This document shows positions 1 through 64,000 of a DNA stretch of 64,000 nt, piece by piece (position 1 is the stretch's first letter; each line of letters starts with the position of its first letter). The DNA comes from a virus, in IMG/VR virus record IMGVR_UViG_3300043607_000039, positions 29,001 to 93,000 of that record. The stretch is one strand, 5' to 3'. Under the pieces are notes generated by a model that was given only the letters and a program-made list of their open reading frames with translations, did not search any database and was not told where the DNA came from. The position numbers and the translations under genes are program-made.

Positions 1-684
1 GCCCACGGGCTTGCGGGGCCGGCCTCTGACGTTGACCGGCTGGGCGTATTCGCGGCGCCCACGAAGCAACTACTGGGACTGCACCCGCCGATCGAGAGCA
101 AGCTCTCGATCGTGCGCAAAGACCCAGACGTCACCCTGCACGAGGCCGGGAAGCTGTGCCGCCTGCTCCTGAAATGCAACCCCTCGGTCATGGAGCTGCT
201 GTGGCTCCCGGAGGAGCTGTACGAGATCCGGACTCCGGCCGGCGAGGAGCTGCTGGGGATCCGGGACGCGTTTCTGTCCGCTGACCGCGTCCGGGATGCG
301 TTCTTCAACTACGCCAGGGACCAGTTCACCAAGCTCATCAACGGCGGCCGACTCGGGAGGAAGTTCTCCGACGAGCCACCAGACCCCGATGAAGTTGCCC
401 AGACCATTAAGCGGCGACGGAAGAACGCCCGCCACGTCCTGCGTCTACTCGACCAGGGACTGCATCTGTACCGGACCGGAGAGCTGATCGTCCGGGTGGA
501 CGATCCGCAGCGGTACTTCGAGTTCGGCGACCGGGCTCTGGATGACCCGGACTACGTCAAGGAGCACCTGATCGCGGCCGAGCTGGCATTCGACCGTCAG
601 CCCTCGGTCCTGCCGCCGCGGCCAGAAGAGACCGCGGTCGAGGACTGGTTGCTCGGCATCCGAAATCAGTTCCACGAGGTGTAG
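1..684 (+). CDS. RlaP-like predicted nucleotidyltransferase, 5' end outside window
   Basis: The reading frame is open from base 1, so the gene starts upstream of the window; the first in-window start codon is GTG at 112. The C-terminal part resembles the predicted nucleotidyltransferase family called RlaP, including a run such as VRDAFFNYARDQFTKL and a conserved helix with KNARHVLRLLDQGLHLY. The catalytic GS..DxD motif would lie upstream. RlaP proteins are associated with RNA ligase and repair loci, which fits the RNA-directed genes elsewhere here. Family call comes from remembered motif pattern, not a search. Confidence 0.6.
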   Translation, partial: AHGLAGPASDVDRLGVFAAPTKQLLGLHPPIESKLSIVRKDPDVTLHEAGKLCRLLLKCNPSVMELLWLPEELYEIRTPAGEELLGIRDAFLSADRVRDAFFNYARDQFTKLINGGRLGRKFSDEPPDPDEVAQTIKRRRKNARHVLRLLDQGLHLYRTGELIVRVDDPQRYFEFGDRALDDPDYVKEHLIAAELAFDRQPSVLPPRPEETAVEDWLLGIRNQFHEV

Positions 685-759
685 TCACGCCTGGAAGATC
701 TTCGATCTTACGAATAAGTCTCACCATATTAACGACCACCAAGAAAGAGGGACGGAACT

Positions 760-1584
760 ATGCGAGTGCCGCTGAAGCTCTTCACGTTGATCATGGTCGC
801 GCTACTGGCCATAGGTCTGGCTGGCGCACAGCCGGCCGCCTCGGTTGCCACCTCAGCTGTCGCTCCACCGCCGGCCGCATTGCGCGTCGTAACCCTTGGC
901 GAGTCCACCAACACCGGCCTGGGTGATCCCAAAGGGTGCGGGTATCGCCGCAAGCTCGCTGAACTGATGAAGACGGCTGCCCCAGGCGGCACCAACCTGC
1001 CGGTTACCTTTACGGGGACGCTCAATGGCAGTGCCCCCAACGATTGCAAGATTCCCTACGGCCACTTTGGACAGACGGTTCAGGACCTCCGGGCCAACGT
1101 CTTGAACTGGCTCGATGCCGACCAGCCCGACGTCATTCTCATCATGGTTGGGATCAATAACTCAGCTGGCGCTGGTGTCGGACTCAACAACTGGCAGTAC
1201 GAGGTGACTCAACTACTCAACACGATCGGCATGTGGCACTACCCGAATGCTCACCAGCAGATCTTCATTGCCACGATTCCCTACTCGGTAGCATCCTGGG
1301 CGCAGAACGAGGTCACGGCCAACGAGGGCATCCTCAACGCGATCAACTCGTTCGCCGGCTATCCCGGGGCGTCGATGATCCACCCTGCGCGAGCCGACTA
1401 CATGCCGTGTGTGCACCTGGCCGACGGGATCCACCCCGACGGGGCCGGCTACGACGTGATCGCCTACCAGTTCTACGCGGCCATGGCCCCTGTCTTCGGG
1501 TTGGAGTCACTGCCGCTGAACTCCATCCACTGGGCAGACCAGCATCGGCCCGGATTCGAGCGGTCGGCGACGGCCTGCACGTGA
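760..1584 (+). CDS. Secreted SGNH/GDSL-type hydrolase
   Basis: 274 residues with an N-terminal signal peptide (basic start, hydrophobic stretch to about residue 25, Ala-rich cleavage region). SGNH blocks are visible: VTLGEST in place of GDS (block I), a GINNS block III near the middle, and DGIHPDGAGY (block V, catalytic Asp-x-x-His) near the C terminus. Family members are esterases or lipases acting on carbohydrate or lipid esters; the substrate is unknown. The block I Asp is replaced by Glu, which some family members tolerate. GAAAGAGG lies before the ATG. An exported esterase could act on the host envelope or its surroundings. Confidence 0.82.
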   Translation: MRVPLKLFTLIMVALLAIGLAGAQPAASVATSAVAPPPAALRVVTLGESTNTGLGDPKGCGYRRKLAELMKTAAPGGTNLPVTFTGTLNGSAPNDCKIPYGHFGQTVQDLRANVLNWLDADQPDVILIMVGINNSAGAGVGLNNWQYEVTQLLNTIGMWHYPNAHQQIFIATIPYSVASWAQNEVTANEGILNAINSFAGYPGASMIHPARADYMPCVHLADGIHPDGAGYDVIAYQFYAAMAPVFGLESLPLNSIHWADQHRPGFERSATACT

Positions 1585-1626
1585 TCGGCTAGATTCTCAA
1601 GCGCCTGACCTGCGCAAACACTCCTT

Positions 1627-1656
1627 CGCCCTCACCCGAATGTACGGGTGAGGGCG
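1627..1656 (+). terminator. Perfect 12-bp hairpin after SGNH gene
   Basis: Arms 1627-1638 and 1645-1656 are exact reverse complements around a 6-nt loop. It lies 43 bases after the SGNH stop and before the beta-helix gene. The U-tract is weak, so it may be a terminator or a processing and stability hairpin. Confidence 0.6.
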
Positions 1657-1677
1657 ATGTGTGTTTCGATGGAAGGC

Positions 1678-2973
1678 ATGACCAAGACCCAAACGCAAGA
1701 CGTATGGGCCAAGGCCAAGCCTTGGGTCCTACGCAGCACAGTCGCAGTCATGGTCCTGTTCCTGGCGTTCACCGCGTCCGGGGCATGGGCAACTCCGCCA
1801 CCCCAGCTCGTAGTGAACCCAGGACCCGGAATGTCCTGTGGGCCGCTGACACAGAACGCGAACGGTGACTACGTCGCCACGTGCACGATCACGGGCCTCG
1901 TGACCCCAGGCGCTACGGCATCCCCGTCGCCCAGTGGCTCCCCGAGTCCAAGTCCGACTGGCTCTCCGTCTGCGTCCCCATCGCCGAGCACTAGCTCGCC
2001 AAGTCCGTCACCGAGCAGCAGCAGCTCCCCGAGCCCGAGCCCCACGGTCACGGTGCCGCCTACCTCGCCACCGCCGACTGGACCCACGACCGGCTGCATG
2101 CCAGTGCCTTCACGGTGCGGGTTCCCGGATGCGACCAACACGGGTGTGCCGGCCGGGACCGTCCTGGCCGAACGCATGGGCAAGGTCACGCTGACCACCG
2201 GCCAGAGCCTGATCAACACTCAGGTCATCGGCTGTGTGCAGATCGTCGGGCAGAACGTGACCATCCGCAACGTACGGATCGTCAGCACCTGCTCGTACGC
2301 GGCCATCGACCTGGAGGACAACAACACGACCGGGGCTTTGATCGAGAACGTTGAGATCGACATGCGACTGCTGGCCAACTCGGCCGCATTCACTGGCCGG
2401 CTCAACCAGCGCTCGATCACCGGTGACAACTTCACCGCCCGCAAGGTGTGGTGGCACGGCGGTTCGGACTGCGTGCACTACGGCAGCAACGTTCTCATCG
2501 AGGACAGTTTCTGTGACGTGGCCCTGATTCCGGCCGGCTACCCCGGCGACCCGCACATCGACGGTTTCCAGAGCGCTGGTGGCAACAACGTCACCCTGCG
2601 GCACAACACGATCCGGAACCCGAACAACCAGACGTCGGCCATCATCAACGGCACCACGCCTGGTACGTCTGCACCGCAGACCAACGTGCACATCGTGGGC
2701 AACCTGATGGCGGGCGGCGGTTACACCGTCTACTGCCAGGCCCACCCGGGCCCAGCTCCGGCCACGGTCGAGTTCCGGGACAACCGGATCAGCTTCGACT
2801 ACTACACCTGGCCGATCAACTCCGGCCACCCGTTGACCCGCGGTGGGTTCTGGGGCCCGACCACGGACTGCACCAACGTCCCCGGCTTCTCGACGAACGT
2901 CTGGGACAGCACCGGCCCCCGCAACAACACCAAGCTCCCGTTGGTGGAGAACCCCGGAGTCGGTCAGCTCTAG
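1678..2973 (+). CDS. Secreted right-handed beta-helix protein
   Basis: About 431 residues from the ATG at 1678, chosen because GGAAGG precedes it closely; an in-frame start at 1648 is less likely since it lies in the upstream hairpin. Order: short basic N terminus, one hydrophobic signal segment ending near AWA, a Ser/Pro-rich low-complexity linker of about 70 residues, then a domain with repeated short beta-strand turns (VTIRNVRIV, ALIENVEI, VLIEDSFCD, VTLRHNTIR), typical of parallel beta-helix carbohydrate-active proteins. No lyase catalytic set can be assigned. Probably exported; it may bind or cleave polysaccharide. Confidence 0.7.
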   Translation: MTKTQTQDVWAKAKPWVLRSTVAVMVLFLAFTASGAWATPPPQLVVNPGPGMSCGPLTQNANGDYVATCTITGLVTPGATASPSPSGSPSPSPTGSPSASPSPSTSSPSPSPSSSSSPSPSPTVTVPPTSPPPTGPTTGCMPVPSRCGFPDATNTGVPAGTVLAERMGKVTLTTGQSLINTQVIGCVQIVGQNVTIRNVRIVSTCSYAAIDLEDNNTTGALIENVEIDMRLLANSAAFTGRLNQRSITGDNFTARKVWWHGGSDCVHYGSNVLIEDSFCDVALIPAGYPGDPHIDGFQSAGGNNVTLRHNTIRNPNNQTSAIINGTTPGTSAPQTNVHIVGNLMAGGGYTVYCQAHPGPAPATVEFRDNRISFDYYTWPINSGHPLTRGGFWGPTTDCTNVPGFSTNVWDSTGPRNNTKLPLVENPGVGQL

Positions 2974-2976
2974 CAG

Positions 2977-3005
2977 TTGACCACACCCCCACCTGGGGGT
3001 AACGT
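2977..3005 (+). promoter_or_regulatory. Promoter with palindromic spacer (copy 1)
   Basis: TTGACC at 2977-2982, a 17-base spacer containing CCCCCACCTGGGGG, and TAACGT at 3000-3005. It lies just after the beta-helix stop and reads toward the gene at 3100. It shares architecture with promoters near 4062, 14944, 26804, 30981, 47819, 51311, 53849, 57213 and 63791. Confidence 0.7.
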
Positions 3006-3043
3006 ACGAGACGGTTCTCCTTCGCATCAGGCGGGACCGGAAC

Positions 3044-3079
3044 GAGCAGGCCCCAGCTCCCCATCGCTGGGGCCTGCTC
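3044..3079 (+). terminator. Strong 14-bp hairpin in the leader
   Basis: Arms 3044-3057 and 3066-3079 pair perfectly. It lies between the promoter at 2977 and the GTG start at 3100, so it would form in the leader RNA and may act as an attenuator. No U-tract follows. Confidence 0.55.
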
Positions 3080-3099
3080 CTCGTTCGAGGGGGTTGGGC

Positions 3100-3483
3100 G
3101 TGGTCTGGTACATCCTCGACGACAACAACAATCCAGTCCCGGTCTCCGACATCCTCGTCTGGGGCCGATGGTTCGAAGAGGCGAGCGTCAGTCGGCGTCG
3201 GATCGTGGCTTCGGACTTCCTTGGTGCCACCCTGGTATCGACTGTCTTCTTGGGCATCGATCACGGTTTCAGCTGGGAAGCAGGGCCACCCCTCCTGTTC
3301 GAGACGATGATCTTCTATGACCAGGACTACGGCGACGAGATGGGAACCTGGAGGTATTCGACCTGGACCCAGGCGGTCGCCGGCCACGACCAGGCGTTGA
3401 TGGTGGCCAGGGAGCAACTGGCCAAGCTGGCGGCCGTGGTCGACCAGCTCATCACAGAGAGCAACAGTCCGGAAGGAGAGTGA
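3100..3483 (+). CDS. Conserved phage/bacterial hypothetical protein
   Basis: 127 residues from GTG 3100, which has GAGGGGG a few bases upstream; the open frame extends upstream but that part crosses the leader hairpin and promoter. Conserved segments VVWYILDD, VSTVFLGIDH, PLLFETMIF and RYSTW..AVAGHD match a small cytoplasmic family often seen in phage genomes, with no known function. No signal peptide or membrane segment. First gene after promoter copy 1. Confidence 0.75.
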   Translation: MVWYILDDNNNPVPVSDILVWGRWFEEASVSRRRIVASDFLGATLVSTVFLGIDHGFSWEAGPPLLFETMIFYDQDYGDEMGTWRYSTWTQAVAGHDQALMVAREQLAKLAAVVDQLITESNSPEGE

Positions 3484-3507
3484 TCGACATGCCTAGCACG
3501 CGTTAGT

Positions 3508-3526
3508 CCACGGCACCGTGCCGTGG
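3508..3526 (+). repeat. Short inverted repeat between genes
   Basis: CCACGGCA (3508-3515) and TGCCGTGG (3519-3526) flank a 3-nt loop. It lies in the 66-base gap before the gene at 3550 and may modulate termination or translation. Confidence 0.4.
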
Positions 3527-3549
3527 CGGCTTAGGGGCAGGTCGCTTAC

Positions 3550-3912
3550 ATGTCCAGGACAGATGTCCACGCACCATGGCGGGTGAAGCAGCGGGATCCG
3601 CTGTGGCGCCACTACTTCCGTGAGGTGCACCGTCATGATGACGGTGTCTGCACGCTCGACCGTTTCCTGGCCGCCACCAGCCGGGTCAGGACTTCCTGCT
3701 ACATCGACTTTGCCTGGCGCGGCCGGCAGATCCACTGTGGCTGCGGCAGTTGCACGGATCAGGACGGCCGTCGGATGAGGCGTCGTCGGGAACGGCACGA
3801 GGTTCGTCAAGCCCTGCTCCTGGGAGACTGGGACAACCTCGATGTGGAGTTGCATCGGGATGCCTGGTGCACGTACAACGTCCAGCCGCGACCCCAGGAT
3901 AGGGATGTGTGA
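3550..3912 (+). CDS. Small basic protein starting MSRTD, paralog of the gene at 28854
   Basis: 120 residues, rich in Arg, Trp and Cys, with a CGCGSC cluster mid-protein that could bind metal. The start MSRTD followed by PW matches the protein at 28854-29264, so the two look like distant paralogs. No function is recognised. The stop overlaps the next start (TGATG), so the two are probably translated together. Confidence 0.65.
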   Translation: MSRTDVHAPWRVKQRDPLWRHYFREVHRHDDGVCTLDRFLAATSRVRTSCYIDFAWRGRQIHCGCGSCTDQDGRRMRRRRERHEVRQALLLGDWDNLDVELHRDAWCTYNVQPRPQDRDV

Positions 3913-4019
3913 TGAAACTGAAGTCGTTCCCGGTCATCTTGACCGTGATCGTCGTTGTCGTCCTCTGCCTGTGCGCCGGCTTCGGGTTTCGCGTAGCCAG
4001 CTGGACCCTGCAAGGGTGA
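3912..4019 (+). CDS. 35-residue single-pass membrane peptide
   Basis: Starts at ATG 3912, inside the stop of the previous gene (TGATG). The product is a short basic start followed by about 20 hydrophobic residues (VILTVIVVVVLCLCAGF) and a short tail. It is too short for most gene callers. The overlap start and the clean membrane segment support translation. Function unknown. Confidence 0.55.
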   Translation: MKLKSFPVILTVIVVVVLCLCAGFGFRVASWTLQG

Positions 4020-4061
4020 GACTCACGGCTGCTCGGGGAAAAAGATCTTGAGGATTAACCG

Positions 4062-4090
4062 TTGACGCCACCCGGACGTACGGGTACGGT
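4062..4090 (+). promoter_or_regulatory. Promoter with palindromic spacer (copy 2), ahead of the tRNA array
   Basis: TTGACG 4062-4067, a 17-base spacer with CCCGGACGTACGGG, and TACGGT 4085-4090. It is the only strong promoter seen between 3005 and the first tRNA, so it probably drives the start of the array. Confidence 0.7.
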
Positions 4091-4125
4091 TCTCGTTGTT
4101 CGGTGGTTCGCAACCAGCTAAGAGT

Positions 4126-4145
4126 CTTGCCCCTCCGGGGGCAAG
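4126..4145 (+). promoter_or_regulatory. Leader hairpin
   Basis: CTTGCCCC (4126-4133) pairs with GGGGCAAG (4138-4145) around TCCG. It sits in the leader below the promoter at 4062, upstream of the small gene at 4186. It may be an attenuator. Confidence 0.5.
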
Positions 4146-4185
4146 GCCCTACGCTCAACATCAACCCGTCAGGAAGCCAGGAGCC

Positions 4186-4326
4186 ATGTACCGGAACGCC
4201 TTGTCGACAACGCAGCAGTCGCTGCGCGGCGAAGCGACCCCGGGCAGCGGACGGCGACTGGTCTCCATGTACAAGGCCAACGATTGGTTCTGCCCCCAGG
4301 AGCACATCCACCGGCGGAGCAGCTAG
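4186..4326 (+). CDS. 46-residue hypothetical protein
   Basis: ATG 4186 follows CAGGAG at good spacing. The product is short and basic with no recognised domain. It is the only credible gene in the gap 4020-4397, which otherwise holds a promoter, a leader hairpin and a terminator-like hairpin. Confidence 0.45.
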   Translation: MYRNALSTTQQSLRGEATPGSGRRLVSMYKANDWFCPQEHIHRRSS

Positions 4327-4340
4327 GGTCCAGAAACCCG

Positions 4341-4380
4341 AAGCCGCCCACCCAGTGAACCTGGAAGAGGCGGCTTTCTT
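4341..4380 (+). terminator. Terminator-like hairpin before the first tRNA
   Basis: AAGCCGCC (4341-4348) pairs with GGCGGCTT (4369-4376), followed by TTCTT. If it terminates, the tRNA array needs read-through or another promoter; it could instead be a processing site. Confidence 0.45.
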
Positions 4381-4397
4381 CATCTACAAGTCCATAT

Positions 4398-4470
4398 AGG
4401 GGTGTAGCTCAATTGGCTGAGCTGTCGTCTCCAAAGCGACCGGTTGCAGGTTCGAGTCCTGTCACCCCTG
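4398..4470 (+). tRNA. tRNA-Trp(CCA)
   Basis: Acceptor AGGGGTG/CACCCCT is fully paired; anticodon loop CTCCAAA. Reads UGG. No encoded CCA tail. Confidence 0.9.
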
Positions 4471-4574
4471 CGTGTTACTTCCGGGCAACCGGAGTTACTT
4501 GAGAATTCCACAGTGGACAGCATGTGTAGATAGAGTCCTGGCCTGTGCCATCACGGGTGGGCCAGGACTATCTT

Positions 4575-4648
4575 CGGGACGTAGCGCAGTCAGGTCGCGC
4601 GCCTGCTTTGGGAGCAGGAGGACGTCGGTTCGAATCCGACCGTCCCGA
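4575..4648 (+). tRNA. tRNA-Pro(TGG)
   Basis: Acceptor CGGGACG/CGTCCCG; anticodon loop TTTGGGA on a perfect CCTGC/GCAGG stem; T-arm with TTCGAAT. Confidence 0.9.
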
Positions 4649-4653
4649 CGCAT

Positions 4654-4730
4654 GGGGGTATGGCGCAGTTGGTAGCGCGTCTGTCTGTATGGCATACAGA
4701 AGGCCCGCGGTTCGAGTCCGCGTATCTCCA
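4654..4730 (+). tRNA. tRNA-Ala(GGC), irregular
   Basis: Acceptor GGGGGTA/TATCTCC pairs with two G-T wobbles, and the T-arm is perfect. The stem TCTGT/ACAGA gives loop ATGGCAT, anticodon GGC. Four extra bases lie between the D stem and the anticodon stem, so the fold is not standard and the isotype is less certain. Confidence 0.6.
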
Positions 4731-4827
4731 CGGGTCGTAGTTCAGGGTAGAGCGCCGCGTAAAGGTGTTAGCCGCAAGGTGCACGGAATGTAGCGGAGGC
4801 GCAGGAATCGAATCCTGCCGACTCCAG
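4731..4827 (+). tRNA. Degenerate tRNA-like element with enlarged anticodon region
   Basis: It has a D-arm (GTTC/GAGC), a T-arm with an abnormal 8-nt loop, and an acceptor with six of seven pairs, but about 33 bases replace the anticodon loop between CCGC and GCGG. No isotype can be assigned. It abuts the previous tRNA. Either a decayed tRNA or one carrying an insertion. Confidence 0.35.
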
Positions 4828-4830
4828 TCT

Positions 4831-4903
4831 GGGGATGTAGCTCACTTGGTAGAGCGCTGTCTTCGCAAGGCAGAGGCAAGGAGTTCGAATCTCCTCATCT
4901 CCA
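4831..4903 (+). tRNA. tRNA-Ala(CGC)
   Basis: Acceptor GGGGATG/CATCTCC; stem CTGTC/GGCAG with loop TTCGCAA. Reads GCG. Confidence 0.88.
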
Positions 4904-4953
4904 CGTCGGTATGGGAAGCTCCGAGGTGAGCAACCTCGCCTGTGCCGGCTCCA

Positions 4954-5030
4954 TGTTCCCTAGCTCATCGACAGAGCGTCAGTCCTGATACGACTGGAGG
5001 TCCGGGGTTTAATTCCTCGGGGGAGCACCA
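4954..5030 (+). tRNA. tRNA-Ile(GAT), first copy
   Basis: Perfect stem CAGTC/GACTG with loop CTGATAC. Acceptor TGTTCCC/GGGAGCA, followed directly by CCA, so this may be the only tRNA here with an encoded CCA. The T-loop TTTAATT departs from the usual TTCRANT. A second Ile(GAT) lies at 10961. Confidence 0.75.
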
Positions 5031-5031
5031 A

Positions 5032-5103
5032 GTCCCTGTAGCTGAGATGGTCTAGCGCTTGGTTGAAGCCCAGGAGACCTCGGTTCAAGTCCGGGCGGGG
5101 ACA
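5032..5103 (+). tRNA. tRNA-Phe(GAA)
   Basis: Acceptor GTCCCTG/CGGGGAC; stem CTTGG/CCAGG with loop TTGAAGC. Confidence 0.88.
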
Positions 5104-5109
5104 CGCAAT

Positions 5110-5183
5110 GCGCTGTTGGAGGAATTGGTTAACTCACCGCCCTCTCAAGGCGGAGACTACGGGTTCGAAACCCGTACAGCGTA
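5110..5183 (+). tRNA. tRNA-Glu(CTC)
   Basis: Acceptor GCGCTGT/ACAGCGT; stem CCGCC/GGCGG with loop CTCTCAA. Reads GAG. Confidence 0.9.
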
Positions 5184-5318
5184 CGAGTAACTGGAGCAGG
5201 ATTTGCCGTAAGGCGATCAATGGAGCGCGCGCAGAAAAAGTGGCCTCTGAAAAAGGGCGTCCTGGTCCGTTGGCCTGCAACAACTAATCCATCCAGGACT
5301 GCTTCAGTTCCTCATCTA

Positions 5319-5389
5319 GCCGGCGAAGTGTTGTGGTGACACCTCTGTCTTCCAAACAGATATGGCGAGTTCGATTCTCGTCGCCGGCT
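5319..5389 (+). tRNA. tRNA-Gly(TCC)
   Basis: Perfect acceptor GCCGGCG/CGCCGGC; stem TCTGT/ACAGA with loop CTTCCAA. The 135 bases before it (5184-5318) hold no gene I can support. Confidence 0.9.
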
Positions 5390-5390
5390 C

Positions 5391-5894
5391 GTGTTCCCCA
5401 TTCCCAAGGAAATCGACGAGCTAGACGCTGACAGTCGCATGATGTTTCTGCGTCACGCGGCCATGTATGAGGACATCTCCTGGACCATGATCCGTCATAC
5501 GAACGACCTGCACGCGGTAGTCACCGAGGAGGAAATGAAGGCAGATGCCTTCGCCCACGCAATGTCTAGCGCGGTGAGCGAGGCAGCTCGATGCCTGGAG
5601 CACTCCTTCTACACCCGTCGCCATCGGGAACAGGACGAGGAGGGCCGGTCCGAGAGGATGTCGTGGTTCTCCCGCGGCGAGGCCTGCGGCCAGAACTACG
5701 TGGCCTACCAGGTAATCCGGACCGCTTACGAGATCCTGCGGGCGGAGTACGGCATCCTGGAGAAGCACTCCGAGATCTGGGACAGGATCGAGGCGGACCC
5801 TGAAGTCAAGAAGCGTAACGACTACATGGAAAGCCTGTTCGTGACCCTGCATCCCCCCAGGTCCGTACCTAACTCCTCGGAGGAGAGGGAATGA
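5391..5894 (+). CDS. Hypothetical protein directly behind tRNA-Gly
   Basis: 167 residues, acidic and probably all-helical, no recognised domain. The GTG start at 5391 lies one base after the tRNA discriminator, a placement also seen at 8201 and 12009; internal ATG codons are the alternative. The stop overlaps the I36 inhibitor start (ATGA). Confidence 0.6.
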   Translation: MFPIPKEIDELDADSRMMFLRHAAMYEDISWTMIRHTNDLHAVVTEEEMKADAFAHAMSSAVSEAARCLEHSFYTRRHREQDEEGRSERMSWFSRGEACGQNYVAYQVIRTAYEILRAEYGILEKHSEIWDRIEADPEVKKRNDYMESLFVTLHPPRSVPNSSEERE

Positions 5895-6286
5895 CTCGCT
5901 TCAAGCGATGGCTCGCCAGCCTGGCCGTCGGCCTCCTGGTGATCACGGGCGTGCTCGTGGTCACGGAAGCTCCGGCCGCTGCGGCCCCGTACTGTCCCCC
6001 CAACTACGCCTGCCTCTACGAGAACCAGGGAGGCGGCGGCTCCTCGATCTCGTTCTACTACAGCCCCTACTCCTGCATCTACCTCGGCGGCGGCTTCAAC
6101 GACCGGGCCTCGTCGGTTCGGAACGAAACCCCCATCCAGATCAAGTTCCGGGACAACTTCGACTGCACCGGCAGCTATGTGGCCGCGGGTGCCGCCTGTG
6201 GTGGCTGTCTCGGGTCCTACATCAACGACCTGGCCGGCTGGCCCTACTTCTTCAACGACCGGGTCAGTGCGATCCAGTTCTACTAG
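5891..6286 (+). CDS. Secreted peptidase inhibitor family I36 (SMPI-like)
   Basis: 131 residues: signal peptide (MTRFKRWLASLAVGLLV.. ending in an Ala-rich site near residue 32), then a Cys-rich beta domain with C-LYEN-GGGGSS and FNDRASSVRN, the pattern of family I36, whose founder is the Streptomyces metalloproteinase inhibitor with a beta/gamma-crystallin fold. Likely exported, where it could protect phage or host proteins from secreted metalloproteases. Translationally coupled (ATGA) to the gene at 5391. Confidence 0.75.
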   Translation: MTRFKRWLASLAVGLLVITGVLVVTEAPAAAAPYCPPNYACLYENQGGGGSSISFYYSPYSCIYLGGGFNDRASSVRNETPIQIKFRDNFDCTGSYVAAGAACGGCLGSYINDLAGWPYFFNDRVSAIQFY

Positions 6287-6295
6287 CAAGAGCGT

Positions 6296-6328
6296 GTGAC
6301 CCGACCATATGACTCATGGTCGGGTCAC
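6296..6328 (+). terminator. 13-bp perfect hairpin after I36 gene
   Basis: GTGACCCGACCAT (6296-6308) pairs exactly with 6316-6328 across a 7-nt loop. There is no U-tract; it sits four bases before tRNA-Gln, so it may instead help 5' processing. Confidence 0.55.
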
Positions 6329-6331
6329 CAT

Positions 6332-6404
6332 TCCGGGGTACGGCGTTGGTGCCGTGGCCGCGCTTTGGACGCGGAACCCATAGGTTCGATTCCTGTACCC
6401 GGAG
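6332..6404 (+). tRNA. tRNA-Gln(TTG)
   Basis: Stem CCGCG/CGCGG with loop CTTTGGA. U1-A72 and discriminator G73 are typical glutamine identity features. Confidence 0.88.
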
Positions 6405-6407
6405 CTT

Positions 6408-6480
6408 GCCTCGGTGGGCTAATGGAAAAGCCGCGGTACTCAAACTGCCGTGAATGACGGTTCGAATCCGTCCCTTGGCA
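6408..6480 (+). tRNA. tRNA-Leu(CAA) with short variable arm
   Basis: Stem CGGTA/TGCCG with loop CTCAAAC; D-arm GGCT/AGCC; T-arm perfect. Two mismatches in the acceptor. Variable region is only five bases, whereas bacterial tRNA-Leu normally has a long arm. Confidence 0.78.
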
Positions 6481-6486
6481 CGCAAT

Positions 6487-6560
6487 GCCGGTATAGCTCA
6501 GTAGGTCAGAGCGCTTCCTCGGTAAGGAAGAGGCCTCCGGTTCGATTCCGGATTCCGGCT
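6487..6560 (+). tRNA. tRNA-Thr(GGT), C33
   Basis: Stem CTTCC/GGAAG with loop TCGGTAA gives GGT. The normally invariant U33 is C. One acceptor mismatch. Confidence 0.8.
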
Positions 6561-6678
6561 CGGCAATCCCTGGTCCGGGCGAATGACCCGGTGAAAGAGG
6601 TGCGCTCCTTCTAGAAGCAGCCTTGTTGTGGGCGCAAGTCCAAACAATGAAGTCTGACGCCGGGGAACTGCATATCAA

Positions 6679-6752
6679 GCGGATGAAGCTCAGCCTGGTC
6701 GAGCGCTATCTTGCCAAGGTAGATGTCGCGGGTTCGAATCCCGTCTTCCGCT
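6679..6752 (+). tRNA. tRNA-Gly(GCC)
   Basis: Stem CTATC/GGTAG with loop TTGCCAA; T-arm GCGGG/CCCGT. The 118 bases before it (6561-6678) hold no supported gene. Confidence 0.85.
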
Positions 6753-6765
6753 CCAGTAACAACAT

Positions 6766-6837
6766 GCGGGTGTGGCGCAACGGTAGCGAGGCTCCCTCTA
6801 AAGGAGATGGTTGCGGGTTCGAGTCCCGTCGCCCGCA
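6766..6837 (+). tRNA. tRNA with CTA anticodon (amber suppressor type)
   Basis: Acceptor GCGGGTG/CGCCCGC and a normal T-arm. Stem CTCC/GGAG with loop CTCTAAA places CTA at 34-36 (bases 6798-6800) with U33 intact, so the tRNA should read UAG. Which amino acid it carries cannot be told. Outermost anticodon-stem pair is G-A. Confidence 0.82.
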
Positions 6838-6886
6838 CGTGACAAACACATAGGTAAGAAACGACAAGGTTCATGGAGGTGAACCA

Positions 6887-7330
6887 GTGCAAGCAGTCCT
6901 CGTTCTCAACGCTGACCTCGGGCCCTTGCACCGGGTCAGCCTCAAGCACGCGATCCGGATGCTCTGCCGTGGTATCGCAGAGGTCCACGAAGCGGAGCCT
7001 GACATACGCTTCGGTCTGTGGCCGTGGCCCACTGCGGTCAGACTCGTCCGGTACATCGTGACGAAGTGGCGCTACACCGCTGGACCCGCGTGGTCCCGGC
7101 AAGGCGTCCTGAACCGAGACAACCGGACCTGCGGCTACTGCGGTAGCCGCGAAGGTCGCACCGTCGACCACATTCTCCCCACCTCCCGGGGCGGGAAGAA
7201 CACCTGGCAGAACACGGTCGCCTCGTGCGATCCCTGCAACCAGATCAAAGGCAACCGGACCCCGCAAGAGGCCGGCATGCGACTCCTGGTGAAGCCAGCC
7301 GCCCCGAGCTGGGCGACGATGAAGCGGTAA
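6887..7330 (+). CDS. HNH endonuclease
   Basis: 147 residues from GTG 6887 with GGAGGTGA just upstream. The C-terminal half has the full HNH signature: CGYCG, then DHILPTSRGG, then a second Cys pair in CDPCNQIKGNRTP, and the GM..L tail of this family. These proteins nick or cut DNA and are found both free-standing and in phages. It sits between two tRNA genes. Confidence 0.9.
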   Translation: MQAVLVLNADLGPLHRVSLKHAIRMLCRGIAEVHEAEPDIRFGLWPWPTAVRLVRYIVTKWRYTAGPAWSRQGVLNRDNRTCGYCGSREGRTVDHILPTSRGGKNTWQNTVASCDPCNQIKGNRTPQEAGMRLLVKPAAPSWATMKR

Positions 7331-7439
7331 AGCAAGAGGCTGGTCCCGATCTGTTCGAGATAATCCCATGGTGAAGACGATGGTCAACGGGTCCATGGAC
7401 CCCGGGATCTAGCGCCAGCCTTCCATGAAACACACACAT

Positions 7440-7512
7440 TCCGAGTTGGTGTAAATCGGTAGCATGGCGGTCTCTGAAACCGTCGGTCTAGGTTCGAGCC
7501 CTGGACTCGGAG
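7440..7512 (+). tRNA. tRNA-Gln(CTG)
   Basis: Perfect acceptor TCCGAGT/ACTCGGA, G73; stem GCGGT/ACCGT with loop CTCTGAA. Reads CAG. Confidence 0.88.
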
Positions 7513-7533
7513 CAGTAACTCTTGGGGGCACAC

Positions 7534-7788
7534 ATGACAAAAGTCATCGTGTTCCACACCGGGTACGGATGCTGGACCGGTTGTTGTGGACATGCCATTG
7601 CCGTGGTCGACGAGAACGGCAACGAGAAGCGGCAGGCGTTCGAATTCGCTCACCCTTACTTCAAGGGCGAGCGGACCGAAGAGGAAGCCAAGAAGTGGGC
7701 CCAGCAGCTGGTCGCCAACGAAATGGGCAGCGCCCATGTCGCCGACCTGGACTGGGAACATTGCATCATCGAAGATGATGTCTACTAG
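7534..7788 (+). CDS. Hypothetical protein
   Basis: 84 residues from ATG 7534, which has GGGGG upstream. Begins with a strand like TKVIVFHTGYGCW followed by CCGH; two adjacent Cys and His residues could bind metal. No family recognised. Followed by a long hairpin at 7830. Confidence 0.6.
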   Translation: MTKVIVFHTGYGCWTGCCGHAIAVVDENGNEKRQAFEFAHPYFKGERTEEEAKKWAQQLVANEMGSAHVADLDWEHCIIEDDVY

Positions 7789-7829
7789 TCTCCGCTAGCT
7801 GGAGTCACGTCTAGCGCACCACGGCGGTA

Positions 7830-7879
7830 ATGCAGTCCCTGCCTCCCATGGCGTACTGGCGTCGAGGCAGGGACTGCAT
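7830..7879 (+). terminator. 16-bp perfect inverted repeat
   Basis: Arms 7830-7845 and 7864-7879 are exact reverse complements with an 18-nt loop. It follows the gene at 7534 and precedes an irregular tRNA. Likely terminator or processing hairpin. Confidence 0.6.
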
Positions 7880-7882
7880 CCA

Positions 7883-7963
7883 GGGGGTAGTAGGTACGAC
7901 TGGTGTTGAAGGCCGAGGCATCGGAGCGGCATCAGGACTCGGGTTCGAATCCCGATACCTCCA
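7883..7963 (+). tRNA. Irregular tRNA-like element, isotype unknown
   Basis: T-arm TCGGG-TTCGAAT-CCCGA and 3' acceptor TACCTCC are sound and can pair with GGGGGTA at 7883-7889. The middle does not fold normally: CTGGTG/CATCAG forms a stem around about 24 bases, or GCCG/CGGC around 11. Anticodon cannot be assigned. Confidence 0.4.
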
Positions 7964-7972
7964 CACGGAAAT

Positions 7973-8045
7973 GCTCTGGTAGCCCAAAGGTAGAGGCACT
8001 GTCTTGAGGAGGCAGCCAGTGGGAGTTCGACTCTCCCTCGGAGCA
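7973..8045 (+). tRNA. tRNA-Leu(GAG) with short variable arm
   Basis: Acceptor GCTCTGG/TCGGAGC with wobbles; stem CTGTC/GGCAG with loop TTGAGGA. Only five bases in the variable region. Confidence 0.82.
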
Positions 8046-8048
8046 CGG

Positions 8049-8119
8049 TCTGGGCGTAGCCCAAAGGTAGAGGCAGCCCCTCAAAGGTGTAGTTGCGGAT
8101 TCGACCCCCGCCCCCAGGC
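8049..8119 (+). tRNA. Degenerate tRNA-Leu(CAA)-like
   Basis: D-arm region matches the tRNA-Leu just upstream (CCCAAAGGTAGAGGCA), and the acceptor pairs six of seven. The anticodon stem around CTCAAAG is poorly paired and the T-stem has a mismatch. Possibly a decaying duplicate. Confidence 0.4.
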
Positions 8120-8126
8120 CACCTTT

Positions 8127-8199
8127 GCCGGCGTAGCTCACCAGGTAGAGCGCGGATCTTGTAAATCCGAGGCAGTCGGTTCGAGTCCGACCGTCGGCT
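8127..8199 (+). tRNA. tRNA-Thr(TGT)
   Basis: Acceptor GCCGGCG/CGTCGGC; stem CGGAT/ATCCG with loop CTTGTAA. Reads ACA. Confidence 0.9.
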
Positions 8200-8200
8200 C

Positions 8201-8605
8201 GTGAATCACAGGCACAGCGAATACGAGGAGATCTCGGGAGTACCGGAGATCACCGACTTCAAGCTCCTCTGGATTAGCGGCTTCTACGACGGCCCCACAT
8301 CCGGACTGGTCCAGGTCGGCGAAAGCCTGTGCTGGGCGCAAATGATCGAAGAGTGCAGTGAGGATCCAGGCTGCGGTTGGTACCGCAAGTACAAGCTCAT
8401 GAAGATGAGCGTCGAGCAGATTCTCGACCAGGTCCAGCAGCACGCACTGTTTGCCAAGTTCGTGTCAGGCCAAAAGGAACTGGGCTGGGACTGGACTCAG
8501 ATTGACACCCAACGGCCCCATTCGGAATGGTCGGGCTACTACGACCAGTACGGAACAGACGCCCAGGATCCGGTCGGAGAAGTTGTGGGGTGGTTCGTTC
8601 GATGA
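8201..8605 (+). CDS. Hypothetical protein behind tRNA-Thr
   Basis: 134 residues from GTG 8201, one base beyond the tRNA 3' end. Contains LLWISGFYDGPTSGLVQ, reminiscent of small phage proteins of unknown role. No membrane or signal segment. The stop overlaps the next ATG (ATGA). Confidence 0.65.
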   Translation: MNHRHSEYEEISGVPEITDFKLLWISGFYDGPTSGLVQVGESLCWAQMIEECSEDPGCGWYRKYKLMKMSVEQILDQVQQHALFAKFVSGQKELGWDWTQIDTQRPHSEWSGYYDQYGTDAQDPVGEVVGWFVR

Positions 8606-8940
8606 AACACGGATATACACTCGCGACGATCTACTCCAGGACCAGTAAGAGGTACCAGGTCGAGTTCTGGTCCCAACCCTGGCGCCATTGGATCGTGGCC
8701 AACGTCTACCACTGGTACGACATGCACGTCTTCAAGGTGCCTGGGTTCAGACGCCTGGAGAAGTGGCTCCACGACCGGCACGGCAACGATCCACTGGAGT
8801 ACATCCCGCTGGGGTGCCGTCAGGACCTCCGGTGCTGGCACCTCACCAACAAGAGGCGGGTCCAGTTGGTGACCCTCGGGATCACTGCCGAGCAGTACGG
8901 ACGACTAGGAGGCAGGTATGGCTCGGAGGGTGCCCAATAA
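8602..8940 (+). CDS. Hypothetical protein
   Basis: 112 residues, Trp- and basic-rich, beginning MKHGYTLATIYS. ATG 8602 overlaps the preceding stop, which favours it over the longer frame. No recognised family. Overlaps the start of the next gene by 23 bases. Confidence 0.65.
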   Translation: MKHGYTLATIYSRTSKRYQVEFWSQPWRHWIVANVYHWYDMHVFKVPGFRRLEKWLHDRHGNDPLEYIPLGCRQDLRCWHLTNKRRVQLVTLGITAEQYGRLGGRYGSEGAQ

Positions 8941-9121
8941 GTGGCCCGGCCCTCCGCACCTGGAGCCCTACAACGGACTCTGGGTGGGAGTAGTGGGCCG
9001 TCGAGTCGTAGTACACGGAGAAAGCCCCGAGCAGGTCCGAGCCAAGATCAAGCACCTGCGGCGCCAGGTCGACGCCGTGTTCGAGGTCCCTGCGTACAAG
9101 AAATGGGGGAAAGAAGAATGA
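8918..9121 (+). CDS. Small protein, DUF5678-like
   Basis: 67 residues with a good AGGAGG upstream. A strand segment GVVGRRVVVHGESPEQVRAKIK resembles DUF5678-type proteins that carry a short beta-hairpin plus helix. Function unknown. Coupled to the next gene by ATGA. Confidence 0.6.
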   Translation: MARRVPNKWPGPPHLEPYNGLWVGVVGRRVVVHGESPEQVRAKIKHLRRQVDAVFEVPAYKKWGKEE

Positions 9122-9249
9122 TCCCCTGGTGGATGTGGCTGATCGGACTGCTGGGCCTGGCGACCGCGGTAATTGGCTGGTCAATCACCCAGACTCCTCC
9201 GGGAGACAAGGACGCAGCCCCACGTCAGGATGCACAATGGTGGCGATAG
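9118..9249 (+). CDS. 43-residue membrane peptide
   Basis: ATG 9118 overlaps the previous stop. One hydrophobic helix (MWLIGLLGLATAVIGW) followed by a polar tail. No known function. Confidence 0.55.
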   Translation: MIPWWMWLIGLLGLATAVIGWSITQTPPGDKDAAPRQDAQWWR

Positions 9250-9262
9250 CTCGGGAGGGTCA

Positions 9263-9451
9263 ATGATGCAGTTTGTGAAGAGCACCAAATGCGAAACGGG
9301 TGCCTGTGTCGAGGTAGCCCTTGGTGAGGATCGGGCGCTGGTGCGCAACTCCACACAGCCAGGCACGGTCAACGAGTTCCCCAAGGAGATGTGGGAGGGC
9401 TTCGTGGCCGCAGTTCGACAGGGAACGTTCGACTTTGACTCGCCCGTGTAG
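9263..9451 (+). CDS. DUF397 protein 1
   Basis: 62 residues with the DUF397 pattern: KSTKCETGACVEVA, ALVRNS, then a Phe/Trp helix with W-EGFVAAVRQGTFD. In Streptomyces, DUF397 proteins pair with XRE regulators such as WhiJ. GGGAGGG lies before tandem ATGs (9263, 9266). Its stop lies inside the next tRNA (9442), a ten-base overlap. Confidence 0.85.
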   Translation: MMQFVKSTKCETGACVEVALGEDRALVRNSTQPGTVNEFPKEMWEGFVAAVRQGTFDFDSPV

Positions 9452-9515
9452 CTCGGACGGTTCGAGCAGCCGCCTCGTAAGCGGAAGGATCCCAGTTCGA
9501 ATCTGGGCTCGGGCT
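9442..9515 (+). tRNA. tRNA-Thr(CGT), overlaps a CDS end
   Basis: Stem CCGC/GCGG with loop CTCGTAA, anticodon CGT. Acceptor GCCCGTG/CTCGGGC with one mismatch. Its first ten bases are the last bases of the DUF397 gene. Confidence 0.85.
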
Positions 9516-9518
9516 CGG

Positions 9519-9587
9519 GGGTTGAGCACTGGTGTGCAGGTTTGCTTTGCAAGCAGACCCCGCGGAGTTCGACTCTCCGTCAATCCA
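9519..9587 (+). tRNA. tRNA-Ala(TGC)
   Basis: Acceptor GGGTTGA/TCAATCC; stem TTTGC/GCAGA with loop TTTGCAA. The D-loop is only four bases and the gene is 69 nt. Confidence 0.82.
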
Positions 9588-9705
9588 CGCCTGCGTCCAC
9601 AGGCCCAGGTGAAGGGTACGGACGGCGAGGTAAGAACCAGGATTAGCGGGTCGGCTGGTTGGGCCTGTTGGTTCTCACATGGTCCTGGTCGCCCTTCATC
9701 ACCAT

Positions 9706-9780
9706 GCCGAGGTAGGCCACGCTGGCGAGCCGCTGCATTTAGGGTGCAGTGTTAGGCGGGTTCGACTCCCGTCCTCGGTA
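9706..9780 (+). tRNA. tRNA-Leu(TAG), short variable arm
   Basis: Acceptor GCCGAGG/CCTCGGT; stem CTGCA/TGCAG with loop TTTAGGG. Reads CUA. Short variable region. Confidence 0.85.
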
Positions 9781-9817
9781 CTTGAAATAGCAGACGTGGT
9801 GAGTAAACTGTCATCCC

Positions 9818-10372
9818 ATGCGCCTGCTCGTCAAGACATATGGCCCGTATATCTACAGGTCTGGCAATAGGTTACGTCGGTTCGTGATCCACCTTTACGA
9901 CGACGGCACTCGTCGTACCCAGTCCAATGCCCGATACCTGTTGGAGCAACACCTGGGGCGCCTACTGACAGAAGACGAAGACGCCGATCATATTGACGGA
10001 AACCCTTTGAATGATGACCTATCCAACTTACGTCCGTTGTCGTCTTTCGAAAACCGAAGTCGAGCACATGAGCCTGCGCCTCTCTATGAGTTCAGCTGCC
10101 TCATGTGTGGTAATTCAGCGGTCACGCTGTTGCGTGACTATCGACGTAACCAGGAGGTTCTCGGGAAAGCTGGACCCTTCTGTAGCAAGTCGTGTTCGGG
10201 GACATGGTCCACAACCGTTGACAGGGCGAACCAGGGCAACTCCTGTAAACCCCATAAGACTCACTGCAAGTACGGTCATCTGAAGACAGGCCTGATCAGA
10301 AAGGCAGATGGATCCGTGTACAAGAACTGCAACGAATGTAACCGCTTACGTGCTCAATTACGTCGGAAGTAA
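9818..10372 (+). CDS. HNH homing-type endonuclease
   Basis: 184 residues. The HNH core is DADHIDGNPLNDDLSNLRPLS, typical of homing-type HNH_3 nucleases, followed by two Cys clusters (CLMCG, FCSKSC) and a C-terminal CKYGH/CNECN pair that may bind zinc. It is visibly more AT-rich than neighbouring genes, which supports recent arrival. It lies between tRNA-Leu genes. Confidence 0.85.
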   Translation: MRLLVKTYGPYIYRSGNRLRRFVIHLYDDGTRRTQSNARYLLEQHLGRLLTEDEDADHIDGNPLNDDLSNLRPLSSFENRSRAHEPAPLYEFSCLMCGNSAVTLLRDYRRNQEVLGKAGPFCSKSCSGTWSTTVDRANQGNSCKPHKTHCKYGHLKTGLIRKADGSVYKNCNECNRLRAQLRRK

Positions 10373-10382
10373 CGCCGCCTTC

Positions 10383-10455
10383 GGGCGGGTACTCCAACGG
10401 TAGAGAGAGCTGATTTAAAACCAGTCCAGTACGGGTTCGACTCCCGTGCCGCCCA
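10383..10455 (+). tRNA. tRNA-Leu(TAA)
   Basis: Loop TTTAAAA on stem GCTGA/CCAGT (one A-C mismatch). T-arm ACGGG/CCCGT perfect. Reads UUA, a rare codon in high-GC genomes. Confidence 0.8.
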
Positions 10456-10499
10456 CAGTTGGTTTTCAGCAGTACCCTCTCCTGGAGAGAGATAGTCAA

Positions 10500-10573
10500 G
10501 GTGTCGTGGCGTAGTTGGTTAGCGCACCTCCCTGTCACGGAGGAGATCGCGGGTTCGAGTCCCGTCGGCGCCG
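10500..10573 (+). tRNA. tRNA-Asp(GTC)
   Basis: Acceptor GGTGTCG/CGGCGCC, G73; perfect stem CCTCC/GGAGG with loop CTGTCAC. Confidence 0.9.
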
Positions 10574-10574
10574 C

Positions 10575-10859
10575 ATGTCAGATGAAACAGAACCATTGCC
10601 CTGTCTTATCTGTGCCAGGAGGCTCAGGGCCGCAATGCCCGATGCCTACAACCAGCCGTGGGGTGCGACCATGTTCCATTCCCACGGCCAGTACGGCAGC
10701 ACCCTGTTCGACCCCATTCACAGCATGGTGCGACTAGAAATCAACATCTGCGACGAGTGCCTCAGGGCGCACAAGGAGCGGGTCATTTACGTTCGGGATC
10801 ATCACGTCGAGCCGACACACGACGTAATGCCGTGGGACCCGAACATGTTCGACGATTAA
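10575..10859 (+). CDS. Small two-cysteine-pair (zinc ribbon-like) protein
   Basis: 94 residues. ATG 10575 lies one base after tRNA-Asp. Two Cys pairs, CLIC near the start and CDEC in the C-terminal third, flank a conserved HGQYGSTLFDP segment seen in a widespread family of unknown role. The longer upstream frame would run through the tRNA and is rejected. Confidence 0.7.
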   Translation: MSDETEPLPCLICARRLRAAMPDAYNQPWGATMFHSHGQYGSTLFDPIHSMVRLEINICDECLRAHKERVIYVRDHHVEPTHDVMPWDPNMFDD

Positions 10860-10865
10860 TTGAAT

Positions 10866-10955
10866 AGTGAGATGGCCGAGTGGTCGAAGGCGCAGCACTG
10901 CTAATGCTGAGGTCGCCGTTAAGGGGGCCCCCGGGTTCGAATCCCGGTCTCACTG
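10866..10955 (+). tRNA. tRNA-Ser(GCT)
   Basis: 90 nt, class II with long variable arm. Acceptor AGTGAGA/TCTCACT, G73; stem CAGCA/TGCTG with loop CTGCTAA. Confidence 0.92.
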
Positions 10956-10960
10956 CACAA

Positions 10961-11035
10961 GGGAGCGTAGCTCAGCCCGGTTTGAGCACCCGTCTGATAA
11001 GCGGGAGGTCGGCGGTTCAAATCCGTCCGCTCCTA
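10961..11035 (+). tRNA. tRNA-Ile(GAT), second copy
   Basis: Acceptor GGGAGCG/CGCTCCT; stem CCCGT/GCGGG with loop CTGATAA. More regular than the copy at 4954. Confidence 0.9.
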
Positions 11036-11045
11036 CGTAACACAT

Positions 11046-11119
11046 GCCCCCTTAGTTCAGAGGATTAGAACATCTGACTACGGATCAGAAGGTCGCGTGT
11101 TCGAATCACGCAGGGGGTG
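11046..11119 (+). tRNA. tRNA-Arg(ACG)
   Basis: Acceptor GCCCCCT/AGGGGGT; perfect stem TCTGA/TCAGA with loop CTACGGA. Confidence 0.9.
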
Positions 11120-11152
11120 CTCACTGGATATGGCGGATGTTACGATGTCGTC

Positions 11153-11716
11153 GTGGAGCGGGACGAGCGACGTGCATGGCGACGCGTTTATGACAAGACC
11201 TGGGTGGCCGGAAAGCGCGATCGATGCTTCAAATACCTAGGTGGCCGTTGTCGGAGATGTGGTACCACAGAACAACTCCAGTTTGATCACATCGATCCGA
11301 AGTCACTGTCTTTTCGGATCTCGGGAAATCTCAACCGACGTTGGGAGGTATTGGTCGTCGAGCTGGATAAATGCCAGCTGCTATGCCTTCCTTGTCATCG
11401 CCGAAAGTCGAAGGAAAACGGTGAAACGGGAGGCGGCCAGAACAAGTTTTTAACATGTCCGCATGGAACCCTGTCTGGTTACGGAGCGCCATGGAAATGT
11501 CGTTGTGACGATTGCCGTCGGGTCAAATCCGACTACGTCAGAAAGTACCGCAAGACAAATGGATTAATGAAGCGCCTAACCAAGCAGACAGTTCTTGAGA
11601 TACGAAGCCTCTTCGCTAGAGGCACCCCTTACTTGGAATTGGCTGAGAAGTTCAACGTTGACAGGACAACGGTGTGGAAGATATGCACCCGAAGGACCTG
11701 GAAGCATCTTGAATAG
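11153..11716 (+). CDS. HNH nuclease with C-terminal HTH
   Basis: About 187 residues from GTG 11153; a longer frame from GTG 11117 overlaps the tRNA. HNH region: CRRCG, QFDHIDPKS, then CQLLCLPCHRRKS. A second Cys set lies around CPHG/CRCDDC, and the C terminus (LELAEKFNVDRTTVWKI) is a helix-turn-helix. AT-richer than its neighbours. Typical of a mobile, site-recognising nuclease in the tRNA array. Confidence 0.82.
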   Translation: MERDERRAWRRVYDKTWVAGKRDRCFKYLGGRCRRCGTTEQLQFDHIDPKSLSFRISGNLNRRWEVLVVELDKCQLLCLPCHRRKSKENGETGGGQNKFLTCPHGTLSGYGAPWKCRCDDCRRVKSDYVRKYRKTNGLMKRLTKQTVLEIRSLFARGTPYLELAEKFNVDRTTVWKICTRRTWKHLE

Positions 11717-11763
11717 TCCGCGAATTCTACTCGGGGGCATTCGTTCGAGATCCTGGAGAGAAC

Positions 11764-11925
11764 ATGGCTTACGACTACGACAAGGCGAAGCAGATTGTCA
11801 TAGACGCCCTGCGCGATGAAGACCAGCGCGGCGGCCCGATGCAGCGCGAGTACCCGCGCGCCATCATCGAATCACTGGCGCACAACATCGCACTGCAAAT
11901 CGAGGAAGAGGCCGTCAGCGAGTAG
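11764..11925 (+). CDS. 53-residue hypothetical protein
   Basis: ATG 11764 preceded by GGAGAG. Short acidic helical protein beginning MAYDYDKAKQIVIDAL, ending at TAG just before tRNA-Pro. No family recognised. Confidence 0.6.
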   Translation: MAYDYDKAKQIVIDALRDEDQRGGPMQREYPRAIIESLAHNIALQIEEEAVSE

Positions 11926-11933
11926 GGCTCGGC

Positions 11934-12007
11934 CGGGATGTAGCGCAGCTTGGTAGCGCACCTGACTGGGGGTCAGGAGGGCGCAGGTTCAAATCCTGTC
12001 ATCCCGA
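11934..12007 (+). tRNA. tRNA-Pro(GGG)
   Basis: Perfect acceptor CGGGATG/CATCCCG; stem CCTGA/TCAGG with loop CTGGGGG. Confidence 0.9.
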
Positions 12008-12008
12008 C

Positions 12009-12143
12009 GTGAAACAGAAACTGGCTCGATTGTTGTGGTGGTGGCGCAAGGTCAATGACGCTCCCTGCGGCTTGGACACCGATGAGTACGTGAACGGGGT
12101 CCATGTCTGGCGCCACAGTAAATGGTTCTGTCACTGTGATTGA
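12009..12143 (+). CDS. 44-residue hypothetical protein behind tRNA-Pro
   Basis: GTG 12009 lies one base after the tRNA 3' end, as at 5391 and 8201. Product starts MKQKLARLLWWWRK and ends HSKWFCHCD. No family known; supported mainly by its placement and intact frame. Confidence 0.45.
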   Translation: MKQKLARLLWWWRKVNDAPCGLDTDEYVNGVHVWRHSKWFCHCD

Positions 12144-12215
12144 CTTCCTCCCCACAGGAGCGGGTGGAAGGGCTCTTCCCGAGTCCTGACTCGTCACCAG
12201 GGGGGAGGGCCTTAT

Positions 12216-12288
12216 CGGGGTGTAGCGCAGTTGGTAGCGCGCCGCGTTCGGGACGCGGAGGCCGTCAGTTCGAATCTGGCCACTCCGA
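12216..12288 (+). tRNA. tRNA-Pro(CGG)
   Basis: Acceptor CGGGGTG/CACTCCG; perfect stem CCGCG/CGCGG with loop TTCGGGA. Confidence 0.9.
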
Positions 12289-12333
12289 CGCAATGCGCAT
12301 GGAGGGTGGCGCCCAGTGGTGGGCAACCTTGAT

Positions 12334-12418
12334 GGAGAGGGTCCGGCTGGACGAGGAGCCGTATTCGAAGTGCGGTAGTAGCTAATCACTGCTCGGGGTT
12401 CAAGTCCCCGTCTCTCCG
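12334..12418 (+). tRNA. tRNA-Ser(CGA)
   Basis: Class II, 85 nt. Acceptor GGAGAGG/TCTCTCC, G73; stem CCGTA/TGCGG with loop TTCGAAG; T-arm CGGGG/CCCCG. Reads UCG. Confidence 0.78.
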
Positions 12419-12426
12419 CTCACAAT

Positions 12427-12514
12427 AGAGGCTGACCGGTTGGTCGAGGGGCACGGTTGGAAGCCGTGTACAACGCTCAGAAACGTTGCAGGAGTTCGAA
12501 TCTCCTAGCCTCTG
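12427..12514 (+). tRNA. tRNA-Ser(GGA)
   Basis: Class II, 88 nt. Perfect acceptor AGAGGCT/AGCCTCT, G73; stem CACGG/CCGTG with loop TTGGAAG. Confidence 0.92.
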
Positions 12515-12520
12515 CGTCAA

Positions 12521-12606
12521 GGAAGAGCCACCCGATTGGAGACGGGCGCAGTTTTGAAAACTGTTAGAGTCGCAAGGCTTTGGGGATTCGACTTCCTCCT
12601 CTTCCG
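12521..12606 (+). tRNA. tRNA-Ser(TGA)
   Basis: Class II. Perfect acceptor GGAAGAG/CTCTTCC, G73; stem GCAGT/ACTGT with loop TTTGAAA. Reads UCA. Confidence 0.88.
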
Positions 12607-12621
12607 CTCTACAATGGACAT

Positions 12622-12691
12622 ACCCTGCGTGTTGGATACACAGCCGATGCTTCTAACGTTGGCGTTCCGGGTTCGAGTCCCGGGCAGGGTT
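12622..12691 (+). tRNA. tRNA-Arg(TCT)
   Basis: Perfect acceptor ACCCTGC/GCAGGGT; stem CGATG/CGTTG with loop CTTCTAA. Reads AGA. Confidence 0.85.
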
Positions 12692-12695
12692 CGAC

Positions 12696-12772
12696 GGTCC
12701 GGTGCCAGAGCGGCCAATTGGAACCGCCTTTTAAGCGGTAAAAGTCGTGAGTTCGAATCTCACCCGGTACCA
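12696..12772 (+). tRNA. tRNA-Lys(TTT)
   Basis: Stem ACCGC/GCGGT with loop CTTTTAA; T-arm GTGAG/CTCAC. The acceptor pairs fully only with a one-base bulge on the 3' strand. Confidence 0.8.
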
Positions 12773-12818
12773 CGCGCAAAGGTGTTAGAGTCTAGGCGCA
12801 GCAAGGAAAACTACACAT

Positions 12819-12894
12819 GGATCCGTACCCAAAGCCTGGTTTATGGGCCCGCCTCTTAAGCGGAGTTACGTCGGTTCAAATCCGACCGGATCCA
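12819..12894 (+). tRNA. tRNA-Lys(CTT)
   Basis: Perfect acceptor GGATCCG/CGGATCC; loop CTCTTAA; D-stem CCCA/TGGG. Confidence 0.88.
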
Positions 12895-12908
12895 CGTAGT
12901 ACATGCGA

Positions 12909-12982
<74 letters not shown>

Positions 12983-12985
12983 CTT

Positions 12986-13052
12986 GCGGGTTAGTGGAAT
13001 GGAACCATAAGGGCCTCATAAGCCCTAGATGCCGTTCGAGTCGGCACCCGCT
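12986..13052 (+). tRNA. tRNA-Met(CAT), short
   Basis: Perfect stem AGGGC/GCCCT with loop CTCATAA. Acceptor has six pairs (GCGGGT/ACCCGC); D-stem three pairs. Only about 67 nt. Could be tRNA-Ile2 if C34 is modified. Confidence 0.75.
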
Positions 13053-13121
13053 CCCACATGATGGTCCTGCCACGGGGAGTGGCAGGCGTAAGCGCGGCAT
13101 ACACTCCGCGGCCCGTTACAG

Positions 13122-13195
13122 CTTCCGGTAGCTCAGCTTGGTAGAGCATCTCTATGACACGGAGAAGGCCTCAGGTTCAAATCCTGGTCGGAAGA
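13122..13195 (+). tRNA. tRNA-Val(GAC)
   Basis: Acceptor CTTCCGG/TCGGAAG; stem TCTCT/GGAGA with loop ATGACAC. Confidence 0.88.
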
Positions 13196-13196
13196 C

Positions 13197-13270
13197 GGAA
13201 CCGTAGACTAATTGGTTAGGTCCCCGGACTTTCAATTCGGGTGGTGCCGGTTCGAACCCGGTCGGTTCTA
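13197..13270 (+). tRNA. tRNA-Glu(TTC)
   Basis: Acceptor GGAACCG/CGGTTCT; stem CCGGA/TTCGG with loop CTTTCAA. Confidence 0.88.
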
Positions 13271-13284
13271 CGTTTTACGCTCAT

Positions 13285-13358
13285 TCTCCAGTAGCTCAAT
13301 TGGCGGAGCAGCCCGCTGTTAACGGGAAGGTTTCCAGGTTCGACCCCTGGCTGGAGAG
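13285..13358 (+). tRNA. tRNA-Asn(GTT)
   Basis: Perfect acceptor TCTCCAG/CTGGAGA, G73; stem CCCG/CGGG with loop CTGTTAA. Confidence 0.9.
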
Positions 13359-13916
13359 CTAGCGCGAGGACATTCGGCCCTCAAGCCAGTGCAGCACGTT
13401 ATCCGCGGCCTGTCCCCGCCGCTGCCCGAGCCACGGGCGAATCAATTTCACCAAGGGGTAGAGGTGTCGTTGACGGGTCACTACCCAAACCGTCACAGGC
13501 TTGTAATAGTCCTTGGCCTGCGGTCGATATCCGTGAATGTTCCCAACGTTGGTGAGTCTTGGCAGGCGCTCGATAATATCTGGGTCCGTCATGGCGACGG
13601 ACATAGCCGCCTTAGTGTTGAGCGTGAAAGTACCTTCGCCCTCGACTAGGCCCGCTAGCCATGCGACCTCTGCTCGCGTCATCTTCCGCAGGTCCCCTGC
13701 GGCCTCGTCCCTACAGCGCCTGCACTTTTTTGAACTCTCCGACATTGGTCCGCTACACGTTGGACACGGGACCACCGAGGCGTATTTGAACTGATAGCAC
13801 TCGGCACAGTAGTTGGAGCGATTGGACCGAACCCTGACGGGCCCACCGCACATGGGGCACGGGTTCGGCTTGTAGAGGATGAGTATTTGTTCAGGATTGG
13901 TAGTACGTAGCGCCAT
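13359..13916 (-). CDS. LAGLIDADG-type endonuclease with zinc ribbons
   Basis: 185 residues on the opposite strand to the array. N-terminal half has three Cys pairs (CPMCG, CAECY, CPTCSG, CRRC), suggesting zinc ribbons. The C-terminal half begins AWLAGLVEGEGTFTL, a clear LAGLIDADG motif, followed by a motif ending in PWLGQ. A single motif means it probably acts as a dimer. Its 3' end abuts tRNA-Asn, as if inserted there. Confidence 0.82.
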   Translation of the reverse strand: MALRTTNPEQILILYKPNPCPMCGGPVRVRSNRSNYCAECYQFKYASVVPCPTCSGPMSESSKKCRRCRDEAAGDLRKMTRAEVAWLAGLVEGEGTFTLNTKAAMSVAMTDPDIIERLPRLTNVGNIHGYRPQAKDYYKPVTVWVVTRQRHLYPLVKLIRPWLGQRRGQAADNVLHWLEGRMSSR

Positions 13917-14027
13917 CCATCCAAAGTAACATGAGCTTGGCCCGCGGTTTCTAGGCCCGCGGAGCGGGGCGGTCCAGCTGGCCGACCTGGCACTGTTCGC
14001 CGTGGTGCCACTCAGACACGGCCCCTT

Positions 14028-14100
14028 GCGCCGTAGCCCAACCGGTTGAGGGGTCCGGCTTATATCCGGAATTCAGCAGGTTCGATTCCTGCACGGCGTA
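14028..14100 (+). tRNA. tRNA-Ile(TAT)
   Basis: Acceptor GCGCCGT/ACGGCGT; perfect stem TCCGG/CCGGA with loop CTTATAT. Reads AUA, normally served by a CAT tRNA in bacteria. Confidence 0.88.
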
Positions 14101-14121
14101 CTTCCCCCTGGAGGAGGAGCA

Positions 14122-14409
14122 ATGCCCCGTTCGGTAGAGACCTCGACCGAGACCAAGACGTACATGGTCCGTAAGGTCAACATCACCTGCGACAAGTGCG
14201 GCCGACCCGTCGACCAGGAGCCCGAGGACGACGACCTGTACCACCAGGAGCTGGAGATCCATCTGAACCCGGAGCTGTGCGTCCGGTCCAGCTTCCGTCG
14301 GGACTACTGCCGAGCCTGTCTCCTGCCTATCTGGGCACTGATCTGCGAGACTATCGGGGCTGACCCCGATGACATCTCAAACTCTGACTTCCAGGCGGAC
14401 TACTCATGA
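14122..14409 (+). CDS. Small zinc-finger-like protein
   Basis: 95 residues with GGAGGAGGAG upstream. CDKCG and CRAC pairs separated by about 50 residues could form one zinc site. Coupled by ATGA to the DUF397 gene that follows; may function with it. Confidence 0.7.
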   Translation: MPRSVETSTETKTYMVRKVNITCDKCGRPVDQEPEDDDLYHQELEIHLNPELCVRSSFRRDYCRACLLPIWALICETIGADPDDISNSDFQADYS

Positions 14410-14651
14410 TGGACGACGTGATCTGGACTAAGAGCAGCTACTCCGGCAGTCAGGGCGGCAACTGCGTCGAGGTGGCATGGCGCAAGAGCACGCGCAGCAA
14501 CCCGAGTGGCAACTGTGTCGAATTCGCGGAGCTACCGGGCAAGGTGCTGGTTCGGGACTCCAAGAATCCCGACGGCGGGATCATCGAGTTCGCCCCCGAC
14601 GCATGGCGCAAGTTCATCGCCGCGGTGAAGGAAGGCGAGTTCAACCTGTAG
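14406..14651 (+). CDS. DUF397 protein 2 with duplicated N-terminal motif
   Basis: 81 residues. DUF397 signature WTKSSYSGSQGGNCVEVA is immediately followed by a second copy (WRKSTRSNPSGNCVEFA), then VLVRDSKNPDGG and an FIAAVKEGEFNL tail. The doubled motif is unusual for the family. ATGA overlap with the zinc-finger gene upstream. Confidence 0.88.
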   Translation: MMDDVIWTKSSYSGSQGGNCVEVAWRKSTRSNPSGNCVEFAELPGKVLVRDSKNPDGGIIEFAPDAWRKFIAAVKEGEFNL

Positions 14652-14659
14652 TAGGTAAT

Positions 14660-14732
14660 GCCCGTGTAGCTCAGCGGCAAGAGCATCGGTTCCACACACC
14701 GAGGGTCCTAGGTTCGAGTCCTAGTACGGGCA
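14660..14732 (+). tRNA. tRNA-Val(CAC), C33
   Basis: Perfect stem TCGGT/ACCGA with loop TCCACAC; position 33 is C. Acceptor GCCCGTG/TACGGGC. Confidence 0.82.
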
Positions 14733-14850
14733 CGTGGTGGTAGTTGCGGGTTGAGAAGGGTCTAGTTAAACGGCCGACCTGTATTCCAGTGCAGCTGCTC
14801 ATGACTTACCCGGGGGGCCGGGGTAAGGAAGACACAACAGGCCCGCACAT

Positions 14851-14925
14851 GGTGGCTGTAGCTCATCCTGGTAGAGCGCCGGACTGTGGATCCGGAGGTG
14901 GGGGGATCGTGGCCCCCCAGTCACC
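14851..14925 (+). tRNA. tRNA-His(GTG)
   Basis: G-1 at 14851 pairs with C73, the histidine identity pair; acceptor GTGGCTG/CAGTCAC; stem CCGGA/TCCGG with loop CTGTGGA. The T-loop is ATCGTGG, lacking T54 of the usual TTCRANT. A CTTACCC/GGGTAAG hairpin lies in the gap upstream. Confidence 0.82.
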
Positions 14926-14943
14926 CTCGTTGATCGATCACCC

Positions 14944-14972
14944 TGTACACCCCTACGTAGGGGTGGTACCGT
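14944..14972 (+). promoter_or_regulatory. Promoter with perfect palindromic spacer (copy 3)
   Basis: TGTACA 14944-14949, 17-base spacer holding most of the perfect palindrome ACCCCTACGTAGGGGT (14949-14964), and TACCGT 14967-14972. ATG 14980 is seven bases after the -10, so the transcript is probably leaderless. Confidence 0.75.
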
Positions 14973-14979
14973 GGCAGCC

Positions 14980-15345
14980 ATGATGGGATCACCGTTCGAC
15001 AACCCCCCTCCGGCCCTAGTGGCGGCAGCCGACCAGGCCAAACAGCAGGGGCTCGAAGATTCAATGAAGCTCATATGGCTGTACCTGGCGAGTAGTGTCG
15101 CCGACGAGGCCGGGGACGAGGAAACGGCCACTCAGTACCAGCTCGAACGGATGGCCTTGCTACTCAGCTTGGGCCAGATACGGACTCAGGCCGTTGTGTT
15201 GGAGCTGACCAGACTCTTCGCCTCTACCCTGTTTGACCACTGGGGTGGCACCTGGGCCAAGGTAATGGAAGCCCTGGCGGATCCCGCGCTGCCCCTCTTT
15301 CGTGGGGGACCCGTTGCCCAGGACGAGATGCCTCGGATCGACTGA
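14980..15345 (+). CDS. Hypothetical helical protein, probably leaderless
   Basis: 121 residues. ATG 14980 is preferred over the in-frame GTG 14971 because the latter lies inside the predicted -10 box. All-alpha composition with two long helices, no recognised domain. First gene of promoter copy 3; followed 17 bases later by the gene at 15363. Confidence 0.65.
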   Translation: MMGSPFDNPPPALVAAADQAKQQGLEDSMKLIWLYLASSVADEAGDEETATQYQLERMALLLSLGQIRTQAVVLELTRLFASTLFDHWGGTWAKVMEALADPALPLFRGGPVAQDEMPRID

Positions 15346-15362
15346 CCCTGGAGAAGAAGCTG

Positions 15363-15848
15363 ATGCCCGAGTTGCCGAAGTGGTTCCCGAAGACCTTGGA
15401 AGACATGTACCGCCCCGAGGTCCCGGGTCGCACCGTCGACGATGACCGAGTCGCCGAGTCCCATGGCGGCGGTGCCTGCCCCGAGCAGCACTGGGGCGTC
15501 CTGACCGACGGGCGCCGGTTCTACTTCCGGTACCGCAGTGCCTGGGCCTCGGTTCGACTGGCGCCGGCCTGGTATGACGGTGCCGACGTCCACGCCCGGG
15601 ACCTGAGGGTTTCCATGGAGCAGTGGAACGAGGCCTACGAGCGCGGCGACGAGGAGCTACCGAACCTGTACCTCAATCCGGTCGCCGGCTTCCAGGTCCG
15701 GGAGGACGACCCATATCACGGGTGGTTCGACAGTGCAGCCGAGCGGGCGATGGCCTTTGCTGCCTGCCTGGATCAGGTCTGGGATGAGCCCTTCGATGAG
15801 GAGGGCTGGGAATTGCACCGCGGGCGGAAAGAGGAGCCCGACTTCTAG
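15363..15848 (+). CDS. Hypothetical protein
   Basis: 161 residues, acidic, rich in Trp, with GAGAAGAAG upstream of ATG. Segments such as WGVLTDGRRFYFRYRS suggest a beta-rich fold, but no family is recognised. The last base of its TAG stop is the first base of tRNA-Tyr. Confidence 0.65.
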   Translation: MPELPKWFPKTLEDMYRPEVPGRTVDDDRVAESHGGGACPEQHWGVLTDGRRFYFRYRSAWASVRLAPAWYDGADVHARDLRVSMEQWNEAYERGDEELPNLYLNPVAGFQVREDDPYHGWFDSAAERAMAFAACLDQVWDEPFDEEGWELHRGRKEEPDF

Positions 15849-15919
15849 CCGATGACGGACTGGTTCCGAGCGCTGACTGTAAATCAGTAGCCTTGGGGGT
15901 TCGAATCCCTCCGTCGGCA
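15848..15919 (+). tRNA. tRNA-Tyr(GTA), short variable arm
   Basis: Acceptor GCCGATG/CGTCGGC; stem GCTGA/TCAGT with loop CTGTAAA. Bacterial tRNA-Tyr normally has a long variable arm; this has about six bases. Confidence 0.83.
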
Positions 15920-15932
15920 CGCGTCAATTAAC

Positions 15933-16023
15933 GCGGGTATTGAGCACCGGTAAGCTCAGCGGTCCGTTCGACCGTGGGTCGCTGACGAGTGACCAGTCAG
16001 AGTTCGAATCTCTAGTACCCGCA
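15933..16023 (+). tRNA. Irregular class II-like tRNA, isotype unclear
   Basis: Perfect acceptor GCGGGTA/TACCCGC and D-stem GAGC/GCTC. Stem GCGGT/ACCGT gives loop CCGTTCG (GTT at 34-36, C33), followed by a long variable arm (GGTC/GACC). Asn with a long arm is not normal, so the isotype is uncertain. Confidence 0.5.
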
Positions 16024-16054
16024 CGCTCCCCAACGACGTAACGGATGGAGAACG

Positions 16055-17137
16055 ATGCGTTTCCTGAGAATCGCCATGACCGCGGTGCTGGTGAGTGCTT
16101 CTGCACTCCTGGCCTTCGCGGCACCGGCGCAAGCACATGCCGTCGATGACGGCTTCGGCCTCAAGGTGCACTCCTCCCACAAGGGTGTGTGTCTGTCGGC
16201 ACGGCTTCCTGTGGCTGCCGCCCCCGAGCAGCCAAAGGACTGGAGGGTCCAGGTGACCCTGTGCCAGCCGTTCCGTGTGACGCATGAGGTCGACGTCCTG
16301 ACCCACGGCGCCACGTACACCGGGGCATCGTGTCCGGCCCATGAGCCGTGTGCCTCCTACTGGGACTGGCCCCAGCAGCCCGGCAAGTACTCCTACGTCG
16401 GCAAGACGCTCGCTGACGGCCGCGCCACCTTGGCCTACGACCGGATCGGCAACGGGAACAGCAGCCGGCCCTTGAGTTCGGACATCACCATGGCGTCCGA
16501 CGCCTACGTACTGCACCAGCTGGTGGCGATCGTCAAGGCCCTGGGCTACGGGCACGTCAACTCGATCAGCCACTCCTACGGCTCTGGGGTCGCGCTCCAG
16601 GAGGCGGCCACCTACGGCGACGTTGATGCTCTGGTCCTCAGCGGCTACCTGCACCGGCCCAGCAACCCGGCCGTGACCGCCGGCAACTACCCGGCCAACA
16701 TGGACCCCAAGTTCCTGACGTCCGGTCTGGACAACGGGTACCTGACGTCCCGACCGGGTGTCCGTGGTACTTCGTTCCACTCCCCGACTTCGGACCCGGC
16801 CGTGGTGGCCTATGACGAGACGCAGAAGGACCTGGTCTCGCTGACCGGCCTGCTCGGGTTCCTCGGGGCTCGTGCAGTCCCGGCCGCCACGAACATCTCG
16901 AACACCATCACGGTGCCGGTGCTGGTCGTCAACGGCCAGCAGGACGCGATCTTCTGCTACCTCCCGGCGACGTTCAACTGCGCCGACGCGGCAGTGGTGA
17001 CCGCGAACGAGGCTCCGTTCTACGCCAACGCGGCCAGCTTCTCGGTGGTGACGATTGTGGACAGTGGTCATGACCTGACTCTGCACCCGACCGGCGCGGA
17101 GGACTCCTACCAGGTGATCAACGACTGGCTGGACTGA
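16055..17137 (+). CDS. Secreted alpha/beta hydrolase
   Basis: 360 residues. Signal peptide to about residue 27 (APAQA-HA). Alpha/beta hydrolase elements in order: LAYDRIGNGNS near 125, nucleophile elbow SHSYGSG near 170, an acid in VVNGQQDAIFC near 290, and His in DSGHDLTLH near 340. Extra Cys pairs fit an exported protein. Substrate unknown; polyester, lipid or ester hydrolysis outside the cell is likely. One-base overlap with the lipoprotein that follows. Confidence 0.82.
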   Translation: MRFLRIAMTAVLVSASALLAFAAPAQAHAVDDGFGLKVHSSHKGVCLSARLPVAAAPEQPKDWRVQVTLCQPFRVTHEVDVLTHGATYTGASCPAHEPCASYWDWPQQPGKYSYVGKTLADGRATLAYDRIGNGNSSRPLSSDITMASDAYVLHQLVAIVKALGYGHVNSISHSYGSGVALQEAATYGDVDALVLSGYLHRPSNPAVTAGNYPANMDPKFLTSGLDNGYLTSRPGVRGTSFHSPTSDPAVVAYDETQKDLVSLTGLLGFLGARAVPAATNISNTITVPVLVVNGQQDAIFCYLPATFNCADAAVVTANEAPFYANAASFSVVTIVDSGHDLTLHPTGAEDSYQVINDWLD

Positions 17138-17697
17138 TGCCGAAACTCCTGGAGAGAGTGGCGGCAGTTGTTGCGATCACCCTTCTGCTCACCGGCTGCG
17201 TGCCGGCTGGCGGGAACGGCAACGGAGGTGGGGGCTTCACGGTCCCACCGTCGCCGGTACCACAGAGTCTGACGCCAGCCGTCGTTGGTCCCTCGGGCCA
17301 GGTTGACGTGGTCTTCATGGTGGAGACCTTCGACCAGCACGTCCTACCAACCGTCCGGGACAACGTGCTCATGATCGTGAGCGCCTTCTCGGCTGATGGC
17401 AGGATGGCCAGGTACATCGACAAGGTTACTGGCGAGTCGCTGCCGGGACCGCAAAGCTACTACCGCACAACGCCTTGGCCCTACTCGGCCACACTGGGCG
17501 TCGGCGTGGTCGCAGCGCATGTCTCCGGTGTCTTGAGCCCTGCGACCAGGGGTGAAGGAATCCGGTGCACGGTTGAAGTGGGTGGCACGCCGTTCCCACA
17601 GCTGACCGTCGAGAAGGTCGTGGAAGTGGACTACGGCGCGGCTCAAGTGACGTGCCTGTACTCACTTCCGGCTGGAGGCTTCAAGCCCCCGATGTAA
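17137..17697 (+). CDS. Lipoprotein, paralog of 18809
   Basis: 186 residues. Lipobox LLLTGC near residue 20 followed by a Gly-rich linker. The domain has GRMARYID...GE-LPGPQ and W-YSATLG, matched in the minus-strand protein at 18809-19315, so the two are diverged duplicates. Probably anchored outside the host membrane. Overlaps the upstream hydrolase stop by one base, so both may work together at the cell surface. Confidence 0.75.
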   Translation: MPKLLERVAAVVAITLLLTGCVPAGGNGNGGGGFTVPPSPVPQSLTPAVVGPSGQVDVVFMVETFDQHVLPTVRDNVLMIVSAFSADGRMARYIDKVTGESLPGPQSYYRTTPWPYSATLGVGVVAAHVSGVLSPATRGEGIRCTVEVGGTPFPQLTVEKVVEVDYGAAQVTCLYSLPAGGFKPPM

Positions 17698-17736
17698 CGG
17701 CACGAACCGCTGGCGGGGTACCTACCGCTGGCGTCT

Positions 17737-17809
17737 GTCCTCGTAGCTCAACGGATAGAGCGCTGCCCTCCGAAGGCAGAGGTTGCTGGTTCGAATCCAG
17801 TCGAGGACG
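17737..17809 (+). tRNA. tRNA-Arg(CCG)
   Basis: Perfect acceptor GTCCTCG/CGAGGAC; stem CTGCC/GGCAG with loop CTCCGAA. Confidence 0.92.
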
Positions 17810-17890
17810 CGGTGAGCGGGCCACGGTATACGGGGCCTGTGGAAGAGCTGGTCGAAGGGTCGATCAACCACCTACTTTCTGGAGAGAGTG

Positions 17891-18415
17891 ATGGCTGAAG
17901 GAATCGCACCGGCCGTCGCGCTGATCAACCCCAAGCACCCACGCAACGTGGGTGCGGTGGTCAGGGCGGCCAGCTGCTACCAGATCAAGCAGGTGTGGTT
18001 CAGCGGCCACCGCGTGGCCCTGGAACCGCACCCCGGGTACCGCCTTCCACGTGAAGAGCGGATGCGGGGCTACAAGGACGTGGCCCTGCGCAACAGTGAC
18101 CGGATCTTCGATCAGTTCACCCCCGACGTCGTACCGGTGGCCGTCGAGCTGGTGCCCGGCTCTGAGTCGCTCATCTGGTTCGAGCATCCCGACAACGCCC
18201 TCTACGTCTTCGGGCCGGAGGACGGCTCCCTGAACCGCAGCGTCCTGGGGCAGTGTCACCGGTTCGTGCAGATTCCTACCCAGCACTGCACCAACCTGGG
18301 GGCCGCGGTCTACACGGTCCTGTATGACCGTCACGCCAAGCGCGTCCGTGCCGGCCTGGACCAGCTCCACGAGCCTGGCCGCCTGACCTACGCTGATGAT
18401 GACGGGGAGGGCTGA
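17891..18415 (+). CDS. SPOUT (SpoU/TrmH-type) RNA 2'-O-methyltransferase
   Basis: 174 residues from ATG 17891, behind CTGGAGAGAGTG (a GTG at 17888 is possible). The three SpoU motifs are visible: NPKHPRNVGAVVRAA near 13, ALYVFGPEDGSLN near 110, and IPTQHCTNLGAAVYTVLYDRH near 135. Such enzymes methylate ribose in tRNA or rRNA using SAM via a knotted dimer. Placed inside the tRNA array, it probably modifies phage or host tRNA. Confidence 0.85.
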   Translation: MAEGIAPAVALINPKHPRNVGAVVRAASCYQIKQVWFSGHRVALEPHPGYRLPREERMRGYKDVALRNSDRIFDQFTPDVVPVAVELVPGSESLIWFEHPDNALYVFGPEDGSLNRSVLGQCHRFVQIPTQHCTNLGAAVYTVLYDRHAKRVRAGLDQLHEPGRLTYADDDGEG

Positions 18416-18645
18416 TGGCTCGGCTACCAAGCCAGGGATGGTTGATTCAGCAAATTGGCGCCCAGGTCATTCTCTTCCGCGAGCACACGGAGGAGGAGAT
18501 CGTGAGATTCGACCCGAGCGACATGAACTCGACCGCTACGGCCCAGTTCACCATCTTCAGCAGCGAGCTGAGCGACGAGGATAAGTGCTTCGCCCACTTC
18601 TGGTCGGGGTACTTTTATGCGCACGCAACAGGGAATGTCCTGTGA
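18415..18645 (+). CDS. Hypothetical protein coupled to the methyltransferase
   Basis: 76 residues; ATG overlaps the methyltransferase stop (TGATG). Contains VILFREHTEEEIVRFDP and FAHFWSGYFYAHA, seen in small actinobacterial proteins of unknown role. Confidence 0.65.
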   Translation: MARLPSQGWLIQQIGAQVILFREHTEEEIVRFDPSDMNSTATAQFTIFSSELSDEDKCFAHFWSGYFYAHATGNVL

Positions 18646-18691
18646 ACAGTCGTATCAAGGAAGCCGTTGCCCAGGTCGTGGTAACAAACAA

Positions 18692-18763
18692 GCGCATGTG
18701 GCTGAATGGTAAAGCGCACGCCTGCAAAGCGTGCTTTCGCCGGTTCGAATCCGGCCTTGCGCT
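18692..18763 (+). tRNA. tRNA-Cys(GCA)
   Basis: Perfect stem CACGC/GCGTG with loop CTGCAAA; T-arm GCCGG/CCGGC. One acceptor mismatch. Confidence 0.88.
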
Positions 18764-18772
18764 CGATGCAGT

Positions 18773-18798
18773 CCCCCCACCCTTGATCAGGTGGGGGG
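18773..18798. terminator. Bidirectional terminator-like hairpin
   Basis: CCCCCCACC (18773-18781) pairs with GGTGGGGGG (18790-18798), loop of 8. It separates rightward tRNA-Cys from the leftward lipoprotein gene and could serve both. Confidence 0.65.
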
Positions 18799-18808
18799 CT
18801 CGCACCAA

Positions 18809-19315
18809 CTACTTCGGGGCAGGAATGAAGGTCTGCGTGCAGACCGCAGTGACCGGCTCGCCGGGGAATGCCACGACCGCCACGTTCTCTGGTCGTATGG
18901 GCAACTCCTTGCCATTCACGGCGACTCGACAGACGAGCTGGTCGCCGGTCGCAGCATGAAGAACCGTCGCCGTAATGGTCACGGTAACAACCCGTGGGCC
19001 GAGGGTGGCGGTGTACTCCCAGGGTGCAAGTCGGTTCATGATCTGTGGTCCGGGTCGCGTTTCCCCGTTCTCCTCGTCGATGTAGTTGGCCATCCGGCCT
19101 TCCACGTCGTAGGAGCTGATGGAGACGTTGATCTCGCCGTTGATTTCCCGGCTTGAACGGTCAAGGACGTTGACTTCAAAGTCAACGTTCTGGGAGGAGA
19201 TCTGGAACGGCCCGGCCGGTGCGGATTCGATGGGATCGGGCAACGGGTTGATGTTGCAGGCCGCCAGGGCCACGACCACCGTGGCTGCCACCATGATGCA
19301 TTTAAGTGTCCTCAT
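18809..19315 (-). CDS. Lipoprotein, paralog of 17137, probably leaderless
   Basis: 168 residues. Lipobox VALAAC near residue 20, then a mature domain sharing GRMANYIDEENGE-RPGPQ and W-YTATLG with the protein at 17137. Its ATG lies about seven bases after a -10 of the promoter at 19323-19352, so translation may be leaderless. One of the few minus-strand genes in this half. Confidence 0.78.
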   Translation of the reverse strand: MRTLKCIMVAATVVVALAACNINPLPDPIESAPAGPFQISSQNVDFEVNVLDRSSREINGEINVSISSYDVEGRMANYIDEENGETRPGPQIMNRLAPWEYTATLGPRVVTVTITATVLHAATGDQLVCRVAVNGKELPIRPENVAVVAFPGEPVTAVCTQTFIPAPK

Positions 19316-19322
19316 GCCCTAG

Positions 19323-19352
19323 AGTCTGACGGGTACGTAGGGGTGTAGTCAA
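19323..19352 (-). promoter_or_regulatory. Leftward promoter with palindromic spacer (copy 4)
   Basis: On the minus strand: TTGACT (19347-19352), spacer with ACCCCTACGTACCCG, and a weak -10 (TCAGAC or CAGACT). It drives the lipoprotein gene starting at 19315. Confidence 0.6.
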
Positions 19353-19379
19353 GCTATGCTGTCCACTGTGGAGATTCAC

Positions 19380-19449
19380 GCCGAGTGGTCTCGGGAACCA
19401 GCTGCCTTTCATACGGGCGGCCTGCCCAGTTCGAATCTGGGACTCGGTA
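19380..19449 (+). tRNA. tRNA-Met(CAT), third CAT tRNA
   Basis: Acceptor GCCGAGT/ACTCGGT; stem TGCCT/GGGCG with loop TTCATAC; T-arm CCCAG/CTGGG. Elongator Met or Ile2. Confidence 0.8.
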
Positions 19450-19450
19450 C

Positions 19451-19564
19451 ATGGCGACATTGGAAGAGGAGTACGGGTACGTAGAGCAGACCATGGTCCC
19501 TGACTCTGACACCGCGTGGTTCGATGGTCCCCATGACGTGTTCCTGAGCCTTGGGCTTCGATGA
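19451..19564 (+). CDS. 37-residue hypothetical protein
   Basis: ATG 19451 lies one base after the tRNA 3' end; intact acidic frame ending TGA. No clear ribosome-binding site. Supported mainly by placement, which matches other short genes behind tRNAs here. Confidence 0.4.
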   Translation: MATLEEEYGYVEQTMVPDSDTAWFDGPHDVFLSLGLR

Positions 19565-19565
19565 C

Positions 19566-19937
19566 ATGCCGACATCAACAATGTGTGCCTCCTGCGGTCA
19601 GATGCAGAAGATGGCTGACGATGTACTGGCGAACAACCTCTTTGATCCTCACGTCAATCTCCAGACACAGCAGCTCTGTGAAGGTGTACCTGTGAGTGAG
19701 GGGTCGTTGGCCATCATTGCTGAGGCAATCGCCGCCGAGGTACTTGCGAAGAAGCACCGCGCCCGGGTCATCGAACTCGGCGAACAGATCGCTGAGCAGC
19801 ACGCCGAACTCCTAGCCCGGCTCGCGGCCGGACCGACCGACGAGATGGACGCCACCGAGGACCAGATCGACCAGATGATGGCCGATGGCGAGCCGGTCAT
19901 CGTTCACGGCACCGGCTGGTGCGCCCCCAGCCCGTAG
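19566..19937 (+). CDS. Hypothetical acidic helical protein
   Basis: 123 residues from ATG 19566. CASCG near the start, then an extended helical region rich in Ala, Glu and Gln with coiled-coil character. No family recognised. Confidence 0.6.
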   Translation: MPTSTMCASCGQMQKMADDVLANNLFDPHVNLQTQQLCEGVPVSEGSLAIIAEAIAAEVLAKKHRARVIELGEQIAEQHAELLARLAAGPTDEMDATEDQIDQMMADGEPVIVHGTGWCAPSP

Positions 19938-19960
19938 CTAAAAAATCTTACCCGTACCCC

Positions 19961-19990
19961 TTGACTCGGGTCCCTCTGTGTCTGTAACTT
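19961..19990 (+). promoter_or_regulatory. Promoter of the DUF932 unit
   Basis: TTGACT 19961-19966, 18-base spacer, TAACTT 19985-19990. Same -35/-10 as the promoter at 30981 but the spacer lacks the palindrome. Confidence 0.65.
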
Positions 19991-20032
19991 TGTCCGTAGA
20001 AGCCAGATGAAGTAACCCAGAGGGAGATGGCA

Positions 20033-21100
20033 ATGTCTGCAAACGTTGACTCGATGTTCTCGGTTCGCGAGGTTCCGTGGCACCGCGAGGGCACCATCCT
20101 CGCCGAGTACCCGGGCTCGTGGGCCGAGGCCAGGAAGCAGGCCGGTCTGGAGTGGGAGCCGATCGAGGCCGACGTCTACCGGCAGATCGGCACCGAGCAG
20201 ATCGAGCGGCCGAAGTACGAGTTCTACGCCATGGACGGCGAGACGGTGCTCTTCAAGCAGAACGGCACCGAGGTCGTCGGCGAGGAGCCGGTGTACGAGC
20301 TGAACCCCGACCACAAGCACATCGTGCGCAGCGACACGGGCGCCGTGCTCTCGGTCAACGGCAAGGGCTACACCCTCATCAACCACGACGCGATGGGCGA
20401 GATCATCGAGGCCGTCCTGGAGCAGCCGAACGTGAAGTGGGAGACGGCCGGTTCGCTCGACGGCGGGCGCAAGGTCTGGGCCCTGGCCATGTTGGACGAA
20501 CCGATCGTGCTGCCGGGCGACGACACCGCCGCCTACCCCTACCTCGCATTCACCAACTGCCACGACGGCACCGGCGCCTGCGCCCTGCGGGCCACGGCCA
20601 TCCGGGTCGTCTGCCAGAACACCTACCGCGCGGCCGAGATGGAGGGCAAGCGCACCAAGGCCACCTTCTCCTTCCGGCACTCCACCGGGTGGCGAGACCG
20701 GATCCAGCAGGCCCGTGACGCCGTTCACGGCGTGCGCCAGGAGATGGTCGAGTACCGCGAGCTGATGACCGACCTGCTGGGCGTCCCGGTCACCGCCGGC
20801 CAGCGCAAGCTGTTCATCACCGAGTTCATCCCGATGCCGCCGGCCGGGATGGTCACCGAGCGAGTCATGGGCAACGTGGAAGGCGCCCGTACCAAGCTCC
20901 GCGAGATCTTCAACTCCCCCACCACCGTCAACGTCCAGGACACCATGTACGGCGTCATCCAGGCGAGCGGGGAGTACCTGGACCACGTCCGGACCGCCCG
21001 CACCTGGGAGACCCGGCTCAACCGCAACATCATGAAGCCCGAGCCGCTGAAGGCCAAGGCTCTCAACCTGATCCGCGAGATCGTGGCCGCGGGGGTCTGA
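20033..21100 (+). CDS. DUF932 phage/plasmid-like protein
   Basis: 355 residues from ATG 20033 (GAGGGAG upstream; ATG 20027 is too close). Matches DUF932 (phage/plasmid-like TIGR03299): PWHREGT near the N terminus, VNGKGYTLINHDAMGEIIEA, YLAFTNCHDGTGAC and TAIRVVCQNTYR. The family is common in large phages and plasmids, with no proven biochemical role. Strong promoter and strong downstream terminator suggest high expression. Confidence 0.88.
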   Translation: MSANVDSMFSVREVPWHREGTILAEYPGSWAEARKQAGLEWEPIEADVYRQIGTEQIERPKYEFYAMDGETVLFKQNGTEVVGEEPVYELNPDHKHIVRSDTGAVLSVNGKGYTLINHDAMGEIIEAVLEQPNVKWETAGSLDGGRKVWALAMLDEPIVLPGDDTAAYPYLAFTNCHDGTGACALRATAIRVVCQNTYRAAEMEGKRTKATFSFRHSTGWRDRIQQARDAVHGVRQEMVEYRELMTDLLGVPVTAGQRKLFITEFIPMPPAGMVTERVMGNVEGARTKLREIFNSPTTVNVQDTMYGVIQASGEYLDHVRTARTWETRLNRNIMKPEPLKAKALNLIREIVAAGV

Positions 21101-21111
21101 CCCACAAGGCA

Positions 21112-21145
21112 GGGAGCCCTCCTCGGTCGGAGGAGGGCTCCCCTT
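21112..21145 (+). terminator. Terminator after DUF932 gene
   Basis: 13-bp perfect stem (21112-21124 with 21130-21142), 5-nt loop, followed by CTTCC. Confidence 0.7.
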
Positions 21146-21164
21146 CCACAGAAGGAGCAAGGCA

Positions 21165-21605
21165 ATGCAGATCAACGAAGAGGCTCTGACTGTCGCGCAC
21201 GTGGCCGTCGAGGACCTGCTCGTCGACATGCGGGACAGCCACATGTTCACGTTGGCGGCCAACGGGCTCGTCGTGAACAACAAGGATGGATCGCTGTCCG
21301 ACATCAAGCGCCTGGGCACGCGGCAGGGACTCCAGCTCGGCGTCGAGACCTACCTCAAGAACGTGAAGCTGTACGTGGTCATGGTCCATGACCGTCACCT
21401 CGACCCCGAGGCCCGCATCTACACCTCGGCCGACGAGGCCATCACCGTTGCCCGGGGACTTGCCCACGACATGGGCCTGGTCGACAGCGGCGATGAGGAC
21501 TTCAACGACGACGGCTTGGCTCAAGCTGGCTGGCTGTATTACGCCAACCACCCCCGTGAGAGCGACATTGTCTGGGTCGTGGAGAAGGGGATCAACGAGT
21601 CCTGA
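21165..21605 (+). CDS. Hypothetical protein
   Basis: 146 residues with AAGGAGCAAGG upstream. Begins MQINEEALTVAHVAVEDLL. A central segment, DPEARIYTSADEAITVARGLAHDM, looks like a small modulator fold. Family not recognised. Confidence 0.68.
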   Translation: MQINEEALTVAHVAVEDLLVDMRDSHMFTLAANGLVVNNKDGSLSDIKRLGTRQGLQLGVETYLKNVKLYVVMVHDRHLDPEARIYTSADEAITVARGLAHDMGLVDSGDEDFNDDGLAQAGWLYYANHPRESDIVWVVEKGINES

Positions 21606-21666
21606 CCAAGAACCCAAGCCCCGTGGATCCATGGGAACTGTTCGCCTAACCGAGAAAGGAACGCTC

Positions 21667-22137
21667 ATGAAGAACAAGCTCATCGCCGGGCTCACCGCCC
21701 TGGTTGCCCTGGTCACCGCGACCGCCTGCACCCAGCCGCTTCCGGCCAACGACACCGACCGCATCACCTTCGCCATCGAGGCCTACTACCAAGCCGATGG
21801 CGTGGAACGGTCGGTCCTGTCGCAGACCAACGTGGTCGCGAGCATCACCAACCTCACCACCAACGACATCCACATCCGGGACGGCCGCAGCGGAGCCTGG
21901 CTCGTCCTCCCCTGGGAGATGAACGAGGACTTCGATCTCCCGATCCGTTACCAGTTCACCTACGACCGTCGCGACACCAAGCTTGAGGACTTCCGCCTCG
22001 TGGTCAAGGCCCTGGTCAATGCCGACCGCGACATGCACCTGCGGTGCACCCTGTTCGACACCAACGAGCGCGTGATCACCCGCAATGAGGTCGTCATCGA
22101 CGGCTCGCTCACCGGCACCGTCAGCTGTGCCAACTGA
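21667..22137 (+). CDS. Lipoprotein
   Basis: 156 residues with GAAAGGAACG upstream. Signal peptide and lipobox ending TATAC near residue 21. Mature part is beta-rich and of MmpS/immunoglobulin-like length, though no domain is certain. One of four lipoproteins in the window. Confidence 0.7.
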   Translation: MKNKLIAGLTALVALVTATACTQPLPANDTDRITFAIEAYYQADGVERSVLSQTNVVASITNLTTNDIHIRDGRSGAWLVLPWEMNEDFDLPIRYQFTYDRRDTKLEDFRLVVKALVNADRDMHLRCTLFDTNERVITRNEVVIDGSLTGTVSCAN

Positions 22138-22204
22138 AGTGACCGAGGTATGGCCCCCCGCTGACAGGGTGGGGGCCATACCCTTATCCGGGGAAGGAGG
22201 ACAG

Positions 22205-22666
22205 GTGCCCACGACCAGACGTAGGAAGCCCGACCCGTTCATTGCCCTACTGGAAACGTACCGGGTCGCCCAAGGGATCACAGTCGCCAAGATGTGTCAA
22301 GACGCCGGCCTGAGGTCTCACATGTGGCATACGTACAAGATCGGAAATCAACAGCCTTCAGTGATATCGCTGCGGGCACTGACCCAGGCGCTGGGCCTGG
22401 AGCTGACGGTGGTTGAGACGGCAAGGTATCGGCCGAGCGCCGTGCCAGTGGTTGACGTCAAGAGGCTACAGCGCGAGTTCGGGGCGGCCATTGAGTCCGT
22501 GCAGCGCATCGGGGTCCTCCTGGAAGAGGTCGGCGACAGGTTGCTGTCACACACACAGAATGGAGCGCGCCATGTCCCAGCACATCCTGAGCCTGTCGGA
22601 GGTGGGGAAGATCCTGGGCCTGACCCCGGACACAGTGACTCGGTATATGCGCGAGTCCCTGCCTGA
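22205..22666 (+). CDS. XRE-type DNA-binding protein, candidate regulator
   Basis: 153 residues from GTG 22205, with AAGGAGG at good spacing. Residues 10-65 form a Cro/C1-type helix-turn-helix: VAQGITVAKMCQDAGL, then SVISLRALTQALGLELTVV. It is the best candidate here for a regulator of the shared promoter palindromes, but nothing links it directly. Its last 95 bases overlap the next gene in another frame, so the C-terminal tail may be short in reality. Confidence 0.72.
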   Translation: MPTTRRRKPDPFIALLETYRVAQGITVAKMCQDAGLRSHMWHTYKIGNQQPSVISLRALTQALGLELTVVETARYRPSAVPVVDVKRLQREFGAAIESVQRIGVLLEEVGDRLLSHTQNGARHVPAHPEPVGGGEDPGPDPGHSDSVYARVPA

Positions 22667-22817
22667 TGGTCGGTACGCCAGCCACCCGTTCCCGGACCCC
22701 GACGGCCGACTGGGGAACTCTCCGTACTGGCTGCCGGATCGGACTGCGGAGATCTACAACTGGGGAGTAACCCGGATCGGCCGTGGTGTAGGCGGCGGAC
22801 CTAAGACAAGGCGATAG
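22572..22817 (+). CDS. Excisionase/MerR-like HTH protein
   Basis: 81 residues. ILSLSEVGKILGLTPDTVTRYM is a classic HTH_17 (winged helix, excisionase-like) start, followed by a wing (GNSPYWLPDRTAEIYNW). Overlaps the XRE gene by 95 bases. Could control lysogeny, DNA replication or transcription; no integrase is nearby. Confidence 0.75.
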   Translation: MSQHILSLSEVGKILGLTPDTVTRYMRESLPDGRYASHPFPDPDGRLGNSPYWLPDRTAEIYNWGVTRIGRGVGGGPKTRR

Positions 22818-22819
22818 AC

Positions 22820-22851
22820 GAAGGCCCCGGGCTAGGGAACCCGGGGCCTTC
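22820..22851. terminator. Strong hairpin between convergent units
   Basis: 12-bp perfect stem (22820-22831 with 22840-22851), loop of 8. It lies between the rightward HTH gene and the leftward genes ending at 22866. Confidence 0.75.
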
Positions 22852-22865
22852 GCTGTGGGATGCGA

Positions 22866-23003
22866 TTACGTTGTGATCACTGCGAGGGCAACGAACACGA
22901 ACCCAAGCCAGCCGATGTGCACGCGACCGTATTCACCGAATCCCAGAGCCGCGACCAAGAAACAGATCCCGGCGATGATCCACAGCAGCAAGTCGATGCT
23001 CAT
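22866..23003 (-). CDS. 45-residue membrane protein
   Basis: ATG at 23003 with AAGGAAGG upstream on the minus strand. Two hydrophobic segments (LLLWIIAGICFLVAALGF and WLGFVFVALAVI) separated by a short polar turn. Lies after the Ig-like gene, in a terminase-associated position. Holin-like in size, but this cannot be shown. Confidence 0.6.
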   Translation of the reverse strand: MSIDLLLWIIAGICFLVAALGFGEYGRVHIGWLGFVFVALAVITT

Positions 23004-23015
23004 GGCTGACCTTCC

Positions 23016-23531
23016 TTACGGGGTGGGCTCGGGCTCCGGCTCCGGGGCGGGCTCATCGGGGGTGACCTCGGTGACCTCGCCGGCCACGACCTCAAGCCGC
23101 TCGGCGTCGCCGGCCACGACAACCAGAAGCAGGTCGCCAGAAGCGGTCAGCGGGCCGGTGCCCTCGACGTGGACGGTGGCCGAACCGAGCACGCCCACGG
23201 CCGCCGCCGAAGCGGTGCCATCGCCGTTGTCGGTCAGGTTGATGATCGACGGGTCGTCGACCGTGTAGACCACAACCTCACCCGCAGGCAGCGGGACCGG
23301 GTTGCCTACCTCATCTGCGGCCGCGACTGATAACGCGACCTTCTTGTCTGCCTGGAGGTCCACGAGGACATCCGCCTTTCTTGGTGGTTTGTGAGCTGGG
23401 GCTGGTCCCGCAACTCGGTCTGACTCATCCGTGTCGAGCGCCGGGCCAATATGCCAAAGCAAACGGCGCGACTCTGGGCATGGTTTGGGACAACAGCAAC
23501 CGTCAACGGTTACCTGAACGGTAATGCTCAA
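23016..23531 (-). CDS. Ig-like (Big_2-type) domain protein
   Basis: About 171 residues. Start TTG 23531 or 23534, chosen for AGGAGG upstream. Residues 60-150 read as one bacterial Ig-like domain (ADEVGNPVPLPAGEVVVYTVDD, ..NGDGTASAAAVG..GSATVHVEG), followed by a Glu/Pro-rich tail. In phages such domains decorate virions or bind the cell surface. Immediately downstream of TerL in the leftward unit. Confidence 0.65.
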   Translation of the reverse strand: MSITVQVTVDGCCCPKPCPESRRLLWHIGPALDTDESDRVAGPAPAHKPPRKADVLVDLQADKKVALSVAAADEVGNPVPLPAGEVVVYTVDDPSIINLTDNGDGTASAAAVGVLGSATVHVEGTGPLTASGDLLLVVVAGDAERLEVVAGEVTEVTPDEPAPEPEPEPTP

Positions 23532-23588
23532 CAAAGCCTCCTAGAAAGAGGCGGACGATCCTATGTTCTCATACCCGACTGCCTGGAT

Positions 23589-26500
23589 CTAGAAACCATA
23601 GTTGTACGATCCGGCGTCCTGCCATAGAGACTGAAGCGTAGAAGAAAGGGCATCCCGCGGCGACGAAATGCGAACCTCTTTCTTTTCACCATCCATCAGG
23701 AAGCGGCAGGCGTGAACTAAGGCGTCAAGTCTGTCTGGTGAATCCCTGGTGCCCCAGCCAACGAACGTGGACATCTGGTCTTCCAGCTCCTGTTGATGAC
23801 CCAGGATGTGAAGTCGGCCCTGTTCACAGCGCATGGCAACAGGCTCACCGCGGGTGCGCTTTCCGATTTTGGTATCGATGCCCACGATGGGCGGCTTGGT
23901 ATGTGCGGGGAATAGGCCCTGCCCGACCAGTTCGAAGTAAGCGTCGTGGAAGACCTGAGACATCCACTTTTTACCGAGGTTGACTTCGCAGACGAGCTTG
24001 TCGGCCCCGAACTCGGCCACCACCCGCCAGGCCTCCAGCGCGGCGGCCCGACCCACGGACATGATCGAGCGGTCGGCTAGGACGTACATGTGCTTCTGGC
24101 GGTCCCGGCCGACAACGACAATGCCCATCTCGTCGTCCTCGCCGGTGAGCGAGGGGTCGACCCCCACGACCGTGGCCACCAGATCGTCGGGGACGTCCAG
24201 GATCCGGTTGTTCTCGATGTCCAGACGGGAGAACAGGGCGCCCTCGAACGCCTCGATGATCTCGCCGTACAGCTCCTGGCGGCCGACCATCGTGCCTTCG
24301 TACCGTCGTCGAAGCTCTTCGATCACCAGGGACGAGAGGTTCGAGGCGTTCTCGAACGTGGAGCCCCGCATCAGGTGGACGGTGCCGTCGCCACGGCGCA
24401 CCCATTCCTGGAGAATGTCCACCGGCTTCGGCGTGGTGGTCACGAACGCCCGGGGGTGGTCGCCGGCCAGGTCGGCCCGGAGGGAGGGCATGATGCCTTC
24501 CTCCCACGACTTCTTCGGGAACTTCCATTTGCAGTTGTGGACCAGGATGCGACCGCTGCCGGCAAAAAACTCCGGATCATCGCCTTCGACGGTGATGTCG
24601 TAGACGTTGATTGTCTCTGGCATCCGCCGGATGCCAGAGATCCGCACCGGGTGATGTGGCGCTAGCCCACGGCCCAACATGTCTTCGGGTGCTCCGTACT
24701 TCGCGGTCCAAACGACGTCGTTGACGTGAAGCTCGGACACCTTCCGCCAGCCTTCGTCGGTCCACACCCGGTGGTCCGGCGTCAGCCTCACGGTTGCGGT
24801 GCCGCCAGTAGAGATTTCCCAGACCTCAGCGTCTGGCTGCGTGAGGCGAGACATGATGACCCTGGCGTAGCCGTTACGTGTCAGTACCTCGTCTCCGACT
24901 CGTACGTCTTGAACCGGTGTCCCCAAACGGGGACCACTCCGCGTGAGAATCGGCTCGTTCTTGGCGATACAGATCTCATCGAGCCACGCGCCCGATGAGT
25001 TATAACCACGACCAACGTCCGGGTCATCCGCACCTTCGGTATAGATCTTCGTGCCCGAAGGGAACAGCACCATGGGGCGTGGGCTCATCTTGTAGCGGTG
25101 TCGAATCTTGCGACGGTTCAGTACCTGGAGAATCCCAGCCGGCCCCTCCATGCAAATCGTCCGGCCGTCGGAAAGCGTCTCCGCGATAACCAGCCACTCG
25201 GTCGGGACACCGCGACTGTCGTAGGGGTGCTTAATCGTCTGGGAGACGATCCATTCGCTGCCACTGCGGGAGTTGTGGGTTGGGATCAGGCCCTCGCCGA
25301 CGAGGTACATGGAGTTCGGGGAGTCCACCGTGATGCAGCGCATCGGGGTCGGGTCAATTCGCTCGGCCCCGATGATCATGCGGTGCTGGGTCCGAAGCCC
25401 CTGGCCATCCGGGGGTACGTAGGTGGCCATCTTGCGGGGGGATGTGAACGGGTTGAACGTGGGGCGCCAGGAGACTCGGTACTTGGCCCCCTTGTCGACG
25501 CCGTAGAGCTGGGCCCGTCCCACATGCATGTAGGGGCGCTGGCCAAGCGAGCGGGCCAGGTGCATGACACCGTCGGCCAGCTCTTTGGTGATCGAGCAGA
25601 ACTCCACCTTGGATGCTTCGCCGTAACCGTCGGAGTCCATGAGGCCAGCGAGAAGCGCCCTGCGCTGTTCCACCGACGCCCAGAGGTACTTCTGGGGAAC
25701 ATGCTTGTTGTCCAGAACGTCGATGTGACGCAACTGACTAACCAGGCCGCCGGGCGTTCCCGTGAACCACTGCCCGTCCCTAGGCCTGAGTAGGCAATCG
25801 AAGCCTGCATCAATGACGCACTCCACGACGTGGTCGATGTCGGCTAGGTGACCGGAAATAGTCCCGGCAGAAGTTGAGCCGTTGCCCAGCCAGTAGCCAA
25901 GTAGCCACGGATCCACCGTCAGGCGCACCTCCGGCAACTCAAGAGCGCCGGTCAGGGGAATCGAATGGTTCAGGTCACCACGGGCGTTGTATGTCAGCGT
26001 GTCTACGAGGTCCTGTGTGGTTCTGATTCGGGGGCCAGGGCCTTCTTGATCCCGGTACGGTGGGTTGCTCTTGTGCCGCTTCATGGGGCGCCATGTTGGC
26101 CAGTCCAGCGGGAACCTGGTCGTGTCGGATTCGTACTGGGAGCGGAGGTACGCCTTCCGATCTCTGTGTTCCCACGTCACCCATTGGTGCTCTGAGCATG
26201 TATCGATGTACAGGCCGTCGTTAAAGGTCAACCGGTAGGCGACCTCTGGGTCTTGGTCAAACGTCGCGGTGACCCGGCACGGCTTACCGGCTTCGTCGAA
26301 AACCCAGTCCCCGACCTCCAGATCACCGAGCTTCTTGAATCCGCCCCGGCCTGGCACGGGTCGACGGCGTTCATCGGTGCTACAGTTCGCAACTGGAATA
26401 GATGTAGATACGTCGATCGCCTTTCCCCAACCGCGGCCAGCCAATGCCAGGCACACGAACCAGTTACCGGGCGGCGGAATCTGCTCGGGACGGGCTACCC

Positions 26501-26615
26501 ACCACCAGTCGCCACGCATAATCTCGTCAATAACCCAGTCAGGTTGCTCGGCTAGCCACGCTCTCCTGTCAATTTCAGGAAGCGCAGCGACTCGGTCCTG
26601 GAGAGATAACGCCAT
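23589..26615 (-). CDS. terL: Terminase large subunit carrying two inteins
   Basis: 1008 residues, of which about 479 are extein. The ATPase P-loop is GRGWGK + S (residues 60-65 and 449), split by intein 1; Walker B ends at WLDEI (residue 548), exactly where intein 2 sits. The C-terminal RNase H-like nuclease shows VVGVDPSLTGEDDE, a middle acidic motif in KLVCEVN, and a final DRLDALVHA. The protein powers DNA packaging and cuts the genome end. Both inteins must splice for activity. Confidence 0.93.
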   Translation of the reverse strand: MALSLQDRVAALPEIDRRAWLAEQPDWVIDEIMRGDWWWVARPEQIPPPGNWFVCLALAGRGWGKAIDVSTSIPVANCSTDERRRPVPGRGGFKKLGDLEVGDWVFDEAGKPCRVTATFDQDPEVAYRLTFNDGLYIDTCSEHQWVTWEHRDRKAYLRSQYESDTTRFPLDWPTWRPMKRHKSNPPYRDQEGPGPRIRTTQDLVDTLTYNARGDLNHSIPLTGALELPEVRLTVDPWLLGYWLGNGSTSAGTISGHLADIDHVVECVIDAGFDCLLRPRDGQWFTGTPGGLVSQLRHIDVLDNKHVPQKYLWASVEQRRALLAGLMDSDGYGEASKVEFCSITKELADGVMHLARSLGQRPYMHVGRAQLYGVDKGAKYRVSWRPTFNPFTSPRKMATYVPPDGQGLRTQHRMIIGAERIDPTPMRCITVDSPNSMYLVGEGLIPTHNSRSGSEWIVSQTIKHPYDSRGVPTEWLVIAETLSDGRTICMEGPAGILQVLNRRKIRHRYKMSPRPMVLFPSGTKIYTEGADDPDVGRGYNSSGAWLDEICIAKNEPILTRSGPRLGTPVQDVRVGDEVLTRNGYARVIMSRLTQPDAEVWEISTGGTATVRLTPDHRVWTDEGWRKVSELHVNDVVWTAKYGAPEDMLGRGLAPHHPVRISGIRRMPETINVYDITVEGDDPEFFAGSGRILVHNCKWKFPKKSWEEGIMPSLRADLAGDHPRAFVTTTPKPVDILQEWVRRGDGTVHLMRGSTFENASNLSSLVIEELRRRYEGTMVGRQELYGEIIEAFEGALFSRLDIENNRILDVPDDLVATVVGVDPSLTGEDDEMGIVVVGRDRQKHMYVLADRSIMSVGRAAALEAWRVVAEFGADKLVCEVNLGKKWMSQVFHDAYFELVGQGLFPAHTKPPIVGIDTKIGKRTRGEPVAMRCEQGRLHILGHQQELEDQMSTFVGWGTRDSPDRLDALVHACRFLMDGEKKEVRISSPRDALSSTLQSLWQDAGSYNYGF
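24534..24971 (-). mobile_element. Intein 2 in TerL (mini-intein at Walker B)
   Basis: TerL residues 549-694 (about 146). Starts with Cys (CIAKNEPILT), has block B-like TPDHRVWT, and ends ILVHN before Cys. It is too small for a homing endonuclease domain. Removal joins WLDEI to CKWKF. Confidence 0.88.
25272..26420 (-). mobile_element. Intein 1 in TerL (P-loop) with LAGLIDADG domain
   Basis: TerL residues 66-448 (about 383). Begins with Ala rather than Cys (AIDVSTSIPV), contains block B-like CSEHQWVTWE, a LAGLIDADG motif LLAGLMDSDGYGE near residue 321 and another around LLGYWLGNG near 238, and ends GLIPTHN before Ser. Splicing recreates GRGWGKS. Confidence 0.88.
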
Positions 26616-26655
26616 AGCAATGAATGCTAGATCAAACGCATGGGAAAATAGGGGT

Positions 26656-26820
26656 GTGGAACGTATTCCGGTCGACGAAATCCTGGCCTATTTGGAGGCC
26701 ACCCAGCCCGACCTGATGGACCCGGGTGAGGACCGGTGGGGTGGGGCCAACCTCTACGACCCCCGCCTGCTTCAAGATCCAGAAGTTGCTGGTCCCGAAA
26801 CTCTTGACACCCCCACGTAG
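26656..26820 (+). CDS. 54-residue hypothetical protein
   Basis: Divergent from TerL. GTG 26656 with only AGGGGT just upstream; acidic protein beginning with VDEILAYLEA. Its TAG stop lies in the promoter at 26804. Plausible but weakly supported. Confidence 0.4.
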   Translation: MERIPVDEILAYLEATQPDLMDPGEDRWGGANLYDPRLLQDPEVAGPETLDTPT

Positions 26821-26834
26821 GGGTCAGGTACAGT
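26804..26834 (+). promoter_or_regulatory. Promoter with palindromic spacer (copy 6)
   Basis: TTGACA 26804-26809, spacer with CCCCCACGTAGGGG, TACAGT 26829-26834 (spacer 19; GGTACA would give 17). It feeds a long structured leader. Confidence 0.65.
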
Positions 26835-26840
26835 TGGTCT

Positions 26841-27435
26841 ACGCCCGGAGGAACGGTCAAGGCCGGGACGAGGAACTTGACAACTGAAGATGGCGACAGT
26901 GCTCTGAGGTGGCCCGCAGCAACGTGTCTGCTGGCCGAGAGGCCACTACACTGTCGTCTACGGACGGAGCAGCCACAAGGCCCCTCCCCAGGATCGCCAC
27001 TGAGGCGCCCGTCCTAGCCCACGTCGCCACGGGTTTTTCCTTTCTCCCCGTGACCGGCAGACCGACCGGACGGCTCCTCCTCCGGTGGGCGATGGAGGAG
27101 CAAGCTTCCCTCGGGGGGATGCGAAACAGGGCCACGGTGGAGAAACCCACCGGGGCCCTGCTTCGTGAAACGGTGCGTCGCAAGCATGGGGCGCTTCAAG
27201 CTCCCGATCACGGGAGAAAGGCGGGGACCTTGCCCGGGGTTAAGGCCCCCGCCTTCCTTGGGGGGTTGTTACTCTGCATGGACCACGGGCCGTTGGGGAC
27301 AGCGGCCTGTCGCGGAGGAACGGCCGTTCCTGCCTGGAAAAAGCGAATAAGGGTCCAAGGACCGCGCACTGGGATCCCCGGAGCACCGGAACCACTGTCC
27401 CCACCTCAACTACCTGGAGAGAGTCGAGGGTTCAC
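26841..27435 (+). ncRNA. Structured gene-free leader, possible noncoding RNA
   Basis: About 600 bases with no supported gene. Several strong folds: a nested stem from CGACAGTG (26894) to CACTGTCG (26956) with GTGGCC/GGCCAC and CAGCA/TGCTG inside; CAGGGCC..GGCCCTG near 27130; AAGGCGGGG/CCCCGCCTT near 27220; palindrome GGAACGGCCGTTCC near 27320. The open frame across it has atypical composition. Starts below promoter copy 6 and ends at CTGGAGAGAG before the gene at 27440. Confidence 0.5.
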
Positions 27436-27439
27436 CATC

Positions 27440-27886
27440 GTGAGCATGTACAACATGGTTTTCGGCTCAGAAGGGCCTGCCAAGCGCGGACAAGTCCTCT
27501 TGGCCATGCTGGGTTTCACGAGCTTCACCAACGTCGGCCGGTACCGCGACGCCTGGGTGGAGACCTCGGAGGACGGCCCGATCATCGCCATCTACACCCG
27601 CAACGGCGGAGGCAACCGCGAGAGCTGCTGGCAGCCTGACGGCGCCTTCCAGAACTCGGTCGAATGTGACTGCCCGGCCTGTGTGGCCAACTACCGCATG
27701 CCCGCCCACCCGGGGTGGGCGATGGGCCGTGACGACGAGTTCGACTCCACGTATCGGACCGAGTACTTCCAGGCGCCCGCCGAGTACCTGGACCTGTTGG
27801 AGCCCGTGGCTGGCGATCCCGTCGACACTTCCCAGAGGTGGCACGAGGCCATCGCGAACCTGGACCCGGCCAATGCTAACCATTGA
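27440..27886 (+). CDS. Conserved phage hypothetical protein
   Basis: 148 residues from GTG 27440 (or ATG 27446). MYNMVFGSEGP start, IAIYTRNGGGNRE, and DDEFDSTYRTEYF match a conserved phage protein family of unknown function. CECPAC-like cysteines (CDCPAC) lie mid-protein. The much longer upstream frame is rejected because it runs through the structured leader. Overlaps the next gene by 14 bases. Confidence 0.75.
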   Translation: MSMYNMVFGSEGPAKRGQVLLAMLGFTSFTNVGRYRDAWVETSEDGPIIAIYTRNGGGNRESCWQPDGAFQNSVECDCPACVANYRMPAHPGWAMGRDDEFDSTYRTEYFQAPAEYLDLLEPVAGDPVDTSQRWHEAIANLDPANANH

Positions 27887-28487
27887 GGACAAGGCCTGGA
27901 TGGCAGGGGTCATTGACCTCAAGGGCCGAATGATCCGGAAGCGAAACCAAGATCGGCGCACCACGCAGACCCTGGTCTACGTGGAGAGCAAGCAGCACGA
28001 GGTCATCCGGGCGCTCAGCAAGCTCACAGGCACCAAGCCCGAGGCCAAGAAGCAGTCGACCCTGAGCGAGTTCATCAGGGTGCAGTGCAAGGAACACTGT
28101 CCCGACGCCCACATTCACGTCCGAGACGGCTGGTCCATGCCCACCACCACGCGGTGGACGATCACCGGCGGCCCGATGGTGGTCGTCATGCTCAGCTTGC
28201 TGCCTTACCTGCGGGTTGACCGCGGGTACCAGGAGGCGATCGACGCGATCATGGAGACTCAGTCGCTCGCCGGCCAGGGTGCGCATGCAATCTGGGCCAA
28301 CATCAAACGGCTCATGGATCTCGGGTGGACGCTGCCGGAGGTCTACCAGGAGCCGATGAAGGCCTGGACCGGGCTGGCTCAGGTTGGCGGCCGGCCGATG
28401 GTGGTGGCATCGGAGCCAGAACGGTTGCGTGACATCACGTTCCTGGATGACGATGAGATGATGGTCGTTGCTGCAAGGCCCCGGTAG
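27873..28487 (+). CDS. LAGLIDADG-like endonuclease family protein
   Basis: 204 residues. Starts with WMAGVIDLKGRM, which matches a LAGLIDADG helix, and has RWTITGGPMVVVMLSLLPYLRV followed by a Gln/Glu helix, the usual second half of these nuclease-like folds. The acidic residue of the motif is preserved (D) but a Lys replaces the usual Gly-adjacent acid, so activity is uncertain. Its TAG stop lies in the tRNA-Arg that follows. Confidence 0.6.
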   Translation: MLTIEDKAWMAGVIDLKGRMIRKRNQDRRTTQTLVYVESKQHEVIRALSKLTGTKPEAKKQSTLSEFIRVQCKEHCPDAHIHVRDGWSMPTTTRWTITGGPMVVVMLSLLPYLRVDRGYQEAIDAIMETQSLAGQGAHAIWANIKRLMDLGWTLPEVYQEPMKAWTGLAQVGGRPMVVASEPERLRDITFLDDDEMMVVAARPR

Positions 28488-28550
28488 CTCAGTGGATAGA
28501 GCGCCGTCCTCCTAAGACGGAAGTCACTGGTTCAAGTCCAGTTCGGGGCA
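28478..28550 (+). tRNA. tRNA-Arg(CCT), outside the main array
   Basis: Acceptor GCCCCGG/TCGGGGC; perfect stem CCGTC/GACGG with loop CTCCTAA; T-arm ACTGG/CCAGT. Reads AGG. Its first ten bases overlap the previous CDS end. Confidence 0.92.
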
Positions 28551-28853
28551 CGGTTGGACAAGCCGAAAAGCCTTCGGGCCGATCCCTTCGCGCCAGCCAC
28601 GTAGGTCGACGCTTCAAGGTTCTGACGACCTACGTTTCATAACTAAAACAAGAACCCCGGGCGTTTTAGCTGGTGGAGTTTCGGCCCTTAACTAAAGCTC
28701 CCCCCCACCCGGGAGCTACCCGTGGAGCGAGGCGACGGTATACGGACGCTGAGCGGTGATACGGGGCCCGGGTGGTTACAACAATCCACATTGGACGAAG
28801 GAGGTGCGTCATGACCTAGGTAGCCAGAAGTTCTGGCCTTCAGAGAGGTCGCC
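28551..28853 (+). other. Gene-free stretch with inverted repeats and a two-codon ORF
   Basis: Contains ACGTAGGTCG..CGACCTACGT near 28599-28640, GGGAGC/GCTCCC near 28700, and a strong GAAGGAGGTG followed by ATG-ACC-TAG at 28811-28819. No normal gene seen. Confidence 0.5.
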
Positions 28854-29264
28854 ATGTCCCGCACCGACAAGGACCGCCCGTGGTGGATCCGGTCCGAGTG
28901 GTATGAACCCGTTCACTACAACTGCATGTACTACCAGGGCTACCAGACATGTGACCGCAGCCGAGTGTGCGACCTGCCGCCCGAACCCGTGCGGGGGAAC
29001 TTTTCGTACCCTTCTGCCGGCCACCGGTACGGCCCACGCGCACAATGCATCTGGTACCCCATGTGGCCCCGCCGCGTTCGGTACAACTACACCCGTCCCC
29101 CAACCCGAGTGGATAAGCACCTCGGCTGGTGGGGACCGGATCGACGAGACGTCCGAGACCTGATGATCAAGGCTCGGAAGCAGTACCGCGGGTATCGAGA
29201 GGTGGAGATCCTTGAGCCCGTGAGGCATCACCGTCACGCCGGCAAAGCAGGCTGGTGGGACTGA
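28854..29264 (+). CDS. MSRTD-family protein, paralog of 3550
   Basis: 136 residues, very rich in Tyr, Trp and Arg. Start MSRTDKDRPWW parallels the gene at 3550. Four Cys and several His residues could bind metal. Ribosome-binding site AGAGAGG. No function known. Confidence 0.65.
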   Translation: MSRTDKDRPWWIRSEWYEPVHYNCMYYQGYQTCDRSRVCDLPPEPVRGNFSYPSAGHRYGPRAQCIWYPMWPRRVRYNYTRPPTRVDKHLGWWGPDRRDVRDLMIKARKQYRGYREVEILEPVRHHRHAGKAGWWD

Positions 29265-29297
29265 ACCAATCACCTGGAGAGAGTGAGAACGACCGTA

Positions 29298-30878
29298 ATG
29301 GCAAAGTTGGTCCCCGGAAATGGCCTCGTGATGGCCGACCCGGTACTCACCGGAGAACTACTGAACGACTTCATGGAGAGCGTGCAGGACCGCGCTCGCA
29401 AGGCGAAGGAGCCGACCCAGGAGGAGAAGCTCCGCGACGCGGTGACGGCCCTGCTGCACGCGCTCGGCGAGATGCGGGTCCAGGAGGACGCGCTCACGTT
29501 CGAGGGGGACAAGTTCATCTTCCCCGGCTCGTACGAGGGCAAGATCCCGGCCGTCATCGACTTCCTGCGCAACTACATGAAGCAGGAGGAGATGCGTTTC
29601 GACTTCAACAAGACGCTCCCCTACCGCCCGTACGACGGCGCCTACGCCTTCATGACCGTGATGCGCCAGCTGACCGGCACCACCGGCTTCGGCGTGAACC
29701 GGATGACCTTCTTCGGCCCCGAGCCGCCGGAGTTCATCTCCATCCCGATCAACGCGAAGGGCGACACGGCCCAGATCCCCTGGGGTCTGGTCGAGTTCCC
29801 GGCCTACGGCGCCAAGTTCGACGTCGGCGCGGTGCGGACTGACAGCGGCTACACGTTCCACCTGACGGTGAACGCGCCCCGCAAGCACCGCAAGGAGATC
29901 GAGGCGATCTTCAGCCTGATCGAGAAGCACCTCAAGGACAACTCGATCTACCGCGGTCAGGCCATCAACGGCCACGACATGCAGCCCGAGTTCATCGACC
30001 TGTCCCGGGTCGACCCGGAGAAGGTGGTCTACAGCCAGTCGGTCATGGACGACCTGCTGACCCACGTGTGGGCGCCGATCCGGTTCACGGAGCGGTACCG
30101 CAACCAGGGCATGCCGCTCAAGCGCGCGGTGCTGTTCGCTGGCCCCTTCGGTACCGGCAAGACCCTGGGCTGCTTGCTCACCGCGAAGGAGGCGGTCGAG
30201 CAGGGCTGGACCTTCATCATGTGCCGGACCGGCCAGGACAAGCCGGCCGACGTCATCAAGACGGCCGAGCTGTACGCCCCCGCGGTCGTGGTCATCGAGG
30301 ACCTCGACGTGCACGCGGGCTCGTCCACCAAGGTCGAGATTTCGCAGCTGCTGGAGATGCTCGACGGTGCGGTGAACAAGGGCAACGAGATCATCGGCCT
30401 GTTCACCACGAACCACATCGAGGACATCCAGAAGGGCGCGCTGCGTCCTGGCCGCATCGACGCGGTCATCGAGATCACCGACCTCGATGAGCCGGCTTTC
30501 CGTCGGCTGATCATCAACAACATCGGTGCGGACTGGTTGGCTGACGACGTGGACTACACGGCCGTCGCTGAGGCCATGCACGGGTTCCTGCCGGCCTTCG
30601 TGGCCCAGGCCGCTCAGCGGTCCCTGGGGTACATCATGGCCCGCAACAACGGCCAGCCCGGCGTGGTCGACACCGAGGCACTGGTGGGTGCGGCCCGTAC
30701 TCTGCGGCCTCAGCTGGAGCTGATGGACGGGGCGAAGGAGGGCGTCCGTCCGAACCTACTGGAGGACGCGATCCGTGACGTCGTGGACGGGTCGCTCAAG
30801 CGGACCCGACTCAACACCCACGACGACTACCGACTCCAGGTCGAGCCGCCCACGGTGCTCAACGGAGGCAAGAGCTAA
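29298..30878 (+). CDS. AAA+ ATPase (classic AAA clade)
   Basis: About 526 residues; ATG 29298 preferred, though GTG 29283 behind GGAGAGAG is possible. N-terminal 240 residues are not recognised. The AAA module shows Walker A GPFGTGKT near 282, Walker B VVVIEDLD, sensor 1 FTTNH, and arginine-finger region LRPGRID, followed by an alpha-helical lid. Such proteins are hexameric unfoldases or remodelers. Strong terminator follows, so it may be a high-expression single gene. Confidence 0.88.
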   Translation: MAKLVPGNGLVMADPVLTGELLNDFMESVQDRARKAKEPTQEEKLRDAVTALLHALGEMRVQEDALTFEGDKFIFPGSYEGKIPAVIDFLRNYMKQEEMRFDFNKTLPYRPYDGAYAFMTVMRQLTGTTGFGVNRMTFFGPEPPEFISIPINAKGDTAQIPWGLVEFPAYGAKFDVGAVRTDSGYTFHLTVNAPRKHRKEIEAIFSLIEKHLKDNSIYRGQAINGHDMQPEFIDLSRVDPEKVVYSQSVMDDLLTHVWAPIRFTERYRNQGMPLKRAVLFAGPFGTGKTLGCLLTAKEAVEQGWTFIMCRTGQDKPADVIKTAELYAPAVVVIEDLDVHAGSSTKVEISQLLEMLDGAVNKGNEIIGLFTTNHIEDIQKGALRPGRIDAVIEITDLDEPAFRRLIINNIGADWLADDVDYTAVAEAMHGFLPAFVAQAAQRSLGYIMARNNGQPGVVDTEALVGAARTLRPQLELMDGAKEGVRPNLLEDAIRDVVDGSLKRTRLNTHDDYRLQVEPPTVLNGGKS

Positions 30879-30897
30879 GCCTTACTCTCTCCACCCC

Positions 30898-30948
30898 GCC
30901 CCGGGGGTTCAGGTCTCTGCCATCGACCTGGGCCCCCGGGGCTTTTTT
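30898..30948 (+). terminator. Rho-independent terminator after AAA gene
   Basis: GCCCCGGGGG...CCCCCGGGGC stem with an inner pair CAGGTC/GACCTG, followed by six T at 30943-30948. Confidence 0.9.
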
Positions 30949-30980
30949 GTGTCCAAAACGGACGACTTCACAGAAGAGCC

Positions 30981-31010
30981 TTGACTCACCCGTACGTCCC
31001 CCTGTAACTT
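30981..31010 (+). promoter_or_regulatory. Promoter (copy 7) for the ParB-like genes
   Basis: TTGACT 30981-30986, 18-base spacer with CACCCGTACGTCCCCC, TAACTT 31005-31010. Same -35 and -10 as the promoter at 19961. Confidence 0.7.
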
Positions 31011-31046
31011 CGGTGACGACGGAAATCTACGAAGTTGAGGTGGCCG

Positions 31047-32024
31047 ATGGGGAACGATGGCACGGGTGTCACTCGACCGATGAGGTACATCCTGAACGGA
31101 AACGCAGCCTCGATCCGAGTCGACGATCGAGGCATCAAGGATCTGGCTGACGACATCGAGGATCGCGGCCTCATCCTTCCCGTCCTGGTGGCGCCAGACA
31201 ACCTGATCCTCAGCGGCTGCCGCCGGGTCGCGGCGATGGACCTACTGGGCTGGACCCGGGTGCCGGTCGTCGTCACGGACGACTGGGAGCGAGTCGTCGA
31301 GCACTTCAAGAACGAGGTCAAGGTGGCCGCAGATTTGGGCCTGCCATCTGAGCCTCTTTACCTCCGAGAGTTCGACGAACTGGTAGACCGTCGACTGCGC
31401 CAAATCTTTGAGCCCGAGCGCCGTCGGCGGTTGGGTGTGGCCATCAGTCTCGCCCGGGCATCCAGGGGGAATGGCTTGAAGGCCGCGGATCGCAAGCACC
31501 CCAATCATCACCGAAACAGTTTCACGGACTCGGTGATAGAGATGCTGAACATGCCGGCGACTCAGGTCACGACCTCGCGAGAGATCATGGCCAAGGTCAA
31601 GCTGTGCAAGGAACGCAGTGCAGATTTGGGCCTGCGGGCCGAGGAAGCGTTGGACAAGGTTCAAAGGTACGGCGGCCGTCTCCACTCCCTCAAGCGAATG
31701 CTCGGCGACATGCTTGAGGGCCGAGAAAACGTCCAGTACCGGCTCTTGATCGATGGGCCTGCTGTCGTCCAGCCAGCACCCCAAAAGTCTCGGGAGCCAG
31801 ACCGACGTTTGGCCGAGGAGCAAGTGGCAGCGATAAACCGACTCCTCGACATGTACGAGGCTCTCGGGGACATGGTCCGCGAGATCGGAGACCTCAACGT
31901 AGCTGTTGATCCCGAGACGGTTGCCGCGCTCCAGAAGAGGTACGGCAACGCACAACGAAAGGTCGGAGTCCTTCGCTCCTACCTGAACAACGTCAACTCC
32001 AGGAGAGAGAGTAACGACGCATGA
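31047..32024 (+). CDS. ParB/sulfiredoxin-fold domain protein
   Basis: 325 residues from ATG 31047 (GAGGTGG upstream). N-terminal ParB-like domain: IKDLADDIEDRGLILPVLV, LILSGCRRVAAMDLLGW. The C terminus is helical with coiled-coil character. Role may be DNA binding, nuclease or partition-like. ATGA overlap with the following ParB-like gene. Confidence 0.82.
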   Translation: MGNDGTGVTRPMRYILNGNAASIRVDDRGIKDLADDIEDRGLILPVLVAPDNLILSGCRRVAAMDLLGWTRVPVVVTDDWERVVEHFKNEVKVAADLGLPSEPLYLREFDELVDRRLRQIFEPERRRRLGVAISLARASRGNGLKAADRKHPNHHRNSFTDSVIEMLNMPATQVTTSREIMAKVKLCKERSADLGLRAEEALDKVQRYGGRLHSLKRMLGDMLEGRENVQYRLLIDGPAVVQPAPQKSREPDRRLAEEQVAAINRLLDMYEALGDMVREIGDLNVAVDPETVAALQKRYGNAQRKVGVLRSYLNNVNSRRESNDA

Positions 32025-32926
32025 ACGCAAAGTTCAGTTCGGCAGACACTGCGGATGCGACGGACGTGGCTGACGTGGCGACGGACGCCCCCGAAGCAAC
32101 GTTCGTGGCGGAGAACTCGCCCCGACACAAGGTCCGGCGGGGCACGATCAGCTGGGACGAGATCGTCGTGGATCCACGGGTCCAGCGGCCCCAGAACCGC
32201 CCCTTGATCAACAAGATCAAGCGGGAGTTCAACAAGGACGCCCTCAACACCATCGTGATCAGCGTCCGTCAGCCCGACCTCGACGACCGGGACCAGGACG
32301 AGCATGTGATCCTGGACGGTCAGCAGCGGACCACCGGCGCACACGAAGTGGGCTACGACGGCCCGTTCCACGCCGTCTTCCACTACGGCCTGAGTCTCCA
32401 GGACGAGGCGAAGCTGTTCCGCCTTCTCCAGGTCCGGGTGTCCGTCCCGGTCAAGGAGCAGTTCCGGGTCGCCCTCTACGAGGGCCGTCCCGACGCGACC
32501 GGCATCATGCAGGTCCTCAACGCCCTGGGCATCAAGCTCGACCCCAACGGTGGCTTCATCGCCGTGGGCGTGGCCCTGCGGATCGCGGCCCGGCCCGACG
32601 GCCTGACCAACTTCCACTGGGCGCTCAAGATCATCCAGGATGTGTACTCCGCGGACGACCCGTCGCCCTACGACGGCCGCCTCGTGGAGGCGCTGGCTCA
32701 GCTGCGGGCGCGGCACGGCAACGCCTTCAGCACCGAGCGGATCATGAAGAAGCTGCGGTCCTCCGGCAAGACGGTCGACGGCCTCATCGGTGACGCGAAG
32801 GTGCGTCGCTCGGTGAACAAGGGCACCTCGACCCAGAGCCTGGCCGACACCCTCGTCAAGGTCTTCAACGACGGGCTCCAGAAGAACGGGCCGAACACCC
32901 TGCCCTTCTGGAACGAGAAGCCGTAA
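32021..32926 (+). CDS. ParB-like protein, DUF6551-type
   Basis: 301 residues. DPRVQRPQNRPLINKI, then VILDGQQRTTGAHEVG, the family's version of the ParB GxRR region, and KLFRLLQVRVSV. The first 35 residues are Ala/Asp-rich and disordered. Function unknown; the operon with another ParB-like protein suggests a joint role. Confidence 0.78.
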   Translation: MNAKFSSADTADATDVADVATDAPEATFVAENSPRHKVRRGTISWDEIVVDPRVQRPQNRPLINKIKREFNKDALNTIVISVRQPDLDDRDQDEHVILDGQQRTTGAHEVGYDGPFHAVFHYGLSLQDEAKLFRLLQVRVSVPVKEQFRVALYEGRPDATGIMQVLNALGIKLDPNGGFIAVGVALRIAARPDGLTNFHWALKIIQDVYSADDPSPYDGRLVEALAQLRARHGNAFSTERIMKKLRSSGKTVDGLIGDAKVRRSVNKGTSTQSLADTLVKVFNDGLQKNGPNTLPFWNEKP

Positions 32927-33019
32927 GCTCAAGAGCACGTTGTACCGTCCTCTGGGGCAAGCCCTCGGTTGCGTAGCCCCGCAGCCGAGGGCTTGTTCTG
33001 TGTGTGGCAGAGTGTCCGG

Positions 33020-33208
33020 GTGATTACCGAAGCCTGGAGCAAGAGCAGTTACAGCAACAACAACGGGGCGTGCGTCGAGGTCCGTCGGGACGGGGCATCG
33101 GTCCTCGTCCGGGACACCAAGGACCGCGAGGGGGGCACCCTCACCTTCAACCGGCGCGAGTGGCTGGCCTTCGTCGCTGGCGCTAAGCAGGGTGACTTCG
33201 ACCTTTAA
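33020..33208 (+). CDS. DUF397 protein 3
   Basis: 62 residues from GTG 33020. WSKSSYSNNNGACVEV, VLVRDTKDREGG and FVAGAKQGDFDL are the full DUF397 pattern. Third DUF397 gene in the window; closes before a strong terminator. Confidence 0.88.
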   Translation: MITEAWSKSSYSNNNGACVEVRRDGASVLVRDTKDREGGTLTFNRREWLAFVAGAKQGDFDL

Positions 33209-33230
33209 CGATCTCCCCCGAACCTCCTGC

Positions 33231-33270
33231 AAAAAACCCAGAACTTCTTCCCAGAAGTTCTGGGTTTTTT
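33231..33270. terminator. Bidirectional rho-independent terminator
   Basis: A6, then CCCAGAACTTCT (33237-33248), loop TCCC, perfect complement 33253-33264, then T6. Confidence 0.92.
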
Positions 33271-33320
33271 GTCGGTGATCAGGTGTACGTTCCATTGCAC
33301 CTGGAGGAGGGGGTCAGTAG

Positions 33321-34100
33321 ATGGTCGACGATGACGGCTTCGCCCGGTTACCTGGGCCCAACCCGGCCGCCCTCGCGCTCAAGCAGGAGCTGAGCGAGAT
33401 CATCCTGTGGACCGAGCAGAACTCCCCGCGGTCCAAGCAGGTGGCCATCGGCCCATCCGAGCTGGGCGACCCGTGTGACCGCCGGCTGGCCTACCGCATC
33501 GCTGGCGTACCGCCCGTGAACATCTGGTCCGACCCATGGCCGGCCATCGTGGGCACCGCGGTCCACTCCTGGCTCGACAAGGCCATCAACGGGTACCAGG
33601 GGATCAACGGGGACCGGGGCTGGCTAACCGAACTGCGGGTCTCGCCCGACGAGATGGTGCAAGGCTCCAGCGACGTGTTCAACGTCCGGACCGGGACGGT
33701 GGTCGACCACAAGACGTGTGGGGTCGACACGATCCGCAAGCTCCACAAGGGAGGGTCACCCTCCCCGGGCTACATCACGCAGATCCAGCTGTACGGGCTC
33801 GGACATAAGCGAGCCGGCCGCGAGGTCAAGAACGTAGCGTTGATCTTCTACCCCCGCTCGGGCTGGCTCGACGATGCCTTCGTCTGGATCACTCCCTACG
33901 ACGAGTCCGTCGCCACCCGCGCCCTGGACCGGATGTATCAGATCGGCGGCCGGCTGATCGAGCTTGACATCGAATCGAACCCACACCGATTTCAATTAAT
34001 CGATGCCACGCCTGGCGACAGCTGTGTGTGGTGCTCGCACTTCTGCAAGGACAAGGACCCCGACATAGCAGCCGACGAGAAGGGATGCCCAGGACGATGA
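33321..34100 (+). CDS. PD-(D/E)XK nuclease, Cas4/RecB-like
   Basis: 259 residues with GGAGGAGGG upstream. Motifs in order: an early Cys in LGDPCDRRLAYR, GTAVHSWLDKAI (His motif), SSDVFNVRTGTVVDHKT (D...DxK), and YITQIQLYGLG (QxxxY). Three C-terminal Cys (CVWCSHFCKD.. C) complete a probable Fe-S cluster as in Cas4. Likely a 5'-3' exonuclease in phage recombination or replication. Confidence 0.88.
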   Translation: MVDDDGFARLPGPNPAALALKQELSEIILWTEQNSPRSKQVAIGPSELGDPCDRRLAYRIAGVPPVNIWSDPWPAIVGTAVHSWLDKAINGYQGINGDRGWLTELRVSPDEMVQGSSDVFNVRTGTVVDHKTCGVDTIRKLHKGGSPSPGYITQIQLYGLGHKRAGREVKNVALIFYPRSGWLDDAFVWITPYDESVATRALDRMYQIGGRLIELDIESNPHRFQLIDATPGDSCVWCSHFCKDKDPDIAADEKGCPGR

Positions 34101-34687
34101 GGCCACCATGCAGTGTTGGCGGGTGCAACGGAGCCCACAAGGGGCTCGGTTACTGCATCAAGCACTATTACTGCTTTAAGCGGAATGGGACTGCCGTTCC
34201 GAAGGAACGGCATTGGCGCAAGGCTGCGATTCCCCTCGAAGTATTGGTCCGTACTGGCCTATGTGAGTGTGGATGTGGGCTTCGAACAAAAATAGCAACT
34301 CGTACGCACACAGGGCACGGGATATATGCAGGATTTCCTAATAGGTTCTTAGTCGGTCACGGTAACGCTAAAGGGCGAAGTCATATCGACCAACATGGAT
34401 ATCGGCTCATTCGGAACGAGGATCACAGCGCATCCGGAAGCAGGGGATACGTTGCTGAACACCGAGTTGTAATGGCCCAGATAATAGGTCGTAAATTATG
34501 GAACTTTGAAACCGCTCACCATCTCAATGGAATTCGCTCCGATAACCGGCCTGAGAATCTTGAACTTTGGGCCAAGCCGCAGGTTCCGGGCCAACGCGTC
34601 CAGGACCTTGTGAACTGGGTCATTGAGAACTACCTCACCGAAATCGAAGTTGCCCTGAAAGAAAGAGAGGCTCATGGCCATCGATAA
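34085..34687 (+). CDS. HNH homing-type endonuclease, AT-rich
   Basis: About 200 residues. N-terminal Cys cluster (CSVGGCN, GYCIKHY), CECGCG, then the HNH_3 core AEHRVVMAQIIGRKL and AHHLNGIRSDNRPENLEL. Clearly more AT-rich than the nuclease before it and the primase after it, which suggests recent insertion. Overlaps the nuclease end by 16 bases. Confidence 0.82.
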   Translation: MPRTMRPPCSVGGCNGAHKGLGYCIKHYYCFKRNGTAVPKERHWRKAAIPLEVLVRTGLCECGCGLRTKIATRTHTGHGIYAGFPNRFLVGHGNAKGRSHIDQHGYRLIRNEDHSASGSRGYVAEHRVVMAQIIGRKLWNFETAHHLNGIRSDNRPENLELWAKPQVPGQRVQDLVNWVIENYLTEIEVALKEREAHGHR

Positions 34688-34937
34688 CAAGTACGGCCAA
34701 GTGACACTGGAGCGCGGCACCATCGGTGAAGACGAGCCGGTCGTCGTCTTCCGAGCGCAGGACAAGCTCCTAATGGAAGTGTTGGCAAAGTACTACGTCT
34801 TTTGTGAAGAGGCCGGATCGCCACGCAATCACCTTGACCTCATCCTCGACACCATGAACAAAGTGGCTGAATGGCGAGGAAGTCATCCGACCAAAGTCCC
34901 AAGCAGCGATGGGTTTGAAGTCGAGGAGCAAAAATGA
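34674..34937 (+). CDS. Hypothetical protein
   Basis: 87 residues; GAAAGAAAGAGAGG upstream. VVVFRAQDKLLMEVLAKYYVFC resembles a short helical phage protein seen in replication modules. ATGA overlap with next gene. Confidence 0.65.
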   Translation: MAIDNKYGQVTLERGTIGEDEPVVVFRAQDKLLMEVLAKYYVFCEEAGSPRNHLDLILDTMNKVAEWRGSHPTKVPSSDGFEVEEQK

Positions 34938-35146
34938 TCACCGCACTACCTGGAACAACCGTCTGGATCGAGAGCCCCGACGGCAGAACGAGCGCTCTTG
35001 CCATTCAGGCCTGGGATGGCGAGGGGTTTGCGCTGGTTTATGACGCAGCCGCTGGGCGACTCGTGCGTCCCTCGGAGATCGAGACGCTGACCCCGGCCAC
35101 GTACGTAGGAGAAGCCGAGCCCACCCGGGACACGGACACATTGTGA
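34934..35146 (+). CDS. Small beta-rich protein
   Basis: 70 residues, ATGA-coupled. Composition fits a small barrel (TTVWIESPDGRTSALAIQAWD). No family assigned. Confidence 0.6.
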   Translation: MITALPGTTVWIESPDGRTSALAIQAWDGEGFALVYDAAAGRLVRPSEIETLTPATYVGEAEPTRDTDTL

Positions 35147-35165
35147 GTTCAAAAGGAGGAAGCAG

Positions 35166-35381
35166 TTGAGCACGTGGTACGACGAGATGACCGCGGCCAT
35201 GCGTCGCCGCGAGGTGGCCGTGAACGGTCGCGAACGGTGGCAGGCAAAGGTCGATGAGGCCGAGGCCGAGATCGCGACCCTAACCCGCGATCAGAGCAAG
35301 GTCGCAACCGAAGCACCATCAGCTGAACCTAAGGCTGGCTCCGAGCTATTCGTGAGTCCCCCGGAATTAGCGGCCGAGTAA
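35166..35381 (+). CDS. Hypothetical protein with TTG start
   Basis: 71 residues from TTG 35166 behind AGGAGGAAGC. Helical N-terminal half, disordered C terminus. Part of the replication unit. Confidence 0.6.
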   Translation: MSTWYDEMTAAMRRREVAVNGRERWQAKVDEAEAEIATLTRDQSKVATEAPSAEPKAGSELFVSPPELAAE

Positions 35382-35409
35382 AAAGCAATTTTCCTGAGGA
35401 GAGAACAAG

Positions 35410-36096
35410 ATGTCATTCGACGACGATGACGACTGGGGGCGCCCAGTTGAAGGTGGCGAGTTCGCTCGCCCGGAGAACTTAAACGGCCACTTACTGATCG
35501 TGTTTCCGCTGGGTTATGTCGCACACATCCAGACCAAGTTCACGGTCCCTGGAAAGAAGTCCGATGCGGTCTGCTGTGACATCATCGACCTTGACGACAA
35601 GGACGAATCCGGCCAGCCCGGCAAGGTGTACCGGAATTCGAACCTGATGCAGGGCCAGCTCATCGCGACGCTGCGTCCCTGGATCGGCAAGAAGGTCCTG
35701 GGCCGCATGGGCAAGGGCGTCAGCAAGAACGGCATGAACGCGCCCTGGGTCATTACCGACATGCTTGATGACGCGTCCTGTGTTGAGCGCGCCAGGGCCT
35801 GGAGCACGGCACACCCGAACTTCCGCAAGAGCCCGTTCGTTGATCGCCAGGAGGAGGTTGCTGCCCACGCTGCCGCCGTGTCAGCTCTTCCCGACGACCT
35901 GCGGCAGTATGCACAGCAGCCGCCACAGCAGGCGGCCCCTCAGTACGGATCCTCTTATGCAGCACCGGCCCAGCAACAGCAGCAGGCAGCCCCGGTTGCT
36001 GGCTCGGTAGTGCTGTCAGCCGAAGAGCAGAGCGTGTTGGCTCGCCTGCGCCAGCGCCAGGCAGCCGCTGCACAGCAGGAAGAGCCACCGTTCTAG
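35410..36096 (+). CDS. Probable OB-fold / ssDNA-binding-like protein
   Basis: 228 residues. Acidic start (DDDDDW), a beta-rich core (GHLLIVFPLGYVAHIQTKF, VCCDIIDLD, WVITD), then a low-complexity Gln/Ala tail. Size, core and position before the primase resemble phage single-strand-binding proteins, but the acidic tip is N-terminal rather than C-terminal. Role is an inference. Confidence 0.55.
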   Translation: MSFDDDDDWGRPVEGGEFARPENLNGHLLIVFPLGYVAHIQTKFTVPGKKSDAVCCDIIDLDDKDESGQPGKVYRNSNLMQGQLIATLRPWIGKKVLGRMGKGVSKNGMNAPWVITDMLDDASCVERARAWSTAHPNFRKSPFVDRQEEVAAHAAAVSALPDDLRQYAQQPPQQAAPQYGSSYAAPAQQQQQAAPVAGSVVLSAEEQSVLARLRQRQAAAAQQEEPPF

Positions 36097-36116
36097 ATCG
36101 CTGAGGGTGCTGACGG

Positions 36117-36157
36117 CAGGGCCCCGCGTGACCGAGCAACGGTGGCGCGGGGCCCTG
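36117..36157 (+). terminator. Strong hairpin after the OB-like gene
   Basis: 12-bp perfect stem (36117-36128 with 36146-36157) with ACCG/CGGT inside the loop. The leader 36158-36317 adds a second hairpin (AGGGGCCCTTCT/AGAAGGACCCCT) before the primase start. Confidence 0.7.
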
Positions 36158-36317
36158 TCGTCTCCTGGAGAGAGTCTCCGCAAAATGTACCCCAGATGAC
36201 CTCTGGCGTGCCCTCGTTGACCAGGTCTACAGTCGTGTCACCGCCCAGATGGAAGGGGCCCTTCTCCGTGTGGAAGAAGGACCCCTCGGCAACTTTTACC
36301 CAACCCGAGGAGCAACA

Positions 36318-38801
36318 ATGCCAGACGGCACGGTGTCGGGGCAAGGAGCGCTGGCAGAAAACATTGCGCTCCCCTGGTTTGAGGCCGGCTGTAGCGTCGT
36401 GCCCATCCAGGCGAACGGCACTAAGAGGCCGACTCGGGATTGGTCGGTGCTGCAAGAAACTCCCATGACTCGGGCCGACGTAGACTGGTACTGGCGCCCT
36501 GGTGAGTCGTCCGGAGTAGCGCTTATCTGTGGCAACGTTTCGGGCAACCTTGAACTGACAGAACTAGAAAGCGACGCTAGTTCAGAAGAGGCCCTAGCAA
36601 AGGTCGCACATGAATGCGAGCAGCGCGGCGTTCTATCGCTCTGGGACTCACTTCTTCACGAGGGCTACGCCGAGGACACTCCGTCCGGCGGCATTCACCT
36701 GATCTATCGGGTGGGCGACCACGACATCCCTGGCAACACGAAGCTTGCCTCCACTCCTACCGGCAAGACTCTGGCTGAGACCCGCGGTGAGGGTGGCTAC
36801 GTGATTGTGGCCCCGACCAACGGTGCCTGTCACGCCTCGGGCAAGCCCTGGGAGACGGTCGGTGGTCGCCAGGGCGTGATCCCGGTGATCAGCTGGTTAC
36901 AGCGGACGACCATTCACGAGGCGATCACCGCCGCCCTGGACGAGAGCCCGCCGCCACCTCCCATTACCGCCCGCCGTGAGATCGCGGTCCGGACCAATGA
37001 CGACGAGCTGCGTCCTGGTGACGACTTCGATCTCCGAGCGTCATGGCACGACTCCTGGTTCACTAACACGGGCTGGACGGTGAGCCACCAAGCCGGCGGC
37101 GAGATCTTCTGGGTACGTCCCGGTAAGGAAGCACGAGACGGTCACTCCGCCTCGACTGGATACAACGGGCAGGCCGACCGGCTCTACATCTGGTCCACGT
37201 CAACCGGCCTGCCGTCCGAGCAGCCGTTGACCAAGTTCTTCGTTTACGCCCACTACCACCACAACAGCGACCTTTCGGCCGCCGCCGCCGCCCTGCGTCG
37301 ACAGGGATACGGAGGGGGTGGCAACGCTGTCTCCACACTGTCCCCGTTACGCGAACTCGTCCTCGACTCCGACCACGGCATCGACGGAGAGGTATCGTTA
37401 CCCGAACATGGGGGTTCAGACCTCACCGACACGGGTAATGGACGACGGATGAAGGAACTCTTCGGCAACCAGTTCCGGTTCAGTACCAAGGAAAAGAAGT
37501 GGTACCTGTGGACCGGCAGTGCCTGGGAGGTGGACGACCTCCAGGCGATTCAGCGTGCGGCCGAGTACGCGGCCGAACTGGTTCTGAAGCTGGCGCAGAA
37601 TGAGTTGAACGCCAGCCTGGGCACGGACTTCGAGAAGGATGCTCGCAAGAAGGTCGCCACCGCGACGGCCGGCAAGAACCACGGCAAGCTCCTGGCCGCC
37701 ATCGCCCGGTTCTCGGCCCAGGACGGTATCTCGATCAAGGCCGAGGACTTCGACCGCGATCCCGAGCTACTGAACCTTCCCAACGGGACACTCAACCTGC
37801 ACACGCATGAGCTGCTGCCCCACGACCAGGGCGACCTGATCACGTTGACGTTCGGCGCCGAGCTGGACAAGGACGCGGAGTGCCCGTTGTTCGAGGCATT
37901 CATGGCTGACTCTATTCCGGACCTGTCGGTCCGGGAGTACGTCCAACGCTGCCTGGGCTACAGCATGTTGGGTAAGCCGGTGGAGCGCACCATGTTCCTT
38001 CTTCACGGCCCATCAGGCACCGGCAAGTCGGTCCTGACCAACGTGATGACGGGCGTGTTCGGTGGCTACGGAACCACGGCCCCGGCCAGCACGTTCCGGC
38101 TCAAGAGCAATGAATCCTCGATCGACTTGCACAAGCTGCGTGGGCGACGGTTCGTGGCCACCTCCGAGATGCCCGAAGGCGCACAGCTGGACGAGGAGCT
38201 GGTCAAGCGGATCACCGGTGGCGACATGATGACCTCGCGCAGCCTCTATGAGGAGTTCCAGGACTGGCGGGCCCAGTGCGTGGTCTGGATCGCGACCAAC
38301 TTCCTACCGAAGGTCAACAGCGACGACAACGCCATCTGGCGTCGGGCCAAGACGATCCGCATGGACACCGAGTACGGCTCCGACGGGCGACCCGAGACGA
38401 AGGGCTACGCCGACGTCCTCCTACTGGAGCGCAGCGGCATCCTGAACTGGCTGCTGGCTGGCCTCACCGCTTACCAGCAACGTGGCCTGGACGAGCCGTC
38501 CGCGGTCACCCAGGACATCCAGAACTACCGGATCGAGGTCGACACGGTTGCCTCATTCATTCGGGACCTGACCGACGACGGCCACCTGATCAATGACACC
38601 GAGGGTGAGATCAAGTTCTCCGACCTGTTCCGGATGTACAGCGAGTACAGCGCGGCCAACAACATCCGGCTGTTGGGTTCACGCCGGTTCGCCAACCGGC
38701 TCAAGGCGTTGGGCTTCAGTACCACGAAGCTGGGGGGCCAGGCCGTCTGGCGGGGCCTGAGCCGTAACCTCGAACACGGAGTACTGGGGACGATCTTCTG
38801 A
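36318..38801 (+). CDS. Primase-polymerase / D5-type SF3 helicase
   Basis: 827 residues from ATG 36318 with GAGGAG upstream. N-terminal 230 residues resemble bifunctional primase-polymerase (PWFEAGCSVVPI, GVALICG, GYVIVAPTNG). A middle linker domain precedes a D5/pox-type helicase: YVQRCLGYSMLG, Walker A LLHGPSGTGKS near 565, Walker B-like FVATSEM, and IATNFLPKV near 655. Likely primes and unwinds phage DNA. The last base overlaps the next gene. Confidence 0.88.
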   Translation: MPDGTVSGQGALAENIALPWFEAGCSVVPIQANGTKRPTRDWSVLQETPMTRADVDWYWRPGESSGVALICGNVSGNLELTELESDASSEEALAKVAHECEQRGVLSLWDSLLHEGYAEDTPSGGIHLIYRVGDHDIPGNTKLASTPTGKTLAETRGEGGYVIVAPTNGACHASGKPWETVGGRQGVIPVISWLQRTTIHEAITAALDESPPPPPITARREIAVRTNDDELRPGDDFDLRASWHDSWFTNTGWTVSHQAGGEIFWVRPGKEARDGHSASTGYNGQADRLYIWSTSTGLPSEQPLTKFFVYAHYHHNSDLSAAAAALRRQGYGGGGNAVSTLSPLRELVLDSDHGIDGEVSLPEHGGSDLTDTGNGRRMKELFGNQFRFSTKEKKWYLWTGSAWEVDDLQAIQRAAEYAAELVLKLAQNELNASLGTDFEKDARKKVATATAGKNHGKLLAAIARFSAQDGISIKAEDFDRDPELLNLPNGTLNLHTHELLPHDQGDLITLTFGAELDKDAECPLFEAFMADSIPDLSVREYVQRCLGYSMLGKPVERTMFLLHGPSGTGKSVLTNVMTGVFGGYGTTAPASTFRLKSNESSIDLHKLRGRRFVATSEMPEGAQLDEELVKRITGGDMMTSRSLYEEFQDWRAQCVVWIATNFLPKVNSDDNAIWRRAKTIRMDTEYGSDGRPETKGYADVLLLERSGILNWLLAGLTAYQQRGLDEPSAVTQDIQNYRIEVDTVASFIRDLTDDGHLINDTEGEIKFSDLFRMYSEYSAANNIRLLGSRRFANRLKALGFSTTKLGGQAVWRGLSRNLEHGVLGTIF

Positions 38802-39031
38802 TGGCAGTCGGAGACACGTACCGTTACGCCAACGGGAACAGTTATGTTCAGACCGACTCCGGGCCCATGGTTATGTTCACCTGCGATGACTGCGGACGGC
38901 CGGCTGCCGCGAGCCTGGACTACGTGGGGCGGGTCCGGTGCTCGGCCTGCTGGCCCATCTTCCACGGCCTGGTCAAGATCAAGAAAACTGACCCGGATAT
39001 ACCCGTTGCGCTCCCGGGAGCCAGTCGCTAA
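38801..39031 (+). CDS. Small zinc-ribbon protein
   Basis: 76 residues, TGATG-coupled to the primase. CDDCG and CSAC pairs form a probable zinc ribbon. Its stop codon overlaps the -10 of the promoter at 39006. Confidence 0.7.
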   Translation: MAVGDTYRYANGNSYVQTDSGPMVMFTCDDCGRPAAASLDYVGRVRCSACWPIFHGLVKIKKTDPDIPVALPGASR

Positions 39032-39034
39032 AGT
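39006..39034 (+). promoter_or_regulatory. Probable promoter of the Y RNA-Ro60 locus
   Basis: TTGCGC 39006-39011, 17-base spacer, TAAAGT 39029-39034. Transcription would start near 39041, the 5' side of the first Y-RNA-like element. Spacer lacks the usual palindrome. Confidence 0.5.
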
Positions 39035-39040
39035 CTCCCT

Positions 39041-39130
39041 TGCAAGTCAGGTGCGAAGTCGCCGTCCCGTTCTTCACTCACATTTGGCGAAAAAAAGCCG
39101 GGACACAGACACCTTTGATCTCTGACGAGC
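39041..39130 (+). ncRNA. Y-RNA-like element 1
   Basis: GTCA (39046-39049) pairs with TGAC (39123-39126); GGTG (39050-39053) with CACC (39110-39113), leaving a 3' bulge TTTGATCTC; inner stem GTCCCG (39064-39069) with CGGGAC (39099-39104). The GGTGCGA and TTGATCTC elements recur in the next two elements. Known bacterial Y RNAs lie beside Ro60 genes and bind Ro through such an interrupted stem. No tRNA-like module here. Confidence 0.7.
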
Positions 39131-39150
39131 ACACAACTACAGACTTTGCA

Positions 39151-39228
39151 CCTTCCCGGTGCGCCAGGACCCGGCTACTTCTTCTTCCAAAAGGCAAATG
39201 CCGAGTCCGTCTATTGATCTCGGGAGGG
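39151..39228 (+). ncRNA. Y-RNA-like element 2
   Basis: Outer stem CCTTCCC (39151-39157) with GGGAGGG (39222-39228); 5' strand continues GGTGCG, 3' strand has the bulge TTGATCTC (39214-39221) in the same relative place; inner stem GGAC-CGGC (39167-39175) with GCCG-GTCC (39200-39208). The GGT/ACC pair seen in the other two is weak here. Confidence 0.65.
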
Positions 39229-39237
39229 CTATAACTA

Positions 39238-39390
39238 CACATGGTGCCTGGTGCGATGGTGTGGAATCCTTCACCTGTTAAGTGAGAGGCACGGGTGCAA
39301 GTCCCGTTGCCGCAGGAAACTGCGGTATAGCTCAGTAGTAGAGCGCTAACGATCGCCACGCCGACCTTGATCTCAGGCCCCATCATGTGA
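39238..39390 (+). ncRNA. Y-RNA-like element 3 with permuted tRNA-like module (YrlA-type)
   Basis: Outer stem ATGGTGCCT (39241-39249) with AGGCCCCAT (39375-39383), eight of nine pairs; GGT/ACC and 3' bulge TTGATCTC (39367-39374); then GGTGTGG (39258-39264) with CCACGCC. Inside: hairpin TTCAC-CTGTTAA-GTGAG, T-arm ACGGG-TGCAAGT-CCCGT, acceptor-like TGCCGCAG closed by GAAA to CTGCGGTA, and D-arm GCTC-AGTAGTA-GAGC. This order (T-arm, closed acceptor, D-arm) is the circular permutation described for YrlA. Confidence 0.85.
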
Positions 39391-39432
39391 CGTTGCAGCT
39401 CCTCCCCGTTCCCTGGAGAGGAGTTGTTTTTC

Positions 39433-47880: not shown

Positions 47881-47916
47881 AGCGCCAGGGACCTTGGCAA
47901 GAAGGTCCCTGGCGCT
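47881..47916 (-). terminator. Terminator after the M23 peptidase gene
   Basis: 15-bp perfect stem (47881-47895 with 47902-47916), loop of 6. It lies between the peptidase stop and the next leftward promoter. Confidence 0.82.
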
Positions 47917-47943
47917 TGAGTGATGACTCCAGGAGATGCTAGA

Positions 47944-48711
47944 TCAGCAGAACGAGACGCCCCGGTCGGCCATGAAGGACACCGGGTTCACCCGAGTGTT
48001 CCAGAGCCCGTTGGGGTGCACCTCGAAGTGCAGGTGAGGACCCTGGGCATCGCCAGTCTGGCCGACGTAGCCGATCACCTGGCCCGCGTTGACCCAGCCG
48101 CTGGTGACCGCGTAGCTCGACTGGTGCATGTACACCGTGAACAAGCCGTTGCCGTGGTTGATGGTGGTGTAGTTGCCGGCGCCCCCGGCCTCGTAGGCCA
48201 CAGACACCGTGCCACCGGTGACCGCATGGATCGGGGTGCCGTAGCCAGCGTTCAAGTCGATGCCCTGGTGCATCCGGCCCCAGCGCATGCCGAAACCGGA
48301 GATATTGCAGGCGCCAGGGGTCGGGTTGTACCAGCCACTGCTTGCTGCCGCCGGCTGTGGCGCCGGGGCGGGAGCACTCGGCGCGGGCGCGGAGCCCGCG
48401 GCCGGAATGGCCAGCTTCTGGCCCGGGAAGATGAGGTTGGCGTCGGCGATGAAGGTGTTGACCTTCCAGACCGCCTGCCAGTTCGTGCCGTACCTTCCGG
48501 CGATGCCGGACAGAGTGTCGCCTGAAACCACCACATAGGACTGATCCAGAGCGGTGGACTTCGCGGGTACCCCAGTCACCTCGTTGGTGACGGCCACACT
48601 CGCAGCGCGAGGTGCGGCCGGGGCGGCCATGACAGGAGCGGGAAGGGCGACAACCACACCGGTTGCCACCATGGCCGCTAGCGCCATGGCCAGGCGTCTA
48701 CTGCTGGACAT
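47944..48711 (-). CDS. Secreted LysM-M23 peptidase
   Basis: 255 residues from ATG 48711 with GGAGAAAG upstream. Signal peptide to about residue 31, one LysM (YVVVSGDTLSGIAGRYG..LIFPGQKL), Ala/Pro linker, then an M23 zinc peptidase with MHQGIDLNAG (His/Asp), and GPHLHFEVH. It should cleave peptidoglycan crosslinks outside the membrane. With its own signal peptide it could be an exported lysin or a wall-remodelling enzyme; it also resembles host Rpf/M23 exoproteins. Confidence 0.88.
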   Translation of the reverse strand: MSSSRRLAMALAAMVATGVVVALPAPVMAAPAAPRAASVAVTNEVTGVPAKSTALDQSYVVVSGDTLSGIAGRYGTNWQAVWKVNTFIADANLIFPGQKLAIPAAGSAPAPSAPAPAPQPAAASSGWYNPTPGACNISGFGMRWGRMHQGIDLNAGYGTPIHAVTGGTVSVAYEAGGAGNYTTINHGNGLFTVYMHQSSYAVTSGWVNAGQVIGYVGQTGDAQGPHLHFEVHPNGLWNTRVNPVSFMADRGVSFC

Positions 48712-48796
48712 GCTTTCTCCTTGTTCAAGGAACACCGAACTGCCGAATGGCAGGGTGCCTTCCGCCCAAAGCGGGGGCGGGAAGTCGTGGTCGGAC

Positions 48797-49153
48797 TCAG
48801 CGGCTACGCCAGTCGCCGTCCCCGCCGTCCTCACGGATGGCGGCCTGGATCATCTCGATGGCCTTGACGCAGTCCTCATCGGAGATGGAGTCGTTGCCTT
48901 TGTTGTGGGAGATGTGGTCGAAGATGCGACCGGCCTCCTCGGTCCAGGGCAGGTTCGTGTTCCAGTCATCCTCGATCGCGAAGCCGATGCCGATGGTCAT
49001 GAACTTGGGGAACGCGATGATCGCCTGCCCGTCATCGACCCGGACCCGGTAGGCCCAGTAGTCCTCAGAGATCGGCGGCGTAAGCATGGCAACGCCGAAC
49101 TCGGGAGTGAGGTTCTCTTGGTCGCGTCGCTCCAGAACAAGGTCAGTCGCCAC
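48797..49153 (-). CDS. Hypothetical protein
   Basis: 118 residues from GTG 49153 (GGAGAGATCA upstream). Mixed fold with WAYRVRVDDGQAIIAFPKF. Overlaps the previous gene by 11 bases. No family. Confidence 0.62.
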   Translation of the reverse strand: MATDLVLERRDQENLTPEFGVAMLTPPISEDYWAYRVRVDDGQAIIAFPKFMTIGIGFAIEDDWNTNLPWTEEAGRIFDHISHNKGNDSISDEDCVKAIEMIQAAIREDGGDGDWRSR

Positions 49154-49523
49154 TGATCTCTCCCTCGGTTGATACCACGTACGCGTTCGCGGCTTCAATG
49201 AGGCCACGGACCGCGTCAAAGCGCCGGCTCACGTCGTTGGTGACGTTCACCAGACCGGCGTAGTCCCGCTTCGCCTGGGCCAGCTCCCCCTCAAGTCCGT
49301 GAGCCCGTTCATTGGCTGCCGAGGCCGCCGCGCGCCACATGTCTCTGTCGTGCTGGGCTTGGTCGAGCTGGGCGATGGTGTCCCGTAGCGCACTTTGGGA
49401 AGAGGCCAGAAGCTCCTTGAGATTCCTCGTCTCGTGGTCCAGGCCCAGCTCGTTGGAGACCATGCTCCGTAGGCGCTCGTACTTCTCCGTCCACGCCCTG
49501 ATCTCGTTGTCAAGAAGACTCAT
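49143..49523 (-). CDS. Coiled-coil protein
   Basis: 126 residues, almost all heptad-like helix (LDQAQHDRDMWRAAASAANERA..LEGELAQAKRDY). May dimerise. ATGA-coupled upstream. Confidence 0.65.
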   Translation of the reverse strand: MSLLDNEIRAWTEKYERLRSMVSNELGLDHETRNLKELLASSQSALRDTIAQLDQAQHDRDMWRAAASAANERAHGLEGELAQAKRDYAGLVNVTNDVSRRFDAVRGLIEAANAYVVSTEGEISGD

Positions 49524-50017
49524 GATCTCTCCTCAGTGATCCATGGTCCATGATGGACAGTGCGATGCAGGACCTCGGCCTCAGCTCCCTGAAGCACGAC
49601 GGACTCGACCAGCCCCCGGGCCTCTTCCTCGTCGATGCAGGGGACGGTGCGGGTCCACTCCTTATTGGGCGCCCGGTACCGGTAGGCCCACTCCAGGGTC
49701 GGCTCGCCCAGGTCGACCTTGTTCAGCGCCTGCCGCAAAGCCTCATTGCGGAACTGTTCACGATTGCGTTCAGCAACGGCCAGCTTCCGGAACACGACCT
49801 CGATCTCCAGCTCCTTGTGCAGCTTCTCCAGTTCCTCAGTCAGGCGCAGGACCTCGACGGCGACGATCTCGTCGGGGGTTGGCATCGGACCGGGGACTCG
49901 ACCGTAGGCTGGATCACGCATGATTTCGTGATGGAGGTGGCGCAACTGCTGATACAGCAGGTCTGCCGGCTCGGCCACGTCACCGTCTCGCCATCCCCAC
50001 CAACGTGCCCTGCTCAC
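49520..50017 (-). CDS. Hypothetical protein with RTVxxGPW tail
   Basis: 165 residues: a helical N-terminal half (LTEELEKLHKELEIEVVFRKLAVAERN) and a C-terminal EWAYRYRAPNKEW...LHRTVHHGPW segment related to those at 50929 and 46338. Confidence 0.62.
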   Translation of the reverse strand: MSRARWWGWRDGDVAEPADLLYQQLRHLHHEIMRDPAYGRVPGPMPTPDEIVAVEVLRLTEELEKLHKELEIEVVFRKLAVAERNREQFRNEALRQALNKVDLGEPTLEWAYRYRAPNKEWTRTVPCIDEEEARGLVESVVLQGAEAEVLHRTVHHGPWITEERS

Positions 50018-50589
50018 TGGTCGTCCTCTTTGGACAATGGCGTCCAGGGGCCCTGGTACCGCGGCCAGTCGTCGTTAACACCGTCACCGGGCCACGAGGT
50101 GACCACACGGGTGTGGGTCACGTTGGGCGCGGGGGGAGAGGAGTGGAAGCCGAGACTCAGGATCATGGCCAACTGGTTTCGACCGGCCACGATGAGCCGG
50201 CCGTACTCAACCTGCTCCACGCCGCCGGACGGCAGGAGGAGGTCCAACTTGGCCGCCCCAGCCAAAGCCAGCTTGGCCAACTGGTTCAGGTCGTACGCGG
50301 AGATCTCGTTGCACGTCCACCGTGAGGCGTGAGTGCGCAGATATTCGCCGAGCGCATCCCCAGGATCGGTCATCGGTCCCCATTCGCCGTAGGAGATGGT
50401 GATGGTGCGGTGCTCGATCCGGCCGCCTGGGTGATGCTTCAGGGCCTGGCCATCCTTCACCCAGCCCTGGTCGCCGTACACATGGCGCGTTCCATCTGGA
50501 TCCACGACGCAGTACTGGTCCGCGGTCTCGGGGCTGTCATCTGGATGCTGTTCGGCCAGAGCATCGAGCGCGAGCCGGTGCTGAATCAC
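50014..50589 (-). CDS. Hypothetical protein
   Basis: 191 residues. N-terminal beta segment with EHRTITISYGEWGPM, a variant of the RTVxxGPW motif, then a helical domain. ATGA overlaps at both ends. Confidence 0.62.
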   Translation of the reverse strand: MIQHRLALDALAEQHPDDSPETADQYCVVDPDGTRHVYGDQGWVKDGQALKHHPGGRIEHRTITISYGEWGPMTDPGDALGEYLRTHASRWTCNEISAYDLNQLAKLALAGAAKLDLLLPSGGVEQVEYGRLIVAGRNQLAMILSLGFHSSPPAPNVTHTRVVTSWPGDGVNDDWPRYQGPWTPLSKEDDQ

Positions 50590-50939
50590 TGGGGTACCTC
50601 TTCCTCGGCGAGGGTGACACTGTATGCGCGAGCCAGGGCCAGAACGTCACGGCAGGGCCACGGGGCATTGTCTCGACACCGCCCACACCACAGCTGCGAG
50701 CCGAAGTTCTCGGCATCCCAGCCGGTGAACCGCTGCGGTCGATGTAGGCGCAGGATCTCGAAGTCCCGGTCCGTTTGACGCATGACGAACTCCGGAACCT
50801 CATGCACCGTAAAGTCGTTGGCGTCAGCTGCTGGCGTCCATTCCTCGTCCACCATGTGCGCGGCCCGTATGCTCCGAGCCTCGATGGTGTCCCACAACCG
50901 CTGGAATGCCGGTGTCTCAGGAACGGCTTCAGCTCCCAT
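50586..50939 (-). CDS. Cys-motif protein
   Basis: 117 residues from ATG 50939. C-terminal CGRCRDNAPWPCRDVLALA is a zinc-knuckle-like element common in actinophage proteins. Overlaps the upstream gene by 11 bases. Confidence 0.65.
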   Translation of the reverse strand: MGAEAVPETPAFQRLWDTIEARSIRAAHMVDEEWTPAADANDFTVHEVPEFVMRQTDRDFEILRLHRPQRFTGWDAENFGSQLWCGRCRDNAPWPCRDVLALARAYSVTLAEEEVPQ

Positions 50940-51291
50940 GGTGCACTTCCCTCCAGGGGCCTTCGTGAATGGTGCGGACGACGATGCGGCTGGCTTCGTA
51001 GTCGCGTCTGGTGGTGACCACGGCCCGTTCGGCCATCTCTGCACTCCGACCAACGTTGTACGCCCCAGACCAGTGACCTGCGCCCCGTCGGAGCTGGAAG
51101 CCGTACTCCTCGGTCGTGATGCCGCACATTCCAGAGACCAGCAGTTCCCGTTGGGACAGGTGTGACAGGACTTTCCTGGCATCCTCCCGACAAACGTCGT
51201 CCGGTCGTTGAGGGTTGAATGTCGCCAGAAGCCGGGCGAGGTCTTCCACCGTCTCGACCGTCCATGTCGGCATGCTGCTGACGCTCCCCAT
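50929..51291 (-). CDS. Hypothetical protein with RTVxxGPW tail
   Basis: 120 residues from ATG 51291. Two parts: a helical N terminus and a beta C terminus ending VVRTIHEGPWREV. First gene under promoter copy 9, with only a short leader. Confidence 0.65.
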   Translation of the reverse strand: MGSVSSMPTWTVETVEDLARLLATFNPQRPDDVCREDARKVLSHLSQRELLVSGMCGITTEEYGFQLRRGAGHWSGAYNVGRSAEMAERAVVTTRRDYEASRIVVRTIHEGPWREVHHGS

Positions 51292-51310
51292 CTCGTAGTC
51301 AGGTGACTGG

Positions 51311-51340
51311 ATATTACCCCTACGTACCCATGAGGCTCAA
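51311..51340 (-). promoter_or_regulatory. Leftward promoter with palindromic spacer (copy 9)
   Basis: Minus strand TTGAGC (51335-51340), 18-base spacer with GGGTACGTAGGGG, TAATAT (51311-51316). Strongest -10 of the set. Confidence 0.72.
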
Positions 51341-51645
51341 GAGGCTGACGGATCTCCGTCGTCCAAGAGGTAGCCCGGCTCGGGTACGCCCGCGGCCCAT
51401 AGCCTGTCGGCCAGGTCGGCGATGTCTCGCATCGAGCCCATGATCAGACTCAGTGGCATGTTGAAAGTGAGCAGGTCGTGCCGCTTGACGCCGTCCTCCA
51501 GCTGCCCGCCCATCTCCCTGACCCTGATCCCGAGCCCGGCGATGGCGCGCACCAGGTCATCGGGCAGGTCCGGATAGCGAGGGGCCGCGGAGAAGATCTC
51601 CTCCCAGGCGTCGGCCGGGAAAACCGTGTCCTCGAACTCAGGCAT
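51337..51645 (-). CDS. Hypothetical protein
   Basis: 102 residues, helical, ending in an acidic tail. Its stop overlaps the -35 of promoter copy 9. No known family. Confidence 0.62.
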   Translation of the reverse strand: MPEFEDTVFPADAWEEIFSAAPRYPDLPDDLVRAIAGLGIRVREMGGQLEDGVKRHDLLTFNMPLSLIMGSMRDIADLADRLWAAGVPEPGYLLDDGDPSAS

Positions 51646-51989
51646 CAGTCCTCTTCCGGGTAGCCGGCGGCCCGAAGGGCGCTTTCGATTGTCACCAGGT
51701 CCTCGTCGGTGGTGCTCATCTCCGGGTGCTCCAGTAGGTCCGGGTAGCAGATGGCCACCTCGACCATGTACCGGATCGGGTTGATGGCCGACCGGGTCAG
51801 GTCACCGCGCTCCAGGAGACTGGCCTTCGACAGCACGTCGGTCACATGCTTGTCCCAGATGCTGTAGGCCTCGTGCGCCGTCACGAGACCGAACTTCCTG
51901 AGGTCGTCCGGACCCGCCTCCCACGAGTCTCCGTTGGTCAGGACGACGTGCAACGTCCCCTCGATGGGACGGTCAAAGTTGGCCTTCAT
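51645..51989 (-). CDS. Hypothetical protein
   Basis: 114 residues from ATG 51989, which overlaps the previous stop (ATGA). Starts with a beta segment GTLHVVLTNGDSWEA then helices. No family. Confidence 0.62.
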   Translation of the reverse strand: MKANFDRPIEGTLHVVLTNGDSWEAGPDDLRKFGLVTAHEAYSIWDKHVTDVLSKASLLERGDLTRSAINPIRYMVEVAICYPDLLEHPEMSTTDEDLVTIESALRAAGYPEED

Positions 51990-52411
51990 TGGAACTCCCT
52001 TGGGAACTGGTCGTTGTAGCCATGGCCCCATTCCGGGCTGGAGTCCACTAGACCGAAGTACTCCTTCATCCACCTCAAGAGGCGATCGGCTCCCTCCCCG
52101 CTCCAGCCGTCTTCGTCGTAGCGCAACGACTCAGCCTCCAAGGCCACCCAGGCAATGATCCGGCGACGTTCGTCAGCCCTGATCAGTTCGTCATGGCCCC
52201 TCTCGATGGAGACCATAGGAGTCTTCCCTGGCGCCTGGAGTTGTTCCACCAACAGCTGCGGGCTCCCGTGTGGCGGGCGCCCAGAACCGGCGCAGAACTT
52301 GCCCTTGGTCTTGTCTCGAAGCTCGAACGGAACCCAGTGGTTGCGAACGGTGCCAAAAGTAAACACCTCGTACTTGCGGAAGCAGACGCTACAGAGCCCG
52401 CGCTGTCGCAT
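51986..52411 (-). CDS. Zinc-finger-like protein
   Basis: 141 residues. CSVCF near the start and CAGSG further on may form a zinc site, with KYEVF and RNHWVPF segments between; the rest is helical. Coupled on both sides. Confidence 0.62.
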   Translation of the reverse strand: MRQRGLCSVCFRKYEVFTFGTVRNHWVPFELRDKTKGKFCAGSGRPPHGSPQLLVEQLQAPGKTPMVSIERGHDELIRADERRRIIAWVALEAESLRYDEDGWSGEGADRLLRWMKEYFGLVDSSPEWGHGYNDQFPREFQ

Positions 52412-52413
52412 TC

Positions 52414-52956
52414 CTACTCAACCTCCTCCCGGAACAGGTCAATGAACTCCTGGATCTTGGTCAGGTGCTTTTTGACCAGACCCTCTCTGCTGGCCGGCGA
52501 GATCAGCAGCACCTTACCGACCTCCCGCAGCCGCGTGCCTTGGCCGGGCTCCAGTCCGTAGCTAAGGTCATCATCGGTCCAAACCAGGGGGCGCCCCTCT
52601 TCGCTGACCACTCGCCAGCCGGCCGGCCACTTCCACCAATTGTCACCGAAGCGGTTCCCAAACTCGGGAGCATCCTGCACCTCAAAGGTAGGCAGCCCAA
52701 GCGCGGTAGCCAGGTTCTGAGCGGCTTCCTGCCATGTGGTATGCCACCGGATTTCCACCAGGCCACTGGCGTGCACCTCGTTGATGAAGTCCACCACCGG
52801 CTGGGCAGCCAGAATCGGCCACGTTCGGCTATAGCCAAGGGCCTCAGTCTGAACCCAGGCTTCATGGGGCCAGATGTTGGTTTGCGGCTCTTTGCTAACC
52901 GCGTTGAGTACGCCGTCGATGTCCAGCAACCACACCGGCTTATTGGGATTCGTCAA
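52414..52956 (-). CDS. HAD-family protein, RNA-repair (SAK) type
   Basis: About 180 residues; start is probably TTG 52956 (AAGGA upstream), inside the end of the previous gene. HAD motif I is VWLLDIDGVLNAV, motif II lies near IRWHTTWQ, and the late acidic motif is LVWTDDDLS. The W-T-W-x-E-A-A-N pattern resembles the HAD domain of 'Swiss Army Knife' RNA repair proteins, so it may remove phosphates from RNA ends. Confidence 0.72.
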   Translation of the reverse strand: MTNPNKPVWLLDIDGVLNAVSKEPQTNIWPHEAWVQTEALGYSRTWPILAAQPVVDFINEVHASGLVEIRWHTTWQEAAQNLATALGLPTFEVQDAPEFGNRFGDNWWKWPAGWRVVSEEGRPLVWTDDDLSYGLEPGQGTRLREVGKVLLISPASREGLVKKHLTKIQEFIDLFREEVE

Positions 52957-53347
52957 GCTCGTCAATCCTTCCGCCCCGACGCAGCAGCGCCACGGCCTCG
53001 TCATCCGGACCACGTCCGATCGCCTGGCAGTAGGCACTCAGGTTCGCTCGCGGCAGCTCGTAGAGGTAACCATCATCGGGGGCACCGTGCCTGAGGGCGA
53101 ATGCCTCCTCTTCCCAGCCGTAGTCCCCATCGATGTCCGACGTACCGAGGATGTCGGTCCGCTCCAATCGGGCATCGGGGCCAGTTCCTGGGAACGGCTG
53201 ACAGGTTGGATGCTCCCGTCGGTACTCGGTCCACAAGTACTCGTAGAGCAGTGCCCGGGTGCCATGCCAGATGGGTGCGTCCACATTGGAGGACCAGATC
53301 ACGTACGCGTCCTGGTCCTGATCGACCTTGAGGAGAATATGACCCAC
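52940..53347 (-). CDS. Hypothetical protein
   Basis: 135 residues, starting with a beta strand (HILLKVDQDQDAYVIWSS). Acidic; contains DIDGDYGWEEEAF. Function unknown. Confidence 0.62.
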   Translation of the reverse strand: MGHILLKVDQDQDAYVIWSSNVDAPIWHGTRALLYEYLWTEYRREHPTCQPFPGTGPDARLERTDILGTSDIDGDYGWEEEAFALRHGAPDDGYLYELPRANLSAYCQAIGRGPDDEAVALLRRGGRIDELDESQ

Positions 53348-53793
53348 TAGAGCTTGACCGGCTTCACGATGAGCAGACTCTCGTAGACCCGGCCGTTGCC
53401 GTCGTGGCGCCTCTCCTCGTGGTCAGACCACAGGTGAACGAGAATGTCGTGGTCCTCGGCCGTGGGGCCGCGGTGCTGGATTCGGCCGCACTCGCTGCAC
53501 GTGAGCTGCCAGGAGCCGCCGTGGCGTCGGTCGTAGTTGAGCCAGCCCTCGATGCCGGTCTGCGCGTTCATGATGCTGTTTATCTCGTCTGCGCCTTCGG
53601 GAGCCGGCGTGTCCACCTCCACTCCGCAGACGATGAGGCCATGGGCCACGAACTCGACAATCCGAGCCCACTCGTCATCAGGCAGGGCGGAGATCTGCTT
53701 GTGGATCGCGACCGCCTCGGTGCTGTCGGCTGCCTTCCGGAACGCGGTGTGGAACCCCTCACTCAACAGCGAGGCCAACTCGTCCTTCGTCAT
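53347..53793 (-). CDS. Hypothetical protein with Cys-His C terminus
   Basis: 148 residues from ATG 53793. A helical N-terminal domain and a C-terminal TCSECGRIQHRG..HLWSDHEERRH segment typical of zinc-binding modules. Its ribosome-binding site lies in the stop region of the leader ORF at 53798, so its translation is likely coupled to that ORF. Confidence 0.62.
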   Translation of the reverse strand: MTKDELASLLSEGFHTAFRKAADSTEAVAIHKQISALPDDEWARIVEFVAHGLIVCGVEVDTPAPEGADEINSIMNAQTGIEGWLNYDRRHGGSWQLTCSECGRIQHRGPTAEDHDILVHLWSDHEERRHDGNGRVYESLLIVKPVKL

Positions 53794-53797
53794 TGCT

Positions 53798-53842
53798 TCA
53801 CCTCTTCTTGAATGCCTGAGTGGATCGCTTGGTCGCAGACAT
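53798..53842 (-). CDS. 14-residue leaderless leader ORF
   Basis: ATG 53842 is six bases after the -10 of promoter copy 10, so the mRNA would begin at the ATG. Product is MSATKRSTQAFKKR. The AGAGG at its end is the ribosome-binding site of the next gene, so this looks like a translational leader. Confidence 0.55.
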   Translation of the reverse strand: MSATKRSTQAFKKR

Positions 53843-53848
53843 TCACCC

Positions 53849-53877
53849 ACGGTGTCACACCCGGACGTAGGGGTCAA
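53849..53877 (-). promoter_or_regulatory. Leftward promoter with palindromic spacer (copy 10)
   Basis: Minus strand TTGACC (53872-53877), 17-base spacer CCTACGTCCGGGTGTGA, CACCGT (53849-53854). Confidence 0.7.
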
Positions 53878-53880
53878 GGT

Positions 53881-54120
53881 CTAAGCTGGCTGACTGCCGA
53901 GCACGGTCCGACCAGCGTCAGTAATCACTACCGGTCCGGTGCGGCTACCAGGCGCACGTGGCCCGATCTCCACCCAGCCAGCCTCCTCTAGCTCCGAGAT
54001 TGCAGCAGTCACCAGGAGACCGTGATGGTAAATGAATCGCTCGTTAGGGAGATGGTCACAGCGCACCTGCCCGTCAACCACCATCCGAAGTAGAGCGATG
54101 TGGGTCCTTGTTGGCGTCAC
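53881..54120 (-). CDS. Winged-helix protein
   Basis: 79 residues from GTG 54120, overlapping the DUF475 stop (GTGA). HHGLLVTAAISELEEAGWVEIGP and VVITDAGRTVL are the helix and wing of a MarR/PadR-like winged helix. May regulate the ter-like genes it follows. Confidence 0.68.
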   Translation of the reverse strand: MTPTRTHIALLRMVVDGQVRCDHLPNERFIYHHGLLVTAAISELEEAGWVEIGPRAPGSRTGPVVITDAGRTVLGSQPA

Positions 54121-55328
54121 GCGGCCACCGTACGACGGTGCCGGATGCTGGACCAAACAGCTGGGATGATGAACGCCAGACCCGTGAGTCCAATGATCCA
54201 TTCAGGCAGGTGCACGTGGTACAGCTTCGTGATCATGATGGCGCCGAGCACGCCGATGGCCCAGTGGGCCCCGTGTTCCAGGTACAGGAACTTCTCCAGG
54301 GTCCGCTGCCGCACGAGGTACACGGTCAACGAACGCACCCACAAGGCGCCAGCCCCCAGGCCGGCCATAATGACCACGACGCTGGAGCTAATGGCAAAGG
54401 CGCCGATGACACCGTCGAACGAGAAGCTGGCGTCCAGGATCTCCAGGCGCACGAACATGACCGCGGCGGCCGTCCCCACCAGAACTTTGATCTGGGGGGC
54501 CTTGGTGAGGTGCTTGGGGCTGCGTTCGAAGGCTTCCTTAACCTCTTTGACTGACTCGTTGGGGACAACGACATAGCCATCGCGGGTCGGGTCGTACCAG
54601 GCATCGTGTCGCTGTCGAATGTTGGGAGCCACTGGCACCCAAGCCTCGATCCACTTCTCTGGCCCCGGCTCGGCCTCAGGCTCATCACCCTCGCCATCCA
54701 CGATCTTGCCGAAGACGTCGAGCCCCACGTGCAGGGCGATCCCAGCCACCCCAGCGATCAAGATGGTCAGACGCTCCTCTGTGGACTCAGGCACGGTCAT
54801 GGCAACGACGAGTACGCCCAGCACGAGGGCCAGGATGCCGGTGTTGTCGTAGCGGCCCAGGAACGTCAGCCGGGACTCGATGGCGTGTAGCCAGTGGTGC
54901 CGCTTGGCGGCGTCGAGGAAGAAACTCATGGCGATCATCAGCAGGAAGATGCCACCGAACGAGTCGATGGCCGGGGCCGCCTTCTCCAGCTCGTGGCCAT
55001 AGACGTCGGGCTGCTCGAACGCGAGGCGTAGCACGGCCCACGGGTTCAGGCCCGAGGTGAGCGAGACGATGAACACGGGCAACGCGAACCGGACCACGAA
55101 CACGGCCACGAAGATGCCGACGGTCATGAAGAACCGTTGCCACCACGGGGACATGTGGGACAGGAGCTTGGCGTTGACGACCGCGTTGTCGAAGCTGAAC
55201 GTGATCTCCAGGACCGTCAGGGTGACCACAATGAGCAGCTGCGTGAAACCAAGGCCAGTGGCCACGGCCGCCCAGATGGCGACCGTGGCCACAGCTGAGA
55301 ACGCGAAGGTCCTCATGGTTTGGTTCAT
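54117..55328 (-). CDS. DUF475 / TerC-like integral membrane protein
   Basis: 403 residues from ATG 55328. Eight or more hydrophobic segments. Two conserved acidic membrane motifs, EITFSFDNAVVNA and EILDASFSFDGVIGA, are the TerC-superfamily hallmark. The central soluble loop (about residues 225-265) is long and charged. TerC-like proteins move metal ions, often Mn, and occur with TerD and vWA genes, as here. Confidence 0.85.
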   Translation of the reverse strand: MNQTMRTFAFSAVATVAIWAAVATGLGFTQLLIVVTLTVLEITFSFDNAVVNAKLLSHMSPWWQRFFMTVGIFVAVFVVRFALPVFIVSLTSGLNPWAVLRLAFEQPDVYGHELEKAAPAIDSFGGIFLLMIAMSFFLDAAKRHHWLHAIESRLTFLGRYDNTGILALVLGVLVVAMTVPESTEERLTILIAGVAGIALHVGLDVFGKIVDGEGDEPEAEPGPEKWIEAWVPVAPNIRQRHDAWYDPTRDGYVVVPNESVKEVKEAFERSPKHLTKAPQIKVLVGTAAAVMFVRLEILDASFSFDGVIGAFAISSSVVVIMAGLGAGALWVRSLTVYLVRQRTLEKFLYLEHGAHWAIGVLGAIMITKLYHVHLPEWIIGLTGLAFIIPAVWSSIRHRRTVAA

Positions 55329-55336
55329 GGGGCGGG

Positions 55337-56101
55337 CTAGACCTTCAGCACGCCGGCCGCGGTGGCTGCCGCGACCCAGGTGTCCAGCTCGTCCACGACA
55401 GCCTCGGCGAACTCCATGTCGGAGCAGGTGAGCAGGTTCAGGCCACTGCCCTTCTCCGGCTTGGCGTCCACGTTGTCCAGGAGCCGCTTGCTGTCGTCGA
55501 GGTCGTCCAGTTCGGACAGGTAGTCCACCTCGCGCAGGGCCAGGAACTTGATGAACACCGGGTAGCCGGCCAGCTCGCACACGAGCTTGGTGGTGGCCTT
55601 CTTGTCGTTCGGGTTCCCGTCAGTGAAGACGAGCAGGATGATTGGCTCATCAGTGTCCTCGGCCATCGCCTTGACCACCCGGAGCGCGGCAGCCAGGTCG
55701 GTGCTGCCCATGTCGTTGCGGTTGTACAGCTGCGTCGACACGACGTTGGAGAAGTTGCTCTGGTCGACGTCCACGGCCGGCCAGATCTTGTCGTCGAACC
55801 GGATGACGGGCACGGAGCCGTCGGAGTCGAACTGGAACGAGACGCCCAGCGCCCGCTCCATGAGCTTCTGTACGGCGCCGGAGTTGAAGTCGCCAGCCAT
55901 GGAGAGGGAGTGGTCGAGCAAGACGAGAACCTTGCCGCGGATGCCGGACAGGTCACGCTTGCTTAGCGCCATGCCCGCCTTCTCGGCGTACTTAGCCAGC
56001 GACTCGTAGCCGTCCGCGCGAACCTTGGTCAGGTCGACGGCAGGAGCACCGCTGGCGTCCTTGGTTAAGGTGACCGTCCTCTGTGGAGCGGAGGTACCCA
56101 T
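55337..56101 (-). CDS. von Willebrand A domain protein, TerF-like
   Basis: 254 residues. vWA MIDAS DHSLSM near 62, later Thr and Asp (LVFTDGNPND) complete the metal site. The N terminus (VTLTKDASGAPAVDLTKVR) resembles TerD-associated TerF proteins. Lies between DUF475 and TerD genes. Confidence 0.83.
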   Translation of the reverse strand: MGTSAPQRTVTLTKDASGAPAVDLTKVRADGYESLAKYAEKAGMALSKRDLSGIRGKVLVLLDHSLSMAGDFNSGAVQKLMERALGVSFQFDSDGSVPVIRFDDKIWPAVDVDQSNFSNVVSTQLYNRNDMGSTDLAAALRVVKAMAEDTDEPIILLVFTDGNPNDKKATTKLVCELAGYPVFIKFLALREVDYLSELDDLDDSKRLLDNVDAKPEKGSGLNLLTCSDMEFAEAVVDELDTWVAAATAAGVLKV

Positions 56102-56150
56102 GGAAGGGTTCCCCTTTCTGTGTTGGGTGGGTGGTTCGTTGCGGGTGGGA

Positions 56151-57182
56151 CTAGTGGGCGGCGAACACGCCGTCCAGCTCGTAGGTCTGGCCGTTGGCCA
56201 GGGCCTTGAACGCCCAGCTGCCGTCGGCCTGACGGTAGATCTTGGCGAACTCGATGGACTGGACCGGGCCAGCGTCCTCGCTGAGGTCGAAACGCAGGAC
56301 CTCGGTCTCGGTGGCCTCGTCCACGAGGCGCACGAAGGCGTTCTCGACCAGGCCGAAGTTCAGGTTGCCCCGGTCCTTGGCCTCGTAGATGGTGACGTAG
56401 ATGCGCAGGTCCACCACCTCGGCCGGAAGCGCAGAAAGGACGACAGAGACCTGCTCGTCGTCTCCGTCGCCCTCGCCTGTGAGGTTGTCGCCGTGGTGGG
56501 TGATGGCACCGGCCGGGCTGGTCTTCCGGTTGAAGAAGATGCGCCAGTCCTCGGAGACAGCTTTGCCGTTGGCATCGCATCCGATGACAACGGCATCCAG
56601 GTCGAACTCAGTGCCGGCGGCAGCACCCTTGCGGGTGTCCCAACCGAGACCAATGGTGATCTTGTCTAAGCCACTGCTGCCAGCGTCGGCAGCAGCCTTG
56701 CCTAAGTCGACCTTCTGGCCCTTGACGGTGCTGATGCTCATGGGAGATCCCTTCTTTGGCTTACTCGTGATGAGGTAGCCACTCGGTGCGGTGGACAGCT
56801 CCTGGCCGATGCCGAGGAGCCAGAGGTAGACCCCAGTGCCTTGCAGGGGGGTCAGCTCGCAACGTTCGTCGACTGACGAAACGTCGCGAGCGTTGATGAG
56901 GCCGGACGGTACCACGGTGCGTCCATTGAACTGCTCGACGAGGTACCAGTCGCCGACGGCCGTGCTCTCGATGCACCGTCCCCATTGGACAATGGTGCGG
57001 GTGGGCACGAACGAGTCGCCGGGGCCGGCCATGAGATGGATGGTGCTGGCCGCGCCGCTGTTGAACAGGAACTTACGGAGGAGGTGCCAGCCCTTGTTCG
57101 AGATCGAGAACGGCCGACTCCAGCTCGCCTCGATGTGAGCGCCGAGGTCAGCGCGAGGCGCAAGGCTCCACCAGGTGGACAC
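56151..57182 (-). CDS. TerD-domain protein fused to an N-terminal domain
   Basis: 343 residues from GTG 57182 with GGAGAGAG upstream. Residues 148-343 are a complete TerD domain (VDLGKAAADAG, ITIGLGWDTR, FDLDAVVIG, HHGDNLTGEGDGDDEQ), with Ca-binding acidic residues. Residues 1-147 are unrecognised. An internal ATG (56741) preceded by AAGAAGGGA could make a stand-alone TerD from the same gene. Confidence 0.85.
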   Translation of the reverse strand: MSTWWSLAPRADLGAHIEASWSRPFSISNKGWHLLRKFLFNSGAASTIHLMAGPGDSFVPTRTIVQWGRCIESTAVGDWYLVEQFNGRTVVPSGLINARDVSSVDERCELTPLQGTGVYLWLLGIGQELSTAPSGYLITSKPKKGSPMSISTVKGQKVDLGKAAADAGSSGLDKITIGLGWDTRKGAAAGTEFDLDAVVIGCDANGKAVSEDWRIFFNRKTSPAGAITHHGDNLTGEGDGDDEQVSVVLSALPAEVVDLRIYVTIYEAKDRGNLNFGLVENAFVRLVDEATETEVLRFDLSEDAGPVQSIEFAKIYRQADGSWAFKALANGQTYELDGVFAAH

Positions 57183-57212
57183 GTAAGCTCTCTCCAGGGC
57201 TTGTGTGGGGTA

Positions 57213-57240
57213 CGGGTACGAGTATGCCTCAGGGCGTCAA
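57213..57240 (-). promoter_or_regulatory. Leftward promoter (copy 11) for the ter cluster
   Basis: Minus strand TTGACG (57235-57240), 16-base spacer, TACCCG (57213-57218) followed by TACCCC. The palindrome is degenerate. Confidence 0.55.
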
Positions 57241-57435
57241 GGTGATGGGCAGATTGGGTCCACATTCGGGTGGCTCCTGGCCCATCTTCTTGTAGAAGCG
57301 CTGTTGCTCCGCGGCCATGACCCTGTCGTACTCCGGGGTGTGGACGAGGCCGCGGGCGACCTCACCGTTGTACACGGCCAACGCCTCGAACTCGTAGATC
57401 ACTTTTCCGCGCCTGTTCAGGTTGAGCCACGGCAT
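57229..57435 (-). CDS. Hypothetical protein
   Basis: 68 residues from ATG 57435 (TGATG overlap). PWLNLNRRGKVIYEFEA start; short basic-acidic helix after. Its 3' end overlaps the ter promoter. Confidence 0.58.
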   Translation of the reverse strand: MPWLNLNRRGKVIYEFEALAVYNGEVARGLVHTPEYDRVMAAEQQRFYKKMGQEPPECGPNLPITLTP

Positions 57436-57842
57436 CAGTTTGCCTCCTCCGAGATGAAATCGATCATCAGGGACAACACCCGATCCTCGGTGAGGGTGTA
57501 CTTCCAGGCTGCGGTGAGGACGTCGTAGTCCACGCCCTCCAGGTCCACGATCTTTCCGACGTTGCAGCCGCAGCCGCAGATCGCCACGAACCCATGCTCC
57601 AAGGCCCACTCCTTCCAGCCCGGCTGGTTCTCCCCCTTCACTACCCAGCCAGCCCTGTTCATGGCGAGCGGGAAGTGGCCAAAGCCCGAGGCCTGAGAAA
57701 GGGTGCAGGCATAAGGACTAGCCATGTCCAATGTGGACATCTGGATACGGTTGACGTCGAACCCCAGCTCAGTCCCGGGTCCCTTGAGCCAGGCCAATCC
57801 TCGTAGCGCCCGCTCGTGGGCGACCTGCTTAACCGACGTCAT
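57435..57842 (-). CDS. GPxxGL/CVLGQ paralog 1
   Basis: 135 residues. Shares with four genes to the right: GLAWLKGPGTELGFDVNRI, a Ser/Met patch, CTLSQ in place of CVLGQ, then WALEHGF. Two extra Cys (CGCGC) after. Probable new small family; role unknown. Confidence 0.68.
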   Translation of the reverse strand: MTSVKQVAHERALRGLAWLKGPGTELGFDVNRIQMSTLDMASPYACTLSQASGFGHFPLAMNRAGWVVKGENQPGWKEWALEHGFVAICGCGCNVGKIVDLEGVDYDVLTAAWKYTLTEDRVLSLMIDFISEEAN

Positions 57843-58237
57843 GGTGTCTTGGCCTGGAGGGCGGTCCGCTCTTCCTTGACCAGCTCACGCCAGACCTGAT
57901 TCAGGTGGTCTATGCCGATGCCCTCGTCCGGGTCGCTGGTGAAGCCGCGGTCGGCGGCCCACTCCCACCCTTCCATCTGCGCCCTAAATCCGGAACCAAC
58001 GGGGCCCAGGACGGCGCCGAGGGTGGCGTTATACCCATCCATTTCAACACCACTGAGCTGACCCAGCACACACCTGGCGCAACTGTTGATGTTCAGCTGG
58101 GCCAAGTTGACTTTGGCCAGCGGCCGGAGACCGTAGATCGGCCCCGACTCCTGGAGCCAGGCGCGGCCCTTCTCGGCCGCGGTACGGGCCAGGGCCAGTG
58201 ACTCCTCGTTAGTGAAGCCTCGAATCGGACGCATCAC
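57839..58237 (-). CDS. GPxxGL/CVLGQ paralog 2
   Basis: 132 residues. GRAWLQESGPIYGLRPLAKVN, CARCVLGQLSG, WAADRGF, and a C-terminal H-NQVWRELVKEE helix. ATGA overlaps both neighbours, which are paralogs too. Confidence 0.7.
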   Translation of the reverse strand: MMRPIRGFTNEESLALARTAAEKGRAWLQESGPIYGLRPLAKVNLAQLNINSCARCVLGQLSGVEMDGYNATLGAVLGPVGSGFRAQMEGWEWAADRGFTSDPDEGIGIDHLNQVWRELVKEERTALQAKTP

Positions 58238-58641
58238 AACTCACCTCGTTCCTTGAGAATGGCCTCGCGCCAGGCGTGGTCGAGCAGTTCATAGGTCACG
58301 CCCGCGAGGCAGTTGTCGACGAACCCGTGCTCCGCCGCCCAGTTCATGCGCTGCTCATGGGTGGTCGTGTCCAAGCGGCCCTGAAAGATCTTCCTGATAG
58401 CGCTGCCGAACTCATCAAAACCAGTCCCGAGTCCGGCCAGTTGACCCAGGACGCATCTGGTGCAACTGCCCAGTCGCAGTGACTCAATGTCCACTTCAGA
58501 CAGTGGCCGTAGACCGACGGCCGGGCCGGACTCCAGGAGCCACGCAAGCCCCTTCTCGGCGAGCACTCGGGCGGCGTCGAGTCCCTCTCGGTGTCGCTCG
58601 GCCCAGTCAAGTCGCTCTGGGGTGAGGTAGGTATCAGTCAT
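58234..58641 (-). CDS. GPxxGL/CVLGQ paralog 3
   Basis: 135 residues. GLAWLLESGPAVGLRPLSEVD, CTRCVLGQLAG, WAAEHGF, LLDHAWREAI. Closest to paralog 2; the pair looks like a recent duplication. Confidence 0.7.
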   Translation of the reverse strand: MTDTYLTPERLDWAERHREGLDAARVLAEKGLAWLLESGPAVGLRPLSEVDIESLRLGSCTRCVLGQLAGLGTGFDEFGSAIRKIFQGRLDTTTHEQRMNWAAEHGFVDNCLAGVTYELLDHAWREAILKERGEL

Positions 58642-59027
58642 CAGTGCACCTCGTACTGACTGTTGGCAAACTTACGGTTGGCGATGGAGCTGCCGTAGAC
58701 GTTGCTGAGGAACTGTCCCTGCCAGCCCCAGTCGTCCATGACGTATTGGGCGAAGTCTTCCTCCCGGAGGACGATCGTTTCGCCCAAGGCCATTTCGATC
58801 ATTGCGATGGCCCGGTCGTAGTCGGAGGTGTGGTCGCGGGGGACTGGCTTCACGATCCGGATGTCGCGCCGCTTGCCGGCGCGCAGGAGATCGATCTGTG
58901 ACTGAAGTTCCTGCTCCGCTTCAGTCTGGAAGCCGGCGAGCGCCTCTTCGAAGATGGCCCGGTGGTCCTCGCGATTGGCCTGAAGCTTGGTCAGCAGGTC
59001 AGCCTTCAGGACCTCGATCTTTTCCAT
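58641..59027 (-). CDS. Hypothetical protein
   Basis: 128 residues from ATG 59027 with CTGGAGGAGAG upstream. Long N-terminal helix rich in Glu/Lys/Leu, then a YDRAIAMIEMALGETIVL segment. No family. Confidence 0.62.
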   Translation of the reverse strand: MEKIEVLKADLLTKLQANREDHRAIFEEALAGFQTEAEQELQSQIDLLRAGKRRDIRIVKPVPRDHTSDYDRAIAMIEMALGETIVLREEDFAQYVMDDWGWQGQFLSNVYGSSIANRKFANSQYEVH

Positions 59028-59092
59028 GCCGCTCTCCTCCAGGAGATCTTGTACAGGACTCTTGCGCAGGAACCGTTCCACCGGACCCACGG

Positions 59093-59629
59093 TCACGAGG
59101 TCCGGATGTCTCGAACCGTGTTCTGGAACCTCCCAATGGCGTCCATGAGGTTCTTCCTGTGGCACAGGAGAGCGTTTGCCTCCTCCAGGGCCGCATCCCG
59201 CTGGGCCTTCAGTTCCGCGACCTGGGCCCTCAGTTGCTCGTTCTCGACGACCATCGTGGTGGCCGGCAAGAAGCCCTTGGCCTTGCGTAGTTCGTCCATG
59301 GCCCGGTGCAGGTCATCCCTCAGCTCCTGGTTACGCTCCCGGGCGGCGGTCAACGCCTTGGCGTACCTGATCCGCTCCTGGTTCCGGTCGCGGACGGTCT
59401 GCGCCATGACGGTGATCCGGTCCCGTAGGAACTGAGTCTTTGTCGAGTCGTGTTGCTGCTCGGCCTGGTTGTTGTGAAGCAGCTGCCGGAACAGCTTCCA
59501 CGCCAAGTCCTCCCAGGCGTCCCGCTTGCGGGCGAAGTTGGCCGAGGCCATGTACGCGACCTGTGCGCCGGAAACCTGTGCTGTAGCAACGTATCCGTTG
59601 CCCACGTTCTTGAGCTTCAGGATGCGCAT
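59093..59629 (-). CDS. Long coiled-coil protein
   Basis: 178 residues from ATG 59629 with GAGG upstream. A short beta N terminus (RILKLKNVGNGYVATAQVSG), then almost continuous heptads. Possibly a scaffold; unknown function. Confidence 0.65.
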   Translation of the reverse strand: MRILKLKNVGNGYVATAQVSGAQVAYMASANFARKRDAWEDLAWKLFRQLLHNNQAEQQHDSTKTQFLRDRITVMAQTVRDRNQERIRYAKALTAARERNQELRDDLHRAMDELRKAKGFLPATTMVVENEQLRAQVAELKAQRDAALEEANALLCHRKNLMDAIGRFQNTVRDIRTS

Positions 59630-59636
59630 GGGCTCC

Positions 59637-60014
59637 TCAGGCAGCATCGACGGCCTCCTTCTTAGCCTGGTGCTTGGTCAGGACTTCGACCCACTCGGCG
59701 GACAGGTCGTGGAGACTGACGCCCCGTCGGTCAGTCGAGTGGAACACGCTACGGGGACAGACGTTGAACCCGCGCCGAGTGACCCACCAACACTGCATCC
59801 AGTCCGGCCACATACCCACGACGGAGATCAGCGCGAGCTTGAAGTGACCCGCAGGACTGGCCTGACCCAGCACACACATGCTGGAGGAGTTCATGCTCAG
59901 CCGGTTCACGTTGACCCGACTGATGTCGAGACCGTACTTCGGGCCCTTGGCCACCAGCCACTGGTAGCCGCGCTCAACGCGCTTACGGGCAACCTCTTGC
60001 GGATCCTTCATCAC
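59637..60014 (-). CDS. GPxxGL/CVLGQ paralog 4
   Basis: 125 residues. GYQWLVAKGPKYGLDISRVNVN, MCVLGQASPAGHF. The C-terminal half diverges from the others. Confidence 0.68.
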   Translation of the reverse strand: MMKDPQEVARKRVERGYQWLVAKGPKYGLDISRVNVNRLSMNSSSMCVLGQASPAGHFKLALISVVGMWPDWMQCWWVTRRGFNVCPRSVFHSTDRRGVSLHDLSAEWVEVLTKHQAKKEAVDAA

Positions 60015-60049
60015 TGTCTCCAGATGTTGTTGTTGCTACGGCAGGGGAA

Positions 60050-60385
60050 TTATGAAACCAGCAACGCTTCGGCCAGGTCCTGTTGGTCGCGGGCCGCGGT
60101 CAGAACGCGGCGCCACTCATTCGTCAGTGCGGTATCACCACTCGGCCACGAGAAGCCGTGCGAGTCAGCCCAAGCCAGATTCTCGCCAATGACGTTGCGC
60201 ACGATGCGATGGAAGCTGGCGTTCTCGTCGAGGCTGGACAAGGCCAGGACGCAGTCGTAGCTACTGGCCATGTTGAGGGTCTTAGGGTTGACCCGCTCCC
60301 ATTCCAGTCCGAGCGCGGGCCCTTCGGTTTTGAGCCAGGTGAATCCACGTTGGACACATTCCTGGATTGTTGCTTCAGCAATCAT
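60050..60385 (-). CDS. GPxxGL/CVLGQ paralog 5
   Basis: 111 residues. GFTWLKTEGPALGLEWERVNPKTL, then CVLALSS in the Cys position and WADSHGF. Followed by 35 bases before paralog 4. Confidence 0.68.
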   Translation of the reverse strand: MIAEATIQECVQRGFTWLKTEGPALGLEWERVNPKTLNMASSYDCVLALSSLDENASFHRIVRNVIGENLAWADSHGFSWPSGDTALTNEWRRVLTAARDQQDLAEALLVS

Positions 60386-60412
60386 GATGTTGCTCCTTCA
60401 CTCCTCGCACAG

Positions 60413-60985
60413 TCAGTACCTTTCCGGAAGAGGCCCGGTCCAACCCGGCGGAACGTAGAACTCCTTACAGTCGACCTGAAGGGGTTCAGAGCCGGGGATC
60501 AGGTCAACCACCTCGACGGTGGCCTGCTGCTGATCGACCTGCTGCCCCAAGCCGGCCGGGGAGCCATCCTCCAGTTCGCAGTAGATCGTGTCGCCGGCCT
60601 GGAGACGTTCGTTGGAGTCAACGAACAACGTGACCCGGAACAGTAGTGCGACCGGGTACTGGGCGTCCCAGCACAGCGACGGGAAAACGGGCGTCGTCCT
60701 CTCCCGAATCACAGGGTTGATCCCGGAGATTCCGACCCCGAAGCCGGATGCGTCGACTCCGCCGAAGTTCTCTTGACTGGAGCGCGCCGCCAACGTGATG
60801 ACCACGTTCAGGTGCGCGTCCACCTCCTGGCCGAGTCGTTTGCCTACTGCGTCAGCAAGCAAGAAGCGTTCATCGGGCTCACAGGCCACGCCGGCCGGGT
60901 CGTCCTGGACTCGGACCGGAGAGCAGCCTGTGAGCGCGAGCAGTAGCGCGGCCAGCGCCACACCAAGGCGCTTAGTCGAACTCAC
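60413..60985 (-). CDS. Lipoprotein
   Basis: 190 residues. Lipobox ALTGC near 21, then a beta-rich domain with several Cys. Unrelated by eye to the lipoproteins at 17137 and 18809. Overlaps the next upstream gene end by 14 bases. Confidence 0.75.
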   Translation of the reverse strand: MSSTKRLGVALAALLLALTGCSPVRVQDDPAGVACEPDERFLLADAVGKRLGQEVDAHLNVVITLAARSSQENFGGVDASGFGVGISGINPVIRERTTPVFPSLCWDAQYPVALLFRVTLFVDSNERLQAGDTIYCELEDGSPAGLGQQVDQQQATVEVVDLIPGSEPLQVDCKEFYVPPGWTGPLPERY

Positions 60986-61379
60986 TGGAGATCAGTCCCT
61001 TCAGGTGGTTGCGTTCGGCCAGCAGCATCATGAGGTAGCCGGCGGCCTCGCCGACGTCCTCTGGCGTCGGCGGCCAGGACAGGACGAGTCGCTCCATGAG
61101 CGCGGCCACGTCCGCGGTGGGTGGCGAATGGGGCTCGCCGCGGTCAACCGCGACCTGGACGTCGCTCAGCGTCTCCTGGAGCAGGGCCCAGGTCTGGCTG
61201 AACGAAACCAGTTGCACCAGCTTCTCGGGCATCGGGATCAGCTCGATAACCTTCCCCGGCGGTAGCCCGAAGCCGACCCAGGAAGATGCGCCGCGAGGGG
61301 GATGATTGAACCAGTCCTCCTCGGTGACCTCGACCCAGGTTTCGCCGTCCCGACTGAGGAAGTAGCGGCGCTCATTCAT
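60972..61379 (-). CDS. Hypothetical protein with FLS..TWVEV domain
   Basis: 135 residues from ATG 61379, with GGAGGA upstream. Its N terminus RRYFLSRDGETWVEVTEEDW matches the C-terminal part of the next gene, so this is an internal duplication or fused domain. C-terminal half helical. Confidence 0.65.
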   Translation of the reverse strand: MNERRYFLSRDGETWVEVTEEDWFNHPPRGASSWVGFGLPPGKVIELIPMPEKLVQLVSFSQTWALLQETLSDVQVAVDRGEPHSPPTADVAALMERLVLSWPPTPEDVGEAAGYLMMLLAERNHLKGLISSEFD

Positions 61380-62226
61380 CGGAATCCTCCTCGGACAGTC
61401 GGAGGAGGGCACCCTCTGGCTCAGATCCGTCAAACGTCATCCGGCCCTTGATGACTCCGTTACCGAAGCCAGCCGTTGCTAGCTCACCGATCGGGCCATT
61501 GAACCCAGACTGACGTTCGGCACGGATCCACCGGTCCCGGCTGACCTCCACCCACGTCTTGTCGAGGACGGAGAGGAAGAAGCGAGGCCCAGTCCGAACC
61601 GGAGGCTCCTCGACGGAGTCACAGCGGGGCTGGGACTGGAGGGTGTTGTCGTACGCCTCGTTCAGGGCGCGGACCAGCTCGGCCGCCATGCACCGGCACA
61701 GGTGCAGGTCCGAGTCGGTGACGTGTGGGTGCACCATGCCACCGGGTGTCGGGCGGTCGACCCGGTACTCCTCGGCCGGCTCAATGAGGACGCGGCAGCA
61801 CTCGCGCATGGCCGAACTGGACAGGATTACGCGCAACCGGGACCGGCCGATGTCATGGAACTCGGTGAACGTGCGCCCGCGGCCTAGGGGAATGGCATCG
61901 TGAGCCTGGGGGTCGAAGTTGTCACAGGCTCGCTCCACGCCATCGCGCCAGTCGGTGATGACGGGCTGCGCCTTCATCCGGACGTCCACTTGGTTGGCAA
62001 CGTACTCCGAGGGAAACAGCTCCCGGTCCAGGCTGGCCGTCATCATCAGAATGGGCTGGGCGGCATCGTGCTCATGGTTACGCAGACCACCGGGACCAGT
62101 GTGCTCGTGGAAGTGTGCGTCCCAGGCCTGCGGCCCATCGAGTTCGGGTGCGGCCTGGTTCCGGTGCACTTTCAACAAGTGCTGCCGGAGCATGAACAGG
62201 TTGTAAATGTCCTCGGCGTTGCTCAT
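61372..62226 (-). CDS. Two-part hypothetical protein
   Basis: 284 residues from ATG 62226 with GAGGAG upstream. Helical N-terminal region with several His residues (HFHEHTG), a middle region with CCRVLIEPAEEY, then a C-terminal RFFLSVLDKTWVEVSRDRW segment homologous to the N terminus of the gene at 60972. No known function. Confidence 0.62.
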   Translation of the reverse strand: MSNAEDIYNLFMLRQHLLKVHRNQAAPELDGPQAWDAHFHEHTGPGGLRNHEHDAAQPILMMTASLDRELFPSEYVANQVDVRMKAQPVITDWRDGVERACDNFDPQAHDAIPLGRGRTFTEFHDIGRSRLRVILSSSAMRECCRVLIEPAEEYRVDRPTPGGMVHPHVTDSDLHLCRCMAAELVRALNEAYDNTLQSQPRCDSVEEPPVRTGPRFFLSVLDKTWVEVSRDRWIRAERQSGFNGPIGELATAGFGNGVIKGRMTFDGSEPEGALLRLSEEDSDE

Positions 62227-62378
62227 GACATGCTCCTCTGAGACAGCAGCACAAGCAGCTGAGTGAACTTGTGGAAGAGGGTGGAGAGAATATGGAACAG
62301 GGTTAGCTGGGCGAAGGCGAGCAGGAACAACAGGTTCGCCGCCATGAGCATGGTCGGGATGGTGGGCTTGACTCTCAC
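62223..62378 (-). CDS. 51-residue membrane protein
   Basis: GTG 62378 overlaps the previous stop (GTGA). Two hydrophobic stretches (MLMAANLLFLLAFAQLTLF and LLVLLS). ATGA with the next gene. Could be holin-like, but nothing proves it. Confidence 0.58.
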   Translation of the reverse strand: MRVKPTIPTMLMAANLLFLLAFAQLTLFHILSTLFHKFTQLLVLLSQRSMS

Positions 62379-62737
62379 GACGGCTCCCCATCCAGTCGCA
62401 GGGCGACCACGACCTTGGCCAACCACGTCAGCTCCTGGGTTCCCCAGCGCTTGCTGTGTTCGACCGTCACCCCGTTGTCCCGGAGGGTTTCGCGGGCCGC
62501 CGTGTTCGCCTTGCGGTCAGCGTGCTGGGGGAGCGTCTCCATCGAGCCCGGCGCCCCGTCGGAGCGCTCACGGGTGTCCCGCAGGAACCGGCTGATCCGT
62601 CCATTGGTTTCCACGACGGTGATGTGCTTTGGACCAATCACCTTGACCGTGCCAGCGGATGCCCGCTGCCTCATGCCGTACCCGTACAGCACCACGACCT
62701 CGTCACCAACGACAACAGGCCATTCGTCTTCGCTCAT
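62375..62737 (-). CDS. Hypothetical protein
   Basis: 120 residues from ATG 62737. N-terminal small-barrel-like region (VVVGDEVVVLYGYG..SAGTVKVIGPKHITV), then a helical C terminus. Could bind nucleic acid, unproven. Confidence 0.62.
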   Translation of the reverse strand: MSEDEWPVVVGDEVVVLYGYGMRQRASAGTVKVIGPKHITVVETNGRISRFLRDTRERSDGAPGSMETLPQHADRKANTAARETLRDNGVTVEHSKRWGTQELTWLAKVVVALRLDGEPS

Positions 62738-62967
62738 GCTTCCTCCTCGTTCTCTGTTGGGTAGATCTCTTCTCGGCTCAGGTGTCCCCGTCGAACGACG
62801 TCGGGCAGGTGTCCTATGTGCCAGAGCCCCGAGAGTTTGCACTTGTACGCGTGTAGGGACCGGTCGATACGTCTGGCTGCCTTTTTAGCGTTGGCCCGGT
62901 TCATGTAGGAGCGTTTGCCGCATTCACAGGTGACGAAGTACCAGGTTCGGTCTTTTCCTCCCGCCAC
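62734..62967 (-). CDS. Conserved small phage zinc protein
   Basis: 77 residues from GTG 62967. VTCECGKRSYMNRANAKKAARR...YKC..GLWHIGHLP is a frequent small phage family with Cys-His residues. Role unknown. Confidence 0.72.
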   Translation of the reverse strand: MAGGKDRTWYFVTCECGKRSYMNRANAKKAARRIDRSLHAYKCKLSGLWHIGHLPDVVRRGHLSREEIYPTENEEEA

Positions 62968-62971
62968 GGCA

Positions 62972-63370
62972 TCAGTTTCCGGTCTTTGTGTTGAGTGCCA
63001 GGAAGCCGATGATGACGGCCCAAAGGAGTCCGATCAGCACAAGGGAGGTGATGCCCATGGCGCGGTGCGGGTCCATCGGCTCTCTCGGCTCAATGTCCAC
63101 GGCACGTCCTACTGCCCTCGGCTCTTGGTTCGCGGTCAGGTAGTACGCCCGGCGGGGGAGTCGAGGAGTGCCTTCCTCGACCGCGAACACTTCGCCGGCC
63201 CGCTCCAGTTGCACCAGGGCCACATAGATGCGGCCCGAGTTGCCGCCGATGCTGGCCTGGATCTCGGTGCAGTGGCGGTCCCCGCCAGCAACGGCACCCA
63301 GTACGGCCAGGAACCAGCGACGTTCCCGCTGCCCCCGGCGAACCTTGAACCAGCTCACTGGACGCTCCAT
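62972..63370 (-). CDS. PadR-like winged helix fused to a membrane segment
   Basis: 132 residues. N-terminal winged helix (FLAVLGAVAGGDRHCTEIQASIG, IYVALVQLERAGEVFAVEEG) and a C-terminal transmembrane helix (ITSLVLIGLLWAVIIGFLAL). A membrane-tethered regulator is unusual. Overlaps the gene at 63355. Confidence 0.68.
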   Translation of the reverse strand: MERPVSWFKVRRGQRERRWFLAVLGAVAGGDRHCTEIQASIGGNSGRIYVALVQLERAGEVFAVEEGTPRLPRRAYYLTANQEPRAVGRAVDIEPREPMDPHRAMGITSLVLIGLLWAVIIGFLALNTKTGN

Positions 63371-63594
63371 ATCTCCCCGTTGGGACCGAGGCAGTAGTAG
63401 GTCCGGCCGCTGTAGGTGACGAACACATTCACGTGGGCATCAGGGTGGTTGCTGAGGCAGTCCTCAGAGAAGCTGTTCCTCACCGCGGCGTTGCGGGAGT
63501 TCGGGCCCAAGGTCAGCGCAACAACGACCACGATCACGGCCACAATGGCGACCAGTGTGATGATCGGGACTGCGTCCCTCAGCCCGTACCTCAT
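63355..63594 (-). CDS. Membrane protein with exported C terminus
   Basis: 79 residues from ATG 63594 (ATGA overlap). N-terminal hydrophobic helix (VPIITLVAIVAVIVVVVAL) then a small domain with two Cys. Coupled to the winged-helix membrane protein. Confidence 0.62.
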   Translation of the reverse strand: MRYGLRDAVPIITLVAIVAVIVVVVALTLGPNSRNAAVRNSFSEDCLSNHPDAHVNVFVTYSGRTYYCLGPNGEIWSVQ

Positions 63595-63740
63595 GGGCGT
63601 TGTCCGATGAAGCCAGCGATCCAGAACCACACCCGCAGGACCAGTGAGGACTCCGGTGCGTAAGACCGGTGCCGCCCGACGTAGTTCTCCTCCGGTGCGG
63701 TCGGAAACGCCGGCCGGACCAGGCTTACAAGATTCCCCAT
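63591..63740 (-). CDS. 49-residue hypothetical protein
   Basis: ATG 63740 with GAGGTTGAG upstream. Ends in a short hydrophobic stretch (LVLRVWFWIAGFIG). First gene after promoter copy 12. Confidence 0.55.
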   Translation of the reverse strand: MGNLVSLVRPAFPTAPEENYVGRHRSYAPESSLVLRVWFWIAGFIGQRP

Positions 63741-63790
63741 CTCAACCTCACCCCACAGAACCACCAACAAGAACCTCAACCAACCACCCC

Positions 63791-63819
63791 ACGATCCCAC
63801 ACCCCTACATCCGGGTCAA
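63791..63819 (-). promoter_or_regulatory. Leftward promoter with palindromic spacer (copy 12)
   Basis: Minus strand TTGACC (63814-63819), 17-base spacer CGGATGTAGGGGTGTGG, GATCGT (63791-63796). First promoter of the leftward run seen in this window. Confidence 0.7.
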
Positions 63820-63848
63820 GAACCTACCGAAGGCTGGGTTACACCCCT

Positions 63849-63944
63849 AGATGCCAGGGGAAAAGGATCATGGGGGAAGGAGCGGGTGCAAGACCCTACG
63901 TGAAACCAGGGGTCAGGCACCCAGATGCCAGGGGAAGAAGATCA
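63849..63944. repeat. Imperfect direct repeat at the window edge
   Basis: AGATGCCAGGGGAA.A.GATCA occurs at 63849-63870 and 63923-63944 with two differences. The stretch 63820-64000 holds no supported gene. Confidence 0.45.

Positions 63945-64000: not shown

Follow-up and report, generated by a model that had tools for sequence, protein, structure and literature searches.

The 64-kb window analysed here, the last part of a 93-kb IMG/VR record (labelled G000), contains a genuine tRNA gene with the amber anticodon CTA (6766–6837, + strand) within a phage tRNA array; if charged, this tRNA would probably cause at most weak and nonspecific read-through of amber codons, TAG remaining a stop and no dedicated target gene being found. 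The gene was called by ARAGORN (6766–6838, +, anticodon CTA) and independently matched by the Rfam model RF00005 over 6766–6837 with 58.2 bits (E = 6e-10; gathering score 29). This score ranks 20th among the 35 Rfam tRNA matches of the window, and with such a mid-range value for the array the gene is, as far as its sequence tells, free of signs of decay. The structure drawn by ARAGORN comprises a 7-bp acceptor stem (GCGGGTG/CGCCCGC), a 3-bp D stem, a 5-bp T stem and a 5-nt variable loop; the anticodon stem contains one mismatch, G27·A43, at its base, the discriminator is A73, and CCA is not encoded, as is the case for most members of the array. The anticodon loop, CTCTAAA, presents CTA together with U33, so that the reading given in the first-pass annotation, an amber anticodon with an intact U33, agrees with ARAGORN, with the Rfam match and with the fold. 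The gene thus has the tRNA fold, the anticodon CUA and the U33 that an amber suppressor tRNA would need.

The CTA gene lies, according to ARAGORN, 10 nt downstream of a tRNA-Gly(GCC) gene (6679–6752, +; ARAGORN and Rfam) and belongs to a cluster that spans positions 4398–28551 (+), with small ORFs and HNH genes lying between the tRNAs. Altogether, this cluster comprises about 45 tRNAs (43 ARAGORN calls and two tRNAs found with Rfam) representing 20 of the 20 amino acids, which makes it a phage tRNA array; CTA is its sole stop anticodon, TTA and TCA being absent. The two tRNAs missed by ARAGORN, whose anticodons were read by eye, are a tRNA-Lys(CTT) with the loop CTCTTAA (12819–12894, +; 46.6 bits) and a tRNA-Ser(TGA) with a long variable arm and the loop TTTTGAAAA (12521–12605, +), the latter also displaying a weak match to tRNA-Sec. 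Note that all the array tRNAs with leucine anticodons (6408, 7973, 9706 and 10383) are devoid of the long variable arm; short-arm (class I) leucine tRNAs are also found in a Streptomyces chromosome (L234) and in the tRNA cluster of Dactylosporangium chromosomes (L243 and L244). The window further encodes an RlaP-like RNA-repair nucleotidyltransferase (112–684, +) and a Ro-like RNA-binding protein (39433–41058, +), both of which fit a theme of tRNA maintenance in a phage with a tRNA array.

Which amino acid the CTA tRNA might carry was addressed by a nearest-neighbour test in which the anticodon was excluded from the identity calculation. The weight shares of the top three isotypes were 0.69 for Gly, 0.19 for Ala and 0.12 for Trp; when the method was assessed with close neighbours left out, its accuracy was 65% overall and 73% at such similarity. 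The body most resembles that of tRNA-Gly (77% identity with a Dactylosporangium tRNA-Gly), Ala and Trp coming next, and the tRNA-Gly(GCC) at 6679 is its joint closest paralogue in the array, with 71% identity outside the anticodon. However, A73 is at odds with a glycine identity, since the tRNA-Gly genes compared have T73; this replacement, together with the loss of C35–C36, would break the Gly identity.

TAG is an everyday stop in this phage. A simple, purpose-written gene caller based on codon usage predicted 115 genes in the 93-kb record, with 64 ending in TGA, 27 in TAG and 24 in TAA; TAG closes 13 of the 55 highest-scoring genes. The first-pass annotation had described TAG as a normal stop, and rightly so: besides these counts, the five stops that it named (684, 2973, 6286, 9451 and 28487) are all TAG. 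Intergenic composition predicts 37% TAG and 26% TAA, versus 23% and 21% observed, the share of TGA being presumably raised in part by ATGA overlaps. A second in-frame stop within five codons follows 6 of the 27 TAG, 12 of the 64 TGA and 3 of the 24 TAA stops, so that no back-up of TAG is evident. TAG stops show no avoidance either, and in log-odds terms the frame that follows them scores as negative for coding as the frame that follows TAA. As a separate observation, the stops at 9451 and 28487 consist of T8-A9-G10 of an overlapping downstream tRNA gene, tRNA-Thr at 9442 and tRNA-Arg at 28478, respectively (stretches 9442–9451 and 28478–28487), so that the stop of the protein gene is supplied by the tRNA gene; the insertion of array tRNAs may set the TAG usage of small ORFs.

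The strongest evidence on the role of TAG comes from the stops used by relatives. No near relative of the tRNA array was found by Megablast in the phage collection, and a scan of viral contigs yielded none by terminase; one relative, G001 (31 kb), was reached via the ATPase-like gene phrog_10440 (71% identity; 82% over the C-terminal part of the terminase), and G005/G006, G007 and G008 were reached via profile. The gene for the terminase large subunit (23589–26357, − strand, ORF open to 26615; identified by gene calls and relative comparison) ends in TAG here, in TAA in G001, two residues past the match, and in TGA in G005/G006, right at the end of the match. The portal gene, phrog_776, which lies outside the window (G000:C1:25910–27841; profile and relative comparison), ends in TAG-TAG here, in TAG in G005/G006 and in TGA in G007. 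The conserved gene phrog_870 (35410–36096, +; PHROGs and relative comparison) and its G001 orthologue both stop with TAG at one and the same residue, and the extension is not conserved. Conversely, four other conserved genes, which end in TAA here (G000 1215–2060, 3934–4083, 58298–59878 and 61021–61926), close with TAG at roughly the corresponding position in a relative. Altogether, TAG, TAA and TGA are interchangeable in orthologues aligned to their ends (G000, G001, G005/G006 and G007), and no conservation was seen behind the stops compared with G001, which indicates that TAG acts as a terminator throughout this lineage, and that the genes compared give rise to no conserved read-through product. 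Regarding tRNAs, G001 starts at the end of its array, G005/G006 and G007 have three each and G008 has none; no orthologue of the CTA tRNA was found in these relatives, an absence that is uninformative as all of them are fragments. Note that, upstream of the window and beside head and tail genes, the record contains an ORF of 5885 codons (G000:C1:4955–22612, −) almost without family match, an unusual length for a phage protein.

A coding extension was sought behind the stop of every TAG-ended gene, and a long one was found for a single confident gene, which encodes a predicted beta-helix-like protein (1648–2973, +; gene call). The in-frame stretch past 2973 consists of about 70 nt, a strong, terminator-like hairpin (about 3044–3089) and a separate ORF; the positive extension is thus accounted for by the hairpin and the independent downstream ORF. 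Searches of Pfam and PHROGs with the protein joined across this TAG gave no convincing additional family match, and the extension is not conserved in the relatives compared. The proposal of the first-pass annotation that suppression would extend proteins therefore finds no support in the sequence analysed, as no coding or conserved extension lies behind TAG and orthologues end alike with TAA or TGA. As for partners, the 93-kb record, itself a fragment, has no match to PylS (TIGR02367), nor to tRNA-synt_2b (class II) or tRNA-synt_1c (glutamyl/glutaminyl-type), the three synthetase families searched; it also lacks a PCRF domain or complete release factor.

These results bear on two readings that the anticodon invites. 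Phages that have made TAG an amino acid codon (code 15) are usually marked by a CTA tRNA, but such a reassignment is extremely improbable here: 23% of the genes end in TAG, and these stops align with TAA or TGA in relatives. For the genes compared, it is in fact refuted, TAG being neither rare as a stop (27 of 115) nor followed by a coding signal. We give practically no credence to the pyrrolysine tRNA implied by the name that ARAGORN assigned to the gene, 'tRNA-Pyl', because this label derives from the anticodon CTA alone and nothing else favours it. tRNA-Pyl has one base between the acceptor and D stems, a D loop without GG and a 3-nt variable loop, whereas the sequence and structure of the CTA tRNA display two bases between these stems, GG in the D loop and a variable loop of 5 nt; the record, a fragment, moreover contains no detectable PylS.

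Two other elements of the record could touch on termination or ribosome rescue. A tRNA-like domain of tmRNA, 84 nt in length (7883–7966, +), sits 1.1 kb downstream of the CTA tRNA; it was identified by RF00023 (45.4 bits for a gathering score of 47; E = 8.7e-16), alignment and fold, and possesses a G3·U70 acceptor, A73, a T arm and a P2-like helix. Its alignment to the tmRNA model covers the two ends but skips the tag region, and it contains no tag frame. The mycobacteriophage DS6A has a tmRNA with a tRNA-like domain alone, and a molecule resembling it is a strong inhibitor of host tmRNA (PMC4131195, PMC11915505). A pattern scan revealed tag-less tmRNA-like RNAs in at least 120 viral contigs (e.g. 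L272, L276, L361 and L390), and an unannotated one is present at 9991–10071 in Streptomyces phage BRock (L395). Among the matches listed, the acceptor is fully paired in 115 of 122 (84 distinct), and the P2-like stem forms 6.3 of 7 pairs within a sequence versus 4.4 between sequences. Judging from these matches, tag-less tmRNAs are apparently far more widespread than reported, and they seem to merit follow-up more than the amber tRNA does. Xanthomonas phage XacN1 was considered as a second case of a CTA tRNA with a tag-less tmRNA and ruled out, its tmRNA being full and permuted. The other element is an orphan GGQ protein (RF-1 domain, 120 aa; 41152–41514, −; PF00472, 5e-16), which matches RF1 over residues 210–269, and RF2 and PrfH over comparable stretches (about 60 residues), and is kept in G001 at 61% identity; the remaining relatives, all of them fragments, yielded no match to it. 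Assignment to ArfB was rejected, the match to the ArfB model (25 bits) being poorer than those to the RF1, RF2 and PrfH models. The protein is devoid of the domains that read stop codons, and hence of TAG specificity; the suggestion that it is connected with the CTA tRNA is therefore not supported. Codon-independent peptide release is a possible function.

The combination of a CUA tRNA with TAG as a stop is known from other phages. XacN1, RsoM2USA and Summit each have a CUA tRNA (PMC5852040, PMC8504454, PMC9022506). Like the present phage, XacN1 (AP018399) has the loop CTCTAAA, a large array and TAG stops, but it has a proteobacterial host, two tandem CUA tRNAs instead of one, an encoded CCA and another tRNA body; targets were sought and none found (PMC5852040). 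The Stenotrophomonas siphophage Summit also has one predicted amber suppressor tRNA, 12 TAG-ended genes and no target or synthetase found (PMC9022506), but only 5 tRNAs, and the Ralstonia jumbo phage RsoM2USA carries 44 tRNAs with one CUA (PMC8504454) but differs in host and genome type. Similar in organization are the actinophage groups Stanwilliamsviridae (Sushi23), Borockvirus (BRock) and Forzavirus (Boopy), which have about 30–40 tRNAs interleaved with small ORFs, a Ro-like RNA-binding protein and a tmRNA or its tRNA-like part; in contrast, no CTA tRNA was found in the stretches examined (by ARAGORN in Sushi23 and Boopy, from the annotation in BRock). Code-15 phages (crAss-like, Lak and others) share the CTA tRNA, but TAG is reassigned there and is a terminator here. 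To these cases we added a survey by pattern scan (CTCTAA loop followed by a standard T arm), which, given its short loci and narrow pattern, provides rough lower bounds: 115 viral contigs were retrieved, and the CTA tRNA was confirmed by ARAGORN in 59, 57 of them with a tRNA of usual length. Beyond the present phage, the survey yielded 42 distinct viral loci with a CTA tRNA and a length of 3 kb or more, 30 of which have a TAG-ended ORF of at least 120 aa. In these loci, the median extension is 13 codons behind TAG, versus 11 behind TGA (p = 0.39) and 8 behind TAA (p = 0.02). A TAG-specific coding gain when TAG is read as sense is seen in no more than 2 of the 42. This suggests that, in standard-code phages, a CTA tRNA alongside TAG stops is a known combination of unexplained purpose that is common rather than a curiosity.

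Could the CTA tRNA be no active suppressor at all, but a by-product of the array that is charged poorly or not at all, or a tRNA sacrificed to host enzymes that cut tRNAs? Its body, nearest to Gly by a test about 65% accurate overall, has A73 and has lost C35–C36, which is consistent with this, as are irregular members elsewhere in the array, such as the 31-bit Rfam match at 15848, and the proposal that phage tRNAs counter tRNA-cutting defences (PMC10264068). However, the good Rfam score, the intact loop and the recurrence of CTA tRNAs in many unrelated phages argue the other way, as does the reported avoidance of the CTA anticodon by tRNA-rich mycobacteriophages (PMC10264068), and we regard an inactive tRNA as rather unlikely. 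The same recurrence in standard-code phages would agree with a dedicated suppressor, timed in infection, whose role would be to lengthen particular proteins of phage or host or to release the phage from dependence on RF1; the orphan GGQ protein and the tag-less tmRNA, through which the phage may touch termination and rescue elsewhere, point in the same direction. Yet no conserved or coding extension lies behind TAG, the sole long one being the unconserved, hairpin-containing stretch after 2973, the authors of the XacN1 and Summit studies did not find targets either, and efficient suppression would alter essential proteins, since portal and terminase end in TAG. A dedicated suppressor is thus unlikely. 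More speculative, and quite improbable, is the idea that the phage tunes termination as a whole and takes control of both stop decoding and ribosome rescue during infection: the amber tRNA would raise read-through, the tag-less tmRNA would block host trans-translation and the GGQ protein would release stalled peptides.

We therefore favor at most weak, nonspecific read-through by a genuine array tRNA. In a phage that probably infects actinobacteria, the array would supply the phage's own tRNA pool, and the CTA tRNA would probably be transcribed and processed with its neighbors and receive its CCA from a host enzyme. If charged by a host synthetase, it would decode UAG at low efficiency in competition with RF1, and TAG stops of phage and host alike would be read through occasionally and nonspecifically. 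Charging could be poor, considering the G27·A43 mismatch, the short D stem of 3 bp and the presence of A73 on a body resembling tRNA-Gly. As gene predictions and comparisons show, TAG is unchanged as a stop and no dedicated target gene is apparent in the sequence analysed; that CTA tRNAs recur in so many phages nevertheless hints at a positive role beyond weak and nonspecific read-through. Provided that the tRNA is charged, infected cells, which use TAG stops of their own, would experience low-level amber read-through, and this bears on why many standard-code phages keep a CUA tRNA.

What the first reader, a model, noticed from the sequence alone, without database searches (positions are those of the whole stretch)
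23589..26615. Two inteins splitting the P-loop and the Walker B motif of TerL
Intein 1 (383 aa, LAGLIDADG, Ala at position 1) lies between GRGWGK and S; intein 2 (about 146 aa, no endonuclease) lies just after WLDEI. Both sit in the ATPase active site, so packaging waits for two splicing events.
Basis: partly seen in the sequence, partly recalled or inferred. Interest (0 to 1): 0.7.

Follow-up and report, generated by a model that had tools for sequence, protein, structure and literature searches.

The report
Two inteins in phage packaging motor
A bacterial virus carries two self-splicing protein inserts inside the two ATP-binding motifs of its DNA-packaging motor; such inserts are a known kind of genetic parasite, but close relatives break the same motif with a conserved reading-frame shift instead, which is unusual.

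Summary
ORF 23589-26615 (minus strand, 1008 aa) is a TerL precursor with two inteins. Intein 1 (383 aa) lies in Walker A (GRGWGK|S), has the Trp-Cys-Thr signature of class 3 inteins and models like PI-SceI. Intein 2 (146 aa) lies in Walker B (WLDEI|C) and is a class 1 mini-intein. Of 79 related viral loci, 70 run straight through both sites: the expected empty sites. Both sites, and double-intein TerLs, are in print: a new member of a known kind. That packaging waits for splicing is inference.

The relatives are more interesting. (i) Eight carry a larger Walker B intein; the seven I compared hide an HNH endonuclease in another frame, which is the constrained frame. (ii) Four, including the window's nearest kin, break Walker A with a +1 frameshift (GGM TTT CGG) kept through synonymous saturation with purifying selection on both sides: probably programmed. 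(iii) Streptomyces phage phiHau3 has 10-nt frame-breaking inserts at Walker A and beside Walker B. Walker A of TerL looks like a recurrent site for removable interruptions; whether through homing immunity, regulation or coincidence is open.

The parts
23589..26615 (-). TerL precursor ORF (1008 aa, two inteins; 479 aa after splicing)
26421..26615 (-). N-extein (65 aa), ends in the first part of Walker A, AGRGWGK (26421-26441)
25272..26420 (-). Intein 1: 383-aa class 3 intein with LAGLIDADG domain, inserted GK|S in Walker A
26181..26183 (-). Block B Trp (intein residue 80) of the class 3 WCT signature
25335..25337 (-). Block F Cys (intein residue 362), proposed first nucleophile
   Evidence: role from the class 3 mechanism, PMC5050341
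25278..25280 (-). Block G Thr (intein residue 381), third residue of WCT; then H382 N383 | S
25878..25904 (-). LAGLIDADG motif 1, LLGYWLGNG (Asn for the catalytic Asp)
25626..25655 (-). LAGLIDADG motif 2, LLAGLMDSDG (intact)
24972..25271 (-). Middle extein (100 aa), Ser+1 of Walker A to Walker B WLDEI (24972-24986)
24534..24971 (-). Intein 2: 146-aa class 1 mini-intein (C1, TxxH, HN|C), inserted after WLDEI; the HNH-bearing insert of its relatives is absent
23592..24533 (-). C-extein: rest of ATPase and nuclease domain

Best explanation
The gene makes a 1008-aa TerL precursor that must splice twice. Intein 1 removes itself by the class 3 route: its block F Cys attacks the Lys-Ala junction, Ser+1 takes over, and Asn383 cyclises; this restores Walker A (GRGWGK-S). 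Intein 2 removes itself by the class 1 route (Cys1, then Cys+1, then Asn146 cyclises) and restores Walker B (WLDEI-CKW). The product is an ordinary 479-aa TerL. The two inteins are unrelated mobile elements that settled separately in the most conserved DNA of the gene: intein 1 still has a LAGLIDADG domain (perhaps impaired); intein 2 is a stripped relative of an HNH-bearing intein found at the same site in other phages. Shown by sequence: anatomy, class signatures, empty sites, folds, kinship. Inferred: that splicing occurs, its order and speed, and loss of the HNH gene in the window's lineage.
For: Coordinates and junctions. Empty sites in 70 of 79 relatives, 45-79% identical (corrected). 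W, C and T invariant in 7 of 7 intein 1 rows. Intein 1 model: pLDDT 78, best PDB match PI-SceI E 4e-21, class 3 DnaB splicing domain also matched. Intein 2 model: pLDDT 88, matches NrdJ-1, MchDnaB, gp41-1 and MtuRecA inteins (TM 0.70-0.78) and NpuDnaB (0.82). Same Walker A site used in a TerL about 62% identical (L059 = L014, intein 55% identical) and in unrelated TerLs (Clavibacter CMP1, Stenotrophomonas SOVA965, Rhodobacter RcDurkin). Same Walker B site in L007-L011, L086 and L089; splicing parts 42-58% identical to intein 2 in the six compared, L009 being a copy of L008. Both sites are in print in TerL (PMC5050341, passages).
Against: No splicing was observed. Pfam's Intein_splicing score (30.1) is below its cut-off (35.8) and Hint_2 too. 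Intein 2 has no confirmed close relative in IMG/VR by the pattern search (5 stretches, none confirmed). The exact pair (LAGLIDADG intein at GK|S plus intein at DEI|C) was found in none of the 79 loci.
Confidence: 0.9

Rival explanations
1. The inteins are kept as a switch: TerL stays without ATPase until a late or stress signal lets both splice, so that packaging starts at the right time.
For: Both inserts disable the ATP site. Double interruption recurs: a second TerL family (L015) has a class 3 intein in Walker A and a class 1 mini-intein in Walker B. The Walker A site is closed by a +1 frameshift in relatives. Mic1 authors proposed intein control of TerL (PMC7156551, passages).
Against: 70 of 79 relatives have no interruption at either site. 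Five TerL inteins of mycobacteriophages spliced quickly in a reporter (PMC5050341, passages). No condition dependence was tested here.
Confidence: 0.2
2. Arms race over the Walker A DNA: it is a homing target, and alleles that carry an insert there (intein, extra base, 10-nt insert) are immune to further homing; splicing or recoding pays the cost. The frameshift would be to P-loop inteins what the T4 gene 60 coding gap is thought to be to its neighbouring homing endonuclease.
For: The window's nearest TerL kin (L007, L008; L007 83% identical over 471 columns) have the frameshift about 7 bases from the intein site. Shift kept under purifying selection. 10-nt inserts at Walker A in phiHau3, GreenWeasel and BroPlease. 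T4 precedent is in PMC5009743 (passage).
Against: No cleavage data. Intein 1's first LAGLIDADG motif looks damaged in the window and most of its relatives. Exact sister placement of window and L007/L008 is weak (93/26).
Confidence: 0.25
3. The inserts are not inteins but tolerated Hint-like domains, or TerL is a decaying copy and another TerL does the work.
For: Pfam scores for the splicing domain are sub-threshold.
Against: All splicing residues present; the inserts fall inside Walker A and Walker B, which would kill the ATPase if kept; ORF open over 1008 codons; no second Terminase_6N match in G000, though that search also missed this split gene.
Confidence: 0.03

Closest known systems
TerL1-a (Walker A, K|T) and TerL1-e (Walker B) inteins of mycobacteriophages (Kelley et al. 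2016, PMC5050341; passages seen)
   Same: Same motifs; class 3 and class 1 inteins among phage inteins; active LAGLIDADG endonucleases in two TerL inteins; intein-free relatives
   Different: In the passages seen, these are described as separate insertions in different phages' TerLs; here one TerL has both, of two different classes
Cyanophage Mic1 TerL with two inteins (PMC7156551; passages seen) and crAss-like OBYQ01000140 TerL with two Hint-Hop inteins (PMC7886860; passages seen)
   Same: One TerL, two inteins; Mic1 also one with and one without endonuclease
   Different: Mic1: ATPase and nuclease domains, Cys at the intein boundaries; not both ATP-site motifs
Class 3 DnaB inteins of mycobacteria (PDB 6rix, 6bs8)
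   Same: WCT signature and P-loop ATPase host (the latter recalled); best PDB sequence match of intein 1
   Different: Those solved are 139-146 aa without endonuclease; intein 1 has LAGLIDADG
ShiLan domain: out-of-frame HNH in a phage methylase (Arsenault et al. 2025, PMC11855218; abstract and sections 3.6 and 4.3 seen)
   Same: Hidden HNH gene in another frame of an open insertion, as in the Walker B inteins of relatives
   Different: ShiLan is reported to lack splicing domains; here the HNH sits inside inteins with intact splicing blocks
Streptomyces phage phiHau3 terminase, putative translational bypass (PMC5009743 passages; primary paper not held)
   Same: Walker A of TerL broken at the DNA level and presumably restored after transcription
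   Different: 10-nt inserts instead of an intein or a single-base shift

Membership tests
Intein (general) | In-frame insertion absent from homologues; flanks join to a normal protein | tested here: met
   70 of 79 loci contiguous at both sites; A1 alignment
Intein (general) | Hint fold | tested here: met
   Intein 2 model vs PDB inteins, TM up to 0.82; intein 1 vs PI-SceI and MchDnaB-1
Intein (general) | Protein splicing observed | not testable with these tools
   needs expression and mass spectrometry
Class 3 intein (intein 1) | No nucleophile at position 1; Trp-Cys-Thr in blocks B, F, G | tested here: met
   A1; W80, C362, T381 invariant in 7 of 7; WCT definition from PMC5050341
Class 1 intein (intein 2) | Nucleophile at position 1, TxxH in block B, HN end, nucleophile at +1 | tested here: met
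   C1, T64 and H67, H145 N146, C+1
Active LAGLIDADG homing endonuclease (intein 1) | Two motifs, each with its catalytic acid | tested here: not met
   Motif 1 LLGYWLGNG (Asn), motif 2 LLAGLMDSDG; L020 alone of 6 relatives has Asp in motif 1. That this Asp is catalytic is recalled
Programmed +1 frameshift (relatives L007-L010, not the window) | Frame break conserved across lineages, both sides under purifying selection | tested here: met
Programmed +1 frameshift (relatives L007-L010, not the window) | Measured fusion product | not testable with these tools
   needs a reporter or mass spectrometry

The most novel reading that the evidence does not exclude
The ATP-site DNA of phage terminases, Walker A above all, is a convergent site for interruptions that are undone only after transcription: inteins (window, L059, L015, CMP1 and others), a +1 programmed frameshift (L007-L010) and 10-nt bypassed inserts (phiHau3, GreenWeasel, BroPlease). 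These are interchangeable answers to one pressure: immunity to homing at the most conserved DNA of the genome, or holding the packaging motor silent. In the window's own clade of 10 rows the Walker A site is interrupted in 4 (one intein, three frameshifts).
Probability: 0.35. Interest if true: 0.78.

Novelty: new member of a known kind. Interest (0 to 1): 0.52.

Why it matters
The window shows both halves of one ATP site interrupted by inteins of two mechanistic classes, a neat natural substrate for asking whether intein order and class matter. The wider survey gives a direct test of an old question: are inteins in P-loops mere parasites in conserved DNA, or regulators? Because sister phages interrupt the same codons by frameshift or bypass, which a homing parasite does not explain by itself, comparing these alleles for homing immunity and for timing of packaging would separate the two ideas.

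Tried and rejected
Group I intron at the P-loop of L007-L010: rejected; both frames abut with no spacer, and Rfam finds nothing but tRNAs at or above its gathering scores in L007, L010, L011 and L001. Assembly or sequencing error for the frameshift: unlikely; four contigs from four metagenome records, three distinct alleles, synonymous sites near saturation between L007 and L010. Decay of TerL there: rejected by pN far below pS on both sides. Rare A-site codon as driver: not supported, CGG is 24-27% of Arg codons in G001 and G003 and both encode tRNA-Arg(ccg). Conserved downstream RNA structure: inconclusive; z -2.3 for L008 and L010 but +1.0 for L007. Further cases of the exact shift pattern: 5 contigs in IMG/VR, four being those of L007-L010, the fifth (L107) an unrelated in-frame gene. 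Intein 2 relatives in IMG/VR by pattern: none confirmed. Bacterial genome contigs: 95 stretches, none confirmed. Pacc40 gp60, matched by intein 2, has a separate LAGLIDADG intein there; it is not shown to be an HNH-bearing intein. Two comparisons with L086 used a wrong frame and were dropped; redone.

Full report
WHAT IS THERE. The window is part of a 93-kb IMG/VR phage record, G000, with 43 tRNA genes predicted in the window. The minus-strand ORF 23589-26615 is open over 1008 codons. One search gives the anatomy: N-extein, intein 1 (383 aa), middle extein (100 aa), intein 2 (146 aa), C-extein. Pfam recognises the terminase, the LAGLIDADG domain and, below cut-off, the splicing domains. The best PDB sequence matches are mycobacterial DnaB class 3 inteins for intein 1 (2.9e-13) and MtuRecA inteins, weakly (0.0015), for intein 2. 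No near DNA match exists among the GenBank phages held for 20000-40000 of the window.

EMPTY SITES. The joined exteins match 294 phage records and 79 IMG/VR loci. By tblastn 72 of 79 seemed unbroken, but in L086 and L089 the match stops in a Walker B intein, so 70 of 79 are unbroken at both sites. Of the 9 others, Walker A is interrupted in 5 (L059 by an intein, L007-L010 by a frame break) and Walker B by an intein in 8 (L007-L011, L085, L086, L089; in L085 the site is a few residues earlier, W|CDE). One unbroken locus, L081, has an in-frame stop in the match. No bacterial genome contig gave a confirmed relative.

INTEIN 1. It has Ala at position 1 and the Trp-Cys-Thr set, invariant in 7 of 7 rows. 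Relatives occur in 717 phage records. Of four opened, three insert at GK|S/T of Walker A in other TerL families (SOVA965, CMP1, RcDurkin), and LittleE's lies elsewhere in TerL. The model (pLDDT 78) resembles PI-SceI. LAGLIDADG motif 1 has Asn for Asp in the window and 5 of 6 relatives, so cleavage may be lost or reduced.

INTEIN 2 AND A HIDDEN HNH GENE. It has Cys1, TxxH, HN and Cys+1; the model (pLDDT 88) matches canonical inteins. Its splicing parts are 38-58% identical to the larger Walker B inteins of the seven relatives compared (L009 being a copy of L008). Those carry about 120-130 extra residues with a Ser/Thr-rich look. Reading the other frame explains it: an HNH ORF of about 160 aa overlaps the insert. 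Eight such ORFs were scanned (six from Walker B inteins, two from C-terminal TerL inteins of Highwayman and MD07), and 8 of 8 hit HNH_3 above cut-off. In the pairwise comparisons that stand (7 of the 9, with the 2 L086 rows dropped, plus 3 with L086 done in the right frame), pN/pS in the HNH frame is 0.15-0.64, while in the intein frame it is 0.98-1.61. So the HNH frame is the one under constraint, and the intein frame is merely kept free of stops, which synonymous reshuffling would leave open in 5-26% of cases per ORF. The window's intein lacks this insert. A free-standing HNH-like stretch lies at 34460-34564 of the window (45.7% identity, E 9e-4). In print I found hidden HNH genes in methylase insertions said not to be inteins (PMC11855218: abstract, sections 3.6 and 4.3); my searches bearing on hidden HNH genes in inteins showed in their listings only this work and a 2025 genome announcement of an out-of-frame HNH in a methylase (PMC12613952, listing only).

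THE P-LOOP FRAMESHIFT. In L007-L010 Walker A reads GGM TTT CGG RAA: frame 0 gives GRGF then a stop within 8 codons, and the next frame gives FGKSR. Between L007 and L010 synonymous differences are near saturation (pS 0.67, 0.91, 0.75 for the parts before the shift, after it, and after the intein) while pN is 0.15, 0.11, 0.15; for L007 and L008 the part just after the shift has pS 0.68 and pN 0.019. L009 equals L008. Between shifted pairs, codons 49-63, just before the shift, share more synonymous choices (10 of 12 for L007/L010, 9 of 12 for L008/L010) than the gene as a whole (42%); 10 and 42 of 448 windows do as well. Pairs of shifted with unshifted genes show little excess (42% vs 36%; 58% vs 47%). 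Overlap of windows and small numbers make this suggestive only. On a tree of 79 rows (window, 70 unbroken and 8 of the 9 interrupted loci, L009 left out as a copy), the shift needs at least two changes: L007/L008 group with the window and L004 (99/90), L010 with L011 and L013 (95/91). I read this as a programmed +1 frameshift in which tRNA-Phe slips from UUU to UUC; the product was not measured. Literature: 'programmed ribosomal frameshifting' with 'terminase' and 'large subunit' gave four papers; in passages of three of them only the Hau3 bypass bears on TerL; the fourth was seen only in the listing.

AN INDEPENDENT PARALLEL. In Streptomyces phages phiHau3 and GreenWeasel TerL has a 10-nt insert exactly at Walker A (KGWG|KDPL) and a second 10-nt insert just before the Walker B strand (RS|TFVVLNE), each giving an in-frame TTA codon; BroPlease has the first only; phiScoe10 and Alsaber have neither. 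A review says that phiHau3 may use bypassing at KGWG-UUA (PMC5009743, passages). I saw no mention of the second insert there; the primary paper was not held. A second double-intein TerL of another family, L015, has a class 3 intein in Walker A and a 133-aa class 1 intein in Walker B.

VERDICT. The reported finding is real and ordinary in kind: both insertion sites (PMC5050341) and double-intein TerLs (PMC7156551, PMC7886860) are in print (passages). The delay of packaging is inference. The value lies in the comparison: the same Walker A codons are interrupted by inteins, by a conserved frameshift in the nearest kin, and by bypass-type inserts in unrelated phages. Whether this is homing immunity, regulation or coincidence cannot be told from sequence.

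Noticed in passing
L007:2133-2642, L010:4501-5058, L011:3481-3966, L085:3409-3924, L086:2221-2826, L089:3334-3966: HNH endonuclease ORFs hidden in another frame of Walker B inteins; the HNH frame is the constrained one.
   Followed up: yes
L007:1582, L008:743, L009:4004, L010:4001: Conserved +1 frame break in Walker A of TerL, probable programmed frameshift.
   Followed up: yes
L129:2614-2623 and about L129:2920-2933 (phiHau3); L130, L131: 10-nt frame-breaking inserts at Walker A and beside Walker B of Streptomyces phage TerLs, giving TTA codons.
   Followed up: partly
L015:943-3930: Second TerL with inteins in both Walker A (class 3) and Walker B (133-aa class 1).
   Followed up: partly
window 6766-6838; L122:17405-17477; L123:6540-6614: tRNA with anticodon cta (called Pyl by ARAGORN, perhaps an amber suppressor) in the window and in G004; G004 also has a tRNA with a four-base anticodon tcag.
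   Followed up: no
window 27873-28487: Free-standing gene next to TerL whose start (AWMAGVIDLKG) resembles a LAGLIDADG motif by eye; Pfam finds nothing.
   Followed up: partly
L103, L104 (Microbacterium phages Pumpernickel and Zooman): TerL with a class 3-like intein at a third site, after VEGE in the ATPase domain.
   Followed up: no
window 34460-34564: Free-standing stretch similar to the hidden HNH of L089.
   Followed up: no
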